From Candidatus Mediterraneibacter stercoripullorum (GTDB lineage: Bacteria > Bacillota > Clostridia > Lachnospirales > Lachnospiraceae), in contig DXCZ01000105.1 of the NCBI GenBank assembly GCA_019115765.1, forward strand, positions 1 to 64,000: DNA of 64,000 nucleotides, in the 5' to 3' direction. This document shows positions 1 through 64,000 of this stretch, one piece after another; position 1 is the first letter of the stretch, and each line of letters begins with the position of its first letter. Both the position numbers and the translations under genes were made by a program. The notes below the pieces were generated by a model. That model was given only the letters and a program-made list of their open reading frames with translations, ran no database searches and had not been told where the DNA came from.

Positions 1-56
1 AATCTGCGTAAAGCGCTGTCTAACGTCTCGTTTTCTTTAACGATTACATTTGACAT
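1..56 (-). CDS. rpsU: Ribosomal protein S21, 5' end only (cut by window edge)
   Basis: The first 18 codons are visible and translate to MSNVIVKENETLDSALRR, the conserved N-terminus of bacterial S21, a small-subunit protein involved in initiation. The gene continues beyond base 1 of the window. The ATG occupies 54-56, with AGGTG and a stronger GGAGG further upstream as possible ribosome-binding sites. It has its own promoter (136-163), so it is transcribed separately from the upstream LCP gene. The identification rests on this short but very characteristic N-terminus. Confidence 0.85.
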   Translation of the reverse strand, partial: MSNVIVKENETLDSALRR

Positions 57-135
57 AGTCTCACACCTAACCTCCCCTCCAGCCTTGTATTGTGCATCAT
101 ACGACTGTTCGGGTATATTTATTGCACTACACAAG

Positions 136-163
136 ATTATAGCATATTTTTCTTTTCCGTCAA
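136..163 (-). promoter_or_regulatory. Sigma-A-type promoter of rpsU
   Basis: Read on the minus strand, TTGACG (158-163) is followed after 16 bases by TATAAT (136-141), about 80 bases upstream of the rpsU ATG. The near-consensus match fits a highly expressed ribosomal protein gene. Confidence 0.75.
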
Positions 164-222
164 CTGTTTTTTCCGGAAAAACAGGAAATTTCGCTTCCGA
201 TCGAGCAGGCCGAGCCTTTTCA

Positions 223-1713
223 TTACTGTGCTGTACCTTCCATGACATCTGCTATCATACTCTTTGCCTCTTCCACACTGCTTTCATCTGGAATAACTAC
301 CGACAGCATCTGGCCGGGCATGGAGTAAGTTTCAGCGCTGGAAACCTGTCCCTCTGATGTATATGATGTGATGTTCCAGCTTGCCATATCTGAAAGCTGC
401 ATTCTGACAAGATCAGATATCTCTTCCTGACTCATATTTGTCTCAAAACTTCCGGCTACTGCGTTCATCACACTCATGTAGTTTGTCAGGAGTGAAGATG
501 ATGCCGCTTTCTGGATCACAGCGCGGATCACTTCCATCTGGTTCCGTCCTCTCTGGAAGTCTCCATCTTTAAAGCTATAACGCTCTCTGGCAAAAGAAAG
601 TGCCTCTTCACCGGTCAGATGATTTACACCTTTATGGATCTCAGTACCTCTCGCAGTAAAGTCGTAATCCGAATTAACATCAACGCCGCCAAGTGCATTG
701 ATAATATCTATAAACCCTGAGAAATTTACACGGAGATAATAGTTTACATCTACGTCATACAGCTGTTCCAGTGCGTCAATAGACGCATTTATTCCGTAAA
801 TACCTGCATGTGTAAGTTTGTCCTTAGCTCCTCCCGTCTCAGAATAACTGATATAATAATCACGCGGTGTCGAGAGCAGAAGGATATCTTTCGTTTCCGT
901 ATTTACAACTGCAAGAATATTTACATCGCTTCTGGAACGTGTCGAAATTCCTCCATACGTATCAATTCCACTCAAGTACATGATAAAAGAATTCGAACCT
1001 GCATCTGGCTGAGATGTGACAGTCTCGCTGCCTCCATCAGCGCTTTCATAAGTAAAAGAGGCAATCTCCCGAAGCCCTTCTTCTGCCCATGCATAGTTCT
1101 CTGCTTCTGACGCCGTGGAAATATAAGCGCTGTTAACGACAATAACCCCGGCCTCTCCATTGTTCAGTGCGTCCAGAAGTGCAAATACATCTCCATACTC
1201 GGTAACCGCAGGATCCTTTCCTATAGCAGATGTGATCTCGTCCATTGCTTTATCTGTGTTCGTCCGGTCGATAGCTGTGGCTATCCCGAACTGGTAATCT
1301 GCCACATCTGCGAGTTCCTGTGCGGGATCAGCATCCATTACATAAACGCCGATCACATCTGTAGATGCAGACACTGTAGCCACATCCCGAATCGTTGAAT
1401 CCATCTTGTCAATGTACACACACCCGGCAATGCATGCCACAGTCAGGGCTGTACAGATCACATCTGCGATCACGGAAGATATCTTCCACTTCTGCATAAC
1501 GCCTGTCAGGACGCCGAGAACAAGTAAGACAATCCCCAGTGCACCTAGATATAAGCCGGGAAGCATATCTGTCCCCACAAGGACTGAAAGTAATACGATC
1601 GCAGCCACTGCATAAACAGAAACAAATGAGTAACCGACTTTTCTATATATGGGAAGTCCCTTATGTTTTCTCTTTCCTCTTTTTCTGTGTTTTCTGTTAT
1701 TTATGTTTTCCAT
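223..1713 (-). CDS. LytR-CpsA-Psr (LCP) family cell-wall polymer attachment protein
   Basis: LCP enzymes transfer undecaprenyl-phosphate-linked glycopolymers onto peptidoglycan outside the membrane. This 496-residue protein has a very basic N-terminus (residues 1-25), about three hydrophobic segments within residues 26-105, an extended linker, and the LCP domain from about residue 245. Visible family features include SDVNIL, the STPRDYY segment, and near residue 372 the arginine-rich RERYSFKDGDFQRGRNQ block that contacts pyrophosphate. Start: ATG at 1713 after AAGGGAG. It lies 60 bp downstream of the initiating sugar transferase and closes the polysaccharide locus, so anchoring the polymer made by this locus is the natural job (inference). 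The three-helix N-terminal region is longer than the single anchor of classical LCP proteins but is common in Clostridia. Confidence 0.9.
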   Translation of the reverse strand: MENINNRKHRKRGKRKHKGLPIYRKVGYSFVSVYAVAAIVLLSVLVGTDMLPGLYLGALGIVLLVLGVLTGVMQKWKISSVIADVICTALTVACIAGCVYIDKMDSTIRDVATVSASTDVIGVYVMDADPAQELADVADYQFGIATAIDRTNTDKAMDEITSAIGKDPAVTEYGDVFALLDALNNGEAGVIVVNSAYISTASEAENYAWAEEGLREIASFTYESADGGSETVTSQPDAGSNSFIMYLSGIDTYGGISTRSRSDVNILAVVNTETKDILLLSTPRDYYISYSETGGAKDKLTHAGIYGINASIDALEQLYDVDVNYYLRVNFSGFIDIINALGGVDVNSDYDFTARGTEIHKGVNHLTGEEALSFARERYSFKDGDFQRGRNQMEVIRAVIQKAASSSLLTNYMSVMNAVAGSFETNMSQEEISDLVRMQLSDMASWNITSYTSEGQVSSAETYSMPGQMLSVVIPDESSVEEAKSMIADVMEGTAQ

Positions 1714-1772
1714 AGAGAGTTCTCCCTTTTGTATACTCCATTATTTTCAGTTTCATTATCCGCAGTATCTTA

Positions 1773-3215
1773 TTATCCCGATCCTTCCCCTTTCAATACA
1801 ACGCCAAATGTTTTCAGCAATATTTTGATATCCTGTCCGATGTCCCAGTTCTGGATATATTCCATATCCATCTTGACGATTTCTTCAAAGTCTGTAATAT
1901 TGCTTCTTCCGCTTACCTGCCACATTCCGGTGATGCCCGGCTTCATGGCGAGCCTGCCTCTGTGATGATACTGATACTTCTCCCATTCATCCACTGTAGG
2001 AGGCCTGGTCCCCACCAGGCTCATGTCGCCCTTCAGGACATTCCAGAACTGGGGGAATTCATCGATAGACGTCTTCCGGAGAAACCACCCCAGGCCATGA
2101 CGTTTTCCATCCGGTCCGCTGCCGATGATCCTTGGATCATCGTAGAGCTTAAACATATTACCCTGCATCTGATTCCTTGCTTCCAGTTCTTTCTTCCGCT
2201 CTTCGGCATCCATATACATGCTGCGGAACTTATATATCTTAAACTGCCTTCCATTCTTCCCGATACGAACCTGAGAAAAGATTACCGGTCCGGGAGAAAG
2301 AATCTTGATCGCCGGAGCGATAAACAGGAAAAGTATTCCGGTAATGGCAAGCCCCACCAGACTTCCGACGATATCCATCAATCTCTTAAGGAAACGTTCT
2401 CCTACACTTGCTGAGCTGATTCCTGAAGACATCACCACATATCCTGCAAAATTTTCAATCTTCGGATTATAAATATCATTCTCGGGCTCAGTAAGTTTCT
2501 GATATACAGTCACTCCCATCTGCACACAGATTTCTTCAAGATCCTGAGGGATCTGTGACTTATCCTTTACATTTACAAGTATTCCATCGATCCATTTGTC
2601 TCGGATATAATCAAAGAGTCCTTTTGGAGTGCATACCACTGTTTCTCCGACTATTTTCTTTCCCACAACGTCATCCCGATCTGCCAGCACGATACCTACG
2701 ATTCTGGTTTCATTATAGGAATTTTTCTTAACAGTTGTAATCACCTGTTCTGCAATGTCGGCGGATGTAAGAATAAGCAGTGCTGTTTGATTATCATTTA
2801 TATCTCTGTGTTTCCGAACATACATTTTCCAGAAAATCCGCTCCAAATAAATCATAAAAACTGCACTAACTGTAAAAACAATAAACGATATTCTTGAATA
2901 CTCACTGCTGTTTTTCGACAAAAACAGGTAAAACATGATAAATACACAAATAGTGAAAACGTATTTCAGAACAGCTTTAAACTCCTGAAAAAATCCTCTT
3001 CTCATGATTCCACTGTAATTTTCCAGAAAAAAGCCTGCGCATATACCGACCAGAAAAAGCATAACAGCGATATTCAGATAGAGTTCTTTTGCATATGGAT
3101 TCTCAAAACCATTTCTCAGAATATATGCCAGAATAAATGTAGCCTGAATAACAACTGTATCCAGAATCATGAAATCCCAATGTTTCACCCAGCTGCCTGA
3201 AATTTTATTATACAA
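1773..3215 (-). CDS. Polyprenyl-phosphate sugar-1-phosphate transferase (initiating glycosyltransferase)
   Basis: It transfers a sugar-1-phosphate to undecaprenyl phosphate, the first step of capsule/EPS assembly at the membrane. The 480 residues show four hydrophobic segments in the N-terminal 130 residues, a CoA-binding-like/flavodoxin-like middle region, a further membrane helix near residue 290, and the catalytic bacterial sugar transferase domain with KFRSM, DEFPQFWNVLKGDMSLVGTR and KPGITGMWQVSGR. The length is typical of the WbaP/CpsE class. The start is a TTG at 3215, chosen because AGGAGG lies seven bases upstream; no ATG fits better. Sugar specificity cannot be read from sequence. 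The gene is more AT-rich in its first half than its neighbours. Confidence 0.92.
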   Translation of the reverse strand: MYNKISGSWVKHWDFMILDTVVIQATFILAYILRNGFENPYAKELYLNIAVMLFLVGICAGFFLENYSGIMRRGFFQEFKAVLKYVFTICVFIMFYLFLSKNSSEYSRISFIVFTVSAVFMIYLERIFWKMYVRKHRDINDNQTALLILTSADIAEQVITTVKKNSYNETRIVGIVLADRDDVVGKKIVGETVVCTPKGLFDYIRDKWIDGILVNVKDKSQIPQDLEEICVQMGVTVYQKLTEPENDIYNPKIENFAGYVVMSSGISSASVGERFLKRLMDIVGSLVGLAITGILFLFIAPAIKILSPGPVIFSQVRIGKNGRQFKIYKFRSMYMDAEERKKELEARNQMQGNMFKLYDDPRIIGSGPDGKRHGLGWFLRKTSIDEFPQFWNVLKGDMSLVGTRPPTVDEWEKYQYHHRGRLAMKPGITGMWQVSGRSNITDFEEIVKMDMEYIQNWDIGQDIKILLKTFGVVLKGEGSG

Positions 3216-3233
3216 TCTGTTACCTCCTGTACC

Positions 3234-3256
3234 GGAAATCCAAAAACCGGATTTCC
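3234..3256 (-). promoter_or_regulatory. Small hairpin just upstream of the sugar transferase RBS
   Basis: GGAAATCC (3234-3241) and GGATTTCC (3249-3256) form a perfect 8-bp inverted repeat with a 7-base loop, ending a few bases before the AGGAGG of the downstream gene. No U-tract follows, so a terminator is unlikely. It may be an mRNA stability or translation element. Function not shown. Confidence 0.35.
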
Positions 3257-3299
3257 TTACATTTATCTTGAAGTGCTGTTCAGTCTGCTGTACATTAAA

Positions 3300-5000
3300 T
3301 CAGACTCTTCTGCCCTGTCTGACATTATAACTTTTTCCGTTATATTTTACAATCCCATTATATGAAGAGTCCCATTTCCCTTTTACCACATAATACCATG
3401 TACCTGAAGTATGTTTTACAAGTCCGATATAATTACTCTGCATTTTGCCTTTCTCCACATAATACCAGCTGCCCGTTGTATGTTTTACAAGTCCTGTATA
3501 ACTGCTCTGCATCCTGCCCTCCAAAACATAGTACCATGTACCGCTTATGTGTTTTACCAGCCCTGTTGCACTATAATTTATTTTTCCACTTTCTACATAG
3601 TACCAGCTGCCTGTTGTATGTTTCACAAGTCCGGTATAATTGTCCTGCATTTTACCATTTACTACATAATACCAGCTACCGCTGACATGCTTGATCAGAC
3701 CGGTCACTCCGTAATTAATTTTTCCATTTTCCACATAGTACCAGCTGCCTGTCGTATATTTCACAAGACCAGTATAATCATCCTGAATCACTCCATTAAC
3801 AAAATAGTACCATATCCCATCTTCCATCTTTCGAAGACCTGTAAAATCATCTGGCTCCACGCCTGTATCAGAATCATCCCCGGTATCTGGATTTTCTTCA
3901 TCATCAGGATCTTCTCCGGTTTCCGGAGCATCTTCGTCTGCTTTATCGGGGACATAACTCACAGAAGACATGGGATACGCTGTATTAAATTCATCCGTTA
4001 TATATTCTGCGTCCCGGATATGATCTAAAAAGTCAGACTCGCACTTCAAGAAATAACTGTATTCTTCATTTCCCGCATCCCATGTCGAATCAAGATTGTA
4101 ATATAAGCCGTCAATACACACTATATTCCAACCATGTGCATCGCCGTTTCCAGTTCCAGATATGATACGACTGTCAAGCCCCAGTTCCAGTGCCATACGG
4201 TAATATAACAATGCATATCCCTGACATACAGCTTTATGATCAACCAGTGCTGCATATGCCGTATATTTGAGCTTATAATCACTATTATTCAGATTATCAT
4301 AATCATAGGAAACCGTACTGCATATATAATCATAAACAGCTTCGGCTTTTTCGTATTCGCTGTCATCGTAGACATCTAGTTCATCAAGTACCTTCTGAAC
4401 CTGTTCGTCAACAATACTTTCCTGTTCATATGTCGTATAATAAGTATATGTATATGTAAAAGTCATATAATACATATTCTCCGACACCTGTCCCTGACCA
4501 TCACAATCCCATCCAGCATATTGCCACTGAAGATAGTCCCCTTCGTCCGGTACTCCCGTATGCGTCAGCGCCTGAGCAGCAATTTCCCGCAGCATGGCTT
4601 TCGTCGGTTCTTCTGGGGTTTTGTAATGAACAACAATCGTCTCTTCCCGCTGTTTCATTCCCTCGCGAATTATTTCGGCTGCTTCATCAACCGTATCTGC
4701 ATACTCTTCTTCATTAATATCTTGCTCATCTGCACTGCTATAGGTCGTAATACCACTGTCATGATTCTCTGAAGAATATCTGTTAAGATCCGATTCATCA
4801 ACAACATCTTCATAAAGAGGATTAACGTACGTTTCCTCCTCCATATACACTTCGCCCGTTTTATCAGACTTTGCTGCAGCTTGAGCGCTTTCTTCCGAGC
4901 CTGATCCGTCAGCTCCATAAACCCGGATAGCGGCAGTCTGTGAAAAAACAAGCGAAACAGCCAGAAGAAATGCGGTATTCCTTCCGAGTCTTTTTTTCAT
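3300..5000 (-). CDS. Secreted transglutaminase-like protein with C-terminal cell-wall-binding repeats
   Basis: 566 residues. A signal peptide spans about residues 1-29 (basic start, hydrophobic core, cleavage near VYGA). An acidic, low-complexity linker follows, then a transglutaminase-like fold with a readable Cys-His-Asp triad: C259 in VCQGYA, H289 in AHGWNIV, D304 in LDSTWD. After an acidic Asp/Glu/Pro spacer, seven WYY repeats plus a degenerate eighth occupy the C-terminus. Such repeats bind wall polymers. Family knowledge allows either a crosslinking or a protease-like activity for the domain; which applies is unknown. ATG at 5000 with AGGAGG eight bases upstream. It is a shorter paralogue of the next gene upstream (5131-9567), with an almost identical tail, which points to duplication and domain exchange. 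Confidence 0.85.
   Translation of the reverse strand: MKKRLGRNTAFLLAVSLVFSQTAAIRVYGADGSGSEESAQAAAKSDKTGEVYMEEETYVNPLYEDVVDESDLNRYSSENHDSGITTYSSADEQDINEEEYADTVDEAAEIIREGMKQREETIVVHYKTPEEPTKAMLREIAAQALTHTGVPDEGDYLQWQYAGWDCDGQGQVSENMYYMTFTYTYTYYTTYEQESIVDEQVQKVLDELDVYDDSEYEKAEAVYDYICSTVSYDYDNLNNSDYKLKYTAYAALVDHKAVCQGYALLYYRMALELGLDSRIISGTGNGDAHGWNIVCIDGLYYNLDSTWDAGNEEYSYFLKCESDFLDHIRDAEYITDEFNTAYPMSSVSYVPDKADEDAPETGEDPDDEENPDTGDDSDTGVEPDDFTGLRKMEDGIWYYFVNGVIQDDYTGLVKYTTGSWYYVENGKINYGVTGLIKHVSGSWYYVVNGKMQDNYTGLVKHTTGSWYYVESGKINYSATGLVKHISGTWYYVLEGRMQSSYTGLVKHTTGSWYYVEKGKMQSNYIGLVKHTSGTWYYVVKGKWDSSYNGIVKYNGKSYNVRQGRRV
3303..3845 (-). repeat. Array of about 8 cell-wall-binding repeats (69-72 bp units)
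   Basis: Units of 23-24 codons of the form GLVKHTTGSWYYVxxGKxxxxY. Alternating unit types end in the NYG/NYS form or the QSNY/QDNY form, so the higher-order period is two units. DNA similarity between units is high, and to the array at 5134-5814, making this a site for unequal recombination. Confidence 0.88.
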
Positions 5001-5018
5001 CTTTATTTCCTCCTATGA

Positions 5019-5058
5019 AAAATGGTTAGATTCCACTTTCATGCAATCTAACCATTTT
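5019..5058 (-). terminator. Terminator/attenuator hairpin between the two transglutaminase-like genes
   Basis: AAAATGGTTAGATT (5019-5032) and AATCTAACCATTTT (5045-5058) form a perfect 14-bp stem with a 12-base loop. On the minus strand the second arm runs into TTTTTC, so it can act as an intrinsic terminator for the 5131-9567 gene. It ends only a few bases before the AGGAGG of the 3300-5000 gene, so read-through mRNA would fold right beside that RBS. Confidence 0.7.
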
Positions 5059-5130
5059 CACTAATATTCAGCCAAATGGACATGTCTATAAAATCAATCC
5101 AAAATCTGATTTTATATCCTTCATTATACT

Positions 5131-8100
5131 TTATACTTTTCTGCCCTGTCTGACAGTATACGTCTTTCCATTATAAACTGTAGTTCCATTATAGGATGAA
5201 TCCCATTTTCCCTTTACAACGTAGTACCATGTACCGGATGTATGTCTCGCAAGACCTGTATAATTACTCATCATTTTGCCTTTTTCAACATAATACCAGC
5301 TGCCTGTTGTATGCTTCACAAGTCCGGTATAGTTAGCCTGCATTTTACCGCCGACTACATAGTACCATGTGCCGCTTACATGTTTGATCAGGCCGGTTTT
5401 ACTATAGTTGATCTTGCCTTTTTCAACATAATACCAGCTGCCTGTCGTATGCTTTACAAGCCCTGTATAGTTAGCCTGCATTCTGCCTTCTTTTACATAG
5501 TACCAGCTGCCGCTTACATGTTTGATCAGACCGGTCTTTCCGTAATTGATCTTACCTTTTTCAACATAGTACCAGCTGCCTGTCGTATGCTTTACAAGTC
5601 CGGTATAATTTGCCTGCATTTTGCCTTCTTTTACATAATACCAGCTGCCGCTAGAATGCTTATACAGACCGGTTGCGCTGAAGTCGATCACACCATTCAC
5701 AACATAATACCAGCTGCCTGTCGTATGCTTCACAAGTCCGGTATAATCTGTCTGAACTTCGCCGTTTACGAAGTAATACCATACACCGTCATCCATTTTT
5801 CTAAGACCTGTGAAATCGTCTTCCTCATCGGATCCTGTTGCTGGAAGAATAACTTCTTTCGTATCAGTTACGGTACCGAGAACTTCTCCATTTTCATCTG
5901 TAACTACCGCTGTAGCGATATATACGTCTTTGCCGTCCTCTTCTTCCGTTGCAGGCTTGCTGTTGGCCTCATCTTTTACAACTTCTGCAGTGATATTCTC
6001 ATGCTTATCACCGCATACGGAACAGGTTGCTGTCGCCGTTGCCGTATATCCGATAACATTGCCGTCATCATCCTTGACCTCAGTCCATGTAAAGTCGCCT
6101 GTATAAGTATGCTGTCCGGGCTCAAGTGTCTTTGTTGTGCTTAACGAATACTTGATTCCGTTAACTTCGCCTTCTGCTGTGTAAGTTGCAGTTGCGCCCT
6201 CAGCGCAATCACCTTCTGTAGAAGTAACTTTCGCTGATGCCGTTACCGGAGTATCCAACTTCATGGAAACTGTATTATCTTCACAAAGAAGATCAAGTGC
6301 GTTCTTTCTTTCCAGGCATCCAGCAGTACATTCAAGTTCAGAGAATGTTACGGTTGAGCAGTCATCGCTCCACTCAGCATCTGTTGCATCATAGGTATGT
6401 CCGGCTGTTGCAACTGCCTCGTCATAGATGGCTTTGTTCTTCTCATACTCAGCCATTTGCTGTTCGTATTCCTCATCTGTTACATAGGAATTCTTCTTCG
6501 GCTCTGTGGGCTCGCTGATGTGGAAACCACACTCTGCGCAGACATAGGATTCGCCAGAATTCCATGTTACAGTACTCGGATCTGTCTCGCTTGTAACATC
6601 ATCCTCTGTCGTATAGTACGTTTCCTGATACAGCAGATAGTGATGAGTATGCGCTGTGCCTTCCTCTGTCGTACGGCTGTCCGCTTCAATTGCGCCGCAC
6701 TCTGTACAGCGGCTCTCTGTATATCCGTCACGGCCGCAGTAAGCATCTACTGTCACGTCTTCATATGTATGAGATGTTCCTGCGAAATGGGTCATATCCA
6801 TAGTTTCAACCGCATTTGCAACCCACATGAATTCTGAGTTGTCATTAATCTCACGCTTGTATCCCAACTGCTCAAGCATATCATCGGAGATGCCCTGATC
6901 CTCCATCATCTGAGCTGAGAACTCATTGTAATTCGGATTATAGTTGCTTTCTTCATATGCATATCCATAACCCTCACTCGCATAATCATAAAGATCAGCT
7001 TTTCCTGCAATATAAGAAAGATTTGTCGCAATATCAACGTACAGCGTATCACCCTTCAGCGCCATGCCGGCAATCGGATGATTCTCAAATGTGAAATCAG
7101 CGCCTTCCGCATTGTCAACTACGTCGAAAGCCATAGCGCCGAATACTTCTGTTTTATCTCTTGTGGCACTTACTGTATTGTATTCTTTCACCTTGACAAC
7201 CTCACCGGATTCAAGGTCATAGCTCAGGATACAGTTAGAAACGTTGAAATAAAGCTTTCCTTCATACAGGACAGGTGTCGTATGGATTGCCGGATAAACG
7301 GACTGTTCTTCCACGAACTGCGCATACAGCTCTGTAAGCATCTCATTGGCTACCATCTCGCCCTCTGCATTCCGCACCATTACAGAACCAGATTCATCGG
7401 AGTTAAAGTCAATGAGAGTTTCATAATCCTCGTCTCCATCTCCCATATCATCGCCGTCCATCTGATGGCGTACTATCTTGTATACCGCATCTTCAATGTT
7501 CATATCCTGGTAATTGCCATTACTGTCATTAAACTGTCGCAGCATTTCAAGCATATCTGTGGAGTCATACATATAATACATGTAAGTACCATCAGAATAT
7601 ACATTGCTGACAGCGCGGGTTACCCAGGTTCCTTCATAATCAGAACTTGTATAATCTGCATTCACTGTAGATCCGGTGCAATCCGCATACAACGTCTTGA
7701 TCTCTTTATAGTTTCCATCAAACATCTCTGCGAGAGAACTATGGCTGATCATAAAGTATGTATGATTCATATAACCGTCCGTCTCAACACGGTCACGGTT
7801 CATAACCTCTGAGAATACATCAGTATAGCAGGGGTCTACATAATACCATTTTCCATCCACCTTAACTGCATTCCAGAAATGGTCGGAGCTGAAATCAGGC
7901 TGCGGAATACCATACATGCTTACCGCTGCGTCGAAAGTAATTCTTACAAGGTCAACATTGTAATCCTGGTCGATATCCAGATTGCCTTCCTCATCATAGT
8001 AAAGCTCTGATGCTGTCTTCCAGTTGTCAGCAACTGTGATATCTGTAGCTCCATCCTTCAGGTAGTATTCCGGATACATGCACTGCATCAGATAAGCAAA

Positions 8101-9567
8101 AGCCTTTGCATATCCCATACATACGGCTTTGCCTTCTGCAAGAGCGCCGATGTGGTTACCTTCCCAGTAGCCGAGGATTCCCTCTGTCAGACCTGCTGCA
8201 GCCTGCTGCGTATACACTTCAATTGCCTGATTCGGAGTCATATTGCCAAGATCAGGAATCTGTGTATCCATGATCGTATTATATGCTTGATCGACAGCAG
8301 CCTTGCCTTCTTCAGACTGGAGATATGCATTTACCTGCTCATCAATCTGATCAGCGACCTCTTCTCCACCGAAATTATCGGCAATGAACTTATGGGGATC
8401 TTCAGAAATCTTCGCTGCATGTTCCTGTAAGTACGCATCTGCCTCTTCTTCCGATGATCCATTTCCCATCACTATCTGCTTGATTGCATTCTGATAAATT
8501 GCGAGAGAAACCTGCTGCTCTGCAACCGCTTTGAACTGAGACTGGAACTGTGCCTCAATCTGCGGGCGGTATACTTCTTCCATCGCCGCATAGATCTCAT
8601 CATAGTGCTCATGCTGCTGCGGCTCTTCAGCTGCCATGATCGGATTCTCCGGATCCATCTGGTTCATGATATAGGACATATCAAAGCTACTGTTCTGAGC
8701 CAGCCATGTGTTCAGAGCCATGATCTTCTGAACATCTGTCTGGGCGCCTGAATCCTCAACTGCCTTCAGAGCTTCATCTCTCTTCGTTCTGATCGTACCT
8801 GCATAATACTCGATGGCGAACTGATCACCATACAGGAAGTTCATGATCATACCGGTCAGATCATCATAGGAATAGTTTCCAGTTCTTACGTCATCTACAG
8901 ATTTGCCTGCCAGGCAAAGCATCTCGCCCAGCACACCAAGACCGTCCTCTCCATTGTCATTAAACATCAGATAAAACGGGCTCTGCACGCCAAGGACGTC
9001 TGCATTGGCCTGCCACTGCTGCTGGTACTGACCGTACATTCCCAGAACTGTCTTGATCTGCTCTTCTGTCAGTGCGACGGAATTGCCTTCAGCATCAAGT
9101 ACCTTGATACTTTGCAGTTCTTCTTCGATAGTAGCGATCTCCGGATCGCTCGTGTCAACTGCATCCAGCTCCTCTTCACTGAGCTGCATTTCATTCGGAG
9201 TGATCTCCGGCGCCTCGATCTTGGAAGTATCCACGGTAAATGTAGACAGACTTTCCTCAAGTTCGATGCTGATCTCAGTATCTCCTCCTGCATTATCTGC
9301 CGATGAGTTCTCCGTGTCTGTCTCGGCCTCTGTCTGAGATGACTCTGGTTCTGCTTCGGCAGCATCTCCCTGTGTCTCTTCCGCCGTGTCGGCTGCCGTA
9401 TCAGCAGCTTCCTGTGTCTCTTCAGACGTCTCCGGTGCGGCAGCATCTTCCTGAACCTGCGATTCAGCAGAATCAGAAGGAGTTGCACTTACCGGCGTTG
9501 CCACAAGGCTCAACGTCATCGGGACGGCGAGAAACAGACTCAGGAACCGTTTTGTGTTTCTCTTCAT
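5131..9567 (-). CDS. Large secreted transglutaminase-like surface protein with cell-wall-binding repeats
   Basis: 1478 residues from the ATG at 9567, chosen because GGGAG precedes it and MKRNTKRFLSLFLAVPMTLS begins a clear signal peptide; a longer in-frame start at 9639 has no such support. A Thr/Glu/Ala-rich acidic linker (about residues 35-130) leads to an alpha-helical region and a transglutaminase-like core with C482 (AVCMGYA), H563 (DHFWNAV) and D578 (YVDPCYTD). A region of mixed strands follows, then two CxxC-containing segments (ECGAIEAD, VCAECGFH) and further beta-rich modules. Nine WYY repeats plus one degenerate copy end the protein. It is probably exported and bound non-covalently to wall polymer. 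The catalytic role is unproven. It lies 258 bp downstream of the ACP gene with its own promoter. Confidence 0.85.
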   Translation of the reverse strand: MKRNTKRFLSLFLAVPMTLSLVATPVSATPSDSAESQVQEDAAAPETSEETQEAADTAADTAEETQGDAAEAEPESSQTEAETDTENSSADNAGGDTEISIELEESLSTFTVDTSKIEAPEITPNEMQLSEEELDAVDTSDPEIATIEEELQSIKVLDAEGNSVALTEEQIKTVLGMYGQYQQQWQANADVLGVQSPFYLMFNDNGEDGLGVLGEMLCLAGKSVDDVRTGNYSYDDLTGMIMNFLYGDQFAIEYYAGTIRTKRDEALKAVEDSGAQTDVQKIMALNTWLAQNSSFDMSYIMNQMDPENPIMAAEEPQQHEHYDEIYAAMEEVYRPQIEAQFQSQFKAVAEQQVSLAIYQNAIKQIVMGNGSSEEEADAYLQEHAAKISEDPHKFIADNFGGEEVADQIDEQVNAYLQSEEGKAAVDQAYNTIMDTQIPDLGNMTPNQAIEVYTQQAAAGLTEGILGYWEGNHIGALAEGKAVCMGYAKAFAYLMQCMYPEYYLKDGATDITVADNWKTASELYYDEEGNLDIDQDYNVDLVRITFDAAVSMYGIPQPDFSSDHFWNAVKVDGKWYYVDPCYTDVFSEVMNRDRVETDGYMNHTYFMISHSSLAEMFDGNYKEIKTLYADCTGSTVNADYTSSDYEGTWVTRAVSNVYSDGTYMYYMYDSTDMLEMLRQFNDSNGNYQDMNIEDAVYKIVRHQMDGDDMGDGDEDYETLIDFNSDESGSVMVRNAEGEMVANEMLTELYAQFVEEQSVYPAIHTTPVLYEGKLYFNVSNCILSYDLESGEVVKVKEYNTVSATRDKTEVFGAMAFDVVDNAEGADFTFENHPIAGMALKGDTLYVDIATNLSYIAGKADLYDYASEGYGYAYEESNYNPNYNEFSAQMMEDQGISDDMLEQLGYKREINDNSEFMWVANAVETMDMTHFAGTSHTYEDVTVDAYCGRDGYTESRCTECGAIEADSRTTEEGTAHTHHYLLYQETYYTTEDDVTSETDPSTVTWNSGESYVCAECGFHISEPTEPKKNSYVTDEEYEQQMAEYEKNKAIYDEAVATAGHTYDATDAEWSDDCSTVTFSELECTAGCLERKNALDLLCEDNTVSMKLDTPVTASAKVTSTEGDCAEGATATYTAEGEVNGIKYSLSTTKTLEPGQHTYTGDFTWTEVKDDDGNVIGYTATATATCSVCGDKHENITAEVVKDEANSKPATEEEDGKDVYIATAVVTDENGEVLGTVTDTKEVILPATGSDEEDDFTGLRKMDDGVWYYFVNGEVQTDYTGLVKHTTGSWYYVVNGVIDFSATGLYKHSSGSWYYVKEGKMQANYTGLVKHTTGSWYYVEKGKINYGKTGLIKHVSGSWYYVKEGRMQANYTGLVKHTTGSWYYVEKGKINYSKTGLIKHVSGTWYYVVGGKMQANYTGLVKHTTGSWYYVEKGKMMSNYTGLARHTSGTWYYVVKGKWDSSYNGTTVYNGKTYTVRQGRKV
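5134..5814 (-). repeat. Array of about 10 cell-wall-binding repeats
   Basis: Nine WYY units of 23-24 codons and a terminal degenerate unit, with long stretches almost identical to each other and to the array at 3303-3845. The last unit and the C-terminal residues are nearly the same in both proteins, consistent with gene conversion. Confidence 0.88.
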
Positions 9568-9710
9568 CTTCACTTCTCCCTTCAATGAATTTTCTCTGCC
9601 TGATAAATATATTTCAGTCAGAGAGTTCTTATACCCCACTCCTCATATACAAGATGACTGAAAACAGACGCAAAATGCCCTATGCATATTACAAGAGGTA
9701 TATCAATGTA

Positions 9711-9739
9711 AGAATACCACTAAGATTTCAAAATATCAA
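9711..9739 (-). promoter_or_regulatory. Sigma-A-type promoter of the large surface protein
   Basis: On the minus strand TTGATA (9734-9739), 17 bases, TATTCT (9711-9716), about 145 bases upstream of the ATG at 9567. A second possible promoter, TTGTAA-N16-TATAAA, lies further upstream near 9785-9815. The gap between the ACP gene and the surface protein is AT-rich and otherwise shows no gene. Confidence 0.6.
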
Positions 9740-9825
9740 GCAATATGTTCGTGATTTTCACTGCTGTTTTGCCAATGTATCTCATTTTATACATATTTTA
9801 GCAACTTTTACAATAATCGACTTAC

Positions 9826-10065
9826 TTACGACATTTCGCGTATCACCAGTGCACACAAGTCCCCTGTCGTCCTTACATTTCGAAGTGCAGACGCCGGGAT
9901 CCTGACTCCGAACTCCTCTTCCAGATCGCTCAGCAGCACATAGGCTTCTACCGAAGCAAGTCCCATCTCTTCGTACAACGTAGTGTCTTCTGTTACTTCC
10001 AGTTCAGTCTCAGTAGATTCTGCAATAACTTCCAGTATCTTCTGCTTCAGTTCCTCAATGCTCAT
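9826..10065 (-). CDS. Acyl carrier protein (ACP/PCP-like)
   Basis: A 79-residue acidic protein with the four-helix ACP pattern. The phosphopantetheine serine is expected in GLASVEAYVLLSDLEEEF. The usual Asp before that Ser (DSL) is replaced by Ala (ASV), which is atypical though found in specialised carriers. It overlaps the end of the AMP-ligase gene by 11 bp and has its own AGGAGG and ATG, so the two are translationally coupled and very probably partners: the ligase would load an acyl or aminoacyl group onto this carrier. It sits at the end of a polysaccharide operon rather than beside fatty-acid genes, so a role in decorating the polymer is inferred. Confidence 0.85.
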   Translation of the reverse strand: MSIEELKQKILEVIAESTETELEVTEDTTLYEEMGLASVEAYVLLSDLEEEFGVRIPASALRNVRTTGDLCALVIREMS

Positions 10066-11617
10066 CTTTCTGTTCCTCCTGATTCCTGCGGCGCAGCAGT
10101 TTCCCGCTGCTTGTCTTCCCGGCAGTTCCTTCCGGGAAACATATCTTCATGATCTGCCGGTAGACAGGTTCACTCTCGTTATACTGCCCGATCTCTTCCC
10201 GGATCCGTTCCTGCATTTTTGCTTTTTCTTTCATCGTACACCCGTCGGGATATCCGGGATACACCTGAGCGGTGATCAGGTCTCCTTCCGCACATACTAT
10301 CACATCACTGATATCATCATATTCATACAGCAGCTTTCGTTCGATCTCTTCCGGACTGATATTCTCGCCATTGGCAAGTATGATCAGATTTTTCCTGCGT
10401 CCGGTAAGGTAGAAGAAGCCTTCCTCGTCCATCCGGCAGAGATCCCCTGTTGCATACCAGCCATCTGTCAGGACCTTCTCCGTCTCTTCCGCATCTCCGT
10501 AATATCCGACCATCACAGCATCACTTTTTACATATAGCTCTCCATCTATGATCCTGGCCTTCATCTCAGCCGGAGGCTTACCTATCGTATCCGGACGTTC
10601 CGGCGTCATCTTCCACAGGAAGCCGATGGCCCCTGCCTCGGATGCTCCATACCCCTGTAGAACAGTAATATTCCTCTCCAGAAGCATCTGCAGGAACTCC
10701 GGGCGGAAATCAGCTCCCCCACAGTTGATCAGGTGGAGATCCCATCCCAGATTTCTGCCATTGTTTCCTCCGTTTTTCAATTTTCTGGCGAGCATACGGA
10801 GCATTGAAGGCACTACAAATACATAATCCGGTTTCATAACTTCCAGATATCGGTAAAAATACTTGATATCTGTTGCGATACAAACCTCCGCTCCCAGATA
10901 CAGCGCATTCAGCACAGAGGAGAACCCGGAAAGATGATGGAACGGCAGGACGGCCAGAAGAGCATGGAAGCCCTGGTCATTGATCCTGTGGCAGATTCCT
11001 GCTGTCAGTCCCCGCTCAGACATCATGACGGCTTTGCTTCCTCCCGTTGTTCCCGATGTGAAGAAAATGCATGCAAGACTGTCTCCGGAATGTCCGTCTG
11101 TGCATTTTTCCGGCCCTTCCTGTTTCTCATAATTCTCCCGCAGAGCCACGAAGACGTGAGATGAACGATCACTGCTGCACCTTTTCTCATCATCGAACAG
11201 CTCTTCCATAGAGATTCCGGCTATCCTGCCGGTCACATCTGCATCCTGGACTGTATCCGCCGCCAGAGAATCATAAATGATCCCGCTGACATCAGTCTTC
11301 CTCAACCTGGCATTAAGTTCACCAGAGGATATTTCCCGGTCCAGAAGCACGGCAGCTGATTCCGTCCAGAAAACCGCACATAGGCTTACAAGCCATCCAT
11401 AGCTGTTGCATCCCATGATACCAATATGTCTGCCTGCCAGATTTCCTTTCCTCAGCACAGCAGCAGCAGCCCTGATATCATGGAAAAATCTCTCGGCAGA
11501 TATCTCCGTTATACAGCTGTCATCCATATACCGGAACACCCTTTTCCCATTCAGCCTGCTCTCCAGCATTACAAGTACTTCGCGCATGGTTTCCGGCTGT
11601 TCTGTTTTCACTTCCAT
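10055..11617 (-). CDS. AMP-dependent acyl-activating enzyme (ligase/synthetase)
   Basis: 520 residues of the ANL adenylation superfamily. The motifs are in order: FFTSGTTGGSKAVMMS (P-loop A3), QGYGASEAG (A5), YATGDL (A7), GRRKNLIILANGENISPEEI (A8 hinge) and TSSGKLLRR (A10 with the catalytic lysine). These enzymes make an acyl-adenylate and pass it to CoA or a carrier. The adjacent ACP gene points to carrier loading. Sequence features resemble fatty-acid/hydroxy-acid ligases more than DltA, but substrate choice cannot be read safely. ATG at 11617 after AAAGGAG. With two acyltransferase-3 genes in the same operon, a route for acylating surface sugar is suggested (inference). Confidence 0.87.
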   Translation of the reverse strand: MEVKTEQPETMREVLVMLESRLNGKRVFRYMDDSCITEISAERFFHDIRAAAAVLRKGNLAGRHIGIMGCNSYGWLVSLCAVFWTESAAVLLDREISSGELNARLRKTDVSGIIYDSLAADTVQDADVTGRIAGISMEELFDDEKRCSSDRSSHVFVALRENYEKQEGPEKCTDGHSGDSLACIFFTSGTTGGSKAVMMSERGLTAGICHRINDQGFHALLAVLPFHHLSGFSSVLNALYLGAEVCIATDIKYFYRYLEVMKPDYVFVVPSMLRMLARKLKNGGNNGRNLGWDLHLINCGGADFRPEFLQMLLERNITVLQGYGASEAGAIGFLWKMTPERPDTIGKPPAEMKARIIDGELYVKSDAVMVGYYGDAEETEKVLTDGWYATGDLCRMDEEGFFYLTGRRKNLIILANGENISPEEIERKLLYEYDDISDVIVCAEGDLITAQVYPGYPDGCTMKEKAKMQERIREEIGQYNESEPVYRQIMKICFPEGTAGKTSSGKLLRRRNQEEQKDEH

Positions 11618-11663
11618 CTTTAACTCCTTTCCCCACGATTTCTGTATCAGTCCAGACTAAGTT

Positions 11664-12767
11664 TCAGTCCAGAACAAATTTTCCTTTTTTCTTCCGCTGC
11701 AGCTTCCGGTGAAGGAACATTACGATCCTGTACAGGATATACATCACAATGCATCTTGCGGCAAAGCAGATCAGTACTCCGGCAGCCGGACAGAAAGCCA
11801 GGGCATCTGTCAGACGGTACCAGGGGAAGATCACCTTCTCATAGGCATGAAGGCAGACGATCCAGATAGAATTAAACCCAATCTCTTCCAGAACTGACAT
11901 CAGTCTGCCGGTATGTTCTCTTCTCATATAGGAAGCATATATCCTGAGAAGCAGGAATCCGGTACAGAATGTAGCCAGCACATCCACCAGTCCCAGCTTC
12001 CACATACAGGCTACAATACTGACCTGCCCAAATGCCGCCGAGAACAGTATTAATGCAAGAATAATTCCCCACCATTTCCATGATATCTTTTTTTCAAGAA
12101 GTCCTCTCTCTTTCAGTTCTGCTCCGGCATGGAGATATCCCACTGCGATCAGGGCCATGGGCAGACACCAGGGCCATATCTTAGAGAACAGTGTCAGAAC
12201 ATATCCCAGGATCACACAGGCAGCCGTGAGAAGAACACGTAACCTGTCTGAAGTTATCTGTGCAATACAGTTATAGATCAGCCAGCCGCCGAACAGTGCG
12301 AGCACGAACCAGAAAATACTGACCGATTCTACCGGAATCCCCCACAGTGTACCTCCGCCTTCTGCATTTAGTCCCAGCAGATAAGTCAGGACAAACTCGC
12401 CGCCGTTCTCCATAAAGGAACGCTGGCGGACCACTGCCAGCAGGAATTTGGATATGATCACAGCGGCAGCGACAATACAATATGGCAGGAGAAGCAGTTT
12501 CCTCTGGATCGCGAAGCATTTATGAGGTTTCCTCTTATAGAAACCGTATCCGCTGATCATGAAAAATGCCGCCATGATCCCGCCTCCGAACACACTACCG
12601 GCTCCGGAAAAGAATCCGCCGTTTCCTGTCGGCAGCGGATCCAGATACAGGTTTATGGAATGTCCCAGAACGATCAGGACCATTCCCAGTCCTCTGGCAA
12701 GATTAAAGTACCCAAGTCCCAGGGTCCTGCTTACATTTGGTTCGCTCCTGTTTGCTTCACTCTTCAT
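11664..12767 (-). CDS. Membrane acyltransferase (acyltransferase-3/OafA-like family)
   Basis: 367 residues with about ten hydrophobic segments. Near the N-terminus the family pattern RGLGMVLIVLGH carries the conserved His, followed by FFMISGYGFY with the usual Ser-Gly. Members O-acetylate or otherwise acylate sugars of surface polymers. The start is ATG 12767, preceded by AGGAGG at eight bases; a GTG three codons upstream overlaps that Shine-Dalgarno sequence and is rejected. It overlaps the flippase gene by 11 bp. The basic C-terminus is typical. Donor could be acetyl-CoA or the product of the downstream ligase/ACP pair. Confidence 0.82.
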   Translation of the reverse strand: MKSEANRSEPNVSRTLGLGYFNLARGLGMVLIVLGHSINLYLDPLPTGNGGFFSGAGSVFGGGIMAAFFMISGYGFYKRKPHKCFAIQRKLLLLPYCIVAAAVIISKFLLAVVRQRSFMENGGEFVLTYLLGLNAEGGGTLWGIPVESVSIFWFVLALFGGWLIYNCIAQITSDRLRVLLTAACVILGYVLTLFSKIWPWCLPMALIAVGYLHAGAELKERGLLEKKISWKWWGIILALILFSAAFGQVSIVACMWKLGLVDVLATFCTGFLLLRIYASYMRREHTGRLMSVLEEIGFNSIWIVCLHAYEKVIFPWYRLTDALAFCPAAGVLICFAARCIVMYILYRIVMFLHRKLQRKKKGKFVLD

Positions 12768-14217
12768 CCTCCGCACCTCCTTTGCCCATCTGTCGGAACA
12801 CGGCGATCAGCCTCTTCCGGAAAGCAAACGCCAGGACCAGCGCCGCTGCAAACGCCACATAACGAAAATACTGAAGCCGGTACAGCCCCATCGCGGCAAA
12901 TGACAGCAGGATCACACCGGAACTGATGGTCAGAAGGTTTTTCTCCTGGAAGACTTTCTCCGGAAGGTCCTTACATCGGCACGCCCGTTTCATCAGGACA
13001 AAATGCAGCAGTGTCAGCACCATATAACTGACCAGCGTAGTCCATCCCGCCGCAAAATATCCGAACATTGGAATGAAGATCATATTCAGGACAATATTCA
13101 GGACAGAGCAGATGATCGAGATCACAGATATTCCATTATTTTCTCCGTAATACATCTCCACATTTGCAAACACCATATACAGAAAGATAAAGTATACACT
13201 GGCTGAAACAGGAGCAATGATCCAGATAGCCTCCATATATTCCTCTGTAGCCAGTATCCGGATCAGATCTGGCGCCAGAGCACTTACGGCAAAGGTAGCT
13301 CCTCCCACAAGCAGACATACGATCGACGCAGTCCGTCCAACATCTCTGTACTTTCCAGCCTTAAGCTTTTTGTACATCCACGGATTGAATGATCCATTTA
13401 TGGATGAGAGGACGAGAAGCATCAGAGTCGCCGCGGAATACGCCACGCTGTACACCGCTGCCTTGCCGCTGCCCTGATAATAATTGATCATAATCCTGTC
13501 CGACTGGTTCAGGATGATCTGGGAAACGTAGTAAAATATAAGAGGCAGATTAAAACGCAGGGCAAATCTCCAGTATTCCTTTTTAAAAAAGGTTTTTCCT
13601 CTGACAAAGAGAATGACCGCAAATATTACACCAAACAGAGTCTGAACGGATACTGTGCCTATGATCCGGGCCTCTGCCTTATAGCTTGTACTTATCACAG
13701 CCACAACCGTAACGAGCAGGTTCAGCACAGTGCTGACTGCCGTAACCGCCACCGGCTTCCTGTACCGGAAATCAAACCGCTCCCGGTTCGTCCATAGCAT
13801 CAGAGGGGGGTTGAACATAAGCTGGATAAACATCAGCAGCATGATAAAGCTGCTCAGCCCGGTAGCCCGATCAATCCATTTATGAAACAGAAGATACACT
13901 CCGCCTGCTGTCAGAGTCAGGACCGAGATCAGTCCCATGATGGATGACGTATAACCGTCCTTGTCATTTTCATAACGGATCAAACCGTTATTCAGCCCTT
14001 CATAAGGCAGTTTCAGAGACGTAAAAAGTATAAATACATCGAACCATGCAAAGTAAATGTTACAAATACCGTATTCCTCTGTGGTCAGCAGTCTGGTGAA
14101 GATCGGGACCGTAATAAAAGAGATCCCCCGCTGAAGGAACTGGCAGACGGTAAACCAGACCGACGTCCGCACCGCAGCGGGCATTTCTTTGTATTTATTC
14201 AGCAGATTTATTTTCAC
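12757..14217 (-). CDS. Wzx-like oligosaccharide flippase (PST/MATE-like)
   Basis: 486 residues with 12-14 predicted membrane helices throughout and the early segment FTRLLTTEEYGICNIYFAW, typical of polysaccharide biosynthesis flippases that move lipid-linked repeat units across the membrane. The start is a GTG at 14217, with AAGGAG about 11 bases upstream; the gene overlaps the end of the polymerase gene by 23 bp. Its place between a Wzy-like protein and an acyltransferase supports a Wzx/Wzy-dependent pathway. Confidence 0.88.
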   Translation of the reverse strand: MKINLLNKYKEMPAAVRTSVWFTVCQFLQRGISFITVPIFTRLLTTEEYGICNIYFAWFDVFILFTSLKLPYEGLNNGLIRYENDKDGYTSSIMGLISVLTLTAGGVYLLFHKWIDRATGLSSFIMLLMFIQLMFNPPLMLWTNRERFDFRYRKPVAVTAVSTVLNLLVTVVAVISTSYKAEARIIGTVSVQTLFGVIFAVILFVRGKTFFKKEYWRFALRFNLPLIFYYVSQIILNQSDRIMINYYQGSGKAAVYSVAYSAATLMLLVLSSINGSFNPWMYKKLKAGKYRDVGRTASIVCLLVGGATFAVSALAPDLIRILATEEYMEAIWIIAPVSASVYFIFLYMVFANVEMYYGENNGISVISIICSVLNIVLNMIFIPMFGYFAAGWTTLVSYMVLTLLHFVLMKRACRCKDLPEKVFQEKNLLTISSGVILLSFAAMGLYRLQYFRYVAFAAALVLAFAFRKRLIAVFRQMGKGGAEDEE

Positions 14218-15538
14218 GTCGTCTCATTCTCCTTTGTCGCCTTGAACGGATCCGTTTCTTCCGCCGTTCTGCAATAGATACCCGGATCTCTTCTCCGTCC
14301 TTTCTGTGACTCGCCAGAACAAATCCAATCCAGAATGCCATCGGCACTGCCACCGGATTGGCAAATGCCGACTCGCTTGTACTTGATATGAGCAGATATA
14401 AGATCAAGAACAGCGTGGACGCAAAATCACATCTGTAATCCCAGAGTGCAAAAACCTTCTTTATAAAGATCCAGAGTGCTCCCAGCAGGGCTGCAAAACC
14501 GAAGTATCCGCACTGTCCCAGGACCATCGGCCAGAACGTATCAGACACAAAGCTTGAATAGGACTGGGATATCCCCCATATTCCCGCCATCCAGTACATG
14601 CCGTATACCGGAGAATATGGCTCAATAGAAAATGCGGACCCGTATGTCCCCCACCCGGTTCCAAAAGGGAAATGATCCGCCGCAATAAACGGGGCTCCGA
14701 TCGTCAGCACAGCCCGGGCAGACTCTGTTCCCATGAGAAAATAATAGCTGATTGTCTGATACAAGGCGGCGACGCCTGCCACAGTTACTACAACAGCAGC
14801 GAATATCTTTACTTTTCTGCTCAGTTTCTTCTTCCTGTTTCTGAATACGACCAGAAAGATCAAGACCAGGCACGCAAGTGCGCCCATGGCCTTGACCCTC
14901 CTGGTGCTGACCATGATAAAAGCAAGCATGGCCAGAGGGATAAAGATCATCTTCCTCTTTTCTTCATACATCCAGAGGCAGATCGCACAGAGGAACACGC
15001 AGGTTCCTACCAGGACCGTATAGACAGAGTAGAACAGCTTCACCGCCCGCAGTCCGCCTCTCATATCCGCGTCAAATATCCCGAAAAACAGGTCAGCCAG
15101 ACAAAGTACAAAGAGCGCTGTCGTAACGGCATTGACAACATACCACAGGATCTGCCTCATCCGGCCGGATTCCTCCTCATCCGGATCGTCATACGCAAAC
15201 ATCAGCCACGAAGCACCCGCAGCCAGGAAAAACTTGATATTCACATAAGAATCCTTTGCCGCATTCACAAAGGGCTGATAGTGCCAGACAAAGTATCCGC
15301 ACCATCCGCTGACCCAGAACACAATCAGAAATATAGCAAACATGATTCTTTCCCTTGTCCAGCTGATCTTAAGCTTCTTCTGGAGGAACCGGAGAACAGC
15401 CATCGGAACGATCAGCAGAGCAAACAGCTCATCTACATACTGAAAGACTTCCAGATGCTGCTGGAGCCAGTCCTGAAGAACGAATAGAATGATCCAGAAT
15501 GAAATAAGTAAAGTATTCCGTATAGTAACTGTCTTCAT
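14195..15538 (-). CDS. O-antigen ligase/polymerase-like membrane protein (Wzy candidate)
   Basis: 447 residues, about ten to twelve hydrophobic segments, and a large loop around residues 270-325 (GAPFIAADHFPFGTGWGTYG), the FGxGxGT-like signature of the O-antigen ligase family. A very basic, arginine-rich tail ends the protein. It most likely polymerises repeat units outside the membrane. Identity is from topology and this motif rather than strong conservation, as usual for Wzy. ATG at 15538 follows GAGGAG, and the upstream Stealth gene ends 4 bp before. Confidence 0.8.
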   Translation of the reverse strand: MKTVTIRNTLLISFWIILFVLQDWLQQHLEVFQYVDELFALLIVPMAVLRFLQKKLKISWTRERIMFAIFLIVFWVSGWCGYFVWHYQPFVNAAKDSYVNIKFFLAAGASWLMFAYDDPDEEESGRMRQILWYVVNAVTTALFVLCLADLFFGIFDADMRGGLRAVKLFYSVYTVLVGTCVFLCAICLWMYEEKRKMIFIPLAMLAFIMVSTRRVKAMGALACLVLIFLVVFRNRKKKLSRKVKIFAAVVVTVAGVAALYQTISYYFLMGTESARAVLTIGAPFIAADHFPFGTGWGTYGSAFSIEPYSPVYGMYWMAGIWGISQSYSSFVSDTFWPMVLGQCGYFGFAALLGALWIFIKKVFALWDYRCDFASTLFLILYLLISSTSESAFANPVAVPMAFWIGFVLASHRKDGEEIRVSIAERRKKRIRSRRQRRMRRRENKSAE

Positions 15539-15541
15539 AAT

Positions 15542-16546
15542 TTATAACTCCTCATATTGTGAGCGCTCAGGCAGCAGCCGCTCAAAACTTTCTGTCAGAC
15601 AGGCTCTGATCCCTTCGAAATCAATATCATCTGCACTGTCATTCAGACAGACTGCCCGGTATTTCTGCCTCTCAATACTCCGGCATATATCTGTAATTTC
15701 ATCCATTCCCAGTTCGAAATGCCGTCCCCATCCTGTACTTCTCGGACAAAACTCTCCTTTGCAGATCCGCCAGTCCTTCATAAGCCAATGGCTCACATCC
15801 GATCTGGAGCGGAATCTGTTCGCAGAACACTGCTCCAGCACATTCGGTTCCGCTTCCCACACCTCTGTAAATGTGCTTTTCAGATGGGAGGTGGGAAGAT
15901 GTGAGTCCCGAAAACAGGAAAAGTATTTGAACGGACTAAGAAGCAGGTTGCGTATCAGATTTCCTCCGTACCTCAGGGAGAAAAACTTGCCGCCATGGTT
16001 TCTGATCACGTCTTTCTTGTCAAAATGGCTGTTGATCAGTGCAAAGTTATTCAGTTCCGTGTGCGGGAAGCAGTCCTCCGGATCTGTGGCAGTTATCATA
16101 TCCAGCAGAGCTGTTTCCATGGGAACCCCCTTTCGGAAAAAATCTTCCGGAGCCACGGGGGCCGTCAGATACATGTCATCGTTAAAAAGTACGAACTGCT
16201 CTCCCAGATCCGGGATATTGTGCAGCCAGAGCTCGATCACATTGGAATTGAATGTAGGAAGATACTGTGACGGAATATATTCTTCATGACTGACAATCCT
16301 GAGCCGGGGATGCTCCCGATTCAACCAGGGAGGGATCTGTCCGTCCGTCACGAAAAAGATCCGGTTCAGCCAGGGGGCGAAACACTCTGCACCGCGAAAC
16401 CAGTAGCGCAGAAGCCCCCAGTCCCGGAACCGGTTCTCTGTGCTTCCGTTGTCCTTCTCATCCGGAGAAAAGCACGCCCTCCTGCGCCTCCATTTTGAAT
16501 CATTCCCGTCTACCCACAATATAACAAAATCAATCTTGTCTCTCAC
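15542..16546 (-). CDS. Stealth-family sugar-1-phosphate transferase
   Basis: 334 residues containing the four Stealth blocks: CR1 at the N-terminus (IDFVILWVDGNDSKW), CR2 (RDWGLLRYWFRGAECFAPW to LFNDDMYL, including the acidic NDDM), CR3 (SHWLMKDWRICKG) and CR4 near the C-terminus (ERQKYRAVCLNDS). Family members such as capsule polymerases of Neisseria and GlcNAc-1-phosphotransferase form phosphodiester-linked glycans. The polymer made here may therefore contain sugar-phosphate links (inference). It begins with GTG at 16546, overlapping the stop of the upstream fusion gene by 4 bp (GTGA). Confidence 0.92.
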   Translation of the reverse strand: MRDKIDFVILWVDGNDSKWRRRRACFSPDEKDNGSTENRFRDWGLLRYWFRGAECFAPWLNRIFFVTDGQIPPWLNREHPRLRIVSHEEYIPSQYLPTFNSNVIELWLHNIPDLGEQFVLFNDDMYLTAPVAPEDFFRKGVPMETALLDMITATDPEDCFPHTELNNFALINSHFDKKDVIRNHGGKFFSLRYGGNLIRNLLLSPFKYFSCFRDSHLPTSHLKSTFTEVWEAEPNVLEQCSANRFRSRSDVSHWLMKDWRICKGEFCPRSTGWGRHFELGMDEITDICRSIERQKYRAVCLNDSADDIDFEGIRACLTESFERLLPERSQYEEL

Positions 16547-18984
16547 TGTGCCATGTCCTCATCGATTTTCCTGTGCAGCTGTGCCCGGCTCGCTGTACTC
16601 AGGCCATCGCTTGCCGCCGCCTGCATATCACATGTGCTGCACCTGTCCAGTTCTTCCTTCGTCACCTTGCCATCCCGGTAATCTCTGCAGATCTTATTCT
16701 CATACATGGAATAAGGCTTCTTCGTAAACAGCGCCTTCACCTTATGCCGGAACACCCACCATGCCGGCACCCATATATACTTGTGCATAGCCGGTGATAC
16801 GGAGCCGATCATCCAGCAGTTCCGGTCACAGCAGCGCACCTTTTTTCTCACCTGTTCTGCTTCCGGACTGTTCCACAGTTCCTCCCATGTCTGTGTGTTC
16901 AGATTGCCCATCACTTCCTTGTCCTTCGTGCCGTTGCATGGCATCACATCTCCATAAGGATCGATGAAAAAGGTATCAAAGCTCATATCGCACGGCAGGA
17001 GCCGCTTCTGGCCGTAGATATAATTGATCAGGCCATGATTAAAATACGCCCGGAACCACTTCTTGGGGCTTCTGCTGCGTAGAAGCTCATTGATCAGCTT
17101 TTCAAAATTCTTCGCCACCATGGGACGGTCATGTATGATATTTTTCGTCTCAACGAAATAAAAACTGTTGTGAAGAGAGGCCGTGGCAAACTCCATCCCT
17201 GTTCTGTCAGAGATCCGGTAGAGAGGCACCAGATCCGGGGCATTTCTGTCCTGGACTGTCATGCCGAATCCCACATCCTTCATCCCCATCCTGCGGAGAA
17301 CCTGAAGCGTATGATATCCCCTCCGGTATCCCTCCGGCAGTCCGCGAATCTCATCATTTGTCTTCTCCAGACCTTCGATAGATATCCGGATGCCTATATC
17401 TGGAAACTCTTTGCAGAGATCCACGATGCGGTCTGTGAAGAAACCGTTGGTGGAGATCACAATACGATCGCTTTTCTTATAAAGTTCCCGCACGATATCC
17501 TTCAGATCAGTCCGTATAAACGGCTCGCCGCCAGTGATATTTGTAAAATACATTCTGGGAAGTTTTCGTATTGTCTCGATCGATATTTCTTCTTCCGGTC
17601 TGGATGGTGCCTTATACCGGTTACACATAGAACAGCGCGCATTACAGCGGTATGTAACAATGACCGTTCCGTTCAGCTTCTTGTCTTTGAGTTTCTTTTC
17701 TTTCATCCTCTTTCCTTTTTTCTGCGTTCCTGTTCTTCTCCCGTCTATAGAATGCTCATGCACTGATGAGGGCTTCCGTCTTCCTGTATAGATTTTCATT
17801 AACTTATCGCAGTATCTGTCAACCGTATCAAAGTCCGTACGATTCAGACAGTTCTCCGCATACTGATCCGTCAGCTGCCTGTCGCTCCAGAGCTTCCGTA
17901 TCTTTTCCTTCAGATCTTCTCTGTCGCCGGCTGCAAAGAGTTCTCCGGTCTCCCCGTTCCGGATCAGCTCCGGGATACCTCCCATATCCGCACCCAGGAC
18001 CGGCGTCCCATAGAGCTGACTTTCCATAACGGAGAAAGGACAGTTCTCGTACCATTCTGACGGATATACGGTAAATCTTGCCTCACGGATCAGCGTCTCC
18101 AGCGCGGCTCCGGACTGAAAACCTGCGTTTCTGATATTGTCCGCTCCTGCGATCTCATCTTCCAGCGGCCCCTTGCCGGCAAATACAAAGGAAATCTCCG
18201 GGAGCTCCCGACACACCTGCAGAAGAGTCCTGATGCCCTTTTCCTCTGAATATCTGCCGAAATAAAGAACATAATCCTTTTTTCCCGTTCTCTTCCGTTC
18301 CACGCGGTCCACAAAGTTGTGCATGACTATTGTTTTCCCGGCAAAGACCGGATTCGTGTCCATCTTCGACTTCAGGAATCTGCTGCAGCAGATCACAGTG
18401 TCTATGTACCTGTACACACCGCAGCCGTTCCAGAAGAATGCCTCCGCTGCACCGACGGCAGACTTCGACAGGCTCCCGTGGATACATTTCCCTCGGATAC
18501 AGTTCTGGAAACGGCCGCCCAGACATTTCTCACAGTTCTCATGAGTATTCGGATCATACAGCATATGGTTGGGACAGACAAGCTGATAGTCATGGGCAGT
18601 GTACACGATCCTGCACTTTCTGCCTCTTTCTCTCCTCCATTTTGCGATCTCCAGGATCATGGACGGCGTCAGCTGATAGTTGAAATTATTGAGATGACAC
18701 ACGTCCGGCCGGAAATCATCAAGTACCCTCCTCAGCTTCTTCCTGGCCTCGGAGGAATAGATCGTTTTGACCGGATAGGTCAGCTTAGACAGCATGGATC
18801 CCTGATGAAAATCCATGTCGCTGGTATATGCGTTCACCCGGTTTCCCACACATCTGCCCTCGTGCTCCATTCCAAAATACTGTACTTCATGCCCCTGTTC
18901 CTTCAGGAAATCGCCTAATTTAAATATATATGTTTCCGATCCCCCATTCGGATGGAGGAATTTATTAATCAGGAGAATCCTCAT
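16543..18984 (-). CDS. GT4 glycosyltransferase fused to a radical SAM/SPASM-like enzyme
   Basis: 813 residues in one frame. Residues 1 to about 395 are a GT-B, family-4-type glycosyltransferase (NGGSETYIFKLGDFLKEQGH, LYFGRYSEEKGIRTLLQV, SEWYENCPFSVMESQLYGTP with the EX7E-like acidic pair). A basic linker of about 30 residues follows. From residue 427 a radical SAM protein starts, with cluster cysteines C447, C451, C454 (YRCNARCSMC), then NITGGEP and a C-terminal Cys-rich region (CDMSFD, MPCNG, CCDRNC, CSTCDM) resembling a SPASM/twitch domain. Just before codon 427 the DNA reads AAGGAAAGAGGATG, a normal RBS plus ATG (17706). The gene is therefore either a real fusion or two former genes joined by loss of a stop, and the second half may also be made alone. 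It is embedded in the EPS operon, 4 bp overlap with the Stealth gene. Confidence 0.85.
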   Translation of the reverse strand: MRILLINKFLHPNGGSETYIFKLGDFLKEQGHEVQYFGMEHEGRCVGNRVNAYTSDMDFHQGSMLSKLTYPVKTIYSSEARKKLRRVLDDFRPDVCHLNNFNYQLTPSMILEIAKWRRERGRKCRIVYTAHDYQLVCPNHMLYDPNTHENCEKCLGGRFQNCIRGKCIHGSLSKSAVGAAEAFFWNGCGVYRYIDTVICCSRFLKSKMDTNPVFAGKTIVMHNFVDRVERKRTGKKDYVLYFGRYSEEKGIRTLLQVCRELPEISFVFAGKGPLEDEIAGADNIRNAGFQSGAALETLIREARFTVYPSEWYENCPFSVMESQLYGTPVLGADMGGIPELIRNGETGELFAAGDREDLKEKIRKLWSDRQLTDQYAENCLNRTDFDTVDRYCDKLMKIYTGRRKPSSVHEHSIDGRRTGTQKKGKRMKEKKLKDKKLNGTVIVTYRCNARCSMCNRYKAPSRPEEEISIETIRKLPRMYFTNITGGEPFIRTDLKDIVRELYKKSDRIVISTNGFFTDRIVDLCKEFPDIGIRISIEGLEKTNDEIRGLPEGYRRGYHTLQVLRRMGMKDVGFGMTVQDRNAPDLVPLYRISDRTGMEFATASLHNSFYFVETKNIIHDRPMVAKNFEKLINELLRSRSPKKWFRAYFNHGLINYIYGQKRLLPCDMSFDTFFIDPYGDVMPCNGTKDKEVMGNLNTQTWEELWNSPEAEQVRKKVRCCDRNCWMIGSVSPAMHKYIWVPAWWVFRHKVKALFTKKPYSMYENKICRDYRDGKVTKEELDRCSTCDMQAAASDGLSTASRAQLHRKIDEDMAQ

Positions 18985-19000
18985 TTTCCACTCATACCTC

Positions 19001-19060
19001 TTATCTTTCTTCTTGTTCCCTTATCTTTCTTCCCGGCCCATAATCTTTCTTCCTGTCACC
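19001..19060. repeat. Three 20-bp imperfect tandem repeats at an acyltransferase 3' end
   Basis: Units start at 19001, 19021 and 19041. Each begins T(T/A)ATCTTTCTTC and then diverges. The array spans the last codons and stop of the 19021-20028 gene and the short gap before the GT/radical-SAM gene. Because 20 is not a multiple of three, copy-number change would alter the C-terminus. Confidence 0.7.
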
Positions 19061-20028
19061 GAAGCCTTTTCCCAAAGTTTCCTTAAGATTCTCCGGAGCA
19101 CGAGAGAGAATACTGCAGTTCCGCAGAGCACGATGATCACTGAAAACATATACTGTCCCCAGCCGTCTCCTAATAAAGAAGTCAGTTTCAGTTTCTCAGC
19201 AAGCCGGAAGACAACCATATGAGACAGATAGATCTCCATGCTGATCCCGCCGATAAACTTCGTTATCCTGTTGTTCAAAAGTTTCCCCTGGTCTGAAACA
19301 GCATAGATAAGGAGCGCTGCTGACAAGACCAGACACGCTGCAGTATTTCTTCCTATTGTATAATATACCACGGCCGCTGCCAGAACAAGCCCTGCCGCCG
19401 CCCATTTATTCCATCTCTCAATCTGCTCTCTGTACAGATAGATCAGACCTCCGGCAAGGAAAAAACAGGCGCTGTACAGGACATTCGCCCGGCTTGCCTC
19501 AAAATAATACAGGCACATAAAATGCCAGACCACACTGAGTCCGAATACAGTCCAGGCTCTCCTTCTGTTCTCGATCAGTACGCAAAAAAACGGGAAGCAG
19601 ATATAAAATACAAATATCAGTCCCAGGAACCATCCCACACCGATAACCGTAATGCTGCGAGGATCCGGAAGGAATCCGAACATTAATGTCAGATCAGCAA
19701 ATCCCTCGCAGAATGATCCTATCGATGGCGACATTACCACATCCAGCAGCACTAAAACCGCAAAAAAGGGGAGGATCTTTTTAAAACGTCTCCCATAGAA
19801 TTCTGAAAGACTGATCTTCCCACTCATCATCTTATTGTAATACCCGCAGCACATACCAAAAGCCGAGAGCATCATAAACAGAAAAACAAAATCTGTAAAA
19901 GACGGAATCACCGTATCGTATAAATACCCCTGTATCGAGTAGGTGCTGTTCTCCGCCACATGCATCATTACGATCCCGATACAGGCAATCGTCCGAAGTC
20001 CGTCAGCCGAACCATAATACTTTTTCAT
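19021..20028 (-). CDS. Membrane acyltransferase (acyltransferase-3 family), first copy
   Basis: 335 residues with about ten hydrophobic segments. The N-terminal GLRTIACIGIVMMHVAENST carries the family His, and RRFKKILPFFAVLVLLD the conserved basic patch before a helix. It probably O-acylates a sugar in the repeat unit. ATG 20028 overlaps the upstream GT stop by 4 bp (ATGA). The second acyltransferase of the operon (11664-12767) is only distantly similar, so the polymer may carry two acyl substitutions or one enzyme may use the ligase/ACP product. Confidence 0.82.
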   Translation of the reverse strand: MKKYYGSADGLRTIACIGIVMMHVAENSTYSIQGYLYDTVIPSFTDFVFLFMMLSAFGMCCGYYNKMMSGKISLSEFYGRRFKKILPFFAVLVLLDVVMSPSIGSFCEGFADLTLMFGFLPDPRSITVIGVGWFLGLIFVFYICFPFFCVLIENRRRAWTVFGLSVVWHFMCLYYFEASRANVLYSACFFLAGGLIYLYREQIERWNKWAAAGLVLAAAVVYYTIGRNTAACLVLSAALLIYAVSDQGKLLNNRITKFIGGISMEIYLSHMVVFRLAEKLKLTSLLGDGWGQYMFSVIIVLCGTAVFSLVLRRILRKLWEKASVTGRKIMGREER

Positions 20029-21140
20029 CTTCTGTATATCTCCAGTGTCTTCTCCACCGTAGTATCCCAGTCAAATCTGCCGCAGATATAATCCTCCGCC
20101 TCACTCTTGTATTGCTCCACAACGTCCGGATGGTCGCAGAGAAACTGAAGCTTCTCTCTCAGATCATCTACGCTGCCCTTCTTGAATGTCAGTGCTCTGT
20201 CTTCCACTACATCAGCACATTCCGGAATATCCGAGGTAAGACAGCAGCAGCCATAGCTCATCGCTTCCAGAAGGCTGAGCGGCATTCCCTCCAGATCACT
20301 GGGCAGACAGTACACATATGCATTACTGAATAACTCAGCAAGCACTCTCCCCTGGACAAAACCGGTGAACCTGATCCGACTGTCACCTCCGGCGAGCCGC
20401 TGCATCTCCTTCATAAATGCCTGAGAATCCGAGCTTCCACCTGCAATGACCAGTTTCTTCTCCGTATGGACTGTACTGAATGCCTCGATCAGATACCGTA
20501 GCCCCTTCTCAGGAACGATGCGTCCCAGAAACAGGATATACTCATCCTTCTTCAGACCAAACAACCGGTCAATCTGCTCTGCCTCTAACTTGCGGTGCCG
20601 GTTCACTCCATTTGGAATAAGCACAGTTTCTCTTCCGTATTCTCTGAGAAAATATTCTTTTGCCCCCCGGCTCAGCACTATGATCTCATCAGCATATTTT
20701 ACCGCAATTTTTTCTCCGAAGCGGATGTAATTTCTGGCAAACGATCCCCATTTCTGCCGCTTCCAGTCCAGACCGTGGACAGTGGCAATACACCGCTTGC
20801 CCAGCAGTCTTGGAATCCAGAGCATGGCGCAGGGGCCTTCCGCATGGAAATGCACTACATCAAACCTTCCGAAAGCCGCAAATATAGAAGCGAAAAACGA
20901 GGAAGAGACCGCGGCCAGCCCCTTGCCGCTAACTGTCGGCACTGGCCGGATCCTGACTCCCTTATATTCATGAAGATTACATCTGCCATACCCTTTCCTG
21001 TTTACATGATGATCCCGCCGGTCAAAGCATGTCACCTGATGTCCGAGCCGCACCATACGTGTCCCCAGCTCTTTCACGACGATCTCTACTCCGCCTTCCC
21101 GGGACGGGATCCGCTTATGTCCCAGCATTGCAATTTTCAT
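20025..21140 (-). CDS. GT4-family glycosyltransferase (rhamnosyl/galactosyl-transferase type)
   Basis: 371 residues from ATG 21140, which is preceded by GGATGGGG and gives the typical start MKIAMLGHKRIPSREGGVE; an in-frame ATG at 21167 has no RBS. The N-terminal part resembles the DUF1972 glycosyltransferase N-domain (GGVEIVVKELGTRMVRLGH) and the C-terminal GT-B domain shows LFLGRIVPEKGLRYLIEAF and PSDLEGMPLSLLEAMSYG, with the EX7E nucleotide-sugar site. It adds a sugar to the lipid-linked repeat unit on the cytosolic face. Specificity not readable. Confidence 0.88.
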   Translation of the reverse strand: MKIAMLGHKRIPSREGGVEIVVKELGTRMVRLGHQVTCFDRRDHHVNRKGYGRCNLHEYKGVRIRPVPTVSGKGLAAVSSSFFASIFAAFGRFDVVHFHAEGPCAMLWIPRLLGKRCIATVHGLDWKRQKWGSFARNYIRFGEKIAVKYADEIIVLSRGAKEYFLREYGRETVLIPNGVNRHRKLEAEQIDRLFGLKKDEYILFLGRIVPEKGLRYLIEAFSTVHTEKKLVIAGGSSDSQAFMKEMQRLAGGDSRIRFTGFVQGRVLAELFSNAYVYCLPSDLEGMPLSLLEAMSYGCCCLTSDIPECADVVEDRALTFKKGSVDDLREKLQFLCDHPDVVEQYKSEAEDYICGRFDWDTTVEKTLEIYRR

Positions 21141-21183
21141 TCTATTTATATCCCCATCCATTATCATTTTTAAACTCAGAAGA

Positions 21184-22680
21184 TCATTCTCCGTTCTCTC
21201 CTGTCACCCCACATATCACATGCTCGATATTGATAAGTATCTTCTCTTTCTCAGTGATCAGCGTACCCTCTCCGTCTTCCCAGAATTCAGCAAACATGTT
21301 GCCGAAAGCCTCCCGCATGTCGCGCCTGTTGATAATATACATATTATTGAACTCTGTGTTCAGACGCAGATAAGATATCGTATCACTAAGGAACACACAC
21401 GGTCTGGTGTTATACTCCACATCAGGGAGAAGCCTCCCCGGTATCATCTTGATCTCCACTCCCGGATGCTTTCTGCACAGTTCAAGGAAATTCTCCAGGT
21501 AGCGCACAACCTGTCTGTCCGTCAGATGTACCTTACAGTTGAAAAAGTCAAGCACATTGTCCACTACAAGATTGTAAAGCGCCGTCCGGTATATCAGCAG
21601 CCGGATCTGGAACTCTTCCACAGCATTCTTCAGGATGCGGTAGACATTTCTAAAATCATTGGTATCCGGGAATGCTTTGCTCTCTCCCAGCTCCGGAGTC
21701 AGTTCCACTTCCTCCTCCAGCTTCTGTACGATCTCTTCAAAGAGATCTTCCGGCAGGAAATGCTCTGTCATATGTCCGATGATCCACTGCTGTTTCAACG
21801 CAAACAATGCATGGACATATTCATTCCGGATCAGCATGGACCTCATGCTGGTCTTTCTGAAAAGAAGGCTGTCCCGGCTGCACATTGCCTGAAGATTCCG
21901 GTACATGACACGGCACTCATCCGGATTCTCACTTGCCACAACAGATATACATCTGTCTCTTCCTGCAAGCATGCCTGATATGGCATAATCATTCTTCACT
22001 ACGAAGATCACTCTGCCGCCCGCCTGTGTGGTCCCGTACAGCTGAAAATCAATACAGCTGTTCTTCTCAAGCAGATCAACAAGAAAATAGATATCATATG
22101 TATAGTTCAGCTTATCCGGCCTCACATCAACAACCATAGAATAATGTACATCCTGATACCATTTTCCCTTCGGGATATGTTTTCTTCTTGTATCCACAAT
22201 CTGGAAGCGATACTCACGCCCTATAGAAAAAATATCAAGTACACCCACAATATCAAGGGCATTCACACGGCGAAGGACCGGATGATGCATCCTGGCTACA
22301 TAGTCTGAAAGCTTCATCTCTGGAAAGAAAAACAGCTGAGGCGCCACGTCAACCCCCGAACTTCTCTGAAGATCCTTAACATACGAATATTCCTCCTCCA
22401 GATTATCCAAAATAGCGTGTTCCAGATCGGCCCTGTTGTCAACCTGATATTCCTTCATCAGCTTGTTCAGTCCTTCGTCGCCGCACCCTTCCACAATACA
22501 CTTGCTTATTCCCCGCAGGATCTTATCTTCACTCTTTTCAGACGGAATCATCTGACCGCTTGTCCATTTGCTGATATAGGACACATCGTATTGAAGCTCC
22601 TGGGCAAGAGTATAGTTCTTCACTTCTGAAACTGACAGCAAATACTTCAGAAGTCTGCTGAATCTGTTTTTTTCTGCCAT
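21184..22680 (-). CDS. HTH protein of unknown family, probable regulator of the EPS operon
   Basis: 498 residues. Residues about 5-55 form an XRE/lambda-repressor-like helix-turn-helix (LAQELQYDVSYISKWTSGQ). The remaining 440 residues match nothing I recognise. They are soluble, mixed alpha/beta, with no Walker or kinase motifs. The gene is the first of the polysaccharide assembly operon, 43 bp before the GT4 gene, and has its own promoter with a tandem repeat. The context suggests it controls its own operon, perhaps sensing a ligand or a partner through the large C-terminal part. ATG 22680 with AGGGAT upstream. Confidence 0.7.
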   Translation of the reverse strand: MAEKNRFSRLLKYLLSVSEVKNYTLAQELQYDVSYISKWTSGQMIPSEKSEDKILRGISKCIVEGCGDEGLNKLMKEYQVDNRADLEHAILDNLEEEYSYVKDLQRSSGVDVAPQLFFFPEMKLSDYVARMHHPVLRRVNALDIVGVLDIFSIGREYRFQIVDTRRKHIPKGKWYQDVHYSMVVDVRPDKLNYTYDIYFLVDLLEKNSCIDFQLYGTTQAGGRVIFVVKNDYAISGMLAGRDRCISVVASENPDECRVMYRNLQAMCSRDSLLFRKTSMRSMLIRNEYVHALFALKQQWIIGHMTEHFLPEDLFEEIVQKLEEEVELTPELGESKAFPDTNDFRNVYRILKNAVEEFQIRLLIYRTALYNLVVDNVLDFFNCKVHLTDRQVVRYLENFLELCRKHPGVEIKMIPGRLLPDVEYNTRPCVFLSDTISYLRLNTEFNNMYIINRRDMREAFGNMFAEFWEDGEGTLITEKEKILINIEHVICGVTGENGE

Positions 22681-22719
22681 TTTCTATCCCTGTCTCCTCA
22701 TAAAATTCATTTTCGAATT

Positions 22720-22746
22720 ATTATATCATATTTCGCTAAGTTTCGC
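22720..22746 (-). promoter_or_regulatory. Extended -10 promoter with a 10-bp tandem repeat (EPS operon)
   Basis: Minus strand: TATAAT (22720-22725) preceded by TGA, giving an extended -10. No good -35 hexamer exists. Instead GCGAAA occurs twice exactly 10 bp apart (22731-22736 and 22741-22746), covering the -35 side, and a related TTCGAAAA lies downstream. This looks like an activator or autoregulator site for the HTH gene 40 bp downstream. Confidence 0.55.
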
Positions 22747-22814
22747 ACTATTTTTAGGTGAATTTGCCTGTCATAACGCAGAAAAAGTGTGTCCGTTTGG
22801 CTGTCCATAAGAAC

Positions 22815-22857
22815 GCGAAAAAGGAGAATCCTTCGGCGCAGGATTCTCCTTTTTCGC
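22815..22857. terminator. Strong bidirectional terminator after the tyrosine phosphatase gene
   Basis: GCGAAAAAGGAGAATCC (22815-22831) and GGATTCTCCTTTTTCGC (22841-22857) form a perfect 17-bp stem with a 9-base loop. The GC-rich inner stem followed by TTTTT can terminate on either strand. It begins directly after the TAA of the gene at 22858-23586 and separates the kinase/phosphatase unit from the EPS assembly operon. Confidence 0.88.
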
Positions 22858-23586
22858 TTATATGATTTTTCGACCGCTGAGGATGCGTGACGGATTTTCT
22901 TCCAGCAGGACTTCCGAGGCTCCGCTGCCATAAGAGAGGTCAAGGATCCTGGAGGTTTCTTCCAGATCCGGGGTACGCATAACGGGATCATGAGCGTCTG
23001 AGGCAACCAGGCCGGCCAGGCCTTCTCCCAGAATATTGTCCGCAGCATGGAATACACTTCTTCCGAATCTTCCCTCAATGCTTCCCGAATTCACCTGAAG
23101 GATCACACCGTCCCGGCATAAGATCCGGGCTCGATGTTGCTCCTGCCTGATGAAGTCATACCGCTCCGGATGGGCCAGAATGACACGATACTTGCTCCGC
23201 TGAAGTTCATCCAGCATACCTTCCGCACGACGGAAAGAAACGTCAAAATCAAACTCGATCAGAATCGTCCTGCTCCTTCCATACCCGGGCAGGACATGAT
23301 CTCTGGCATAAGCGAGGAGTCTGTCGTCCGCCAGCAGCTCCATGCCGCTTACCACCTGCAGTCCGATCCCCCTTCTTCCCAGTTCCAGGCGGAACTCCTC
23401 CAGCCTGTTCCGGTATGCAGCAAGGTACTTGTCCGGATCATGGTGTGCGAATCTCCCGTGAGAGGTGGCCGCACAGACCATGGTGCCCCCAAGGACGGCA
23501 GTCTCTGCCATTTCCAGAGCATCCTGCATATCTGCAGCTCCGTCATCCAGCCCGGGAAGAATATGCATATGAAGATCATACATCAC
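22858..23586 (-). CDS. PHP-domain protein-tyrosine phosphatase (CpsB/YwqE type)
   Basis: 242 residues. Metal ligands of the polymerase-and-histidinol-phosphatase fold are visible: YDLHMHILPGLDDGA at the start, SGMELL in the middle, AHPERYDF, and ASDAHD near residue 195. Such enzymes dephosphorylate the tyrosine tails of BY-kinases and so control polymer length and export. The start is GTG 23586 overlapping the kinase stop (GTGA); an ATG one codon later is equally possible. It is the last gene of the DUF5011-kinase-kinase-phosphatase unit. Confidence 0.92.
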   Translation of the reverse strand: MMYDLHMHILPGLDDGAADMQDALEMAETAVLGGTMVCAATSHGRFAHHDPDKYLAAYRNRLEEFRLELGRRGIGLQVVSGMELLADDRLLAYARDHVLPGYGRSRTILIEFDFDVSFRRAEGMLDELQRSKYRVILAHPERYDFIRQEQHRARILCRDGVILQVNSGSIEGRFGRSVFHAADNILGEGLAGLVASDAHDPVMRTPDLEETSRILDLSYGSGASEVLLEENPSRILSGRKII

Positions 23587-25064
23587 TCTGTTTCCTCACT
23601 TATCTGACGCTCTCCATACGATCCATAGCCGTGTCCGTAACCGTATTTCCGGTATCCATAACTGCCGTATCCGTATCTTCCATAGCCGTATTCACTGGCA
23701 GATTCCGGATATTCATTGAATACATATCCGAGGAAAGCTGTATTTCTGCCGCTGAGAGAGGTGAATCCTGCCCGGATCTCCCGCTGGGGTACGCTGTCAT
23801 ACTTCACAACATACAGGATGCTGTCAGCATACTCAGCAAATATTCCTGCATCCTGGAACATGCCGCAGGGAGGTGTATCGATGATGATATAGTCCATCTT
23901 CTCCCGCATAACTTCCAGTAATTCTGATATCTTCCCGCTGCTCAGGACAGATACAGGATTCTTCGCAGGGCGGTTTCCTCCCAGGAACCAGAGACTGCTG
24001 CCCTTCATCTTCCGGAGCAGATCCTTCGTCATCTTCTTTCCATGGACAAATTCGATCAGGCCCCCTCCCCTCTTTGCCCCGAGCATCTGCCCGTCCGTCT
24101 GCTTCCTCAGATCTCCATCGATCAGAAGCACGCGGTTTCCGCGCATGGCGAACATTTCCGCCAGATTAACCGCCAGAGTTGACTTGCCCTCACCGGAAGA
24201 CGTGCTCGTTACAAGAAGGATCTTCCCGTCTTCCTTCTTCATAGCCTTCTCGATCCGGGTCTGGAGAGCACGGATGCTCTCCCTGTATCCATAGGATATG
24301 CGCCTATCCGTCACAGACAGGGGCCGTATCTTTTTCGCGTTTCTCGCTTTCATCCGTACATAAGGAACTGAGGCAAGACAACGGAGGCTGGTGATCTTCT
24401 TCATCTCCTCTGTGTTGCGGGCGGTCCTTCGAAACAGTGCCATGAGGCCAAGAATTGCAAGCCCAAGGAACAAGCCTGCCGCGCCGCCCATTGCCAGACT
24501 TCTCAGAGGGCTGACATGGTTAAATGGCTGCTGAGGCGTCTCTGGCTCGTTAAGATAACTGAACTGGATATCACCCAGCACAAACCTTGCTGTCTCAGGA
24601 TAGATCTCCAATGCAGTGGCAAGGATACTGTGTGCATCCTCAGCAGACGGACTCTCCACCCGCATGGTAACAACGTTGGAATTCTCAATCGTCTCAGCAG
24701 TAATGGTTCCGTTCAGTGTGTCTGTCCCAAGCTGTTCCAGAAGAACGCTCCGGAAATAACTGCTGTTCAGGATATAGGGGAAGGTTCTGGACAGCTGATC
24801 AGCCGTACTTGCATTATAGTAGAAGCTGTAGCTTCCACTCTCGCTGTCACCGGTTCCTACGGTAAATGTTGCCGAGCTCTCGTACATCGGCTCATACCGG
24901 ATAGTCCGAAAGGCAAAAAAAACGCCGGCGCACACTGCGATCAGAATCAGGAACAGCCACCACATCCTCAGGAAGCTTCTCCACATTGTATGAAAAAGCA
25001 GTACAAGATCGATCTCCATCTCGTCTTCTGCAGTTTTCGTCATATTTCTCTTCCGTTCTTCCAT
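23583..25064 (-). CDS. BY-type tyrosine autokinase with Wzz-like domain
   Basis: 493 residues combining a Wzz/chain-length domain (two membrane helices, near residues 30-52 and 190-212, around an extracytoplasmic segment) with a cytosolic kinase: Walker A TSTSSGEGKSTLA, Walker A' VLLIDGDLRKQ, Walker B YIIIDTPPCG. The C-terminal tail from about residue 450 is a striking Tyr/Gly cluster with about thirteen tyrosines, the autophosphorylation cluster. It regulates polymer length and export with its phosphatase. ATG 25064 with GAGG nine bases upstream, 5 bp after the second kinase gene. Confidence 0.93.
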   Translation of the reverse strand: MEERKRNMTKTAEDEMEIDLVLLFHTMWRSFLRMWWLFLILIAVCAGVFFAFRTIRYEPMYESSATFTVGTGDSESGSYSFYYNASTADQLSRTFPYILNSSYFRSVLLEQLGTDTLNGTITAETIENSNVVTMRVESPSAEDAHSILATALEIYPETARFVLGDIQFSYLNEPETPQQPFNHVSPLRSLAMGGAAGLFLGLAILGLMALFRRTARNTEEMKKITSLRCLASVPYVRMKARNAKKIRPLSVTDRRISYGYRESIRALQTRIEKAMKKEDGKILLVTSTSSGEGKSTLAVNLAEMFAMRGNRVLLIDGDLRKQTDGQMLGAKRGGGLIEFVHGKKMTKDLLRKMKGSSLWFLGGNRPAKNPVSVLSSGKISELLEVMREKMDYIIIDTPPCGMFQDAGIFAEYADSILYVVKYDSVPQREIRAGFTSLSGRNTAFLGYVFNEYPESASEYGYGRYGYGSYGYRKYGYGHGYGSYGERQISEETE

Positions 25065-25069
25065 AGGCG

Positions 25070-26485
25070 TTATCCTCTCTCCTCCTCACCGTATTCCGAC
25101 CTCTCATATCCGGAATATCCGTTTCTGCTGTATCGGGAAGGCATATCCCGGAACCACTCCCTGTGAAAAGCATTCAGGATAAATCCTGCGAAGTCAGTTC
25201 CACTCTGCCAGATAATGTCCACCATATCATTGATGACACGGATATCCGCCCAGTCCTCACGGACGACAAGGAGCACGGTATCCGCCGCGTCCATCCAGAT
25301 CTCTGCATCTGTAGACACTGCGGTAGGAGAACAGTCAATAATAATATAGTCAAAGTTCTCCTTCCACTCCGCCATCAGTGTCTCGATCATCCCCGTCTTC
25401 AGCACTTCCTCCGGATGCTCCGCAGGCTGGAACTGAAGCAGTTCCCAGATCCGGCAGGATTTGCTGTAGTGCATCACATCTTTCCATTCTGCCTTTCCTG
25501 TCAGGACCTGATCAAAGGAATTCCCCTTCTTTCCCTTGATCTCGAATACCTTGTGCTGTGCAGGTTTTCTCATATCGCCGTCAATGAGAAGGACTCTCCG
25601 GCGCTTTTCTGCCATAGCCAGTGCAATGTTGGCGGCAACCGTGGATTTCCCTTCATTCTCCGTAACACTGGCGACTAGGAGAACCTTCTGTCCCTTCTTC
25701 CGCATACGATACTCCACCTTCGCCGCCGCACTGCGGGCGGCCTCTGCAAAGGCCATAGTCACCAGCGGAGAATTCAGCAGCAGAGACTGCTTCGGATTCT
25801 TCTTCCCGTCTCCGCTCTGCTTCTTTTCAAAAGGAATAACACCACGGATCTTCCCGTCCAGCTGTCTGGAGGCACACATTTCATTCTTCACAGTAAAGCG
25901 AAGCACATAGAACAGGCAGATGACCGCCGCCATACCAAAGGCTCCAAGCAGAGCCAGCAGATACCTCTGAGACAGGATCCACGAAGTATTGGACGGCTGC
26001 TCCGGCACTTCCGGCTCCTGTACCACCTGGAGAACGGAGTTGGAGAATACATCTCCCGCCACTTCTTCATAGTGCTTCAGCGCGGAATTAATATAGAGAT
26101 ATGCCTGTCTCGGATCCGGACTCGTTGCTGTAAGCACGAGCAGGTTCGTCTCCTCCACTGAATCACATGTGACCGTACCCTGTATCTGCTCTCCTGTATC
26201 CGCAGCGATAAGGTTCCTGAGCGCTTCACTCTGGAACACCTGTCCGAAGACGTCCGCCATCTGGGTAGCTGTAGAAAGTGAGGAATATGTATTTCCTGAT
26301 CCTCCGGTGCTGACTACGAGAGTTGCCGACGAGGAATACTGAGGTTCATAAATGATATTATGGATCCCGCCTGCGGCAAGCCAGACCGTGACTGCGGCAA
26401 GGAGGATCATCCATGCATTCCGGATCAGATCCATGCAGAGTCCCTGCCAGCTGATTTCATCTATTCTGAATATTTCCCGCTCCAT
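25070..26485 (-). CDS. Second BY-type tyrosine autokinase with Wzz-like domain
   Basis: 471 residues of the same architecture as the neighbouring kinase. Two membrane helices (about 25-45 and 175-195) flank the periplasm-like Wzz loop. Walker A is VASVTENEGKSTVAANIA, with Asn where the family usually has Gly or Pro; Walker A' LLIDGDMRKPA; Walker B YIIIDCSPTA. The tail has fewer tyrosines (SRYSRNGYSGYERSEYGEE). ATG 26485 after AAAGGAGG. Two adjacent complete kinases may phosphorylate each other or have divided roles (inference). Confidence 0.92.
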   Translation of the reverse strand: MEREIFRIDEISWQGLCMDLIRNAWMILLAAVTVWLAAGGIHNIIYEPQYSSSATLVVSTGGSGNTYSSLSTATQMADVFGQVFQSEALRNLIAADTGEQIQGTVTCDSVEETNLLVLTATSPDPRQAYLYINSALKHYEEVAGDVFSNSVLQVVQEPEVPEQPSNTSWILSQRYLLALLGAFGMAAVICLFYVLRFTVKNEMCASRQLDGKIRGVIPFEKKQSGDGKKNPKQSLLLNSPLVTMAFAEAARSAAAKVEYRMRKKGQKVLLVASVTENEGKSTVAANIALAMAEKRRRVLLIDGDMRKPAQHKVFEIKGKKGNSFDQVLTGKAEWKDVMHYSKSCRIWELLQFQPAEHPEEVLKTGMIETLMAEWKENFDYIIIDCSPTAVSTDAEIWMDAADTVLLVVREDWADIRVINDMVDIIWQSGTDFAGFILNAFHREWFRDMPSRYSRNGYSGYERSEYGEEERG

Positions 26486-26495
26486 ATGTCCTCCT

Positions 26496-27326
26496 TTACT
26501 CTTCTGTCACAACAACTGTCAGCCATGTCTCCCCGTTGTTCCCGCTGCTGTCTGATACTTCATAGTGGATCTCGTAGACGCCCGGCTGGGAGGTATCCAC
26601 ATCGGATGAAGCATCCACAGAGGACACGTCCAGCTGATTGCCCTGGGAGTCTGTTACTTCCCTCACGTAATCCATGGGATCGATCTCACTGCCTGTACTG
26701 GTATATAAGATCCCGCCGGTCAGCGCGATATCCACATTCCGGCTCTCTGCGCTCACTACATGAACCGGCAGGGCAAGTTCCGATACCGCTCCCAGACTGC
26801 TCTCCACCTGTACGCTCATGGTGTAGGAGCCGACCTTCTGGTAATTCACATCTGTATCGGTCTGTGTAATCCAGTCCTTCAGATCTCCGTCCAGCTGGTC
26901 TGCAGCCCCCAGACGGGTCATTGCTTCCGTGTAGCTGCCTTCCTGCTCTGAGAATACCAACGGCTCTGACAGTGTAAATCTCGGAGGATGATAGTCTGTA
27001 AAATGAACACGTCTGGTCAGGGATGCGGGGTGGTCAGCTGAGTCGAATACCACATATGTAATATCAGAGACGCCATCCTCTATAAACCGTGAAAAAGACC
27101 CAGCAATGATCTGGGGCGTCAGATCGCCGTCCTCCTCATCACTGGCACTCAGTCCTTCCATCAGCTGCTCCTCTGTATAGTCACATGTAATCTCAAGCAC
27201 ATCCCGGTCACTGGTAATCTCAGGCTCCGTCCTGTCCTGAAGAACGAACTGAGCCGCTTCCGTCACGCCAAACAGTCCGAGAGACAACAGAAATACAATA
27301 ATCAGTCCCAATCTGACAATCCGCAT
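26496..27326 (-). CDS. Membrane-anchored or secreted Ig-like (DUF5011-type) protein
   Basis: 276 residues from ATG 27326, chosen over an upstream TTG because AAAGGA fits it and a signal/anchor (residues 2-25) then starts the protein. The rest is extracytoplasmic beta-rich sequence with repeated DUF5011/HYR-like units: DEEDGDLTPQI, AADQLDGDLKDWI, and a final unit with QPGVYEIHYEVSDSSGN. It is 11 bp before the kinase genes. Such domains usually bind sugars or mediate assembly; here a role in polymer export or as a sensor next to the Wzz loops is only inferred. Confidence 0.75.
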   Translation of the reverse strand: MRIVRLGLIIVFLLSLGLFGVTEAAQFVLQDRTEPEITSDRDVLEITCDYTEEQLMEGLSASDEEDGDLTPQIIAGSFSRFIEDGVSDITYVVFDSADHPASLTRRVHFTDYHPPRFTLSEPLVFSEQEGSYTEAMTRLGAADQLDGDLKDWITQTDTDVNYQKVGSYTMSVQVESSLGAVSELALPVHVVSAESRNVDIALTGGILYTSTGSEIDPMDYVREVTDSQGNQLDVSSVDASSDVDTSQPGVYEIHYEVSDSSGNNGETWLTVVVTEE

Positions 27327-27377
27327 ATATTCCAATCCTTTCTACTCCGCTTATCTTATTCTGATCTCAGAATTATC

Positions 27378-29138
27378 TCAGAATTCATCCAGGAATCTCC
27401 GGATGCCTTCCTCGTCTACTTCCTCCACTTTATGCTCCCCGATCTTATACACTCTGTTACACATAGAAAACACACTTGGTCTGTGAGCGGCTACGATCAC
27501 CGTCCGATGTGGTTCTTTCTTAATAATGCTGCGCAGCACCCGCTGCTCTGTGGCAACATCAAGAGCACTGGTCGCCTCATCCAGTATCATGACCGGTGCG
27601 TCTGCAAGAATTGCCCTTGCTATAGACAAACGCTGCTTCTGCCCCTCAGAGAAACGGGTTCCCCGCTCTCTCACCTCCGTATCTATCCCATGCTCCAACT
27701 TCTCTACGAACTCCCAGGCACAGGCCGCCTCCAAAGCATAACGGATCTCATCATCCGTGGCCTCCGGCTTCACCATACGCAGGTTGTCCGCTATGGTTCC
27801 TGTAAACATGGTATTCCCCTGAGGGATATAGCTGAACATACAGCGGGTGGAAGATGACGCTCTCAGGTCGTCTCCGCCGGGATTTCCCACGGTGATCCTT
27901 CCCTTTTGTGGATGATAGAGTCCCAGGATCAGGTTGAGAGTGGTAGTCTTCCCCTGGCCGGACGGACCGATCAGCGCTACAATCTCTCCCGGCTCCGCCC
28001 GGAAGGAGGCATCCTGGTAGATCCATCTGCCCTCCTCATAGGCAAAGTCCACATCATCCATATGTACATAGACTCCACAGTCTCTGCCTTTCTGAAGAAT
28101 GGCCTCCGCCTCTTCCCTATCCTCCATGGAGTCCCGGGGCAGTCGGATGATCTCCATGATCCTCTCTGCACTGATCCCGGAACGGATCACTGTAGGCATC
28201 AGGCCCAGTATCCCACTAAAGGATCCTCGAAGAGAAGAAGCCATGGAGACAAACATCGTCATAGTACCGTAGCTGATCTCCCCCTGCCAGAGCCGGAAAG
28301 CTGCGAAACCATAACAGGCATAGCCCACCGCCTGTCCCACGAGAGATGTGGCAATAGTCATATACTGCTGAAACTTATTCTGCCTGAGGGCAATATCCAC
28401 AGACTCCTGCTGGATCCGGTGAAACTTCTCAGTCACCCGGTCCACCATACCGAATGCCTTAATAAACTGCAGATTCTGGAATGTTTCCTGGTCAAAGACT
28501 GTCCGATCGCTGGCTACATTCTGGTTGTCTCTCTGGAAGTCCCGCATCTTCCTGGCTGAATATCGTGAAGTGATAAATGATATGGGCGCTCCTGTCAGAG
28601 CGATCAGCGCCATCCATGGGTCATTCTGTATGACGATAATAAACGCGCCGCTGAAGCTGATCAGCGTGGTCACTACATTAGGCAGGAAGGTGAGAATCGT
28701 GTTGGCTACCATGCCCGCATCGCCGTTCACACGGTAGAGAAGATCTCCGGAACGATACTTTGCCAGGGACTCCCAGTTGGTCCGAAGCACCTGTTCATAG
28801 ATATCCGCCCGGATCTCATTAGTCACCTTCAGCCGGACCTTCAGAGACAGACGAGACTTCACTGCGTTGATAAAGATCTGCGATACGCCCACTCCCACAT
28901 ATGTACAAGCCACCCGGACGATCTCCATGGAGTTGACCCCGGTGATGGCGTCCACCAGATCCTTGCTGACAACTGAGGTCCCCAGGCTTAAGAAAGAACC
29001 GGACGCCCCCAGCAGGATATACACGCCGATCAGCAGCCAGTAACGGCGCACATAGGCGTACATCCAGAGCAGCTCCGACATGAGCTGGTTGAGCCTGCCC
29101 TCTTTAATTCGTTGAATATAATGTCTGATAGAAGCCAT
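27378..29138 (-). CDS. ABC transporter with fused membrane and ATPase domains (type I exporter)
   Basis: 586 residues. Six membrane helices occupy about residues 30-320, then the nucleotide-binding domain: Walker A LIGPSGQGKTT, signature FSEGQKQRLSIARAI (FSEGQ in place of LSGGQ), Walker B PVMILDEATSALD, and H-loop VIVAAHRPS. The family exports peptides, lipids or drugs; no C39 peptidase domain is present. It lies between the peptide-modification cassette and the EPS genes. A terminator separates it from the first, so it may serve either; export of the modified peptide is attractive but unproven. Two promoter-like hexamers lie upstream. Confidence 0.88.
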   Translation of the reverse strand: MASIRHYIQRIKEGRLNQLMSELLWMYAYVRRYWLLIGVYILLGASGSFLSLGTSVVSKDLVDAITGVNSMEIVRVACTYVGVGVSQIFINAVKSRLSLKVRLKVTNEIRADIYEQVLRTNWESLAKYRSGDLLYRVNGDAGMVANTILTFLPNVVTTLISFSGAFIIVIQNDPWMALIALTGAPISFITSRYSARKMRDFQRDNQNVASDRTVFDQETFQNLQFIKAFGMVDRVTEKFHRIQQESVDIALRQNKFQQYMTIATSLVGQAVGYACYGFAAFRLWQGEISYGTMTMFVSMASSLRGSFSGILGLMPTVIRSGISAERIMEIIRLPRDSMEDREEAEAILQKGRDCGVYVHMDDVDFAYEEGRWIYQDASFRAEPGEIVALIGPSGQGKTTTLNLILGLYHPQKGRITVGNPGGDDLRASSSTRCMFSYIPQGNTMFTGTIADNLRMVKPEATDDEIRYALEAACAWEFVEKLEHGIDTEVRERGTRFSEGQKQRLSIARAILADAPVMILDEATSALDVATEQRVLRSIIKKEPHRTVIVAAHRPSVFSMCNRVYKIGEHKVEEVDEEGIRRFLDEF

Positions 29139-29207
29139 TTTTTTATGTAACGTCCCCTTACTATATACTCTCTGTTTCCCTTAATTCCATATATATCTGC
29201 TTCTGAT

Positions 29208-29235
29208 ACTATATCATCGAAAGATAAACCGTGAA
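29208..29235 (-). promoter_or_regulatory. Possible promoter of the ABC transporter
   Basis: TTCACG (29230-29235), 16 bases, TATAGT (29208-29213) on the minus strand, about 70 bases before the ATG. The match is moderate. It is suggested mainly because a terminator lies just upstream. Confidence 0.35.
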
Positions 29236-29248
29236 TTTAAGAAGAAAA

Positions 29249-29300
29249 GATCGCACTTCCCTATCCGACGCATCCGCTGCGTGAATAGGGGAATGCGATC
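29249..29300 (-). terminator. Strong intrinsic terminator at the end of the modification cassette
   Basis: GATCGCA...CCCTAT (29249-29264) pairs with ATAGGG...TGCGATC (29285-29300) with one mismatch and one wobble pair, and an inner ACGCA/TGCGT stem extends it. On the minus strand TTTTCTTCTT follows immediately. It lies about 50 bp after the HPr-kinase-like gene. Confidence 0.85.
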
Positions 29301-29352
29301 CCTCCCCTTTAAAATAATTGCGGATATGATCCGCAGATCATATCGGATAGAA

Positions 29353-30171
29353 CTATATCATCCTTTTCCCAAAGACAGTCTCCTCTGTCAGACGGACAGC
29401 ATCTTCGTCCGGGCGGCAGGAAAGTTCGTAGACGGGAATCTTTGTCAAAAGATGGTCTAATGTCTCTAGGCAAAGCTCCATGCCATTCTCCAGCCATCTC
29501 GGATAGAACACATTATTGGAAACTGCTGTAACTTTTTCAAAACCAGTCAGCTCACGAATCGAGTTTTCCGGCGCCTGTTTCAAAACAATCATGGCATGTA
29601 CTGGAACACTGGTGTTCTCACAATATGGAGAAGATCCGTGCCATGGTGTCCCCCAGCCTAAAAATGCATCTTCCGTCTCCTGGACAAAAACTACGTCGCC
29701 GTTAATAATTAACGCGTCGCGGTATTGATTCCAGAGCTCAGCCTGAGTGGTTTTCCCGATGCCGGATGGGCCAAGGAACATAAGGCCATGATCATGATAC
29801 TCAATTAATGAACTATGCAGATATAGAATTTTTTTCTGAACTGCATGAGTATAAAATAGCTGACATAAAAAAGCATCGGCATGTGAAGGCTCGTTGAGTG
29901 GAAGAATGATAGCGTGTTTCCAAGACGAATCTGTTAACATCATGTCACTGCCGCGCCTGACAACATGCGCTCCAACATCTTCAAAATTAAAACATTCCAA
30001 ACCATGAATTTCATGTAATTCTTGTAAAATATGTACTTCAAAATCCAAAGTCAAATCGTCCTGAATATCTAATCCTTCTTTGTCCCACAAGAATTTTCTG
30101 ATTGCTAATTCATTATGCATCACCATTGAGGAGAATACAATCCGTATTACTTGAAAGATGTCTTTACTCAT
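29353..30171 (-). CDS. HPr-kinase-like ATPase in a peptide-modification cassette
   Basis: 272 residues from ATG 30171, which shares its A with the stop of the preceding gene (TGATG) and so is translationally coupled; an in-frame start at 30201 would overlap more. A Walker A GPSGIGKTTQAELW sits near residue 130. Around it are LYLHSSLIEY, LIINGDVVFV (acidic residue expected to act in catalysis) and GTPWHGSSPY, all typical of HprK-related kinases. It lacks the N-terminal domain of true HPr kinase. Relatives occur in RiPP clusters, where some phosphorylate serine on lasso peptides. Here the target is unknown. The gene is clearly more AT-rich than its neighbours, suggesting acquisition. Confidence 0.75.
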   Translation of the reverse strand: MSKDIFQVIRIVFSSMVMHNELAIRKFLWDKEGLDIQDDLTLDFEVHILQELHEIHGLECFNFEDVGAHVVRRGSDMMLTDSSWKHAIILPLNEPSHADAFLCQLFYTHAVQKKILYLHSSLIEYHDHGLMFLGPSGIGKTTQAELWNQYRDALIINGDVVFVQETEDAFLGWGTPWHGSSPYCENTSVPVHAMIVLKQAPENSIRELTGFEKVTAVSNNVFYPRWLENGMELCLETLDHLLTKIPVYELSCRPDEDAVRLTEETVFGKRMI

Positions 30172-30608
30172 CAGCCAATAACTGATCCTCCACTTACGCA
30201 AGTAGACGCATTACTATGTCTTAAATAGGTAACAAAATCATGAACTTCGTTTGCATAATCTCTATTCCAAGCACTAAAAACATCATTAAGATTTCCTGTC
30301 CTTTGAGCTGTTTCATACAAGTCTGCTGGTTCACGGTTATAAAAGGGACCGTGTAGATTATATGATTGTGTACCAATTGTAAATGGAATTTCCTCCGTAA
30401 AAAATGATACACCAGTAATACCGCCAGTGTATGATACTCCATCATAAGTGATTGTCCATGAAATTCTTGTAGGGTGCACTGTTTCTCCCCCTTCATAATC
30501 ATTCCCTGAACCACTCACCGTGCCATGTTCAATGTCATTCGACATCAGCGCTATTCCGCCCTGTGACTCATACGAATATACTGTTTCTTCTCCGTAAAAT
30601 GTCGCCAT
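30171..30608 (-). CDS. Unrecognised 145-residue protein; candidate substrate or partner of the radical SAM enzyme
   Basis: I do not recognise this family. It has no signal peptide or membrane segment. It is rich in Gly, Ser, Thr and Tyr with alternating hydrophobics in the first 90 residues (beta-like), then a helical part (DLYETAQRTGNLNDVFSAWN) and a short C-terminus HSNASTCVSGGSVIG holding its only cysteine. It starts 2 bp after the radical SAM stop with AAGGG upstream, and its stop overlaps the kinase start. Sandwiched in such a cassette, it could be a large precursor whose C-terminal Cys-containing end is modified, or an accessory protein. Both are inference. Base composition is AT-rich like the kinase gene. 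Confidence 0.7.
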   Translation of the reverse strand: MATFYGEETVYSYESQGGIALMSNDIEHGTVSGSGNDYEGGETVHPTRISWTITYDGVSYTGGITGVSFFTEEIPFTIGTQSYNLHGPFYNREPADLYETAQRTGNLNDVFSAWNRDYANEVHDFVTYLRHSNASTCVSGGSVIG

Positions 30609-30610
30609 AT

Positions 30611-31645
30611 TTATTTTCCCTTTCTACAAAACTCATCTCTAATTTTTAAAGTTCCATCATCTATGTCAAACAAAGCCGCACACCTTGCACAGCTTTTCTG
30701 ATATTCACATTTCTTACATTTCTGAGGCCATTCCATACTTTCCTGAAATGTCACCAGTTCTTTCCAGCACTCGATAAAGGGGGTACTCCTGACCGAGATA
30801 TCCGGTCCATTCATAAAACTGCAGAATCGCATATATCCATTCCAAACAACCCAGTATCCAATTCGAAAATCTTTGCAATATGTACAGGGCTTTCTGTCCG
30901 GATCCATGTTTACTTTTCTTCTGGTCGGCTCCGAAACATCTGCATCCTTTGGCCTTGGCGGTTTAATTCTTAGATGTTCCATATCCACATCCACGCCGCG
31001 CCCGGCCGTTCTTACATTGATATTCGGGATCCATCGCAGCTTATGCTTTTCAACATAACTTATGATATTGTCCACATCTTCCAGGTTCTGATTGATCACT
31101 GTGGTAACTAACTCTACAGGTATGTTCATTGCCCGGAGCATCTGAATTCCTGCATCTGCCCTGGTAAATCCCTGTTCCACCCGACATACATCTCTGTATA
31201 CGTCGTTGTTGGAACCATAGAGAGTAATCTTACATCCCCGAGGCGGACATTCTTCAAACAGCTTTTCATACTTTGGTACCAGCGCTGCATTTGTCTGAAG
31301 TGTAATAAAGAAGCCCATCTGTGTCAGTTCGCGCCAGATTGTCTCAAATTCAGGATGCATCAGTGGCTCTCCGCCTGTGATGCACAGCCAGGTTGTCCCT
31401 GCTTCTTTCGCCTCATGTGCAATCCGGATCCACTCTGATGCGGACAGTTCTGTTCCATGTTCTCTGATCTTGCTTTCAGGAAGATGTACATAGCACATCC
31501 GACAGTTAAAGTTACATCTTGGAGTCAGTTCAAAGGTGCCGGATATGGGGATGGCATCTGCATATGCTTTTTCCCATACAGCCTTATAAAAGGGATCCAG
31601 CCACTCCATCCTGCGGCATGCCGGCTCAAATTCATTTCCACTCAT
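30611..31645 (-). CDS. Radical SAM/SPASM peptide-modifying enzyme
   Basis: 344 residues. C44, C48 and C51 (PRCNFNCRMC) bind the SAM cluster; WLCITGGEPL is the SAM-binding GGEP. The C-terminal region from about residue 255 has a SPASM-like set of cysteines (CTYC, MRFCSF, CKKCEYQKSCARC and a last Cys four residues from the end) for auxiliary clusters. With a PqqD-like gene directly upstream and overlapping by 4 bp (ATGA), it matches the layout of enzymes that form thioether, carbon-carbon or epimerised peptides. The reaction type is not readable. Start ATG 31645. Confidence 0.88.
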   Translation of the reverse strand: MSGNEFEPACRRMEWLDPFYKAVWEKAYADAIPISGTFELTPRCNFNCRMCYVHLPESKIREHGTELSASEWIRIAHEAKEAGTTWLCITGGEPLMHPEFETIWRELTQMGFFITLQTNAALVPKYEKLFEECPPRGCKITLYGSNNDVYRDVCRVEQGFTRADAGIQMLRAMNIPVELVTTVINQNLEDVDNIISYVEKHKLRWIPNINVRTAGRGVDVDMEHLRIKPPRPKDADVSEPTRRKVNMDPDRKPCTYCKDFRIGYWVVWNGYMRFCSFMNGPDISVRSTPFIECWKELVTFQESMEWPQKCKKCEYQKSCARCAALFDIDDGTLKIRDEFCRKGK

Positions 31646-31965
31646 TTCTGCTGCTTCGGCATACGCATACTGAAACTTCCGTACACCTGTCCTTCTATTT
31701 CCAGTATACCCTTTTCTGCTAGTCCTTTCAGAAATACATCCAGGTCTTTGCTGACCTGTTCCCGGGTTGCGTCCGCGTATCGTTCCAGAGTAAGCTTGAT
31801 CAGATCTTCTTTTTCAAAATCGTGATCCTTCATATACTCCCAGAGGTAAGCTGCAGGTTTTGTTATGTAATTCACCCCGGTTATCTCCTGCACCCGTTTC
31901 CCGGTAGGAACGATGACATACTGTCCAGCAACCTCCCGCAGGACCAGACCGTCTTTCAGCTTCAA
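31642..31965 (-). CDS. PqqD-like peptide chaperone (RiPP recognition element)
   Basis: 107 residues with the PqqD pattern: LVLREVAGQYVIVPTG, GVNYITKPAAYLWEYM, and a winged-helix half with DLIKLTLERYADATREQVSKD. These small proteins bind leader peptides and present them to the partner radical SAM enzyme. The start is TTG 31965 with AGGGAG nine bases upstream; a TGA lies in frame just before it. It is the first gene of the cassette, about 115 bp after a candidate regulated promoter. Confidence 0.82.
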   Translation of the reverse strand: MKLKDGLVLREVAGQYVIVPTGKRVQEITGVNYITKPAAYLWEYMKDHDFEKEDLIKLTLERYADATREQVSKDLDVFLKGLAEKGILEIEGQVYGSFSMRMPKQQK

Positions 31966-32078
31966 CTTCCATCACTCCCTTTAATCCTGAACCGCAACAT
32001 AACTTTCAGGCTTCTGTTTCTCTCTCACTTGATACGTTCATAAGAAAAAAGAAACCTTACTTTTCTCACACACCGGTA

Positions 32079-32110
32079 AGTATATTATCCAAAGTGTTAC
32101 CAAACTGTTA
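32079..32110 (-). promoter_or_regulatory. Candidate SARP-regulated promoter: tandem 11-bp repeat and -10
   Basis: On the minus strand TAACAGTTTGG (32100-32110) is followed directly by TAACACTTTGG (32089-32099), one mismatch, then four bases and TATACT (32079-32084). Direct repeats with an 11-bp period just upstream of -10 are the classical site of SARP-type regulators, and the gene next to it encodes such a response regulator. The second repeat includes that gene's stop codon. Target: the cassette starting at 31965. Confidence 0.6.
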
Positions 32111-32917
32111 CTCTTCGATCACCCCGTCTGCCAGTTCCAGTCTGGCGCATGTTTCCTCTGCCCAGGAGTATTCATGGAGATAATTTCCGGTCAGACGCCA
32201 TTCCCGCAGCGCCTCCGGATTTCCTCTCAGCAGCTCATAATAATCACAGTCGATTTTCTGCGCGTCAATCTGACAGCTTCCTCTGTTTCCCGAGAAGATA
32301 TCCTCCACTCCATTCTCCGACAGGACCATCCGGATATACATGACTGCTTTGCGGTATAGATTCTTGACCTGGCTGTCATAGGCTCTGTCCTCCCATAGCT
32401 TGTCCGCCGCTTCTTCCATTGTAACAGTGCCCCCTCTGTGGTCCACACAGAGCGCGAACAGCTCCTTTGCCTTTGTATTTGCGAAGTAAACGGCCTTCCT
32501 GTCTATAAACACGTCGAATCTTCCAAAAGTCCGGACATATACCCGCTTTCCCTGCCGTGCAGACAGCAGTTTTGCCCGGTCCAGCACTTCCCTGATATCA
32601 TCGCTGTCATATGGTTTAGTCAAATAATAGTCCGCCTTCACCTTCAGGGCATCCAGCGTATACTGCTCATATCCTGTCACGAAGACGACCACCAGATCCG
32701 GAAGGATCTCTCTCATTTTCTCCGCAAGCACAAGCCCATTCATCCCCGGCATCTCTATGTCCAGAAATGCCGCCTCCACCATATTATCCCTGACATAATC
32801 CAACGCCTCCAGAGGATTAAAAAACGCCCCCGCAACCGTCACCCCCGGTATTTCATCCACCTCCATCGAAAACTGTTTCAGCGCCAGCCTCTCATCGTCT
32901 ACAATAATAACCCGCAT
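32108..32917 (-). CDS. Response regulator with SARP-like winged-helix output domain
   Basis: 269 residues. Receiver domain 1-120 with acidic pocket D7/D8, phospho-acceptor D53 (AAFLDIEMPG) and the conserved Lys in YYLTKPY. From about residue 125 a winged-helix OmpR/SARP-type domain (VYVRTFGRFDVFIDRKAV, FANTKAKELFALCVDHRGG) is followed by a BTAD-like helical region. Its kinase gene is immediately upstream in transcription. The next genes downstream are the modification cassette, with an 11-bp tandem repeat in the gap, so control of that cassette is inferred. ATG 32917 with GGAG upstream. Confidence 0.88.
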   Translation of the reverse strand: MRVIIVDDERLALKQFSMEVDEIPGVTVAGAFFNPLEALDYVRDNMVEAAFLDIEMPGMNGLVLAEKMREILPDLVVVFVTGYEQYTLDALKVKADYYLTKPYDSDDIREVLDRAKLLSARQGKRVYVRTFGRFDVFIDRKAVYFANTKAKELFALCVDHRGGTVTMEEAADKLWEDRAYDSQVKNLYRKAVMYIRMVLSENGVEDIFSGNRGSCQIDAQKIDCDYYELLRGNPEALREWRLTGNYLHEYSWAEETCARLELADGVIEE

Positions 32918-33035
32918 TCACATCACTCCTCAAAAAAGTATATCAATCATTCTCAGCCATCTTCCGAAACTTCGTTCCCTCTTGCCTCAGAGCCCAGTCG
33001 TGAAGGAACCGTGTTGTCACGAAGGCCCCCTGAGA

Positions 33036-34862
33036 CTACCCCCTCTCTTTCGGGAACCTGACCGTAACTTTCGTCCCTTCTCCCTGTCTACTCTCTATCT
33101 TCAGCGATCCCCCCGAGATCTCCTGTACCCGGAACCTGATGATCATCAGCCCGATATGATTCCCCTCATCGGAATACTGACGAAGATTTCCGTCATACTC
33201 TGCCTCTTCTCTGTCCTTTTTCCATTCCGGCCTGCTGATTTCATTTCTTGCCGTTTCCTCCATGACAGACACATCGAATCCTTCTCCATCATCTTCGATC
33301 ACCACCACATAGGCGTCTTTTTCTTCCCTGCTGCTGATCGTCACTGTTCCGCCGTCCATTTTTCTGCATATCCCATGTTTCACAGCATTTTCCACCAGTG
33401 GCTGTATGGAGAGCGGTGGCACAAGGAAGCTTTTCGCCTGTATGTCCTCCACTACATTCAGTCTGTCCTCGAACCGTATCTTCTCAATATTCAGATAAGC
33501 TCTGATATGCCGAAGCTCATCGGAAAAGGGAATTTCCTTGCTGCCGCTTATGCTTTCCAGGTTGGAACGCAGATAAGTGGAGAAATCATATACCGTCTTC
33601 CTCGCAGCCTGAGGATCCTCTGTGATCAGATACCGGATAGAGTTCAGTGTATTATAGATGAAGTGCGGTTTGATCTGGCTGGTTACCAGCTCAGCCCTGC
33701 TCTGCCACAGTTTTTTCTCCAACTCCTGACTCTCCCTGATCTTATGATACAGCATAAGCGCACAGATCCGCAACAGATTCAGTGCATACAGCAGGATGGC
33801 AATCCTTATGTATATTCCGACAGCGTTGTTCGTCATATAGAAGCGGCCGATCTCCGCAGCGCCAGCCAGCACGATCACACATAGGCAGACAAGCTCTGAA
33901 CGGATGGACTCTCCTTCTTTTTTCATCGCCGCACGGACATAGACCAGCGCCGTATATCCCAGAGACAAAGCGATCAGTCCAAGGATCAGGGGCAGGAGCC
34001 TGATCAGATCCGGTCCGCCCAGGACTTCTGACAGCAGACATCCGGCGGCAGCAGCCATATTGATCCCGAACAGCAGCGATGTAGCCCTTCCCCAGATATT
34101 TCTCCATCTCTCGTGCAGGTAGGCAGCCAGGAATGCCGGACAGAACAGGAGGGATACAAGAGACAGATAGTGCCAGCCCTCCACTCCCACTTTTCCGGAC
34201 GGAAGCTTGGATTCGCCGCAGAGCCACATAGCCAACAGAATGAGAAGGATCCCCAGATTCCTGTGCCAGGCAAATGCCCGGTACCTGCTCTCGAAGAATG
34301 AGAGCAGGACAATGGCCGCTCCTATGATCCCGATCAGGAAGCTAAGGCGGAATACCGGCAGCTGTCTGCTAAGCACATCAGAGACCAGTTCGCTGAAGTC
34401 TCCGTAAGAACACTCGCTGATCCTTCCTGAGAATCCGGAATAGGGTGAACTCAGACAGATCCGGATTTCTTTTCCTGCATCTTCTTTCGACAGGCGAACG
34501 AAATTCCATACGCTGGGCATATCGTTTCCTATCAGATTTTCTTCTGGATACTTGTAGATCAGCCTGTCCTCTACATAGACGCTGACTGTCTGCATCCTCG
34601 TCCGGAAAACAACTGCTGAATCGTCATCGGCATCTTCCGGCACGGTATTGTACAATGTGATCACTGTATTTTCCGGCACATTCAGAAAGGCAGGAAGTTC
34701 TGTTGTGCCACGAACGTCAGCGTAGCTGTATTCCCACCCTTCATTATAGTCATATACTTTTCTGCTGCTGAAGAGATCCTGCCGGTGTGAAAAAGAGATC
34801 AAGATCATAAATGACAGAACGATCAGGATCGCTGTAATCTCTGATATCCGTTTTATCTTCAT
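33036..34862 (-). CDS. Sensor histidine kinase (7TM-DISM, LytS/YesM-like)
   Basis: 608 residues: N-terminal helix, extracellular beta-rich sensor (about 30-180, DISM-like), seven membrane helices (about 185-375), then HisKA_7TM/His_kinase region with H400 in IKPHFIYNTLNSIR and HATPase with PPLSIQPLVENAVKHG and VIEDDGEGFD. Such kinases commonly sense peptides or glycans. The partner regulator starts 118 bp downstream. ATG 34862, with GAGG a little far upstream. Confidence 0.88.
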   Translation of the reverse strand: MKIKRISEITAILIVLSFMILISFSHRQDLFSSRKVYDYNEGWEYSYADVRGTTELPAFLNVPENTVITLYNTVPEDADDDSAVVFRTRMQTVSVYVEDRLIYKYPEENLIGNDMPSVWNFVRLSKEDAGKEIRICLSSPYSGFSGRISECSYGDFSELVSDVLSRQLPVFRLSFLIGIIGAAIVLLSFFESRYRAFAWHRNLGILLILLAMWLCGESKLPSGKVGVEGWHYLSLVSLLFCPAFLAAYLHERWRNIWGRATSLLFGINMAAAAGCLLSEVLGGPDLIRLLPLILGLIALSLGYTALVYVRAAMKKEGESIRSELVCLCVIVLAGAAEIGRFYMTNNAVGIYIRIAILLYALNLLRICALMLYHKIRESQELEKKLWQSRAELVTSQIKPHFIYNTLNSIRYLITEDPQAARKTVYDFSTYLRSNLESISGSKEIPFSDELRHIRAYLNIEKIRFEDRLNVVEDIQAKSFLVPPLSIQPLVENAVKHGICRKMDGGTVTISSREEKDAYVVVIEDDGEGFDVSVMEETARNEISRPEWKKDREEAEYDGNLRQYSDEGNHIGLMIIRFRVQEISGGSLKIESRQGEGTKVTVRFPKERG

Positions 34863-34924
34863 TATATTGGTATCCTCATAATCATCATAACCTTACGGTC
34901 TGTATTCACATTTTTTCCTATGGA

Positions 34925-34958
34925 AAACGGCAGAAATCTCCATTGGATTCTGCCGTTT
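34925..34958 (-). terminator. Intrinsic terminator of alaS
   Basis: AAACGGCAGAA (34925-34935) and TTCTGCCGTTT (34948-34958) pair perfectly, extended inward by TCC/GGA. On the minus strand TTTTCC follows. It sits just after the alaS stop codon and before the kinase gene. Confidence 0.82.
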
Positions 34959-34984
34959 CAACTAATGAATCATTATATTTGCAG

Positions 34985-37624
34985 TCACTGAATCTGGCCT
35001 TCCAGCACCTCAGCCGCCTTCGCCAGTGCATCCGGGATGCCTGCCGGGTTCTTGCCTCCGGCCTGTGCCATGTTTGGACGGCCGCCTCCGCCGCCTCCGA
35101 CACATGACGCGATTCCCTTGACCAGATTGCCGGCATGAGCGCCCTGCTTCATAACGCCGTCAGTTGCCGTAACCATCAGGCTGACCTTTCCGTCATTTGC
35201 CGAGGCAAGGACAACAACGCCTTCACCAAGTTTCGCCTTAAGCTGATCGCCGAGATCTCTCAAGCCGTTCATATCCACGCCGTCTACCTGAGCGGCAAGG
35301 AGCTTCACTCCCTTGACCTCTTTTACCTGATCCATGACGTCGCCTACGGCCTCCTGTGCCATCTTGCTCTTCAGGCTTTCCACTTCCGAATGAAGTGTCT
35401 TATTCTCTGACAGCATGTGAGAGATCTTATCTGCCAGTGTGTCCGGTGTTGCCTTCATGAGATGAGCCGCATTTTTCAGCTTCTCTTCCATCTCCTCATA
35501 GTACTTCATCAGCCCCTCTGATGTGAGGGCCTCGATCCTGCGCACACCTGCAGCCACACCAGTCTCGGAAAGGATCTTGAAAGCGGAGATCTCAGATGTG
35601 TTGCCTACATGGGTACCGCCGCAGAACTCGATGGACCAGTCGCCCATATTGACCACGCGCACGATATCGCCGTATTTCTCTCCGAACAGAGCCTGCGCTC
35701 CGGTCTTCTTTGCCTCTTCAATGGGCATGTTTTTGATCACTACCGGAAGGGCCTCGCGGATCTTCTCATTGACAATATCTTCTACTTTCTTCAGTTCTTC
35801 CGGAGTCATGGCGGAGAAATGAGAGAAGTCGAAGCGGAGTCTGTTCTCGTCCACATAAGATCCTGCCTGTTCCACATGAGTTCCCAGCACTGTTCTCAGT
35901 GCTTTCTGAAGAAGGTGGGTAGCACTGTGGTTTCTCGCGGAAAGAGCACGCTTTCTTCCGTCAACCTCAAGAGTCACCTTATCTCCCACTTTGATCATGC
36001 CCTTTGTCATGACGCCGATGTGGCCGATCTTGCCGCCCAGCATCTTCACTGTGTCCTCCACGTGGAACTCGCCCTCTGCGGTACGGATATATCCGTTGTC
36101 CCCTTCCTGGCCGCCGCTGGTAGCATAGAACGGGGTCTCGTTTACAAAGATGGTTCCCTTCTGTCCTTCGGACAGGGCGTCCACGATCTCTGTCTCTGTG
36201 GTCAGTACAGTCACATCTGACTCATGAGTCAGACGGTCATATCCGACGAATGTGCTTGTCACACTTGGATCGATGGACTGATATACTGTCACATCCGCGC
36301 CCATGTAGTTGGTCACTTCACGGGCCTCGCGGGCTGTCTTTCTCTGGACTTCCATGCACTGCTGGAATCCTTCTTCATCCACATCCAGATCCTTCTCCTC
36401 CAGGATTTCTTTCGTCAGATCAAGCGGGAATCCGTATGTGTCGTAGAGACGGAAAGCATCCTCTCCGTTCAGAGTCTTCTGTCCCTCTGCCTCCATCTTT
36501 TCAATCATATCAGACAGAATGCCAAGTCCCTGGTCGATGGTCTTGTTGAACTGCTCTTCCTCTTTGGAGATCACCTTCAGGATGAACTCCTTCTTCTCCT
36601 CCAGCTCCGGATATCCGTCCCTGGATCCTTCGATGACAGTCTCTGCCAGCTCAGGAAGGAATCCCTTCTCGATGCCAAGCAGTCTTCCATGACGGCAGGC
36701 ACGTCTGAGCAGACGGCGGAGCACATATCCTCTTCCTTCGTTGGAAGGCATGATTCCGTCAGAGATCATAAATGTTACGGAACGGATGTGGTCTGTGATG
36801 ACACGGATGGACACATCTGTCTTATATTCTTTCTCATATTCCACACCTGCAAGGCGGCACACATGATCGCGGAGAGCCTTGATGGTATCCACATCGAAAA
36901 TGGAATCCACATCCTGCACGACGGAAGCCAGACGCTCCAGGCCCATTCCCGTATCGATGTTCTTCTGCTTCAGCTCTGTATAATGTCCCTCGCCGTCATT
37001 ATTGAACTGGCTGAACACGTCGTTCCAGATCTCCATGTAGCGGTCGCAGTCACATCCTACCGTACAGCCCGGCTTGCCGCAGCCGTACTTCTCACCTCTG
37101 TCATAATATACTTCTGAACAGGGGCCGCACGGACCGGAGCCGTGCTCCCAGAAGTTATCTTCCTTGCCGAACTTGAAGATCCTCTCTGCCGGGATACCGA
37201 TCTTCTTGTTCCAGATCTCGAACGCCTCGTCATCATCTACATAGACAGACGGATACAGACGGTCCGGATCGAGTCCCACTACCTCTGTAAGGAACTCCCA
37301 TGTCCACTGGATCGCCTCCTCCTTGAAATAATCTCCGAAGGAGAAATTGCCCAGCATCTCGAAGAATGTGCCGTGGCGTGCAGTCTTGCCTACGTTCTCG
37401 ATATCGCCTGTACGGATACACTTCTGACAGGTAGTCACCCTTCTCCTGGGCGGGATCTCCTGTCCGGTGAAATAGGGTTTCAGAGGAGCCATTCCCGAAT
37501 TGATCAGGAGCAGGCTCTTGTCATTGTGGGGTACTAAAGAAAAGCTCTTGAGTGCCAGATGTCCCTTGCTCTCGAAGAACTCCAAAAACATTTTTCTTAA
37601 CTGGTTTACTCCATATGGCTTCAT
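34985..37624 (-). CDS. alaS: Alanine--tRNA ligase
   Basis: 879 residues from ATG 37624, chosen for AGGAGG seven bases upstream and the standard MKPYGVNQLRKMFLEFFESK start; an in-frame start 33 bp earlier is unsupported. Class II core with FFEMLGNFSFGDYFK and GMGLERLASV, the editing domain zinc motifs HSATHLLQKAL and CGGTHV, and a C-Ala tail ending with GGGGGGRPNMAQAGG. It charges tRNA-Ala. The leader is short, with a plain promoter and no T-box. Confidence 0.97.
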   Translation of the reverse strand: MKPYGVNQLRKMFLEFFESKGHLALKSFSLVPHNDKSLLLINSGMAPLKPYFTGQEIPPRRRVTTCQKCIRTGDIENVGKTARHGTFFEMLGNFSFGDYFKEEAIQWTWEFLTEVVGLDPDRLYPSVYVDDDEAFEIWNKKIGIPAERIFKFGKEDNFWEHGSGPCGPCSEVYYDRGEKYGCGKPGCTVGCDCDRYMEIWNDVFSQFNNDGEGHYTELKQKNIDTGMGLERLASVVQDVDSIFDVDTIKALRDHVCRLAGVEYEKEYKTDVSIRVITDHIRSVTFMISDGIMPSNEGRGYVLRRLLRRACRHGRLLGIEKGFLPELAETVIEGSRDGYPELEEKKEFILKVISKEEEQFNKTIDQGLGILSDMIEKMEAEGQKTLNGEDAFRLYDTYGFPLDLTKEILEEKDLDVDEEGFQQCMEVQRKTAREAREVTNYMGADVTVYQSIDPSVTSTFVGYDRLTHESDVTVLTTETEIVDALSEGQKGTIFVNETPFYATSGGQEGDNGYIRTAEGEFHVEDTVKMLGGKIGHIGVMTKGMIKVGDKVTLEVDGRKRALSARNHSATHLLQKALRTVLGTHVEQAGSYVDENRLRFDFSHFSAMTPEELKKVEDIVNEKIREALPVVIKNMPIEEAKKTGAQALFGEKYGDIVRVVNMGDWSIEFCGGTHVGNTSEISAFKILSETGVAAGVRRIEALTSEGLMKYYEEMEEKLKNAAHLMKATPDTLADKISHMLSENKTLHSEVESLKSKMAQEAVGDVMDQVKEVKGVKLLAAQVDGVDMNGLRDLGDQLKAKLGEGVVVLASANDGKVSLMVTATDGVMKQGAHAGNLVKGIASCVGGGGGGRPNMAQAGGKNPAGIPDALAKAAEVLEGQIQ

Positions 37625-37662
37625 ACCAAATCCTCCTCTTTCGCTCCAAAAAGCCATGTTTT

Positions 37663-37691
37663 AATATAACATACCCGGTATGATTTGTAAA
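37663..37691 (-). promoter_or_regulatory. Sigma-A-type promoter of alaS
   Basis: TTTACA (37686-37691), 17 bases, TATATT (37663-37668) on the minus strand, about 40 bases before the ATG. It leaves no room for a T-box leader. Confidence 0.7.
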
Positions 37692-37719
37692 GTTCGGATC
37701 GTTTCTCCGGTGTCCGGCG

Positions 37720-37851
37720 GAAAGCCCCCTTGTTGTCACGGCGGCCGCGCTTTCGCTCGGAGTGGAGCGCAGCGGGCACGTAAGGCCGCACAGGACGCGG
37801 CCTAAATGCCGGCGCTCCACTACGGGCCTTCGTGACAACAAGGGGGCTTTC
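37720..37851. repeat. 132-bp element bounded by 21-bp perfect inverted repeats
   Basis: GAAAGCCCCC...GTCACG at 37720-37740 is the exact reverse complement of 37831-37851. The interior is GC-rich with further imperfect pairing (AGTGGAGCGC near each end, GGCCGC near the centre), so the whole element can fold as one long hairpin. A 17-base part (37824-37840) recurs, inverted, at 33012-33028. It lies in the gap between the hydrogenase-like gene and alaS. It has no coding capacity that I trust. Could be a MITE-like or REP-like dispersed repeat or a terminator. Confidence 0.8.
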
Positions 37852-37917
37852 TGCCTGGTGACTGGGAATGCTGTACTTTAAAAATATGCGGGATATCCGT
37901 CAGCCAGGGAATTTATA

Positions 37918-39429
37918 TTAGTCGAGCTCGATTTCTTCAAGTTCCTTTGGCGGGACGGAGCGGGTGGAGTTCTTTACATAGGCCGCCAGTTCTTTTTTGG
38001 CCTGGAGGACGGGGATGTTGGTGCCGGCGCCGGCGATACAGCCACCGGGGCATCCCATTCCCTCAATAAGGCAGCCGTTCAGTTTGCCGGCTTTTGCGAG
38101 GGTCAGGATCTTCCGGCATTCGGAGAGTCCTTCTGCGTGTTCGATGTTTACCTGCACGTCCGGATAGTACTCGTGGATGCATTTCTCAATGGCGGATGCC
38201 ACGCCTCCGGCACAGCCGTATCCTCTTCCGGCTCCGGTCGCATCATGGAAGGAGGACTCAGCCTCGTAGGAATTCAGGTCAATACCTTTTGCGTCAAACA
38301 TGGCCTGCATCTCCTCAAAGGTTACAACGAAGTCCACATCACTTCGCACACTCCTTCGTGAAGCTTCCAGCTTCTTGGATGCACACGGACCGACGAACAC
38401 AACTTTTGCATTGGGGTGTTCCTGCTTAATGGTCCTTGCAGTTGCCACCATGGGGGTCAGTTCCTGGGAGATCTCGTCGATCACATCGGGGAAGAACTTC
38501 TTCGCCATGACTGCCCAGGACGGACAGCAGGATGTGAGCAGGAAGGGAAGCTCACCGGTGACCACCTTGTCCACATAATGGTGCGCCTCTGCGATAGCGC
38601 CGATATCTGCTCCCAGGGCCACTTCATATACCTCTGAGAACCCTATCTCCCGGAGTGCAGCCTTGATATTTCTCGGAGTAATGTTCTTTCCGAACTGACC
38701 TACGAAAGCAGGAGCGATCTCCGCGATGATCTCTTCTCCTTCTGACAGAGCCCTTGCAAGCTGGAAGATCTGGGACTTATCGGAGATGGCGCCGAAGGGA
38801 CAGCTTACCATGCACATACCGCAGGAAACACATTTATCATTATCGATGAAGGCTCTTCCGTATTTATCGGAAACAATAGCATTAACGCCGCAGGCCTTCT
38901 GACAGGGACGTTCTTTCTTCGCGATAGCGTCGTAGGGACAGACGGATTTGCACTTACCGCACTTGATGCATTTGTCCTGATCGATATAGGACTTTCCATC
39001 CACCATTGAGATAGCTCCTTTGGGGCAGACCTCCTGGCAGGGATGTGCCAGACAGCCCTTGCAGACATTGCTCACCTCATATTTATTCTCCTCACAGCTC
39101 TCACATGCAGAGGGGATCACCTGCATCAGCGGCGGCTCATAATATTTCTCAGAAATATTGCTTGCCTCCACTCCCGCCGTCAGATGGACCGGCTTGTTCT
39201 CCGGGCGGAGAGACAGACCCATGGCAAGACGAAGCCTCTCTCTTACGATCGCCCGGGAGCGGTAAGTACTTTCTCTGTATTTCTGTGTGTCGTCATTGAC
39301 GATCTCATAGGGGATTGCCTCCATGTCGTCCAGCAGCGTGGACGCGTCCGCCTTGAAGCCGAGTTTTGCCACTTCTGTGAAAACACGCCTGCGGATTGCT
39401 CTGACTGTTGTCTGTAATCCTCTCATCAT
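37918..39429 (-). CDS. [FeFe]-hydrogenase-like iron-sulfur protein (group B type)
   Basis: 503 residues from ATG 39429, with AGGAGG eight bases upstream. A 100-residue N-domain leads to a cysteine segment (CESCEENKYEVSNVCKGC), two or three 4Fe-4S sites (CIKCGKCKSVCP, CVSCGMCMVSCP) and the H-cluster domain with TSCCPSW (L1), VGPCASKK (L2) and EGMGCPGGCIAGAG (L3). These are the H-cluster cysteines. Group B enzymes are widespread in Clostridia but their physiological role (hydrogen evolution, uptake or sensing) is not well defined. No maturase is in the window. It follows metH after 22 bp. Confidence 0.88.
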   Translation of the reverse strand: MMRGLQTTVRAIRRRVFTEVAKLGFKADASTLLDDMEAIPYEIVNDDTQKYRESTYRSRAIVRERLRLAMGLSLRPENKPVHLTAGVEASNISEKYYEPPLMQVIPSACESCEENKYEVSNVCKGCLAHPCQEVCPKGAISMVDGKSYIDQDKCIKCGKCKSVCPYDAIAKKERPCQKACGVNAIVSDKYGRAFIDNDKCVSCGMCMVSCPFGAISDKSQIFQLARALSEGEEIIAEIAPAFVGQFGKNITPRNIKAALREIGFSEVYEVALGADIGAIAEAHHYVDKVVTGELPFLLTSCCPSWAVMAKKFFPDVIDEISQELTPMVATARTIKQEHPNAKVVFVGPCASKKLEASRRSVRSDVDFVVTFEEMQAMFDAKGIDLNSYEAESSFHDATGAGRGYGCAGGVASAIEKCIHEYYPDVQVNIEHAEGLSECRKILTLAKAGKLNGCLIEGMGCPGGCIAGAGTNIPVLQAKKELAAYVKNSTRSVPPKELEEIELD

Positions 39430-39451
39430 AGTTCTTTCCTCCTGAATAGTA

Positions 39452-41836
39452 TTATAAATTAGAGCCGAACAGCTCCTGTGCGTAATGAACGGACTGCATG
39501 GCGTCCTTTCCATAGAAATCCGCTCCGATCATGTCCGCGTAATCCTGGTTCAGCACAGCTCCTCCAACCATCACCCTGCACTCCGGCGCCTTCTCTCTCA
39601 GCTGGCGGATGGTCTCCTCCATGCTGACCACTGTAGTAGTCATGAGCGCGCTCAGGCCCACCAGGCGGATGTCTTTTTCCAGCACCGTATCCACGATGGT
39701 CTCCGGAGGCACATCCTTTCCAAGGTCAATGACGTCGAAACTGTAGTTTTCCAGCAGGACTTTTACGATATTTTTGCCGATATCATGGATATCTCCCTTT
39801 ACCGTAGCCAGGACGATGGTGCCTTTCTTTTCCCGGACTTCTCCGCTCTTGTCCATCTTTTCCTTCAGCACTGCAAACGCGCTCTTTGCCGCCTCTGCGC
39901 TCATGAGAAGCTGGGGAAGGAATACCGTTCCCTTCTCGAATCCGTCTCCCACTGTATTGAGAGCCGGGATCAGCTGGGAATTAATGATATCAAGGGGCGC
40001 CTGGGACTGGGCCAGTATCGCTGTAATATTGTGCGCATCTTCCTTCAGGCCCCGCTCAATGGCTGCCTGCAGGCTCATGCTTGCATTCGCTGCCTTTGCC
40101 GCACTCTGGATCGGTGCATATTTTCCGATATACTGCTCACAGTTGGCGTCCAGGTTCATAAGGGCATGGAAGGCATACCAGGCTTTCATCATATCCTCGG
40201 AAGAGGGATTGATAATACCGGCACTCAGACCGTTCATCATGGCCATGGTATAGAAGGCCGCATTGATCACCGGACGGCAGGGAAGCCCGAAGGATATGTT
40301 GGACACACCGAGGACCGTGCATACTCCGATCTCATCCCGAAGCCTGCGCAGTGTCTCCAGCGTCACCTTTGCTCCCTCCGGTTCGGAACTGATGGTCATG
40401 GCAAGGGCATCGATCACGATATCCCTTTTCCGTATCCCGTATTTCGCAGCCTCGGCAATGATCTTCTCCGCGATCCGCACTCTGCCGTCTGCGTCTGAGG
40501 GGATCCCGTCCTCATCCAGTACCAGACCGATGACCACACCGCCGTACTTCTGGATCAGAGGGAAGACTTTGTCCATTGATTCCTGCTTGCCGCTGACCGA
40601 ATTCACCATGGCCTTGCCGTTGTAGATCCGCAGCGCTCCTTCCATTGCTTCTGCATCCACAGTATCGATCTGGAGAGGCAGGCTTGTCACACTCTGCAGC
40701 TCCTGCACCACTTCCTTCATCAGGGCAGGTTCGTCAATATCCGGGAGTCCCACATTCACATCCAGGATATGGGCGCCATTATCCTGCTGTGTAATGCCTT
40801 CCCGGAGCACATAGTCCAGGTCATGATCTTTGAGTGCCTGCTTGAATCGTTTCTTTCCCGTAGGATTGATCCGCTCTCCGATGATCTTCGACCCTTCCCC
40901 CAGGAACACGCTCTGACCGTAGGAGGAGACTACAGTGAACTCCTTCTCCGTCACCGGCTGCAGCCTCATCCCTCTGCAGGACTCTGTCATCTTCCGGATA
41001 TGATCCGGCGTGGTGCCGCAGCATCCGCCTGCGACGCAGGCACCCATCTCGACGATCCTGTGCATATCAAGGGCGAATTCATCCGGTGTCACGTCGTACA
41101 CAGTACGTCCGTCCCTCTGCTTCGGCAGTCCGGCATTGGGCTTTACGATCACGGGCAGGGATGTATAGCGCAGGAACTGTTCAAGTACCGGAAACATCTG
41201 ATCCGGCCCCATACCGCAGTTGATCCCCAGGGCGTCCACCCTCATTCCTTCCAGGAGAGCCACCACCGAGGGAACGTCCGCTCCGGTCAGCAGCTTTCCT
41301 CTCTCGTCGAAGATTGTTGTTGCGAATACGGGCAGGGATGTATTCTCCTTTGCAGCAAGGACAGCTGCCTTCAGCTCATAAGTGTCGCTCATGGTCTCAA
41401 TATGGATCAGATCAGCGCCTGCCTGTTCTCCCAGGATCATCACTTCTTTAAATGCTTCGTAAGCCTCTTCAAATCCCAGATCCCCCATAGGCTTGAGCAG
41501 CTTTCCCGTAGGGCCGACGTCGAGAGCTGTATAGATCTCCCTTCCGTCTCGTGTATCCTCTGCCGCATTCTTAACATGCAGCACGGCGGATCTTACCACT
41601 TCTTCCAGAGAGAATCCGTCATCGTGGAACTTCAATGCATTGGCTCCGAATGTATTCGTCAGAATGATATCACTTCCGGCCTGAATATAGGCTCGGTGGA
41701 TCTCTTCAATCTCATCCCCGTGAGTCAGGTTCCATGTCTCCGGCAGTTCTCCCGGCTCCAGTCCTTTCTCCTGAAGAAGTGTACCCATTCCTCCGTCAAA
41801 AAATAACAGTTCTTTTCCCAGTCGTTCTAAAATCAT
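39452..41836 (-). CDS. metH: Cobalamin-dependent methionine synthase, lacking reactivation domain
   Basis: 794 residues from ATG 41836 (AAAGGA upstream). Homocysteine domain with DGGMGTLLQ and zinc ligands in GINCGMGP and GGCCGTTPDHI; pterin-binding domain (residues about 320-580, with IGERINPTGKK); cobalamin cap and binding domain with KGDIHDIGKNIV, in which the His is the lower cobalt ligand. It transfers the methyl group of methyl-tetrahydrofolate to homocysteine. The AdoMet reactivation domain found at the C-terminus of E. coli MetH is absent and is encoded by the gene 97 bp upstream. Confidence 0.95.
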   Translation of the reverse strand: MILERLGKELLFFDGGMGTLLQEKGLEPGELPETWNLTHGDEIEEIHRAYIQAGSDIILTNTFGANALKFHDDGFSLEEVVRSAVLHVKNAAEDTRDGREIYTALDVGPTGKLLKPMGDLGFEEAYEAFKEVMILGEQAGADLIHIETMSDTYELKAAVLAAKENTSLPVFATTIFDERGKLLTGADVPSVVALLEGMRVDALGINCGMGPDQMFPVLEQFLRYTSLPVIVKPNAGLPKQRDGRTVYDVTPDEFALDMHRIVEMGACVAGGCCGTTPDHIRKMTESCRGMRLQPVTEKEFTVVSSYGQSVFLGEGSKIIGERINPTGKKRFKQALKDHDLDYVLREGITQQDNGAHILDVNVGLPDIDEPALMKEVVQELQSVTSLPLQIDTVDAEAMEGALRIYNGKAMVNSVSGKQESMDKVFPLIQKYGGVVIGLVLDEDGIPSDADGRVRIAEKIIAEAAKYGIRKRDIVIDALAMTISSEPEGAKVTLETLRRLRDEIGVCTVLGVSNISFGLPCRPVINAAFYTMAMMNGLSAGIINPSSEDMMKAWYAFHALMNLDANCEQYIGKYAPIQSAAKAANASMSLQAAIERGLKEDAHNITAILAQSQAPLDIINSQLIPALNTVGDGFEKGTVFLPQLLMSAEAAKSAFAVLKEKMDKSGEVREKKGTIVLATVKGDIHDIGKNIVKVLLENYSFDVIDLGKDVPPETIVDTVLEKDIRLVGLSALMTTTVVSMEETIRQLREKAPECRVMVGGAVLNQDYADMIGADFYGKDAMQSVHYAQELFGSNL

Positions 41837-41932
41837 GTAATATCCTTTCTGTTCCTGATCGTTTTCCGGCATATCAGGCTGCCTGTGCATAAACCAGGCG
41901 CCCGGCCACACTGTGTCCTTATCTTTTTCACC

Positions 41933-42574
41933 TCATCGCCGGTATGCGCAGTCTGTCTTGCCGCATGTCTCGCAGCCTTCCACCGGGCACCGGTCTTCTA
42001 CCGGGCTGACACCGATAACTGCGGTCACGGATTTGGTAGGTGTCATCATATAACTGTCCGTCATGGTAAGACCGATGGTCTTCGCGCAGTCAAGCATCCG
42101 CATCAGCGGCTCCTGATACTGTATATCGAAGTCCCCGTATCCGGGGCTGAACCTGGGTCTCAGATAGAGGTGCTCCTTCCGCAGCTCTTCCCCGATGGCA
42201 AGCTGACATTCATCACAGTATTCCTCAAGCATGGCTGCCGCACATGCCTGTACGACGACAGCTTTTGCCATGTCAGTCAGTGAAGTCCTAGTGATCAGAC
42301 GGTCCACGCCTGCGCCCAGTGTCGCCCCGAAGAGCACGATCTGACTGCATCCGGCCAGGTTCCGGCTCAGGCTCCTGCTCTCTATATTCATTTTCCCAAT
42401 GAGGATCCTTCCGTTTTCTGTCCTTGACATATCAAAAATGCGGCTGATGGATCTGGGCCCTGCTTCTTTTTTCAGATTGGCAAAAGCATCGTCAATCAGA
42501 GCATAAGTCCTGTCGTCTGCCGCATTTCTTCCATAGCCAAGATAACGGAGTGCCTCCCTTATCTTTTTCTCCAT
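41933..42574 (-). CDS. Stand-alone MetH reactivation (AdoMet-binding) domain protein
   Basis: 213 residues resembling the C-terminal activation domain of methionine synthase, with RPRFSPGYGDFDIQYQ matching the AdoMet-binding RxxxGY region and a C-terminal Cys-rich tail (CPVEGCETCGKTDC). It probably remethylates oxidised cobalamin on MetH in trans. It sits between metF (20 bp) and metH. The tail cysteines could bind metal and are not part of the classical domain. ATG 42574 after GGAGAAAG. Confidence 0.87.
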   Translation of the reverse strand: MEKKIREALRYLGYGRNAADDRTYALIDDAFANLKKEAGPRSISRIFDMSRTENGRILIGKMNIESRSLSRNLAGCSQIVLFGATLGAGVDRLITRTSLTDMAKAVVVQACAAAMLEEYCDECQLAIGEELRKEHLYLRPRFSPGYGDFDIQYQEPLMRMLDCAKTIGLTMTDSYMMTPTKSVTAVIGVSPVEDRCPVEGCETCGKTDCAYRR

Positions 42575-42594
42575 CTTCTTTCTCCAGCCTTCTC

Positions 42595-43464
42595 CTAAGC
42601 TTTAATGATCTCGGACAGGTTATTCATGATCGCAGCCGCAACATCCGGCTTGTTCATGGAATAAATATGGATATTCTTTACACCATTGGCCAGAAGATCG
42701 ATGATCTGATCTGTAGCGTATGCGATCCCCGCCTGCTTCATCGCCTCAGGCGAGCTTCCGAACCGGTCAAGGATGGCCAGAAATCTTCTCGGGAAGACAG
42801 TTCCTGAGAGATCCTTGCTTTTCTTCATCTGAGACGCACTTGTGATAGGCATGATGCCTGGCAGCACCGGAACTGTGATCCCGGCCTCCCGGATCCTGTA
42901 CAGGAAGTTGTAATGGATATCATTATCAAAGAACATCTGAGTCGTCAGGAAATCTACACCGCTGTCCACCTTCTGTTTCAGGTAACGGATGTCATCTTCC
43001 TTGTGCTCGTTCTCCACATGTCCCTCAGGATAGCAGGCGGCGCCGATACAGAAATCACCGTGTTTCCTGATCTCCTCCACCAGCTCATATGCATATCGGA
43101 AGCGATCCTCCGAAGGGAACGGCATTCCCCCCGGTATATCTCCCCGCAGTGCAAGGATGTTCTCGATCCCAAGGCTTTTAAGATTGGCGATCACTGTCCT
43201 GACCTCCTCCTTCGTGGAAGAGGCGCAGGTCAGGTGGGCCAGGCTCAGCACATGCAGATCATCCTTAATGTGGCTGGCGATCTTCGCCGTATTCTTGCTT
43301 GTTCCTCCGCCTGCTCCGTAGGTCACGCTGATGAAAGCCGGATCCAGCTTCGCGATGGCGTCGGTTGTTGCCATGACCTTGTCAATTCCCGCATCTGTCT
43401 TGGGCGGGAACACCTCAAATGAAATATGTATTCTGTCTTCTCTCAGTCTGTCAATTATCTTCAT
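42595..43464 (-). CDS. metF: Methylenetetrahydrofolate reductase
   Basis: 289 residues, TIM barrel with FAD site. ISFEVFPPKTDAGID at the start carries the catalytic Glu, then FISVTYGAGGGTSKNT, LALRGDIP and TTQMFFDND. It reduces methylene-THF to methyl-THF, the methyl donor for metH downstream, so the order metF, activator, metH forms a methionine-synthesis unit. ATG 43464. Confidence 0.95.
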   Translation of the reverse strand: MKIIDRLREDRIHISFEVFPPKTDAGIDKVMATTDAIAKLDPAFISVTYGAGGGTSKNTAKIASHIKDDLHVLSLAHLTCASSTKEEVRTVIANLKSLGIENILALRGDIPGGMPFPSEDRFRYAYELVEEIRKHGDFCIGAACYPEGHVENEHKEDDIRYLKQKVDSGVDFLTTQMFFDNDIHYNFLYRIREAGITVPVLPGIMPITSASQMKKSKDLSGTVFPRRFLAILDRFGSSPEAMKQAGIAYATDQIIDLLANGVKNIHIYSMNKPDVAAAIMNNLSEIIKA

Positions 43465-43549
43465 CCGGTTTGTATACTCCTAAACTTTATATTATCGCGG
43501 GCAGCGCCGCTGTGGATCACTGTGCTCCCCGCTGCGGCATCCGCGCCGT

Positions 43550-44998
43550 TTATTCTCCGATCAGGCTTCTGTACAGATCCTCATACTGCATTGCAGAATT
43601 CTTCCAGGAGAAATCCTGCTGCATTGCTCTCTCGATGATCTTGTTCCAGTCTCTCTTTCTGTCGTAGTAAATCCTCTCTGCGTAACGGATCGTATTCAGC
43701 ATCTCGTCTGCGTTATAATTTGCAAAACTGAATCCTGTTCCTGTCTTGTCGAACTCGTTAAACGGCTCTACGGTATCCTTCAGACCGCCTGTCTCTCTGA
43801 CGATCGGGATCGTTCCGTAGCGGAGACTCATGAGCTGGCTCAGGCCGCATGGCTCGAAGAGCGAAGGCATAAGGAATGCATCGCAGGAAGCATAGATCTT
43901 ATGGGAGAGATCGTCAGAATAGTAAATGTTGGCTGAAACTCTTCCCGAATATTTCCATGCAAAGTGGCGGAACATATTCTCATATTTCACATCACCGGTT
44001 CCAAGGACAACGATCTGTACCGCATCCTGGCAGAGCTGATCCATCACATAGTCGATCAGGTCGAATCCTTTCTGGTCTGTCAGACGGGAAACAATACCGA
44101 TCATCATCACATGAGGATCCTTGTTCAGTCCCAGCTCCTCCTGCAGTGCAAGCTTGTTGAGCGGCTTGTTCTTGCGGAAGGACTCCAGATCAAAGTTCTT
44201 CGCGATCCTGTAATCTGTCGCAGGATTCCAGTCGTCATAATCCAATCCGTTAACAATACCTACCAGGTCATTGGATCTGGCAGCCATCAGTCCGTCCAGC
44301 CCCTCGCCGTAGAATGGTGTCTTGATCTCTTCTGCGTAGCTCTTGCTCACGGTGGTAACCTTGTCAGCATATACGATGCCGCCCTTCAGAAGGTTTGCAT
44401 CCTTGTAAGCTTCCATCTTATCCGGCACGAAATAATATTCCGGAAGTCCTGTGATCCCCCGTACAGTCTTCGTATCCCATACCCCCTGGAACTTCAGGTT
44501 GTGGATAGTCATGACTGTCTTAATGCCCCTGTAATATTCACCGAGATATCTGAAGTTGTCCAGATATACCGGGATGAGGCCTGTCTGCCAGTCATGGCAG
44601 TGGATCAGATCCGGGCGGAATCCGATCACCGGAAGGATGCTCAAAACTGCTTTTGAGAAGAATGCGAACTTCTCGATTCCCCACTTCGGATCTCCGTCAT
44701 ACGGTGCAAAGCCGCTGAAATAGTGCTCATTATCAATAAAATAAAATGTAATGTCATTATAAACCGTCTTCAGGATCCCCACATACTGATCCTGACCTGC
44801 AATGTTCATATAGAAATGGTTCACATATTCCATACGGTCTTTCCATTCCTGCTTCATACAGGAGTACTTCGGGAGAACGACCCGTACGTCATACTTCGAC
44901 TTGTCGAATTCCTTCGGAAGAGACCCTGCAACGTCCGCAAGTCCTCCGGTCTTGATAAAAGGCACGCATTCTGAAGAAGCAAACAATATGTTTTTCAT
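43550..44998 (-). CDS. glgA: Glycogen synthase (ADP-glucose type)
   Basis: 482 residues from ATG 44998, preceded by CGGAGG; an earlier in-frame start lacks an RBS. GT5 family: KTGGLADVAGSLPK near the N-terminus binds ADP-glucose, and ASCDAFLMPSLFEPCGLSQL with the EPCGLSQ catalytic loop is in the C-terminal half. It elongates alpha-1,4-glucan. No other glg gene is adjacent. It has its own promoter, and glycogen synthesis next to spo0A may link storage with sporulation (inference). Confidence 0.95.
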   Translation of the reverse strand: MKNILFASSECVPFIKTGGLADVAGSLPKEFDKSKYDVRVVLPKYSCMKQEWKDRMEYVNHFYMNIAGQDQYVGILKTVYNDITFYFIDNEHYFSGFAPYDGDPKWGIEKFAFFSKAVLSILPVIGFRPDLIHCHDWQTGLIPVYLDNFRYLGEYYRGIKTVMTIHNLKFQGVWDTKTVRGITGLPEYYFVPDKMEAYKDANLLKGGIVYADKVTTVSKSYAEEIKTPFYGEGLDGLMAARSNDLVGIVNGLDYDDWNPATDYRIAKNFDLESFRKNKPLNKLALQEELGLNKDPHVMMIGIVSRLTDQKGFDLIDYVMDQLCQDAVQIVVLGTGDVKYENMFRHFAWKYSGRVSANIYYSDDLSHKIYASCDAFLMPSLFEPCGLSQLMSLRYGTIPIVRETGGLKDTVEPFNEFDKTGTGFSFANYNADEMLNTIRYAERIYYDRKRDWNKIIERAMQQDFSWKNSAMQYEDLYRSLIGE

Positions 44999-45063
44999 AC
45001 AACAATCCTCCGTTTTCTGCATTAATCCGCCTCTGGTGCACCGTTTATTTATCTGTCAAAGGG

Positions 45064-45115
45064 TGTACCTGGCACTAACTAAGGTACATTATAACTCATT
45101 TTTCGCCTAATGCAA
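45064..45115 (-). promoter_or_regulatory. glgA promoter with inverted repeat at the start region
   Basis: TTGCAT (45110-45115), 16 bases, TATAAT (45088-45093) on the minus strand. Immediately downstream TGTACCT (45064-45070) and AGGTACA (45082-45088) form a 7-bp inverted repeat with 11-base spacing, overlapping the end of the -10. A repressor there would block initiation. Confidence 0.6.
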
Positions 45116-45179
45116 AGGATTTTGTCTCTTTACCACGTTAAAATTAGGGTAAAGTGGTTTTCGTCGTTTTCTGCCGTCT

Positions 45180-45971
45180 TCAGTTTCTGTGTTTGTATTC
45201 CAGCTGGATCGTGTCGGCTATGAGTGCAATAAACTCTGAATTTGTCGGTTTGCCCTTGCCCGTACTCACGGTATAACCGAAGAGTTCATCCAGTGTATCC
45301 AGCTTTCCTCTGCTCCACGCCACCTCGATAGCATGACGGATCGCGCGTTCTACACGGCTCGATGTGGTCTGATACTTTTTCGCCACCGTAGGGTAAAGGA
45401 TCTTCGTTATGGCATTAAGAACATCCATGTCATTGACAGCCATAATGATCGCATCCCTCAGATAATGGTACCCTTTTATATGGGCAGGGATCCCGATCTC
45501 ATGAAGCATATTGGTAACCCGTGTTTCCAGGCTCTCCCCTCCTCCGGTATTTTCATTTTTCCCATCCTCATTTTTCCTCTCACAGTTTCGGAACATTTTT
45601 CTGACGGATTTTATCCGTTCTAACAGTGTCTCATTGTTAAACGGTTTCATAACATAGTAATTTGCACCCTTGTTAAAGGCGTCTTCCGTAATCCTTTCCT
45701 GTCCCACCGCCGTAATAACGATGAAGTAGGGGCGTTTGCCGACAGATTCCTTCTGATTCACCTGTTCCATGACTGTCAGTCCGTCCATTTTCGGCATAAT
45801 CAGGTCGAGGAGAACGACGTCAGGCTGTTTGTTCTCGATGATCTGACACATCTCCTCGCCATTTTTCGCTTTTCCTACCAGATTCAACTCTTTATCCGTG
45901 CTGATAATGTTTTCCAGCAGATCGAGAATTCGTTGGTTATCATCAGCGATGGCTACGTTCAAATGTTCCAT
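45180..45971 (-). CDS. spo0A: Sporulation master regulator Spo0A
   Basis: 263 residues. Receiver with D10/D11, phospho-acceptor D56 ([14 protein letters not shown]) and YYVMKPF. After a variable linker, the unique Spo0A DNA-binding domain with [40 protein letters not shown] and [12 protein letters not shown]. When phosphorylated it starts sporulation and binds TGTCGAA boxes. ATG 45971 with AAAGGAG. Its promoter carries two such boxes. Confidence 0.98.
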
Positions 45972-46027
45972 TCTCTTCTCTCCTTTAGCTGAGAATTGAG
46001 AACCTTCCCTGAAATCGCCACCTGCTT

Positions 46028-46094
46028 ATTATATCCAGCTGTTTTTGCAGAATCAAGGAGATTTTGTAGCACTAATTCGACAACTTTTTCGACA
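46028..46094 (-). promoter_or_regulatory. spo0A promoter with two Spo0A boxes
   Basis: TTGATT (46051-46056), 17 bases, TATAAT (46028-46033) on the minus strand. Upstream, TGTCGAA occurs twice (46076-46082 and 46088-46094), 12 bp apart and in the same orientation. This is the Spo0A recognition core and indicates autoregulation. The site lies between the spoIVB stop and the spo0A ATG. Confidence 0.8.
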
Positions 46095-46101
46095 TGTCTG
46101 T

Positions 46102-47181
46102 TTATTCTGCTTCTTTCAACATATTTTCGATAAATATGCCGTATCCCATCGTCGAGTCCTGTACAAAAACATGTGTGACCGCGCCGATAAGTTTTCCGTT
46201 CTGTATGATGGGACTTCCGCTCATTCCCTGGATGATTCCGCCCGTTTTTTCGAGAAGTTCGTCGTCTGTTACTTTTATGACCAGACCTTTATTGACTTCT
46301 TTTTCAGATGTGTCGATATCTGTCACCTGAATCTCATATTCCCTCAGCTCATTGTCGATAAAGCACCGGATCGTGGCCGGACCGGTTTCGATCTCTTCTT
46401 TTCCCGCCGTCTCAATATGGATCAGATCTCCCAGAAGTTCTTCCGGCCGGTCTATGGTGCCGTATATTCCCGCTTCTGTATTCTTATTGACCGTACCGAG
46501 TATATTGCGGCTGCTGTATACGATAACTCCTTCCATACTGCCCGGACTTCCGCTCTGACCTTTGATAATATTCTGTATCGCGGTACGGTATACCGATCCG
46601 TCTGACACGGAGAGAAGCACGCTTGTATCTGTGTCATGGATGCCGTGTCCCAGGGCACCGAAACGATTCTCATCATCTATGAATGTAACGGTTCCAAGTC
46701 CCTGCACATTATCCCTGACCCAGATCCCAAGTTTATATTCGTCCGGCTCACACTCCACAGGATCGAGCCGGATATCCAGTGTCTCCCCGTCCCGGCGCAG
46801 AGTCAGCACTGCTTTATCCTGATCCAGACCCTCCACTGCATCCAGCAGTTCTCCTTTGCCCTGTATTTCCTGATGATTGACCGCCGTGATATAGTCTCCG
46901 GGCCGTACCAGATCTGCAGCCGGTTCATGGATTTTCCCGTCGATTCCTTCCAGTTTCTCTGTTCCAAGTACCATGACTCCGTCGGTTTCCATGTATATTC
47001 CTACAGGCATTCCCCCAAGGAGAACTGACTCGCCCGGGGAGGATCTTGCACTGGCCTCGGCCTGCTGCACTTCTCCCTCCTGCTCCCATGACATAGCGCC
47101 GAGCCATGCGGCAAAAACTGCGGCAAAGACAAACAGTGCCGTTAGATATTTTTTTCTTCTGTATCCGCGGCTTTCCACCAC
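46102..47181 (-). CDS. spoIVB: SpoIVB peptidase (sporulation signalling protease)
   Basis: 359 residues: N-terminal membrane anchor (about 12-30), PDZ domain (YMETDGVMVLGTEKLEG to LTLRRDG) and S55 peptidase domain with ALGHGIHD (catalytic His) and QGMSGSPIIQNGKLIGAVTH (catalytic Ser). In sporulation it is made in the forespore and cleaves SpoIVFA to trigger pro-sigma-K processing. GTG start at 47181 with AAAGGA nine bases upstream; nearby ATGs are out of frame. Located between recN and spo0A as in Bacillus. Confidence 0.95.
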   Translation of the reverse strand: MVESRGYRRKKYLTALFVFAAVFAAWLGAMSWEQEGEVQQAEASARSSPGESVLLGGMPVGIYMETDGVMVLGTEKLEGIDGKIHEPAADLVRPGDYITAVNHQEIQGKGELLDAVEGLDQDKAVLTLRRDGETLDIRLDPVECEPDEYKLGIWVRDNVQGLGTVTFIDDENRFGALGHGIHDTDTSVLLSVSDGSVYRTAIQNIIKGQSGSPGSMEGVIVYSSRNILGTVNKNTEAGIYGTIDRPEELLGDLIHIETAGKEEIETGPATIRCFIDNELREYEIQVTDIDTSEKEVNKGLVIKVTDDELLEKTGGIIQGMSGSPIIQNGKLIGAVTHVFVQDSTMGYGIFIENMLKEAE

Positions 47182-47213
47182 ACATCCACATCCTTTCCCT
47201 GAATAATGACATT

Positions 47214-47351
47214 AAGAAAGAATCCTGCAAAGCAGGATTCTCCGCCTGCGGCGGGTCGCTTCAGCGACATCTCCCATTCCGCCGCAGTGCGATCCTCGCG
47301 GGGCGTTTTATTATTTCACAGGAACACAGTTTCCTGTGAAATAATAAAACG
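47214..47351 (-). ncRNA. Highly structured leader or small RNA before spoIVB
   Basis: Three perfect stems follow one another: a 21-bp stem (47304-47324 with 47331-47351), a 9-bp stem (47246-47254 with 47279-47287) enclosing a 6-bp stem (47255-47260 with 47263-47268), and a 9-bp stem (47220-47228 with 47232-47240) followed on the minus strand by TTTCTT, terminator-like. Only about 33 bases separate this from the spoIVB GTG, too little for another promoter, so spoIVB mRNA seems to pass through it. Similarity to a dispersed repeat is possible. Class not recognised. Confidence 0.5.
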
Positions 47352-47374
47352 GATACAGTTCCTGCATCCGTTTT
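47346..47374. terminator. recN terminator hairpin, mutually exclusive with the next stem
   Basis: AAAACGGAT (47346-47354) and ATCCGTTTT (47366-47374) form a 9-bp stem with an 11-base loop. On the minus strand TTTTATTATTT follows. Its inner bases 47346-47351 are also needed for the 21-bp stem of the leader, so the two folds compete. Confidence 0.65.
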
Positions 47375-47404
47375 TAGTATGTGTGGCTTTCTGATTTTTC
47401 ACAC
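47375..47404 (-). promoter_or_regulatory. Possible sigma-F/G promoter for spoIVB
   Basis: CATACTA (47375-47381 on the minus strand) matches the forespore -10 consensus CATnHTA. A weak -35-like GTGTG lies 18 bases upstream (47400-47404). Expression of spoIVB in the forespore is known from Bacillus. The weak -35 keeps this tentative. Confidence 0.4.
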
Positions 47405-47424
47405 TGTATGTTCTTTCACTCTTT

Positions 47425-49104
47425 TCATCCGGCTTCCTTTTTTGCCAGTTCTTTCATCTCGCGTGCGCTGTCCAGGATCCTTTCCGTAATATTAGCGCCT
47501 CCAAGCATCCTTGCCAGCTCACGGACGGATGTATCATCATCCAGGGCAGTGATCCATGTCCTGACATGTTCGTCCTCCGCTGCCTTCTGTATGAGATAAT
47601 GATGATCTGCCACTGCCGCGATCTGGGGAAGATGGGTAATGCAGATAACCTGACGGCTCCTGCCGATCAGTCTCAGCCGCTCTCCTACTTTTCCGGCTGT
47701 GATCCCGCTTATACCGGTATCAATCTCATCGAAGATCAGTGTGGGCGTATCTTCCTCGTCTGCCAGCACGGTCTTTATGGCAAGCATGACACGGGAAAGC
47801 TCTCCGCCGGACGCGATACTGCCCATCGGCTTCAGCGGCTCGCCCGGATTGGTAGACAGATAGAATTCTGCATCGTCTCTTCCAGACGCGCTGTATCTGC
47901 CGGAATCTGCGATCCTCATTTCCAGACGTGCGTCAAGAAAGTTCAGTTCCGACATTTGTTTCTGGATATCATCAGCGAACAGAGCAGCATTTTTTTCTCT
48001 CACTTTGTGAAGTCTCTGAGAGATGTCCTCCACTTTTTTCAGCGCTTTTTTCTTCTTTTCTTCCAGCTCACGCATGAAAGTGTCATAGTCATTGAGCTCT
48101 GTTATTCTCTGCTTCTTTTCCTCGCAGTATGCAAGGACATCCGTGGCAGTTCTTCCATATTTTGCCTTCAGATGGTTCAGAAGGTTCAGTCTGTCTTCTG
48201 TCTCACGGAAGTCTTCTTCTGAGAATTCCAGACTCTGGGCATACTCAGACAGTTCCCGATTCAGGTCATTGAGCAGACTGTCTACCTCAAGCATCTGTCC
48301 ATACAGCTCTGCCCCCTTCTCGTCGAACTCCGATGCCTCCTGAAAGGAACGGATGGCACGGCTCAGGAGATCGCTTGCGTTTCCCCTCGAATCCTCACCA
48401 GTATACTGGTAAGCCTCCGCCACAGACTCGGTGATCTTCCTGCTCTCTGTCATGTGCCGGTATGTTTCCTCCAGCTCTTCATCCTCTCCCGGAAGGATCT
48501 GAGCTTCCTCGATCTCATTTACCTCGAACTCTGCAAGGGAAAGTTCCTTTCTCCGGCTCTCCTCATCCAGAGAAGACTGCTCTGCCCTGCGGCAGATATC
48601 CTGATATTCCCGGAATGCCTCTGTCATTTCTCTTTTCAGAGGACGGATCTCTTCTCCCGCATAGAGATCCAGCAGTGCGATGTGGTTCTTACGGTTGAGC
48701 AGAGTCTGGCTGTCATGCTGCCCGTGGATATCGATCAGCAGTCCCGCCGCCTGTTTCAGCACATTCATATTTACAGTCTCACCGTTGATCCGGCTGATGC
48801 TGCGGTTTCCCATGAGCCGTCTGCTCAGGGTGACCATTCCGTCCTCCGGCGTGATATCCAGCATGGCAAGCTGCTTTTCCAGCTTTTCATCCTCGATGGA
48901 AAATGTCAGTTCCACGAGGCCGTTCTTATCCTTTGAGCGGAGCATGTCCGCGTTATATTTTCCACCAAGTGCCAGATTGACAGATCCAAGGAGGATTGAT
49001 TTTCCGGCGCCGGTCTCACCTGTGAGGATATTGAGGCCCGGACCGAACTCTACCTCGGTCTCGTCGATCAGGGCAAGGTTTTTCACATGAAGATTCTGAA
49101 GCAT
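47425..49104 (-). CDS. recN: DNA repair protein RecN
   Basis: 559 residues from ATG 49104 (GGTGG six bases upstream), the usual MLQNLHVKNLALIDE start. SMC-like ATPase: Walker A TGETGAGKSI, coiled-coil arms (about 160-350), signature LSRVMLAIK within ASGGELSRV, Walker B PTLIFDEIDTGISG. It acts in double-strand break repair. Position after argR is conserved in Firmicutes. Confidence 0.96.
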   Translation of the reverse strand: MLQNLHVKNLALIDETEVEFGPGLNILTGETGAGKSILLGSVNLALGGKYNADMLRSKDKNGLVELTFSIEDEKLEKQLAMLDITPEDGMVTLSRRLMGNRSISRINGETVNMNVLKQAAGLLIDIHGQHDSQTLLNRKNHIALLDLYAGEEIRPLKREMTEAFREYQDICRRAEQSSLDEESRRKELSLAEFEVNEIEEAQILPGEDEELEETYRHMTESRKITESVAEAYQYTGEDSRGNASDLLSRAIRSFQEASEFDEKGAELYGQMLEVDSLLNDLNRELSEYAQSLEFSEEDFRETEDRLNLLNHLKAKYGRTATDVLAYCEEKKQRITELNDYDTFMRELEEKKKKALKKVEDISQRLHKVREKNAALFADDIQKQMSELNFLDARLEMRIADSGRYSASGRDDAEFYLSTNPGEPLKPMGSIASGGELSRVMLAIKTVLADEEDTPTLIFDEIDTGISGITAGKVGERLRLIGRSRQVICITHLPQIAAVADHHYLIQKAAEDEHVRTWITALDDDTSVRELARMLGGANITERILDSAREMKELAKKEAG

Positions 49105-49114
49105 ATTCTTCCAC

Positions 49115-49573
49115 CTATATTCCTTTTGATACGATCTTCCTGATCTTTTCCATAACAGCAACTGTATCTTCGGTCGTACGGATCGCGCACATGATCGTAT
49201 CGTCACCTGCAATGCAGCCTACGACTTCATTCCATTTCAGAGCATCTACTGCAGCTGCCACTGCCATTGCCATGCCGGAAACAGTCTTGATGACAAGAAT
49301 ATTCTGGGCCATATCCATGGACACATAACCGTCCTTGAGGACCCGCATATACTTCTCATTCATACCGGCATCTTCCTGTCTGTGCATCACGTATTTCTGT
49401 TTTCCGCCGCCCACAGAGACCTTCGTAAGCTTCAGATCCCGGATATCGCGGGAAACCGTTGCCTGCGTTACCTTGAACCCTGCATTGTTCAGGTACTCCG
49501 CAAGTTCTTCCTGAGTCTCAATATCGTACTGGGTGATAAGTTCTATGATTTTTGCATGACGACTGACTTTCAT
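49115..49573 (-). CDS. argR: Arginine repressor ArgR
   Basis: 152 residues from ATG 49573. N-terminal winged helix with TQEELAEYLNNAGFKVTQAT and VSRDIRDLKL, and the C-terminal hexamerisation/arginine-binding domain with GCIAGDDTIMCAIRT. It represses arginine synthesis genes when arginine is present. The ATG has GGAG very near and AAAGGA further upstream; the gene starts 5 bp after nadK. No arg gene is in the window. Confidence 0.95.
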   Translation of the reverse strand: MKVSRHAKIIELITQYDIETQEELAEYLNNAGFKVTQATVSRDIRDLKLTKVSVGGGKQKYVMHRQEDAGMNEKYMRVLKDGYVSMDMAQNILVIKTVSGMAMAVAAAVDALKWNEVVGCIAGDDTIMCAIRTTEDTVAVMEKIRKIVSKGI

Positions 49574-49578
49574 ACTCC

Positions 49579-50412
49579 TTAATTTCCTTTCATCTTTTTC
49601 CGCATAGTCTTCATGAAGCTCTCTCTGCTGAGTTTGATCAGCCGGGCTGTCTCGGGAGCCCTTCTGATACATACTCTCTCACCCGTGACCAGAGTGGTCT
49701 GTTCCGCCCCGTCAAAGCACAGAGAGACCTGTTCCTGTCTTCCGTACCGCCCCTCACAGACTTCCACCTCGATAACATCGTCTGCCGAGAGCACTACACT
49801 GCTTGTGTTAAGAGCATGCGAACATATTGGCGTAATAACGATGATCCTGGCTGTAGGCTCCACCACCGGGCCGCCGGCAGAGAGATTATATCCCGTGCTT
49901 CCGGTAGGCGTGGAGATGATCACTCCATCTGCAAGATAGGTATTCAGCAGAGTACCGTTTACATACAGATTAAACTGGACGATCCGCACCTTTCCCTCCC
50001 TGGTCAGGACAATATCATTAACAGCCAGATCTCTCCTGCCTCTGCTGAAAACACCTTCGATCATCATCCTGTCCTCTACATCGGGATAGCCGGCAAACAG
50101 CTGATCCAGAGCCAGCCGGAAATCCTTCAGTTCCACCTCTGTAAGATAACCCAGTGTTCCCAGGTTGATCCCCAGCAGCGGCATATTGCAGCCTCCCAGA
50201 TCCCGGACCGCCCGGATCAGCGTTCCGTCTCCGCCCAGCACCAGACCGCACTGTGCATCTTCCGGAACTGTCCCCGGGATGATATGGCCTTCGCTGTCTT
50301 TTTCGGAGAGGATACATTTCTTGCCGTGTTCCTCAATATAGTTCCTTATCTCATTTGTAATTTTGTAGTCTCTGTCTTTCAGCTTGTTAGTAATGATATA
50401 AAAGCAATCCAT
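49579..50412 (-). CDS. nadK: NAD kinase
   Basis: 277 residues from ATG 50412 with AAGGGG upstream. The signature GGDGTLIRAVR near residue 60 and the second motif STPTGSTGYNLSAGGPVVEP bind ATP/NAD. It makes NADP. It lies between tlyA and argR; ATG start and 13-bp gap suggest one operon. Confidence 0.95.
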   Translation of the reverse strand: MDCFYIITNKLKDRDYKITNEIRNYIEEHGKKCILSEKDSEGHIIPGTVPEDAQCGLVLGGDGTLIRAVRDLGGCNMPLLGINLGTLGYLTEVELKDFRLALDQLFAGYPDVEDRMMIEGVFSRGRRDLAVNDIVLTREGKVRIVQFNLYVNGTLLNTYLADGVIISTPTGSTGYNLSAGGPVVEPTARIIVITPICSHALNTSSVVLSADDVIEVEVCEGRYGRQEQVSLCFDGAEQTTLVTGERVCIRRAPETARLIKLSRESFMKTMRKKMKGN

Positions 50413-50425
50413 ATCCTGCCCCTTG

Positions 50426-51232
50426 TCATTTTGCAAGTGTTTCAAATGCTCTGTCCACAACGGATGCAATATCAATAGAATCCTCTGATAATTCTGCGGA
50501 GAGATTCTTTTTCAGGTGGACCAGATATTCGATATTTCCCTCTGGTCCTTTGATCGGAGAGAAGTCAAGTTCAAGAACGTCGAATCCCACAGACCTTGCA
50601 TAATCCGTTACCTTCTCGATGACTTCTCTGTGGGTGCTCTTCTCGCGGACCACGCCCTTCTTCCCCACTTTCTCCCGCCCGGCCTCAAACTGAGGTTTGA
50701 TCAGCGCCACGATCTCTCCGTCGGCTTTCAGATAATTCCGGATCGGCTCCAGTACTTTCGTAAGAGAAATGAACGACACATCGATGGAAGAAAAGTCAAC
50801 GGGCTCCCCGATGTCCTCCGGGGTCACATATCGGATATTAGTCTTCTCCATACAGATGACTCTTGGATCCTGCCTCAGTTTCCAGTCCAGCTGCCCTCTG
50901 CCTACATCTATGGCATATACCTTCACGGCCCCGTTCTGAAGCATGCAGTCGGTAAATCCGCCGGTAGATGATCCCACATCTGTACAGACTTTTCCCTTCA
51001 CATCTACATCGAAATTAGCCAGCGCTTTCTCCAGTTTCAGTCCGCCGCGGCTTACATAGGGAAGGGTATGTCCCTTGATCTCTATATTTACGTCAGGGGA
51101 AAATGTAGTTCCCGCTTTGTCCTCTCTCTGTCCGTCTACGAATACGCAGCCGGCCATGATCACTGCTTTTGCCTTTTCTCTGGACTCCGCCAGATTCCTC
51201 TTCACAAGCAGTACATCCAAACGTTCTTTCAT
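50426..51232 (-). CDS. tlyA: TlyA-family rRNA 2'-O-methyltransferase
   Basis: 268 residues. N-terminal S4-like RNA-binding domain (RLDVLLVKRNLAESREKAKA) and C-terminal FtsJ-like methyltransferase with DVGSSTGGFTDCMLQNGA as the SAM-binding loop and the catalytic Lys/Asp set. It methylates rRNA ribose; some homologues were first called hemolysins. ATG 51232 overlaps the dxs stop by 4 bp (ATGA). Confidence 0.93.
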   Translation of the reverse strand: MKERLDVLLVKRNLAESREKAKAVIMAGCVFVDGQREDKAGTTFSPDVNIEIKGHTLPYVSRGGLKLEKALANFDVDVKGKVCTDVGSSTGGFTDCMLQNGAVKVYAIDVGRGQLDWKLRQDPRVICMEKTNIRYVTPEDIGEPVDFSSIDVSFISLTKVLEPIRNYLKADGEIVALIKPQFEAGREKVGKKGVVREKSTHREVIEKVTDYARSVGFDVLELDFSPIKGPEGNIEYLVHLKKNLSAELSEDSIDIASVVDRAFETLAK

Positions 51233-53106
51233 TCTGTCTGATCTCCTCCGGGATAAATGTCGGTGATCTGCCTGAAGATAGTGTCTGCACCAAGCCCCAC
51301 TTCCTTCCTGAGCACCTCCACATTGCCGTGCTCTACATAATCGTCAGAAATGGCAACATTCCACACCTTCACGTTCAGATCATTGTTCTCTGTATATTCC
51401 AGTACATGTTCGCCGAATCCTCCGGCAAGCACATTCTCTTCTATAGTTACAAACAGGCTGTGATCCTCCGCCAGCCTGTTCAGGAGCTCCGCATCCAGCG
51501 GCTTCACGAACCGGGCATTGACCAGAGTGCAGGAATAGCCCGCTTCTTTCAGCATATTCCACACCTGTTCCGCTGTTTCTGCCATGTGTCCCACGAAAAT
51601 AAGAGCAATATTTTTCTCCTTGTAGATCACTTCACTCTTCCCGTACTCAACAGGCGCGCGGAACTGCTTCATTCCTTTCCACGCCTCGCCTCTGGGATAA
51701 CGGATCGCAACGGGATAAGGAAAATCCACTGCAAATCTGAGCATATCTGCCATCTCCCACCGGTTCTTCGGAGAGATGACCGTCATATTGGGGATCATGG
51801 ACAGATAGGACAGATCAAATACGCCCTGATGAGTCTCTCCGTCACTTCCCACCAGTCCGGCACGGTCTACCGCGATCACAACCGGAAGATTCTGGAGACA
51901 GACATCGTGGATCATCTGATCATAGGCCCTCTGAAGGAAAGAAGAATATACCGCGAAGACAGGCTTCATTCCTCCAGCGGCAAGTCCTGCCGCAAAGGTC
52001 ACAGCATGTTCCTCAGCAATACCTACATCAAAAAAGCGGTCAGGGTATCGTTTCTCAAACCGGGACAGCCCGGTCCCATCTGCCATGGCAGCAGTGATGG
52101 CAACTATCCTTCTGTCACGGCCGGCAATATCCGACAGCACCTTCGAGAACACATCTGTATAGCTGTCTGCCTTTTGCTCTTCACATGGCTCTCCGGTCTT
52201 GATATCAAAGGGACCGGTCCCGTGAAATCTGGATGGATTCTCCTCTGCAGGGGCATAGCCTCTTCCTTTCTGGGTAATGACATGGACAAGGACCGCATGA
52301 TCTACCCGTTTCGCCTCCCTCAGGATCCGGGTCAGCTTCCGGATATCGTGACCGTCTACCGGGCCCAGATAGGTGATTCCCATATCCTCGAAGAACATCC
52401 CGGGAACAAACAGCTGCTTGATCCCGCTCTTTGTCCGTTTTACCTGGCTTATGATCCGGTCGCCTTTTCCGGGGATCCGCTTCAAAGTATCTTCTACGCC
52501 TCTTTTCAGTTCTGTATATGCCTGAGCGGTGCGAAGTCCATTGAGATACTGGGACATTCCTCCCACGTTTCTGGAGATGGACATCTCATTGTCATTTAAT
52601 ACAATAATAAAATTGCTCTTGATCCGGGAGGCGTTGTTTAAAGCCTCATATGCCATACCTCCCGTCATGGCGCCATCACCGATGATAGACACCACATTAT
52701 AGGAATCACCGGTAAGTTCCCTGGCAGCTACATATCCCAGACCTGCAGAAATAGAAGTGGAACTGTGCCCCGTGTCAAATGCGTCGCAGTCGCTCTCTTT
52801 ACGCTTGGGGAACCCGCTCATGCCGCCGTATTTGCGAAGCGCATCGAATCCTGACTTCCTCCCTGTGAGAAGCTTGTGGGTATAGGACTGATGGCCCACA
52901 TCCCAGATCAGCTTGTCCTGGGGCAGATCGAATACAAGATGAAGAGCCATGGTCAGTTCTACCACTCCCAGATTGGACGCCAGATGTCCGCCTGTTACAC
53001 TGATCTTTTCGATCAGGAACCGTCTGATCTCATCTGCCAGTACTGAGAGTTCCTCCGGCTTTAACTTTTTTATATCATTTTCTTTCTGAATCTTCTCAAG
53101 TGCCAT
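51229..53106 (-). CDS. dxs: 1-deoxy-D-xylulose-5-phosphate synthase
   Basis: 625 residues from ATG 53106 (AAGGAGG nine bases upstream). Thiamine-diphosphate enzyme: GHQSYTHKLLTGR, SIIGDGAMTGGMAYEALNNA (TPP/Mg motif), and GIAEEHAVTFAAGLA in the pyrimidine domain; transketolase C-domain. First step of the MEP isoprenoid pathway, adjacent to the prenyl synthase. Confidence 0.97.
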   Translation of the reverse strand: MALEKIQKENDIKKLKPEELSVLADEIRRFLIEKISVTGGHLASNLGVVELTMALHLVFDLPQDKLIWDVGHQSYTHKLLTGRKSGFDALRKYGGMSGFPKRKESDCDAFDTGHSSTSISAGLGYVAARELTGDSYNVVSIIGDGAMTGGMAYEALNNASRIKSNFIIVLNDNEMSISRNVGGMSQYLNGLRTAQAYTELKRGVEDTLKRIPGKGDRIISQVKRTKSGIKQLFVPGMFFEDMGITYLGPVDGHDIRKLTRILREAKRVDHAVLVHVITQKGRGYAPAEENPSRFHGTGPFDIKTGEPCEEQKADSYTDVFSKVLSDIAGRDRRIVAITAAMADGTGLSRFEKRYPDRFFDVGIAEEHAVTFAAGLAAGGMKPVFAVYSSFLQRAYDQMIHDVCLQNLPVVIAVDRAGLVGSDGETHQGVFDLSYLSMIPNMTVISPKNRWEMADMLRFAVDFPYPVAIRYPRGEAWKGMKQFRAPVEYGKSEVIYKEKNIALIFVGHMAETAEQVWNMLKEAGYSCTLVNARFVKPLDAELLNRLAEDHSLFVTIEENVLAGGFGEHVLEYTENNDLNVKVWNVAISDDYVEHGNVEVLRKEVGLGADTIFRQITDIYPGGDQTE

Positions 53107-53119
53107 AAGGAGATCCTCC

Positions 53120-54010
53120 TTATTTTTCTCTGTAGACAAGGGACTTCAGAAGCTGCTCAAGGAACTCATCCTGCGCCGGATATCCGTTCAGTTCACGGAT
53201 GGCCTCAGCTGTCATCCTCTCCACATCTTTCTTTGACTCTTCAATCCCTTTCAGTGTGACATAAGTCGTCTTCTCATTTTTCTCATCACTGTGGACCGGC
53301 TTTCCAAGCACTTCTGTCGTGCTGGTCACATCCAGGATATCATCCTGGATCTGGAATGCCAGACCGATCTTCCTGGCAATCTGCTCTACAGTGCGGATAT
53401 CCTCGTCTTCCGCTCCTGCCATCACGGCACCGACCATCATGGCCGCTTCGATCAGTGCACTGGTCTTCAGGCGGTAGATGAAGTCAAGGACATCTCCCGG
53501 CACCTCATGACCGGACTCCTTCACATCTACAACCTGCCCTCCGATCATGCCATAGATACCGGCCTTTCCCGCCAGGATCTTCATAGCCTTGCCTGCACGT
53601 GCTCCATACTCTCCGCCCAGATCAAAGCTCCTGCATGCCGTCTCGAAGGCATAGTTCAGCAGAGCGTCCCCTGCAAGGATCCCCATATCTTCTCCGTAAA
53701 CGATATGAGTTGTCTTCCTTCCTCGTCTGTACTCGTCATTATCCATGGCCGGCAGATCATCATGAACCAGAGAATAGGTATGGATCATCTCGATTGCAGC
53801 CATGAAGGGAGCAATCATGCCGGGCTCACCGCCAAACAGCCGGTATGTTTCCAGCATAAGCATAGGCCGGATCCTCTTCCCGCCGGCCATCAGGCTGTAC
53901 TCCATAGCCTCCATAATTATCTTCTGGTATCCTTCCTGTGCAGGAAGATATCTGCGCAGTATCTCTTCGATATATTCAATCCTTCTTGTATATTCCTCAT
54001 TAAAATTCAT
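53120..54010 (-). CDS. ispA: Polyprenyl (farnesyl/geranyl) diphosphate synthase
   Basis: 296 residues from ATG 54010, overlapping the xseB stop by 11 bp. Isoprenyl synthase with GGKRIRPML, first Asp-rich motif HDDLPAMDND, and second Asp-rich motif QIQDDILD. It condenses isopentenyl units to C15-type products. Product length is inferred from the family. Confidence 0.94.
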   Translation of the reverse strand: MNFNEEYTRRIEYIEEILRRYLPAQEGYQKIIMEAMEYSLMAGGKRIRPMLMLETYRLFGGEPGMIAPFMAAIEMIHTYSLVHDDLPAMDNDEYRRGRKTTHIVYGEDMGILAGDALLNYAFETACRSFDLGGEYGARAGKAMKILAGKAGIYGMIGGQVVDVKESGHEVPGDVLDFIYRLKTSALIEAAMMVGAVMAGAEDEDIRTVEQIARKIGLAFQIQDDILDVTSTTEVLGKPVHSDEKNEKTTYVTLKGIEESKKDVERMTAEAIRELNGYPAQDEFLEQLLKSLVYREK

Positions 54011-54215
54011 GGGTGCTACCATCCTCATCCAGGACCAGAACCTTTTTCTCTACTTCATCAATAGATTTCCCACATTCTTTCAAAAGGTTCATTCCTTTAT
54101 TATATAAATCAAACGACTTCTCCAGAGAAACGTCATCCGCTTCCAGTTCTCCAATGATCGTTTCAAGCTGTCCAAACATCTCTTCCAGAGTCTGTTTTTT
54201 CTTTTTTTCTGCCAA
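54000..54215 (-). CDS. xseB: Exodeoxyribonuclease VII small subunit
   Basis: 71 residues, helical, with TLEEMFGQLETIIGELEADD and EKSFDLYNKGMNLLKEC typical of XseB. It partners the large subunit gene 22 bp upstream. The start is TTG 54215 with GAGGAG upstream. Confidence 0.92.
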   Translation of the reverse strand: MAEKKKKQTLEEMFGQLETIIGELEADDVSLEKSFDLYNKGMNLLKECGKSIDEVEKKVLVLDEDGSTHEF

Positions 54216-54237
54216 AGCAAGCTCCTCCTCATCCCTG

Positions 54238-55473
54238 TCAGGATTCTTCTGTCTGTCCGTTTCTGGTGTCCGGATAAGTGATCCGGGAAACTGACTTCAC
54301 TTCTGCACGGATCGTACCGTCTGTCACATAGATCGTAATGGAATCTCCCTTACTGACCTGTCCGATGCGCCTTACATTTCCTTCCGTTCCCTGCACATAG
54401 GAATATCCCTGGCTCAGCTTCTCCAGAGGAGAGAGTCCTTTCATCTTCTCAATGTACAGGGCAAGTCTGTGCTTACGTCCGGTCATGCGCATATCCATCA
54501 CAGTCCGCAGGCGATTTTCCAGTTCCGCTGCATACTGCCGTCTCTCATTGAGCTTCTGGCGGGGATGGGCGAACTTCAGACGAAGCGCCGTCCGCTCCAG
54601 TGCGGACCGCCATGCAGTAGTCTTCATATATACTGCCTTCCTCATGGACTGCGCGCAGGAAAGCATCCGTTCGCGGACCTCCCGGTATTCATATACCGCC
54701 AGCTCTGCCGCCGCCGAAGGCGTAGGCGCTCTCAGATCCGCCACAAAGTCCGCGATCGTCGTATCCGTCTCGTGTCCCACAGCAGAAATCACAGGAACCG
54801 TACAGTCAAAGATTGCCCGTGCCACACTCTCTTCATTGAATGCCCACAGGTCTTCTATACTTCCTCCGCCTCTGCCGACAATGATCACATCCACCTGCTT
54901 TTTCTCCAGGGCCCGTATCCCCCGGATAATACTCTCCGCGGCACCTTCTCCCTGGACCTGGGCAGGATAAAGGATCAGCTGCACATATGGATTTCTGCGT
55001 GTAGAGATATTGATAATATCACGGACCGCGGCTCCTGTAGGAGCGGTAACAATTCCTACTGTATTCACATATCTGGGAATCGGGCGCTTGTACTCCGGAG
55101 CGAACATTCCCATCTCGCCCAGCTCCTTCTTCAGAGCTTCGAACCTCTCATAGAGGAGCCCTGCGCCGTCCAGGATGATCTCCCGGGCATAGAGCTGATA
55201 TCTCCCGTCTCTTTCATAGACATCCACATTTCCGAGGACGATCACCTGCTGTCCGTCCTGCATACGAAAAGAAAGCCCCGCCCTTGCCCCTGCAAACATA
55301 ACGCAGGCAATCGTGCCGGACTCATCTTTCAGCGAAAAATATATGTGCCCTGATGAATGATATTTGCAGTTGGACACTTCTCCTTTTACATAGATCCGGT
55401 TCAGCATGAAATCCTGTGTAAACATATTTCTGATATAGGAGTTCACCTGTCTGACCGTATAGACACTGTTCAT
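54238..55473 (-). CDS. xseA: Exodeoxyribonuclease VII large subunit
   Basis: 411 residues. N-terminal OB fold (IYVKGEVSNCKYHSSGHIYF), catalytic region with IVTAPTGAAVRDI, VIIVGRGGGSIEDLWAFN and AVGHETDTTIADFVADLRAPTP, then a coiled-coil. With XseB it degrades single-stranded DNA. ATG 55473 is 2 bp after nusB. Confidence 0.96.
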   Translation of the reverse strand: MNSVYTVRQVNSYIRNMFTQDFMLNRIYVKGEVSNCKYHSSGHIYFSLKDESGTIACVMFAGARAGLSFRMQDGQQVIVLGNVDVYERDGRYQLYAREIILDGAGLLYERFEALKKELGEMGMFAPEYKRPIPRYVNTVGIVTAPTGAAVRDIINISTRRNPYVQLILYPAQVQGEGAAESIIRGIRALEKKQVDVIIVGRGGGSIEDLWAFNEESVARAIFDCTVPVISAVGHETDTTIADFVADLRAPTPSAAAELAVYEYREVRERMLSCAQSMRKAVYMKTTAWRSALERTALRLKFAHPRQKLNERRQYAAELENRLRTVMDMRMTGRKHRLALYIEKMKGLSPLEKLSQGYSYVQGTEGNVRRIGQVSKGDSITIYVTDGTIRAEVKSVSRITYPDTRNGQTEES

Positions 55474-55474
55474 G

Positions 55475-55882
55475 CTATGACTCCAGTTTCGCCAGTTTCC
55501 CCAGCACTCCGTTCACGAAAGACGGGCTGTCTCCGCCGCTGAACTTCTTGGCCAGTTCCACTGCTTCGTTGATGGCTACTCCCGTCGGGATCTCATCGTC
55601 CCATTTCATCTCATAAGCTCCAAGTCTGAGTATCGTCAGATCCACTTTATTCATCCTGGAAGTCTTCCATCCTTTTGTATTCTCATTGATAAGCGCATCA
55701 ATCTCCGGTACATGGGAGACAACCGCCTCATATTTCTTCCGTATGTATTCCTTATCTTTCTCGGCCGCATCCTCAAGCGTCTCGAAATAATACTTCAGAT
55801 GCTCAGGCATCTCGGCCGCCTCATTAAATTCTATCTGGAACAGCATCTTGAAAATGTGTTCACGAAGTTCCGTCCTTACCAT
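55475..55882 (-). CDS. nusB: Transcription antitermination factor NusB
   Basis: 135 residues from ATG 55882 with AGGAG upstream, giving the typical start MVRTELREHIFKMLFQIEF. All-helical, ending AVELAKKFSGGDSPSFVNGV. It forms antitermination complexes on rRNA operons. First gene after a terminator, so it probably heads an operon with xseA-xseB-ispA-dxs. Confidence 0.94.
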   Translation of the reverse strand: MVRTELREHIFKMLFQIEFNEAAEMPEHLKYYFETLEDAAEKDKEYIRKKYEAVVSHVPEIDALINENTKGWKTSRMNKVDLTILRLGAYEMKWDDEIPTGVAINEAVELAKKFSGGDSPSFVNGVLGKLAKLES

Positions 55883-55931
55883 ATGGTCTCCTCTCATCTA
55901 CCGGTAATAAAATTATTTTTCCTGCTTACAG

Positions 55932-55954
55932 AAAAAGGATGTCTTGCGACATCC
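55932..55954 (-). terminator. Intrinsic terminator between the Asp23 gene and nusB
   Basis: GGATGTC (55937-55943), loop TTGC, GACATCC (55948-55954). On the minus strand TTTTTC follows. It ends the Asp23 transcript before nusB. Confidence 0.78.
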
Positions 55955-55992
55955 CTTATTATACAACACGTGACAGGATCATTGCAATAAGA

Positions 55993-56376
55993 TCACTCCT
56001 GGTTTTCCATCTCAACTCCTGCAACTCTGATGTTGACATCTGCCACTTCCAGACCGGTCATGTTCTCTACCGCGTTCTTCACCTTCTCCTGAACCTTTGC
56101 AGAAACATCTACAATACTGTAGTTATACTTCATATTCAGCGCCAGGGAAACTGTAACAACACCTTCAAGCACATCCACCTTCACGCCCTTCGACAGGTTC
56201 TTCATCCCCAGACGGCTGATCAGCTCGTTGGTAATGTTCCCCGCCATGGAAGCAACTCCTTCTACTTCCGTAGCAGCAAGAGCAGCGATGATCGCCACTA
56301 CTTCATCTGCGATCTTCACTTCTCCCATGCTGGTATCATTTTGTATCGTATAAGTATTTCTTTCGTCCTTCGCCAT
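55993..56376 (-). CDS. Asp23/Gls24 family envelope-stress protein (YqhY-like)
   Basis: 127 residues from ATG 56376 with GGAGG eight bases upstream; a TTG six bases earlier is rejected. EVKIADEVVAIIAALAATEVEGVASM and the GVKVDVLEGVVTVSLALN strand are the Asp23 pattern. In Bacillus the homologue YqhY sits by nusB, and links to lipid synthesis have been proposed. Role here is not known. Confidence 0.9.
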   Translation of the reverse strand: MAKDERNTYTIQNDTSMGEVKIADEVVAIIAALAATEVEGVASMAGNITNELISRLGMKNLSKGVKVDVLEGVVTVSLALNMKYNYSIVDVSAKVQEKVKNAVENMTGLEVADVNIRVAGVEMENQE

Positions 56377-56410
56377 GTTCAAAACCTCCCGTTTTGTCTA
56401 ATCTTTTTAC

Positions 56411-56438
56411 ATTATAACAAATATCCCGGATTTTGCAA
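56411..56438 (-). promoter_or_regulatory. Sigma-A-type promoter of the Asp23-family gene
   Basis: TTGCAA (56433-56438), 16 bases, TATAAT (56411-56416), about 35 bases before the ATG at 56376. Confidence 0.7.
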
Positions 56439-56452
56439 AGGGATTCGTTTTC

Positions 56453-58045
56453 TTATGACCTTCCGAACTCAGAAAGCTGAAGTCCCTCGTTCCGCTCCAG
56501 CGTCATGCGGATGCTCCACTCATGGATAAACAGTAGGAGCGGGCGCCCTTTCAGGTCTCTGATCTTCTTCATATCTGACGTGCCGCTCAGGCGGTCCATA
56601 TCCACATCCGGCGTCTCGATCCACCGGATATGCTCGTACGGCAGATTCTCCAGGATGATCTCCACATTGTATTCATTCTTCAGCCGGTATTTCAGCACAT
56701 CAAACTGCAGGACGCCTACAACTCCAACGATGATCTCTTCCATTCCGGTATTGTATTCCTGGAAGATCTGGATCGCGCCTTCCTGAGCGATCTGGTTGAT
56801 CCCCTTGACAAACTGCTTCCTCTTCATAGTGTCCACCTGGCGCACTCTGGCGAAATGTTCCGGGGCAAATGTTGGGATTCCCTCATAGGCAAACTTCTCT
56901 TTTGATGTGGTCAGCGTATCTCCGATGGAAAAGATCCCGGGATCAAAGACACCGATAATATCTCCTCCATAGGCCTTGTCAATGATCTTCCTCTCACTTG
57001 CCATCATCTGCTGCGGCTGAGAGAGACGTACCTCCTTCTGTCCCTGTACATGATACACAGTCATCCCCGCATCGAACTCACCGGAACAGATCCTCATGAA
57101 TGCGATCCTGTCTCTGTGAGCCTTGTTCATGTTCGCCTGTATCTTGAACACAAACGCCGAGAAATCCTTTTCTGTCATCGGGTCGATCTCCCCCTGATCA
57201 GACATTCTCGGCAGAGGGGATGTAGTCATCCTAATGAAATGCTCCAGGAATGTCTGCACTCCGAAGTTGGTCAGAGCAGAACCGAAGAATACCGGAGAAA
57301 GCTTCCCCTGATCTACCAGATCCTGGTCAAACTCTGCGGAAGCCCCGTCCAGGAGCTCGATCTCCTCCTCCAGATTAATCTTGGCTTCCGTTCCGATCAG
57401 CCAGTCGATCTCCGGATTATTGATCTGTACTTTCTTCACTTCTCCTACTGTTGTGCCCTTCTTTGTATCAGAGAAGAGCTCAACTTCTTTCTCCGCCCTG
57501 TCATAGACACCCTTGAACGCCTTACCTGAACCGATAGGCCAGTTTACCGGACAGGTGGGGATTCCCAGCTCCTTCTCTATATCATCCAGCAGGTCAAAGG
57601 TATCCTTTGCATCCCGGTCCATCTTGTTGATAAAGGTAAAGATCGGGATATGGCGCATGGCACAGACTTTGAACAGCTTCCTTGTCTGTGCCTCCACGCC
57701 CTTGGATGCATCAATGACCATGACCGCCGAGTCCGCCGCCATCAGCGTACGGTAGGTATCCTCTGAGAAGTCCTGATGTCCTGGCGTATCAAGAATATTG
57801 ATACAGAATCCCTCGTAATTGAACTGAAGGACAGAGGATGTGACCGAGATACCTCTCTCCTTCTCGATCTCCATCCAGTCCGAGACTGCATGTTTTGCCG
57901 TTGCTTTGCCTTTGACTGATCCGGCCTGATTGATAACGCCTCCGTAGAGCAGGAACTTCTCTGTCAGCGTTGTCTTTCCCGCATCCGGATGAGAAATAAT
58001 GGCAAACGTTCTTCTCTTTTTTATCTCATTGGTAATATCCGACAT
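56453..58045 (-). CDS. prfC: Peptide chain release factor 3
   Basis: 530 residues from ATG 58045 (AGGAGAAG upstream). GTPase with HPDAGKTTLTEKFL (G1), DTPGHQDFSED (G3) and FINKMDRDAKD (G4). It recycles RF1/RF2 from the ribosome. The gene lies between cysK and the Asp23 gene. Confidence 0.95.
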   Translation of the reverse strand: MSDITNEIKKRRTFAIISHPDAGKTTLTEKFLLYGGVINQAGSVKGKATAKHAVSDWMEIEKERGISVTSSVLQFNYEGFCINILDTPGHQDFSEDTYRTLMAADSAVMVIDASKGVEAQTRKLFKVCAMRHIPIFTFINKMDRDAKDTFDLLDDIEKELGIPTCPVNWPIGSGKAFKGVYDRAEKEVELFSDTKKGTTVGEVKKVQINNPEIDWLIGTEAKINLEEEIELLDGASAEFDQDLVDQGKLSPVFFGSALTNFGVQTFLEHFIRMTTSPLPRMSDQGEIDPMTEKDFSAFVFKIQANMNKAHRDRIAFMRICSGEFDAGMTVYHVQGQKEVRLSQPQQMMASERKIIDKAYGGDIIGVFDPGIFSIGDTLTTSKEKFAYEGIPTFAPEHFARVRQVDTMKRKQFVKGINQIAQEGAIQIFQEYNTGMEEIIVGVVGVLQFDVLKYRLKNEYNVEIILENLPYEHIRWIETPDVDMDRLSGTSDMKKIRDLKGRPLLLFIHEWSIRMTLERNEGLQLSEFGRS

Positions 58046-58121
58046 ATATATCTTCTCCTGATTCTTCTTCCTTATCCTGCATTTCTGCACATTTCATCGT
58101 CTCAGCCGCACCCGCAGTCTG

Positions 58122-59063
58122 CTATTCTTCAAAAAGAGGCGTAGAGAAATATCTTTCCGCAGTGTCAGGCAGTACTGTTACAACTGTTTTCCCCGGTCCC
58201 AGTTTACGTGCAAGCTTCAGAGCGGCCGCCACATTGGTCCCTGAAGAAATACCGCACATGATCCCTTCCTTCGAGGCAAGCTCCTGGGAGGTACGGATCG
58301 CCTCCTCATCTGTCACGATACAGATCTCATCATAAATGTCCATGTTCAATATAGCCGGAATCACTCCGTCTCCGATTCCCATCTGCAGATGCGTTCCGAT
58401 CGAACCGCCGGACAGGATTGCCGCATGCTCAGGCTCTACAGCCCAGATTTCCATATCCGGATTCTTCTCCTTCAGCACTTCCCCGATACCGGTGATCGTT
58501 CCGCCTGTTCCGATTCCGGAACAGAAACCATCGATGGGACAGCCCGCCTGTTCCAGGATCTCTGCCGCCGTCTGGTCTCTGTGCACTGCCGGATTGGCCG
58601 GATTCTCAAACTGCTGGGGAACGAAGACTCTCGGATCCTCCGCAGCCATACGCAGAGCTGTATTCAGACATTCCTCAATACATGCTCCGATATTTCCTGC
58701 ATCATGGATCAGGATCACCTCGGCGCCATAGTGTTTTACCAGTTTTCTGCGTTCCTCACTGACAGAGTCAGGCATGATGATCTTTGTCTTATATCCCCGT
58801 ACTGCGCCTACAAGCGCGAGACCAATGCCCTGATTGCCGCTGGTCGGCTCCACGATAATAGTATCTTCTTTGATCAGCCCTCTGTCCTCTGCGTCTTTGA
58901 TCATATTATATGCAGTCCTTGTCTTAATGGAGCCGCCCACATTCAGGCCCTCGAATTTTACAAGAATCTGCGCACTGCCTTCCTCCGCCATCCGGCCCAG
59001 CCGGATCAGCGGAGTATGGCCCATTGCTTCCAGTATATTATTATAAATCATTGCTGTTTCCAT
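58122..59063 (-). CDS. cysK: Cysteine synthase A-like PLP enzyme
   Basis: 313 residues of the beta-family PLP fold. The Schiff-base Lys is in LNVGGSIKTRTAYNM, where classical CysK has PxSSVKDR, and the substrate loop reads PTSGNQGIGLAL rather than SGNTG. GIGTGGTITGIGEVL is the phosphate-binding loop. The usual reaction is O-acetylserine plus sulfide to cysteine. The two variations leave open a related beta-replacement reaction. ATG 59063; an ATG four codons downstream (MIYNN) is also plausible. It has its own promoter. Confidence 0.85.
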   Translation of the reverse strand: METAMIYNNILEAMGHTPLIRLGRMAEEGSAQILVKFEGLNVGGSIKTRTAYNMIKDAEDRGLIKEDTIIVEPTSGNQGIGLALVGAVRGYKTKIIMPDSVSEERRKLVKHYGAEVILIHDAGNIGACIEECLNTALRMAAEDPRVFVPQQFENPANPAVHRDQTAAEILEQAGCPIDGFCSGIGTGGTITGIGEVLKEKNPDMEIWAVEPEHAAILSGGSIGTHLQMGIGDGVIPAILNMDIYDEICIVTDEEAIRTSQELASKEGIMCGISSGTNVAAALKLARKLGPGKTVVTVLPDTAERYFSTPLFEE

Positions 59064-59105
59064 ACCTTTCCGATAAACTTATTTCTGATATACCCTAACT
59101 TTAAT

Positions 59106-59134
59106 ATTATATTACGGAAAGATGCAGAACTCAA
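59106..59134 (-). promoter_or_regulatory. Sigma-A-type promoter of cysK
   Basis: TTGAGT (59129-59134), 17 bases, TATAAT (59106-59111) on the minus strand, about 43 bases before the ATG. Confidence 0.7.
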
Positions 59135-59179
59135 CTAATTTCTTAACCATTTCAGCCGCTTTTATACTTTTATGCGTTT

Positions 59180-59797
59180 TTATTCGTGGATCGGTGTGAT
59201 CACTATATTTTCCGGAGCAATGTCTGTCTGCCTTGTAACGATATCCTCGATCTGCGCCCGGTTTGCATCTGTCAGTTCCGATGCGTTCACCACAACATCC
59301 GCGGAATCTTCTGTCAGGCTGACTACCGCCTCAGAAAAGCCCTTCGCTGACATCAGTGTCTCAATCGCCACCTCTTTTTCAGAGATTTCTGTGAGCGCCA
59401 CCATCTGAGCAACAGCGTCCTTTTTCTCCTCATCGCTCAGGTTTGTATTGTCAATGATCGCCTGCAGTGTCTCTTTATTCTGGGCCCGCACCTGTTCCCT
59501 TGATACTTTCGCCTGCGCTACTGTAGCTGCGGCATCGCCGCTGGTAAGCACTGCCTCTCCCGGAGTCCCTTCTATTTCCGAATCATTGCTGACGATATCC
59601 TCTGTAGAGCTCTCAATATCTTCCTGCGAGATATCCAGAAGTTCCTGGCTGGCAAGGTCTGCATTCGCCTCTGTGGTATTGTCCGTATCTGCCGCACCGT
59701 CAAAAAGCCGTCCCGAATAGTTCAGGTATCCTGCTACGGCGATCATGACGGCAAGAGTGGCGATAATAATCTGATTTTTCTTGAACAAACGTTTCAC
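59180..59797 (-). CDS. spoIIIAH: Stage III sporulation protein AH
   Basis: 205 residues: N-terminal membrane helix (residues 8-26), acidic/Ala-rich linker, and C-terminal YscJ/FliF-like ring-building domain (KEVAIETLMSAKGFSEAVVS, SADVVVNASELTDANRAQI). It forms the mother-cell side of the channel with SpoIIQ. GTG start at 59797 with AAGGAGG nine bases upstream. Confidence 0.93.
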   Translation of the reverse strand: MKRLFKKNQIIIATLAVMIAVAGYLNYSGRLFDGAADTDNTTEANADLASQELLDISQEDIESSTEDIVSNDSEIEGTPGEAVLTSGDAAATVAQAKVSREQVRAQNKETLQAIIDNTNLSDEEKKDAVAQMVALTEISEKEVAIETLMSAKGFSEAVVSLTEDSADVVVNASELTDANRAQIEDIVTRQTDIAPENIVITPIHE

Positions 59798-59812
59798 TTA
59801 ACAATCCTCCTT

Positions 59813-60415
59813 TTATGTATCAGCCCGTTTCATTATTTTAATCTTATGCGCCTCTACACCGAATAATGCCTGAACCGCCTCCGTAATGTTCCGGATCACA
59901 ACTGCATCGTCCCCGCCGTCTGCAATTACCACGACTCCCTCTATTTCCGGCGACAGTTCCATACTCACATATGGTGACTGGGAGCCGTCTGAATTCTGTT
60001 CGTATACACTTGTCTGATCCGACGAGCTGTCCTCTGTCACCCGTGTTCCGCCGCTGCTGTCCGCCTCATCTGTGGTCTGACTTGTGCTGGACCGGTCTTT
60101 CTCAACTACTTTCTGACTACTGGACTTCAGTGTGATCATCACGGTCACCTCACCTACGCCTTCTACGTTTTCCAGCGTCTGTGCCGTCTTCTGCTCCAGA
60201 TATGCTCCGTATGCATCGTCTGATGAGGGCAGATCCTGATCATCCCCGGATGAGATACCGGCATCATCACTTCCCTCTTCCGGAACAGGGAATACAGCCA
60301 CCAGCAGGAGAAGTCCCACAAGAAACAGGGTCACAAGCTGATTTTTCTTCGGAAGCTTTTCGCCGTTTCTGACGCCGGCGAGCCATGTCTTCCATTTATT
60401 TTCCTTACTCTCCAA
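59813..60415 (-). CDS. spoIIIAG: Stage III sporulation protein AG
   Basis: 200 residues with one membrane helix (about 27-45) and a ring-building extracytoplasmic domain (LENVEGVGEVTVMITLKSS, EIEGVVVIADGGDDAVVIRN). It forms a large ring in the intermembrane space. Start TTG 60415 with GGAGGAG upstream, overlapping spoIIIAF by 11 bp. Confidence 0.92.
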   Translation of the reverse strand: MESKENKWKTWLAGVRNGEKLPKKNQLVTLFLVGLLLLVAVFPVPEEGSDDAGISSGDDQDLPSSDDAYGAYLEQKTAQTLENVEGVGEVTVMITLKSSSQKVVEKDRSSTSQTTDEADSSGGTRVTEDSSSDQTSVYEQNSDGSQSPYVSMELSPEIEGVVVIADGGDDAVVIRNITEAVQALFGVEAHKIKIMKRADT

Positions 60416-60827
60416 TTCTGATCTCCTCCACTTCTATGAGGTTCTCATCCACGTTCTCAGCTCCGTTTTCTGTCTGCATCTCTCTGTTTTCTCCGGATAC
60501 ACCTTCCTCTGTTTCTCTGCCGGCTGTGCTGCCTATGTATTCCTCCGGGACAAAGTCCATGATATCCGCATTTTCCAGCCTTTCACCGGCCTCTCTTATC
60601 TCTCTGGTTTCCATTTCATATTCACGGCTGTGATACAGATCAAGGAAGCTCTGTTCTATTCCAGCGACTCTGAGCACAGGACTGATGAGCAGCATGATCA
60701 GTACAAGACCGGAAAAGAAACGGATATATTTCGTATACTGCTTTCCCGGGACAGCGTGCATCACAGCGGCGGAAACAACCAGATATGCAGCAATACTCTG
60801 GATCCATCCGTATAGTTCATCCAGCAT
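60405..60827 (-). CDS. spoIIIAF: Stage III sporulation protein AF
   Basis: 140 residues from ATG 60827 (GGGGAGG upstream). Two membrane helices (IQSIAAYLVVSAAVMH and YIRFFSGLVLIMLLISPVL), then a soluble C-terminal part. The channel component is known from Bacillus. Confidence 0.9.
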   Translation of the reverse strand: MLDELYGWIQSIAAYLVVSAAVMHAVPGKQYTKYIRFFSGLVLIMLLISPVLRVAGIEQSFLDLYHSREYEMETREIREAGERLENADIMDFVPEEYIGSTAGRETEEGVSGENREMQTENGAENVDENLIEVEEIRIGE

Positions 60828-60886
60828 TTTCTTTCCTCCCCTTTCCATCTGCATAAGTTCCACGGAATTTCACCGGACTGTACCGA

Positions 60887-62080
60887 TCATGAAGTGGATG
60901 CCGCCACCACTGCTATTGTCAGGAGGAAGAGTACCCCTACCGAGAAAAGGATCTGGACAAGCATCTCATAACCTTCGCTTATCCCGCTGATACACCCTGT
61001 GATCCTCTTATCAGACACCGGCTGGACAAGAGCTGACGCCAGCTTATACATAAAAGCCATGATCAGCATCTGTATCAACGGGACTGCACAGACCGCCACG
61101 GCGATGACCGCCCCTGCCATGCCGATCCCGTTTTTGATCAGTACGGCAGTTCCCAGCACTACTTCGGTTACTCCGCCCATTACATTTCCAACCCAGGGCA
61201 GGGCTTCCGCAGTCCTGGTCAGTGCGCTTCGTTTCAGCGTATCTATGGCCGGCGCCAGCAGCCCCTGTACCACATTGATCCCGATCACGCAGGCCAGAAG
61301 GGTCTTCAGCACCCATGAGACCAGCTTGCGCAGCAGTTCAGCGAACTCCGACAGGAAATCCTCTCCAGTCAGATTTCCCATGACCCGCATCATAATATAA
61401 ATATTTACGACAGGGAGAAGAAACCGGACGATCAGAAGCTCCACTACATAGATCAGGAACAGGATCACGTTATAAAAAAAGAGCGCCGTCACACTGCCGG
61501 ACGCAAATGCCACTGCCAGGAAATAGCTGGGGCAGAGCACACGCATGAATTCCACCAGTGAATCCAGTCTCTCCTCCATCCCGCTCATGGCAGTCCGAAA
61601 GGCAGTCAGACAGAGTGTGATCAGGAGCATATAAAGTACATAGAAACTGATATCTGATATCTGCCTGTTCTGGAAAGCGCCGGAGAAATTGGTAAATACA
61701 GCAGCAATCAGAGCGACCAGCAGTACATAGACCAGATTATGCCGGTTATATCGGAACTCATAGGAAATCTGATCTTCAAGAAAAGCCAGAATCATGTTGC
61801 CTGTTTCTTCTATGTTCCCAGAGATAAGAGCACTCACCACATCACCGAACCGGATCTTATCATCCGGAAACATAGAATCCAGACTGTTTTCAATCTCATT
61901 AAAATCAAATTCCCCCAGCAGAGCATCCTCCACCTGGGTCTGCAGTTCATCCGACTCCTCATCACTCAGTTGTTCTCCCTCTTCTTGTCCCGTTTCCTCT
62001 GCTCCTACGATCCTTGTTCCCGTTCCGAAGAGAAGGAGGACCAGGATAAAAGTCACCAGGAACTGATAGAGCCGCCTCAT
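60887..62080 (-). CDS. spoIIIAE: Stage III sporulation protein AE
   Basis: 397 residues with a signal peptide, a long acidic extracytoplasmic N-terminal segment and seven or more membrane helices, including LVYVLLVALIAAVFTNFSGA. It is the large membrane component of the mother-cell channel. ATG 62080 overlaps the spoIIIAD stop by 4 bp. Confidence 0.94.
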   Translation of the reverse strand: MRRLYQFLVTFILVLLLFGTGTRIVGAEETGQEEGEQLSDEESDELQTQVEDALLGEFDFNEIENSLDSMFPDDKIRFGDVVSALISGNIEETGNMILAFLEDQISYEFRYNRHNLVYVLLVALIAAVFTNFSGAFQNRQISDISFYVLYMLLITLCLTAFRTAMSGMEERLDSLVEFMRVLCPSYFLAVAFASGSVTALFFYNVILFLIYVVELLIVRFLLPVVNIYIMMRVMGNLTGEDFLSEFAELLRKLVSWVLKTLLACVIGINVVQGLLAPAIDTLKRSALTRTAEALPWVGNVMGGVTEVVLGTAVLIKNGIGMAGAVIAVAVCAVPLIQMLIMAFMYKLASALVQPVSDKRITGCISGISEGYEMLVQILFSVGVLFLLTIAVVAASTS

Positions 62081-62463
62081 GACAGGAACTCCCTTATAGT
62101 CTCAAGCAGCGCCAGCATCACCGGAAGCCCCAGCGTAAGAATCGTCAGTTTACTGAATATCTCAATCTGTGAAGCGATAGTCTGATTCCCTGCATCACGG
62201 CAGATTCCGGAAGCGAATTCTGCAATGTAAGTCACTCCGATCATTTTCAGCATGGTGGACAGATAACCCGCGTCCATATCGATATATGTACTGATTTCCT
62301 GTACTGTTTCCACGAATATTCCCAGCCGGTCTACGATACAGGCAAAAAGAAAGATTCCCGCCGCAGCACTCATATAAATTCCGAATTCCGCCTTGCCTCC
62401 TCTGAGCTGGACTGCCAGAAGAGCCCCTGTCACGCCGATGATCCCGATCTGCATCACACTCAT
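62077..62463 (-). CDS. spoIIIAD: Stage III sporulation protein AD
   Basis: 128 residues from ATG 62463, giving the family start MSVMQIGIIGVTGALLAVQL. AAGGAGG lies about 13 bases upstream, a little far; an in-frame start at 62505 is less likely. Four membrane helices, related to SpoIIIAC. Confidence 0.9.
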   Translation of the reverse strand: MSVMQIGIIGVTGALLAVQLRGGKAEFGIYMSAAAGIFLFACIVDRLGIFVETVQEISTYIDMDAGYLSTMLKMIGVTYIAEFASGICRDAGNQTIASQIEIFSKLTILTLGLPVMLALLETIREFLS

Positions 62464-62541
62464 CTCTGGATCCGCACCTCCTTTTGTGCTCCATTTATAC
62501 GCCATTTCCGCCCCTGTTTCATGTCTGTCCCGGACAGCTTT

Positions 62542-62736
62542 CTACAGTGAGAACAGCTGTCTGATGGAAAGAAACAGGTCGTAAATATAGGGAAGTACCC
62601 AGGACAGGACCAGGATCAGTCCCGCCAGGCTGGTGAGAAAGGCCTGCTCTTCTCTTCCGCTGTGCTTCAGGACCTGACTCAGTATGGAAACAAGGATCCC
62701 CACTGCCGCGATTCTAAATATCAGATTAATGCTCAT
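62542..62736 (-). CDS. spoIIIAC: Stage III sporulation protein AC
   Basis: 64 residues with two membrane helices: MSINLIFRIAAVGILVSILS, then a cytosolic turn with HSGREEQ and a second helix. Short membrane component of the AA-AH complex. It may be a partial paralogue of AD. Confidence 0.92.
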   Translation of the reverse strand: MSINLIFRIAAVGILVSILSQVLKHSGREEQAFLTSLAGLILVLSWVLPYIYDLFLSIRQLFSL

Positions 62737-62749
62737 ATTTCCTCCCTTG

Positions 62750-63268
62750 TCAGAGCAGGATCACCACAAGAAAAATACCGCTCATCACACCGAGACAGTT
62801 CCCTATCTTCCTCTTTGAAGCCATCCCTTCCCTCAGCTTTTCTATTTCCAGATCCATACGGTTCAGATACAGCTGCATGGACCGGTCCGACGTCTCTCTG
62901 TCCAACTGTCCTATAAAAGTCCCAAGCTCCTTGATCAGCAGAGAGTGCTCCTGCTTCAGGTTCAGGCCTGCCAGATACCGGTCAGCGCACCGGTTCCAGA
63001 TCCGTGCAAAGCCACTTTCCTCCCTCCTCTCAGTCTCGCCGGCTGTCTTCACCAGCCATGTCCGGTACGGCTCTCTTACACGTTTTCCCACCTCATAAAA
63101 TATTTCCGCCAGCGGCGCCGCCGTATATCCCATCTCACCGCGGATCAGGCCTGCGACATATCTCAGATACTGCATGACAGACAGATAGCGCTTCAGCTCC
63201 TGCCCGTACATGTAACCGGCTCCGGTCGTCGCTGTGATGATCAGAATACTGCCGATCACTCTCTGCAC
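62750..63268 (-). CDS. spoIIIAB: Stage III sporulation protein AB
   Basis: 172 residues: N-terminal helix (GSILIITATTGAGYMYG), a helical cytosolic region with GLIRGEMGYTAAPLAEIF, and a C-terminal helix. It resembles GspF-type pilus assembly proteins. GTG start at 63268, 13 bp overlap with spoIIIAA. Confidence 0.9.
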   Translation of the reverse strand: MQRVIGSILIITATTGAGYMYGQELKRYLSVMQYLRYVAGLIRGEMGYTAAPLAEIFYEVGKRVREPYRTWLVKTAGETERREESGFARIWNRCADRYLAGLNLKQEHSLLIKELGTFIGQLDRETSDRSMQLYLNRMDLEIEKLREGMASKRKIGNCLGVMSGIFLVVILL

Positions 63269-64000
63269 AACACACTCCCCCGCTCATCATAAATTCCCCT
63301 GATTTCTCCCGGATGTTCCCCGTTTCCAAGGACTACATATCGTTCAAACATTCTTCTTCGGATAAGTTCACCCAGGACCGGCTTCTTCTTCGCCTCTTCC
63401 ATGTCCAGGCCATGTACACTGGCGATCAGCCTGCATCCGCAGTGCATGGCATACTCTATGGCATGGATGTCCTCCACTGTACCTATCTCATCCACAGCGA
63501 TCACCTGGGGAGACATGGACCGGATCAGCATGATCATGCCCTCTGCTTTAGGACAACAATCCAGAATATCCGTCCTGGTGCCCAGATGATTCTGAGCGAT
63601 TCCAAGATAGCAGCCTCCCAGCTCTGAACGTTCATCCACTACTCCCACAGAGCACCCCTTTACATACCCGTTCCCGTCCGATATCTGACGGATCAGATCC
63701 CTGATCAGCGTAGTCTTTCCGCAGCAGGGCGGGGATATGATCAGCGTATGACATACCTGCCTGTTTTTTGTGATATATGGCAGAAGACTGTCTGCGCAGC
63801 CTATGACCTCATGGGAAACTCTGATATTTACGGATGATATGTACTGTATATTTTTCACCTTCTCATGCTCCATGATCACTTTTCCTGCCACGCCCACTCT
63901 GTGACCTCCTTCCACTGTAAGAAATCCCTGTCTCAGTTCATTTTCAAAGGCATATAGAGAATAGTGACTGATGTAGTCCATTGTCTCTCTAAGCTCATCT
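63256..64000 (-). CDS. spoIIIAA: Stage III sporulation protein AA, C-terminal part (cut by window edge)
   Basis: About 248 codons are visible and the reading frame is open to base 64000, so the gene begins outside the window; the first in-frame ATG inside (63981) is internal, since DELRET precedes YISHYSLYAFENELRQG. AAA ATPase of the secretion type: Walker A SPPCCGKTTLIRDLI, Walker B VIAVDEIG, and GGHRVGVAGKV before it. It is the ATPase of the channel complex. Confidence 0.95.
   Translation of the reverse strand, partial: DELRETMDYISHYSLYAFENELRQGFLTVEGGHRVGVAGKVIMEHEKVKNIQYISSVNIRVSHEVIGCADSLLPYITKNRQVCHTLIISPPCCGKTTLIRDLIRQISDGNGYVKGCSVGVVDERSELGGCYLGIAQNHLGTRTDILDCCPKAEGMIMLIRSMSPQVIAVDEIGTVEDIHAIEYAMHCGCRLIASVHGLDMEEAKKKPVLGELIRRRMFERYVVLGNGEHPGEIRGIYDERGSVLCRE

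What the first reader, a model, noticed from the sequence alone, without database searches (positions are those of the whole stretch)
29353..32110. Compact peptide-modification cassette: PqqD-like, radical SAM/SPASM, unknown 145-aa protein, HPr-kinase-like ATPase
Four genes overlap or nearly touch and end in a strong terminator. Radical SAM plus PqqD is a RiPP signature. HPr-kinase-like proteins are known as tailoring kinases in some lasso-peptide clusters, but their combination with radical SAM/PqqD is not one I can name. The kinase and 145-aa genes are AT-rich relative to surrounding genes, hinting at transfer. No short classical precursor peptide is evident, so the 145-aa protein may be the substrate.
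Basis: partly seen in the sequence, partly recalled or inferred. Interest (0 to 1): 0.82.

Follow-up and report, generated by a model that had tools for sequence, protein, structure and literature searches.

The report
Swappable protein-modification cassette in capsule operon
A gut bacterium carries a small gene set, placed inside its capsule-making genes, that probably modifies and exports a fast-changing protein; relatives keep the enzymes but can swap in an unrelated version of that protein together with half of the matching kinase.

Summary
PqqD-like protein, radical SAM/SPASM enzyme, 145-aa protein (SUB) and HPr-kinase-like protein (KIN) form a tight operon (31965-29353, - strand), followed by a strong hairpin, an MsbA-like exporter and capsule genes. 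It is a real system: of 40 loci found with KIN, all 35 with room carry SUB beside KIN; 30 of 33 carry PqqD plus radical SAM; 35 of 38 the exporter; 33 of 37 lie in capsule loci. SUB is hypervariable (median identity 25%) but keeps a Cys 2-10 residues from its end (33 of 33). Two cassettes 97-99% identical in sensor, PqqD, radical SAM and exporter differ in SUB (32% identity) and KIN N-terminal domain (28%) while the KIN catalytic part is 98%: an allele swap. The AT-rich dip marks this segment (27 of 27 loci). Nearest published kind: capsule-linked linear polyphosphorylated peptides (LPP, 2026); this one lacks their leader motif and signal-peptidase-like protease and adds radical SAM. Best reading: SUB is modified by both enzymes and exported. 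No chemistry was tested, and SUB/KIN-N covariation by distance was not supported.

The parts
31642..31965 (-). PqqD-like protein, 107 aa, probable stand-alone RiPP recognition element (RRE)
   Evidence: Pfam PqqD 1.1e-8; 36-83% identical in 10 relatives
30611..31645 (-). Radical SAM/SPASM enzyme, 344 aa
   Evidence: Radical_SAM 6e-22; CxxxCxxC 11 of 11 and SPASM-type C-x9-15-G-x4-C 11 of 11; nearest solved structure by profile is sactipeptide maturase SkfB 6efn, 2.1e-17
30171..30608 (-). SUB: hypervariable 145-aa proposed substrate; single Cys137 near the C-terminus
   Evidence: Alignments A1, A5; Cys 33 of 33; no Pfam/NCBIfam family; predicted mixed beta/alpha domain, pLDDT 76, pTM 0.70, no PDB match at E<=0.001
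29353..30171 (-). KIN: HprK/PEPCK-fold protein, probable kinase; residues 1 to about 118 hypervariable, 119-272 (H119, GPSGIGKTT, NGD) conserved
   Evidence: GPSGIGKTT and NGD 29 of 29
29242..29309 (-). Conserved long hairpin with U-tract between KIN and exporter (terminator/attenuator-like)
   Evidence: strong match at this junction in 23 of 53 sources searched; only two sites in the held 3.2-Mb genome
27378..29138 (-). MsbA-like ABC exporter, no peptidase domain hit, 586 aa
   Evidence: ABC_membrane + ABC_tran; follows KIN in 35 of 38 loci with room
26496..27335 (-). Ig-like (bacterial surface) protein, first of the capsule block
   Evidence: present in 33 of 37 loci with room
25070..26485 (-). 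Capsule chain-length determinant fused to a P-loop domain (Wzz + AAA_31)
23583..25064 (-). Second protein of this type (P-loop AAA_31)
22858..23586 (-). CpsB/CapC capsule protein
   Evidence: 2.3e-44
32108..32917 (-). Response regulator directly upstream
33036..34862 (-). Sensor histidine kinase directly upstream
32084..32111 (-). Promoter-like site upstream of PqqD (9 of 12 matches, weak)

Best explanation
A cassette that makes and exports a post-translationally modified protein, working on the logic of capsule-linked LPP RiPPs but with a radical SAM enzyme and exchangeable substrates. Proposed order: the PqqD-like RRE binds the N-terminal segment of SUB; the SPASM enzyme crosslinks the conserved C-terminal Cys (most likely a thioether to a neighbouring residue of the tail); the HprK-fold kinase, docking SUB through its variable N-terminal domain, phosphorylates it; the MsbA-like exporter next door carries it out, and it acts at the cell surface or capsule. 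Shown: gene order and co-occurrence, the conserved Cys, catalytic motifs, the predicted HprK/PEPCK fold, allele swapping of SUB plus KIN N-domain, and largely separate inheritance of the enzyme block and the capsule block. Inferred: RRE binding, thioether chemistry, phosphorylation, docking, export, capsule-related role.
For: Order PqqD-rSAM-SUB-KIN-ABC-BigS-Wzz in many genera and, found by the SUB profile, in a genome outside the family (L146). A Cys 2-10 residues from the C-terminus in 33 of 33 SUBs, the only Cys in 26. rSAM's nearest solved relative is SkfB. KIN model: 68 PDB chains at E<=0.001, the 50 listed being PEPCK and HprK. Swap: L007 vs L041, HK 99, RR 100, PqqD 98, rSAM 97, SUB 32, KIN-N 28, KIN-C 98, ABC 99% (DNA of the same pair). 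Identity matrices of 21 loci: PqqD-rSAM r 0.84, ABC-BigS 0.85, rSAM-ABC -0.03; SUB tracks PqqD and rSAM (0.40, 0.42, p 0.002). In LPP systems the HprK-like kinase LppK phosphorylates the precursor and the RRE is needed for leader cleavage (PMC13381572, passages and sections).
Against: No chemistry can be tested here. No leader protease gene lies in the cassette. No Ser/Thr is conserved in SUB; 9 of 33 tails have no Ser or Thr after the Cys. SUB is predicted to fold, unusual for a RiPP core. SUB and KIN-N identities correlate only weakly (r 0.16, p about 0.02) and not at all once KIN-C and rSAM are held constant (r 0.03, p 0.33), perhaps because both sit near the identity floor; in 2 of 7 pairs profiled only KIN-N, not SUB, dips. 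L087 and L088 have PqqD-SUB-KIN without rSAM; L132 has PqqD-SUB alone. The exporter is inherited with the capsule genes, not with rSAM, so it may serve the capsule.
Confidence: 0.6

Rival explanations
1. SUB is not the substrate but a partner (adaptor or regulatory subunit) of KIN; the enzymes act on another molecule, for example a capsule component.
For: SUB is predicted to fold; PqqD-SUB-KIN occurs without rSAM (L087, L088); SUB is exchanged together with the KIN N-terminal domain; no conserved phospho-acceptor.
Against: A partner is expected to be conserved with its enzymes; SUB is 25% identical at the median where rSAM is 58% and KIN-C 75%. The part kept is a C-terminal Cys, as expected of an rSAM target. 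No alternative small gene was seen in the window's operon gaps; relatives were looked at only for ORFs of 70 aa or more.
Confidence: 0.18
2. SUB is the precursor of a peptide pheromone sensed by the adjacent two-component system and controlling capsule expression.
For: A sensor kinase lies just upstream in 21 of the 30 loci with PqqD and rSAM: GHKL type in 12, window type in 10, one locus with both (a few of the 30 have under 3 kb upstream). A regulator similar to the LytTR protein of L006 (Pfam) accompanies 11 of the 12 GHKL loci.
Against: The sensor does not follow SUB in the two locus pairs tested: in L007/L041 the GHKL kinase is 99% identical in both halves while SUB is 32%; in window/L044 the sensor N-half is 87% and SUB 24%. 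The TCS may still regulate the operon.
Confidence: 0.1
3. The product is a weapon or other conflict factor (bacteriocin-like), and the hypervariability reflects diversifying competition.
For: AT-rich variable alleles, allele swapping, patchy distribution; one near-identical cassette pair (L091/L092) has SUB dN/dS 0.96.
Against: No candidate immunity gene was seen in the cassette (not searched for specifically); fixed position in capsule loci; 11 of 12 measurable SUB pairs have dN/dS at most 0.53.
Confidence: 0.1
4. A cofactor pathway like PQQ or mycofactocin, in which SUB is consumed to make one small molecule.
For: PqqD plus radical SAM is also part of those pathways (general knowledge).
Against: Cofactor precursors are conserved (general knowledge); SUB is hypervariable and 95-146 aa long. 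NCBIfam PqqE (55 of 381 bits) and mycofactocin rSAM (54 of 265 bits) models score far below cut-off.
Confidence: 0.02

Closest known systems
Linear polyphosphorylated peptides (LPP; PMC13381572, Nat Commun 2026; seen: abstract, outline, sections 6 and 12, and search passages)
   Same: Stand-alone RRE, HprK-like kinase, MsbA-like exporter, capsule loci, precursors of 35-200 aa with variable C-terminal parts
   Different: Here a radical SAM/SPASM enzyme is added ('radical SAM' occurs 0 times in that paper's main text); no signal-peptidase-like LppS and no NTP transferase between PqqD and exporter; 0 of 33 substrates carry the YxxP leader motif; SUB and the kinase N-domain are exchanged as alleles
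Paeninodin-like phosphorylated lasso peptides
   Same: RRE plus HprK-like kinase; frequent capsule association (PMC13381572, section 12)
   Different: No lasso cyclase or B2 protease among the cassette proteins
Sactipeptides (SKF/SkfB, subtilosin/AlbA)
   Same: SPASM-type radical SAM enzyme; SkfB is the nearest solved relative
   Different: One Cys in 26 of 33 substrates, separate PqqD-like protein, kinase, much larger substrate
SynChlorMet cassette (NCBIfam ScmC, ScmE, ScmF)
   Same: HprK-like and radical SAM/SPASM proteins together; also a PqqD-like protein (both recalled, not from a call)
   Different: Scores far below cut-off: ScmC 17.2 of 125 bits, ScmE 69.1 of 400 bits

Membership tests
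LPP | Stand-alone RRE | tested here: met
   PqqD-like, 107 aa, Pfam 1.1e-8; the profile's only RRE among solved structures is a weak hit (TbiB1, E 0.25)
LPP | HprK-like kinase | tested here: met
LPP | MsbA-like exporter | tested here: met
LPP | Signal-peptidase-I-like leader protease | tested here: not met
   No peptidase domain in the eight window proteins scanned; in sister loci: L046 above Pfam's cut-off, L136 and L137 below it
LPP | NTP transferase | tested here: not met
   None between PqqD and exporter
LPP | YxxP-type leader motif in precursor | tested here: not met
   0 of 33 SUBs
LPP | Polyphosphorylated Ser product | not testable with these tools
   Needs mass spectrometry
Sactipeptide | SPASM radical SAM enzyme | tested here: met
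   Cys pattern 11 of 11; no Pfam SPASM hit in the window protein
Sactipeptide | Cys-to-alpha-carbon thioether | not testable with these tools
   One invariant Cys is compatible
Paeninodin-like lasso peptide | Macrolactam synthetase (C) and B2 protease | tested here: not met
   Absent among the operon proteins
SynChlorMet | ScmC/ScmE/ScmF equivalogs above cut-off | tested here: not met
Agr-like pheromone system | Sensor varies with the peptide | tested here: not met
   Two locus pairs: sensor 99% and 83% while SUB is 32% and 24%

The most novel reading that the evidence does not exclude
A new class of radical-SAM- and kinase-modified exported proteins of gut Firmicutes, in which a fixed enzyme set processes freely exchangeable substrates, each swapped in with its own docking domain for the shared kinase, giving strain-specific surface or capsule-linked molecules; a conserved hairpin at the cassette/exporter junction sets how much of the capsule operon is co-expressed.
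Probability: 0.3. Interest if true: 0.85.

Novelty: new variant of a known kind. Interest (0 to 1): 0.68.

Why it matters
It joins two modification chemistries (radical SAM and HprK-type phosphorylation) around one substrate family in capsule loci of gut bacteria, and offers a natural allele-swap pair in which essentially only the substrate and the kinase's N-terminal domain differ. That makes kinase-substrate recognition, and the unknown role of capsule-linked RiPPs, directly testable.

Tried and rejected
Known family for SUB: none in Pfam or NCBIfam for the window protein; among the 33 A5 members only single weak Pfam hits, best 0.0071; sequence search of solved structures gave only antibody chains at E>=0.12; no PDB fold match. 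Rejected: chance ORF (dN/dS; SUB found in other genomes).

Kinase N-domain and SUB covary by distance: tested by partial Mantel and not supported. I keep only the paired-swap evidence.

SUB profile as independent proof of co-occurrence: on checking, 11 of its 14 places are rows used to build it, so I count only 4 of 5 independent SUB-first places.

Pheromone reading: tested on two pairs and disfavoured.

Exporter in a capsule locus without KIN: of 12 close exporter matches in the genus (85% identity or more) ten sit by KIN; the other two (G036:C6, G037:C17) lie at contig starts or ends, so they say nothing.

Rfam: no family for the hairpin in window 26000-34000 (one chance-level hit elsewhere).

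Literature: 'HPr kinase'+'radical SAM'+PqqD+RiPP; SynChlorMet+'radical SAM'; PqqD+'radical SAM'+exopolysaccharide+RiPP; HprK+RiPP+'radical SAM'; 'radical SAM'+PqqD+kinase+Lachnospiraceae+'precursor peptide'; SPASM+PqqD+HPr+precursor: 0 papers each. The other four searches gave listings, from which two papers were opened. The library lacks most subscription journals.

Rows left out: of the 35 SUBs next to KIN, A5 holds 32 plus the window; L059 (fused to a foreign start), L065 (truncated) and L094 (cut by contig end) were left out; their last Cys is 8, 6 and 5 residues from the end. L007's SUB is not in A5 either. One search used the window and 26 of those 32 loci, and dropped ABC of L091 and L093 (split or cut ORF); one search used the 21 loci with all nine genes. 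The 40 loci include pairs from one genome or contig (L065/L092, L082/L088, L072/L093, L077/L090, L062/L076, L096/L097), and nine are the same contigs as genus loci read earlier under other ids. In one search's table SUB of L077 and L097 and ABC of L096 read False; they were counted.
Full report
What is there. The four genes lie on the - strand as described, overlapping or nearly touching: PqqD-like 31642-31965, radical SAM 30611-31645, SUB 30171-30608, KIN 29353-30171. Upstream are a response regulator and a sensor kinase; downstream, after a strong hairpin (-41.2 kcal/mol, z -7.5), come an MsbA-like ABC exporter (27378-29138) and then a capsule locus: Ig-like surface protein, Wzz/P-loop proteins, CpsB/CapC, glycosyltransferases, Stealth-type protein, polysaccharide flippase-type protein, sugar transferase.

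It is a real and widespread system. In the 99-genome relatives search KIN has ten matches at 49% identity or more besides the window's own; all ten lie in loci with the order PqqD-rSAM-small ORF-KIN-exporter, one of them in the window's own genome (L007) (the exporter is cut by the contig end in L044 and split in L043). A scan of a collection of 84,980 species genomes with the KIN alignment gave 40 loci (Blautia, Mediterraneibacter, Fusicatenibacter, Roseburia, Sellimonas, Drancourtella and others). SUB lies next to KIN in 35; the other five start inside KIN (L062, L076, L095, L096) or hold a KIN fragment (L090). Of the 33 with room for more, 30 have PqqD and rSAM, L087 and L088 have PqqD but no rSAM, and L065 has neither and a truncated SUB. 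The exporter follows in 35 of 38 with room, capsule genes in 33 of 37. Starting from SUB, the window protein alone hits three further places in 99 genomes, all beside KIN. A SUB profile hits 12 of 397 genomes of the family and 2 of 398 of the phylum, the window's genome counted in both. Eleven of its 14 places are rows it was built from; of the other three, L007 and L146 (outside the family) have the whole cassette with exporter and capsule genes, and L132 has PqqD-SUB only, in a genome that also has a PqqD-rSAM-KIN locus with a weakly SUB-like protein (L133).

The proposed substrate. SUB has no known family. Across 33 members only a Gly and a Cys are invariant, with three Trp nearly so. The last Cys lies 2-10 residues from the C-terminus in 33 of 33 and is the only Cys in 26. 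It is under coding constraint (dN/dS at most 0.53 in 11 of 12 measurable pairs above 50% identity, not independent of each other; 3 more pairs saturated; L091/L092 0.96). AlphaFold gives a mixed beta/alpha domain (best model pLDDT 76, pTM 0.70; the other four 60-64) with low-confidence stretches 13-39 and 142-145; no PDB match. None of 33 carries the YxxP motif of LPP and lasso leaders; a loose YxxVxA-like element occurs near the N-terminus in 24 of 33, but these are homologues, so this is weak support.

The kinase. The predicted fold (pLDDT 89) matches PEPCK and HPr kinases (68 PDB chains at E<=0.001). The H-[SA]-S motif, Walker A GPSGIGKTT and NGD are kept in 29 of 29. The first part of about 118 residues is as variable as SUB (median identity 25%); the catalytic part is 75% (27 loci).

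Allele swapping. L007 (second cassette of this genome) and L041 (another species) are 97-100% identical in GHKL sensor, regulator, PqqD, rSAM, KIN catalytic part and exporter, but 32% in SUB and 28% in the KIN N-domain (DNA profile of the same pair). Of seven pairs profiled, four dip over both SUB and the KIN start (L007/L072, and the window against L061, L063, L058); L069/L079 and L075/L078 dip over the KIN start but not over SUB; L091/L092 carry the same allele. A larger block also moves: window and L044 share the two-component system (83-85%) but differ in PqqD, rSAM, SUB and KIN (24-44%). Across 21 complete loci PqqD and rSAM identities go together (r 0.84) and exporter, BigS and Wzz go together (0.62-0.88), but rSAM and exporter do not (-0.03); KIN-C correlates with both blocks (0.30-0.45). 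SUB and KIN-N correlate weakly (0.16) and not beyond background (partial r 0.03, p 0.33).

Junction hairpin. A 21-pair stem with U-tract lies between KIN and the exporter. A covariance model from 12 loci finds it at E below 1e-7 in 23 of 53 sources, 11 of them not used to build it (one identical to a training copy), each time at this junction, with five weaker matches there; in the held 3.2-Mb genome it occurs only at the two cassettes. Ten of 21 pairs show a double change, each in one sequence, and 96% of cells pair. No match was found where the KIN and exporter ORFs overlap in L067, L078, L084, L085. It is at least a conserved terminator-like element; an attenuator is inference. Rfam has none here.

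Mechanism and comparison. The closest published system is LPP: RRE, HprK-like LppK that phosphorylates a Ser of the precursor, signal-peptidase-like LppS, MsbA-like exporter, NTP transferase, capsule loci, role unknown (PMC13381572). The window cassette shares RRE, kinase, exporter and place, and differs in radical SAM, leader motif, and lack of LppS and transferase. Loci of the same family that hold RRE, radical SAM, kinase, exporter and a signal-peptidase-like protein (L136, L137, both below Pfam's cut-off for the peptidase; L135 by resemblance only) suggest radical SAM variants of LPP are a wider group. I therefore read it as a new variant that works like LPP but is not a member. Thioether formation at the Cys rests on the SkfB-like enzyme and the conserved Cys; phosphorylation of SUB rests on analogy. 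An older survey noted HPr kinases in lasso clusters of anaerobes (PMC4289311, passages only).

Noticed in passing
window 16543-18984 (-): 813-aa protein joining glycosyltransferase (GT4-type) with radical SAM and SPASM domains, inside the capsule locus.
   Followed up: no
window 3300-5000 and 5131-9639 (-): Two choline-binding-repeat proteins at the far end of the capsule locus, one with a transglutaminase core.
   Followed up: no
L049, L051, L054, L055, L056 (L051 and L055 are contigs C62 and C78 of the window's genome): More distant KIN + PqqD + radical SAM clusters; L049, L051, L054 and L056 have 82-86-aa candidate precursors beginning like MKKTYEKP with an IA(S/T)C-like motif, without a family above cut-off; all five have a protein of about 1,580-1,830 aa nearby (only L049's was scanned: DUF7601).
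   Followed up: partly
L135, L136, L137: Clusters with RRE, radical SAM, HprK-like protein, signal-peptidase-like protein and exporter near capsule-type genes: possible radical SAM type of LPP.
   Followed up: partly
L088, L087, L132: Partial copies (PqqD-SUB-KIN or PqqD-SUB) without radical SAM; L088 and L132 lie in genomes that also hold a fuller cassette, so enzymes may act in trans.
   Followed up: partly
L043/L091 and L065: The exporter gene reads as two ORFs, and a Wzz-type gene is split in L065.
   Followed up: no
window 29242-29309 (-): Conserved hairpin found only at KIN/exporter junctions, not in Rfam.
   Followed up: partly
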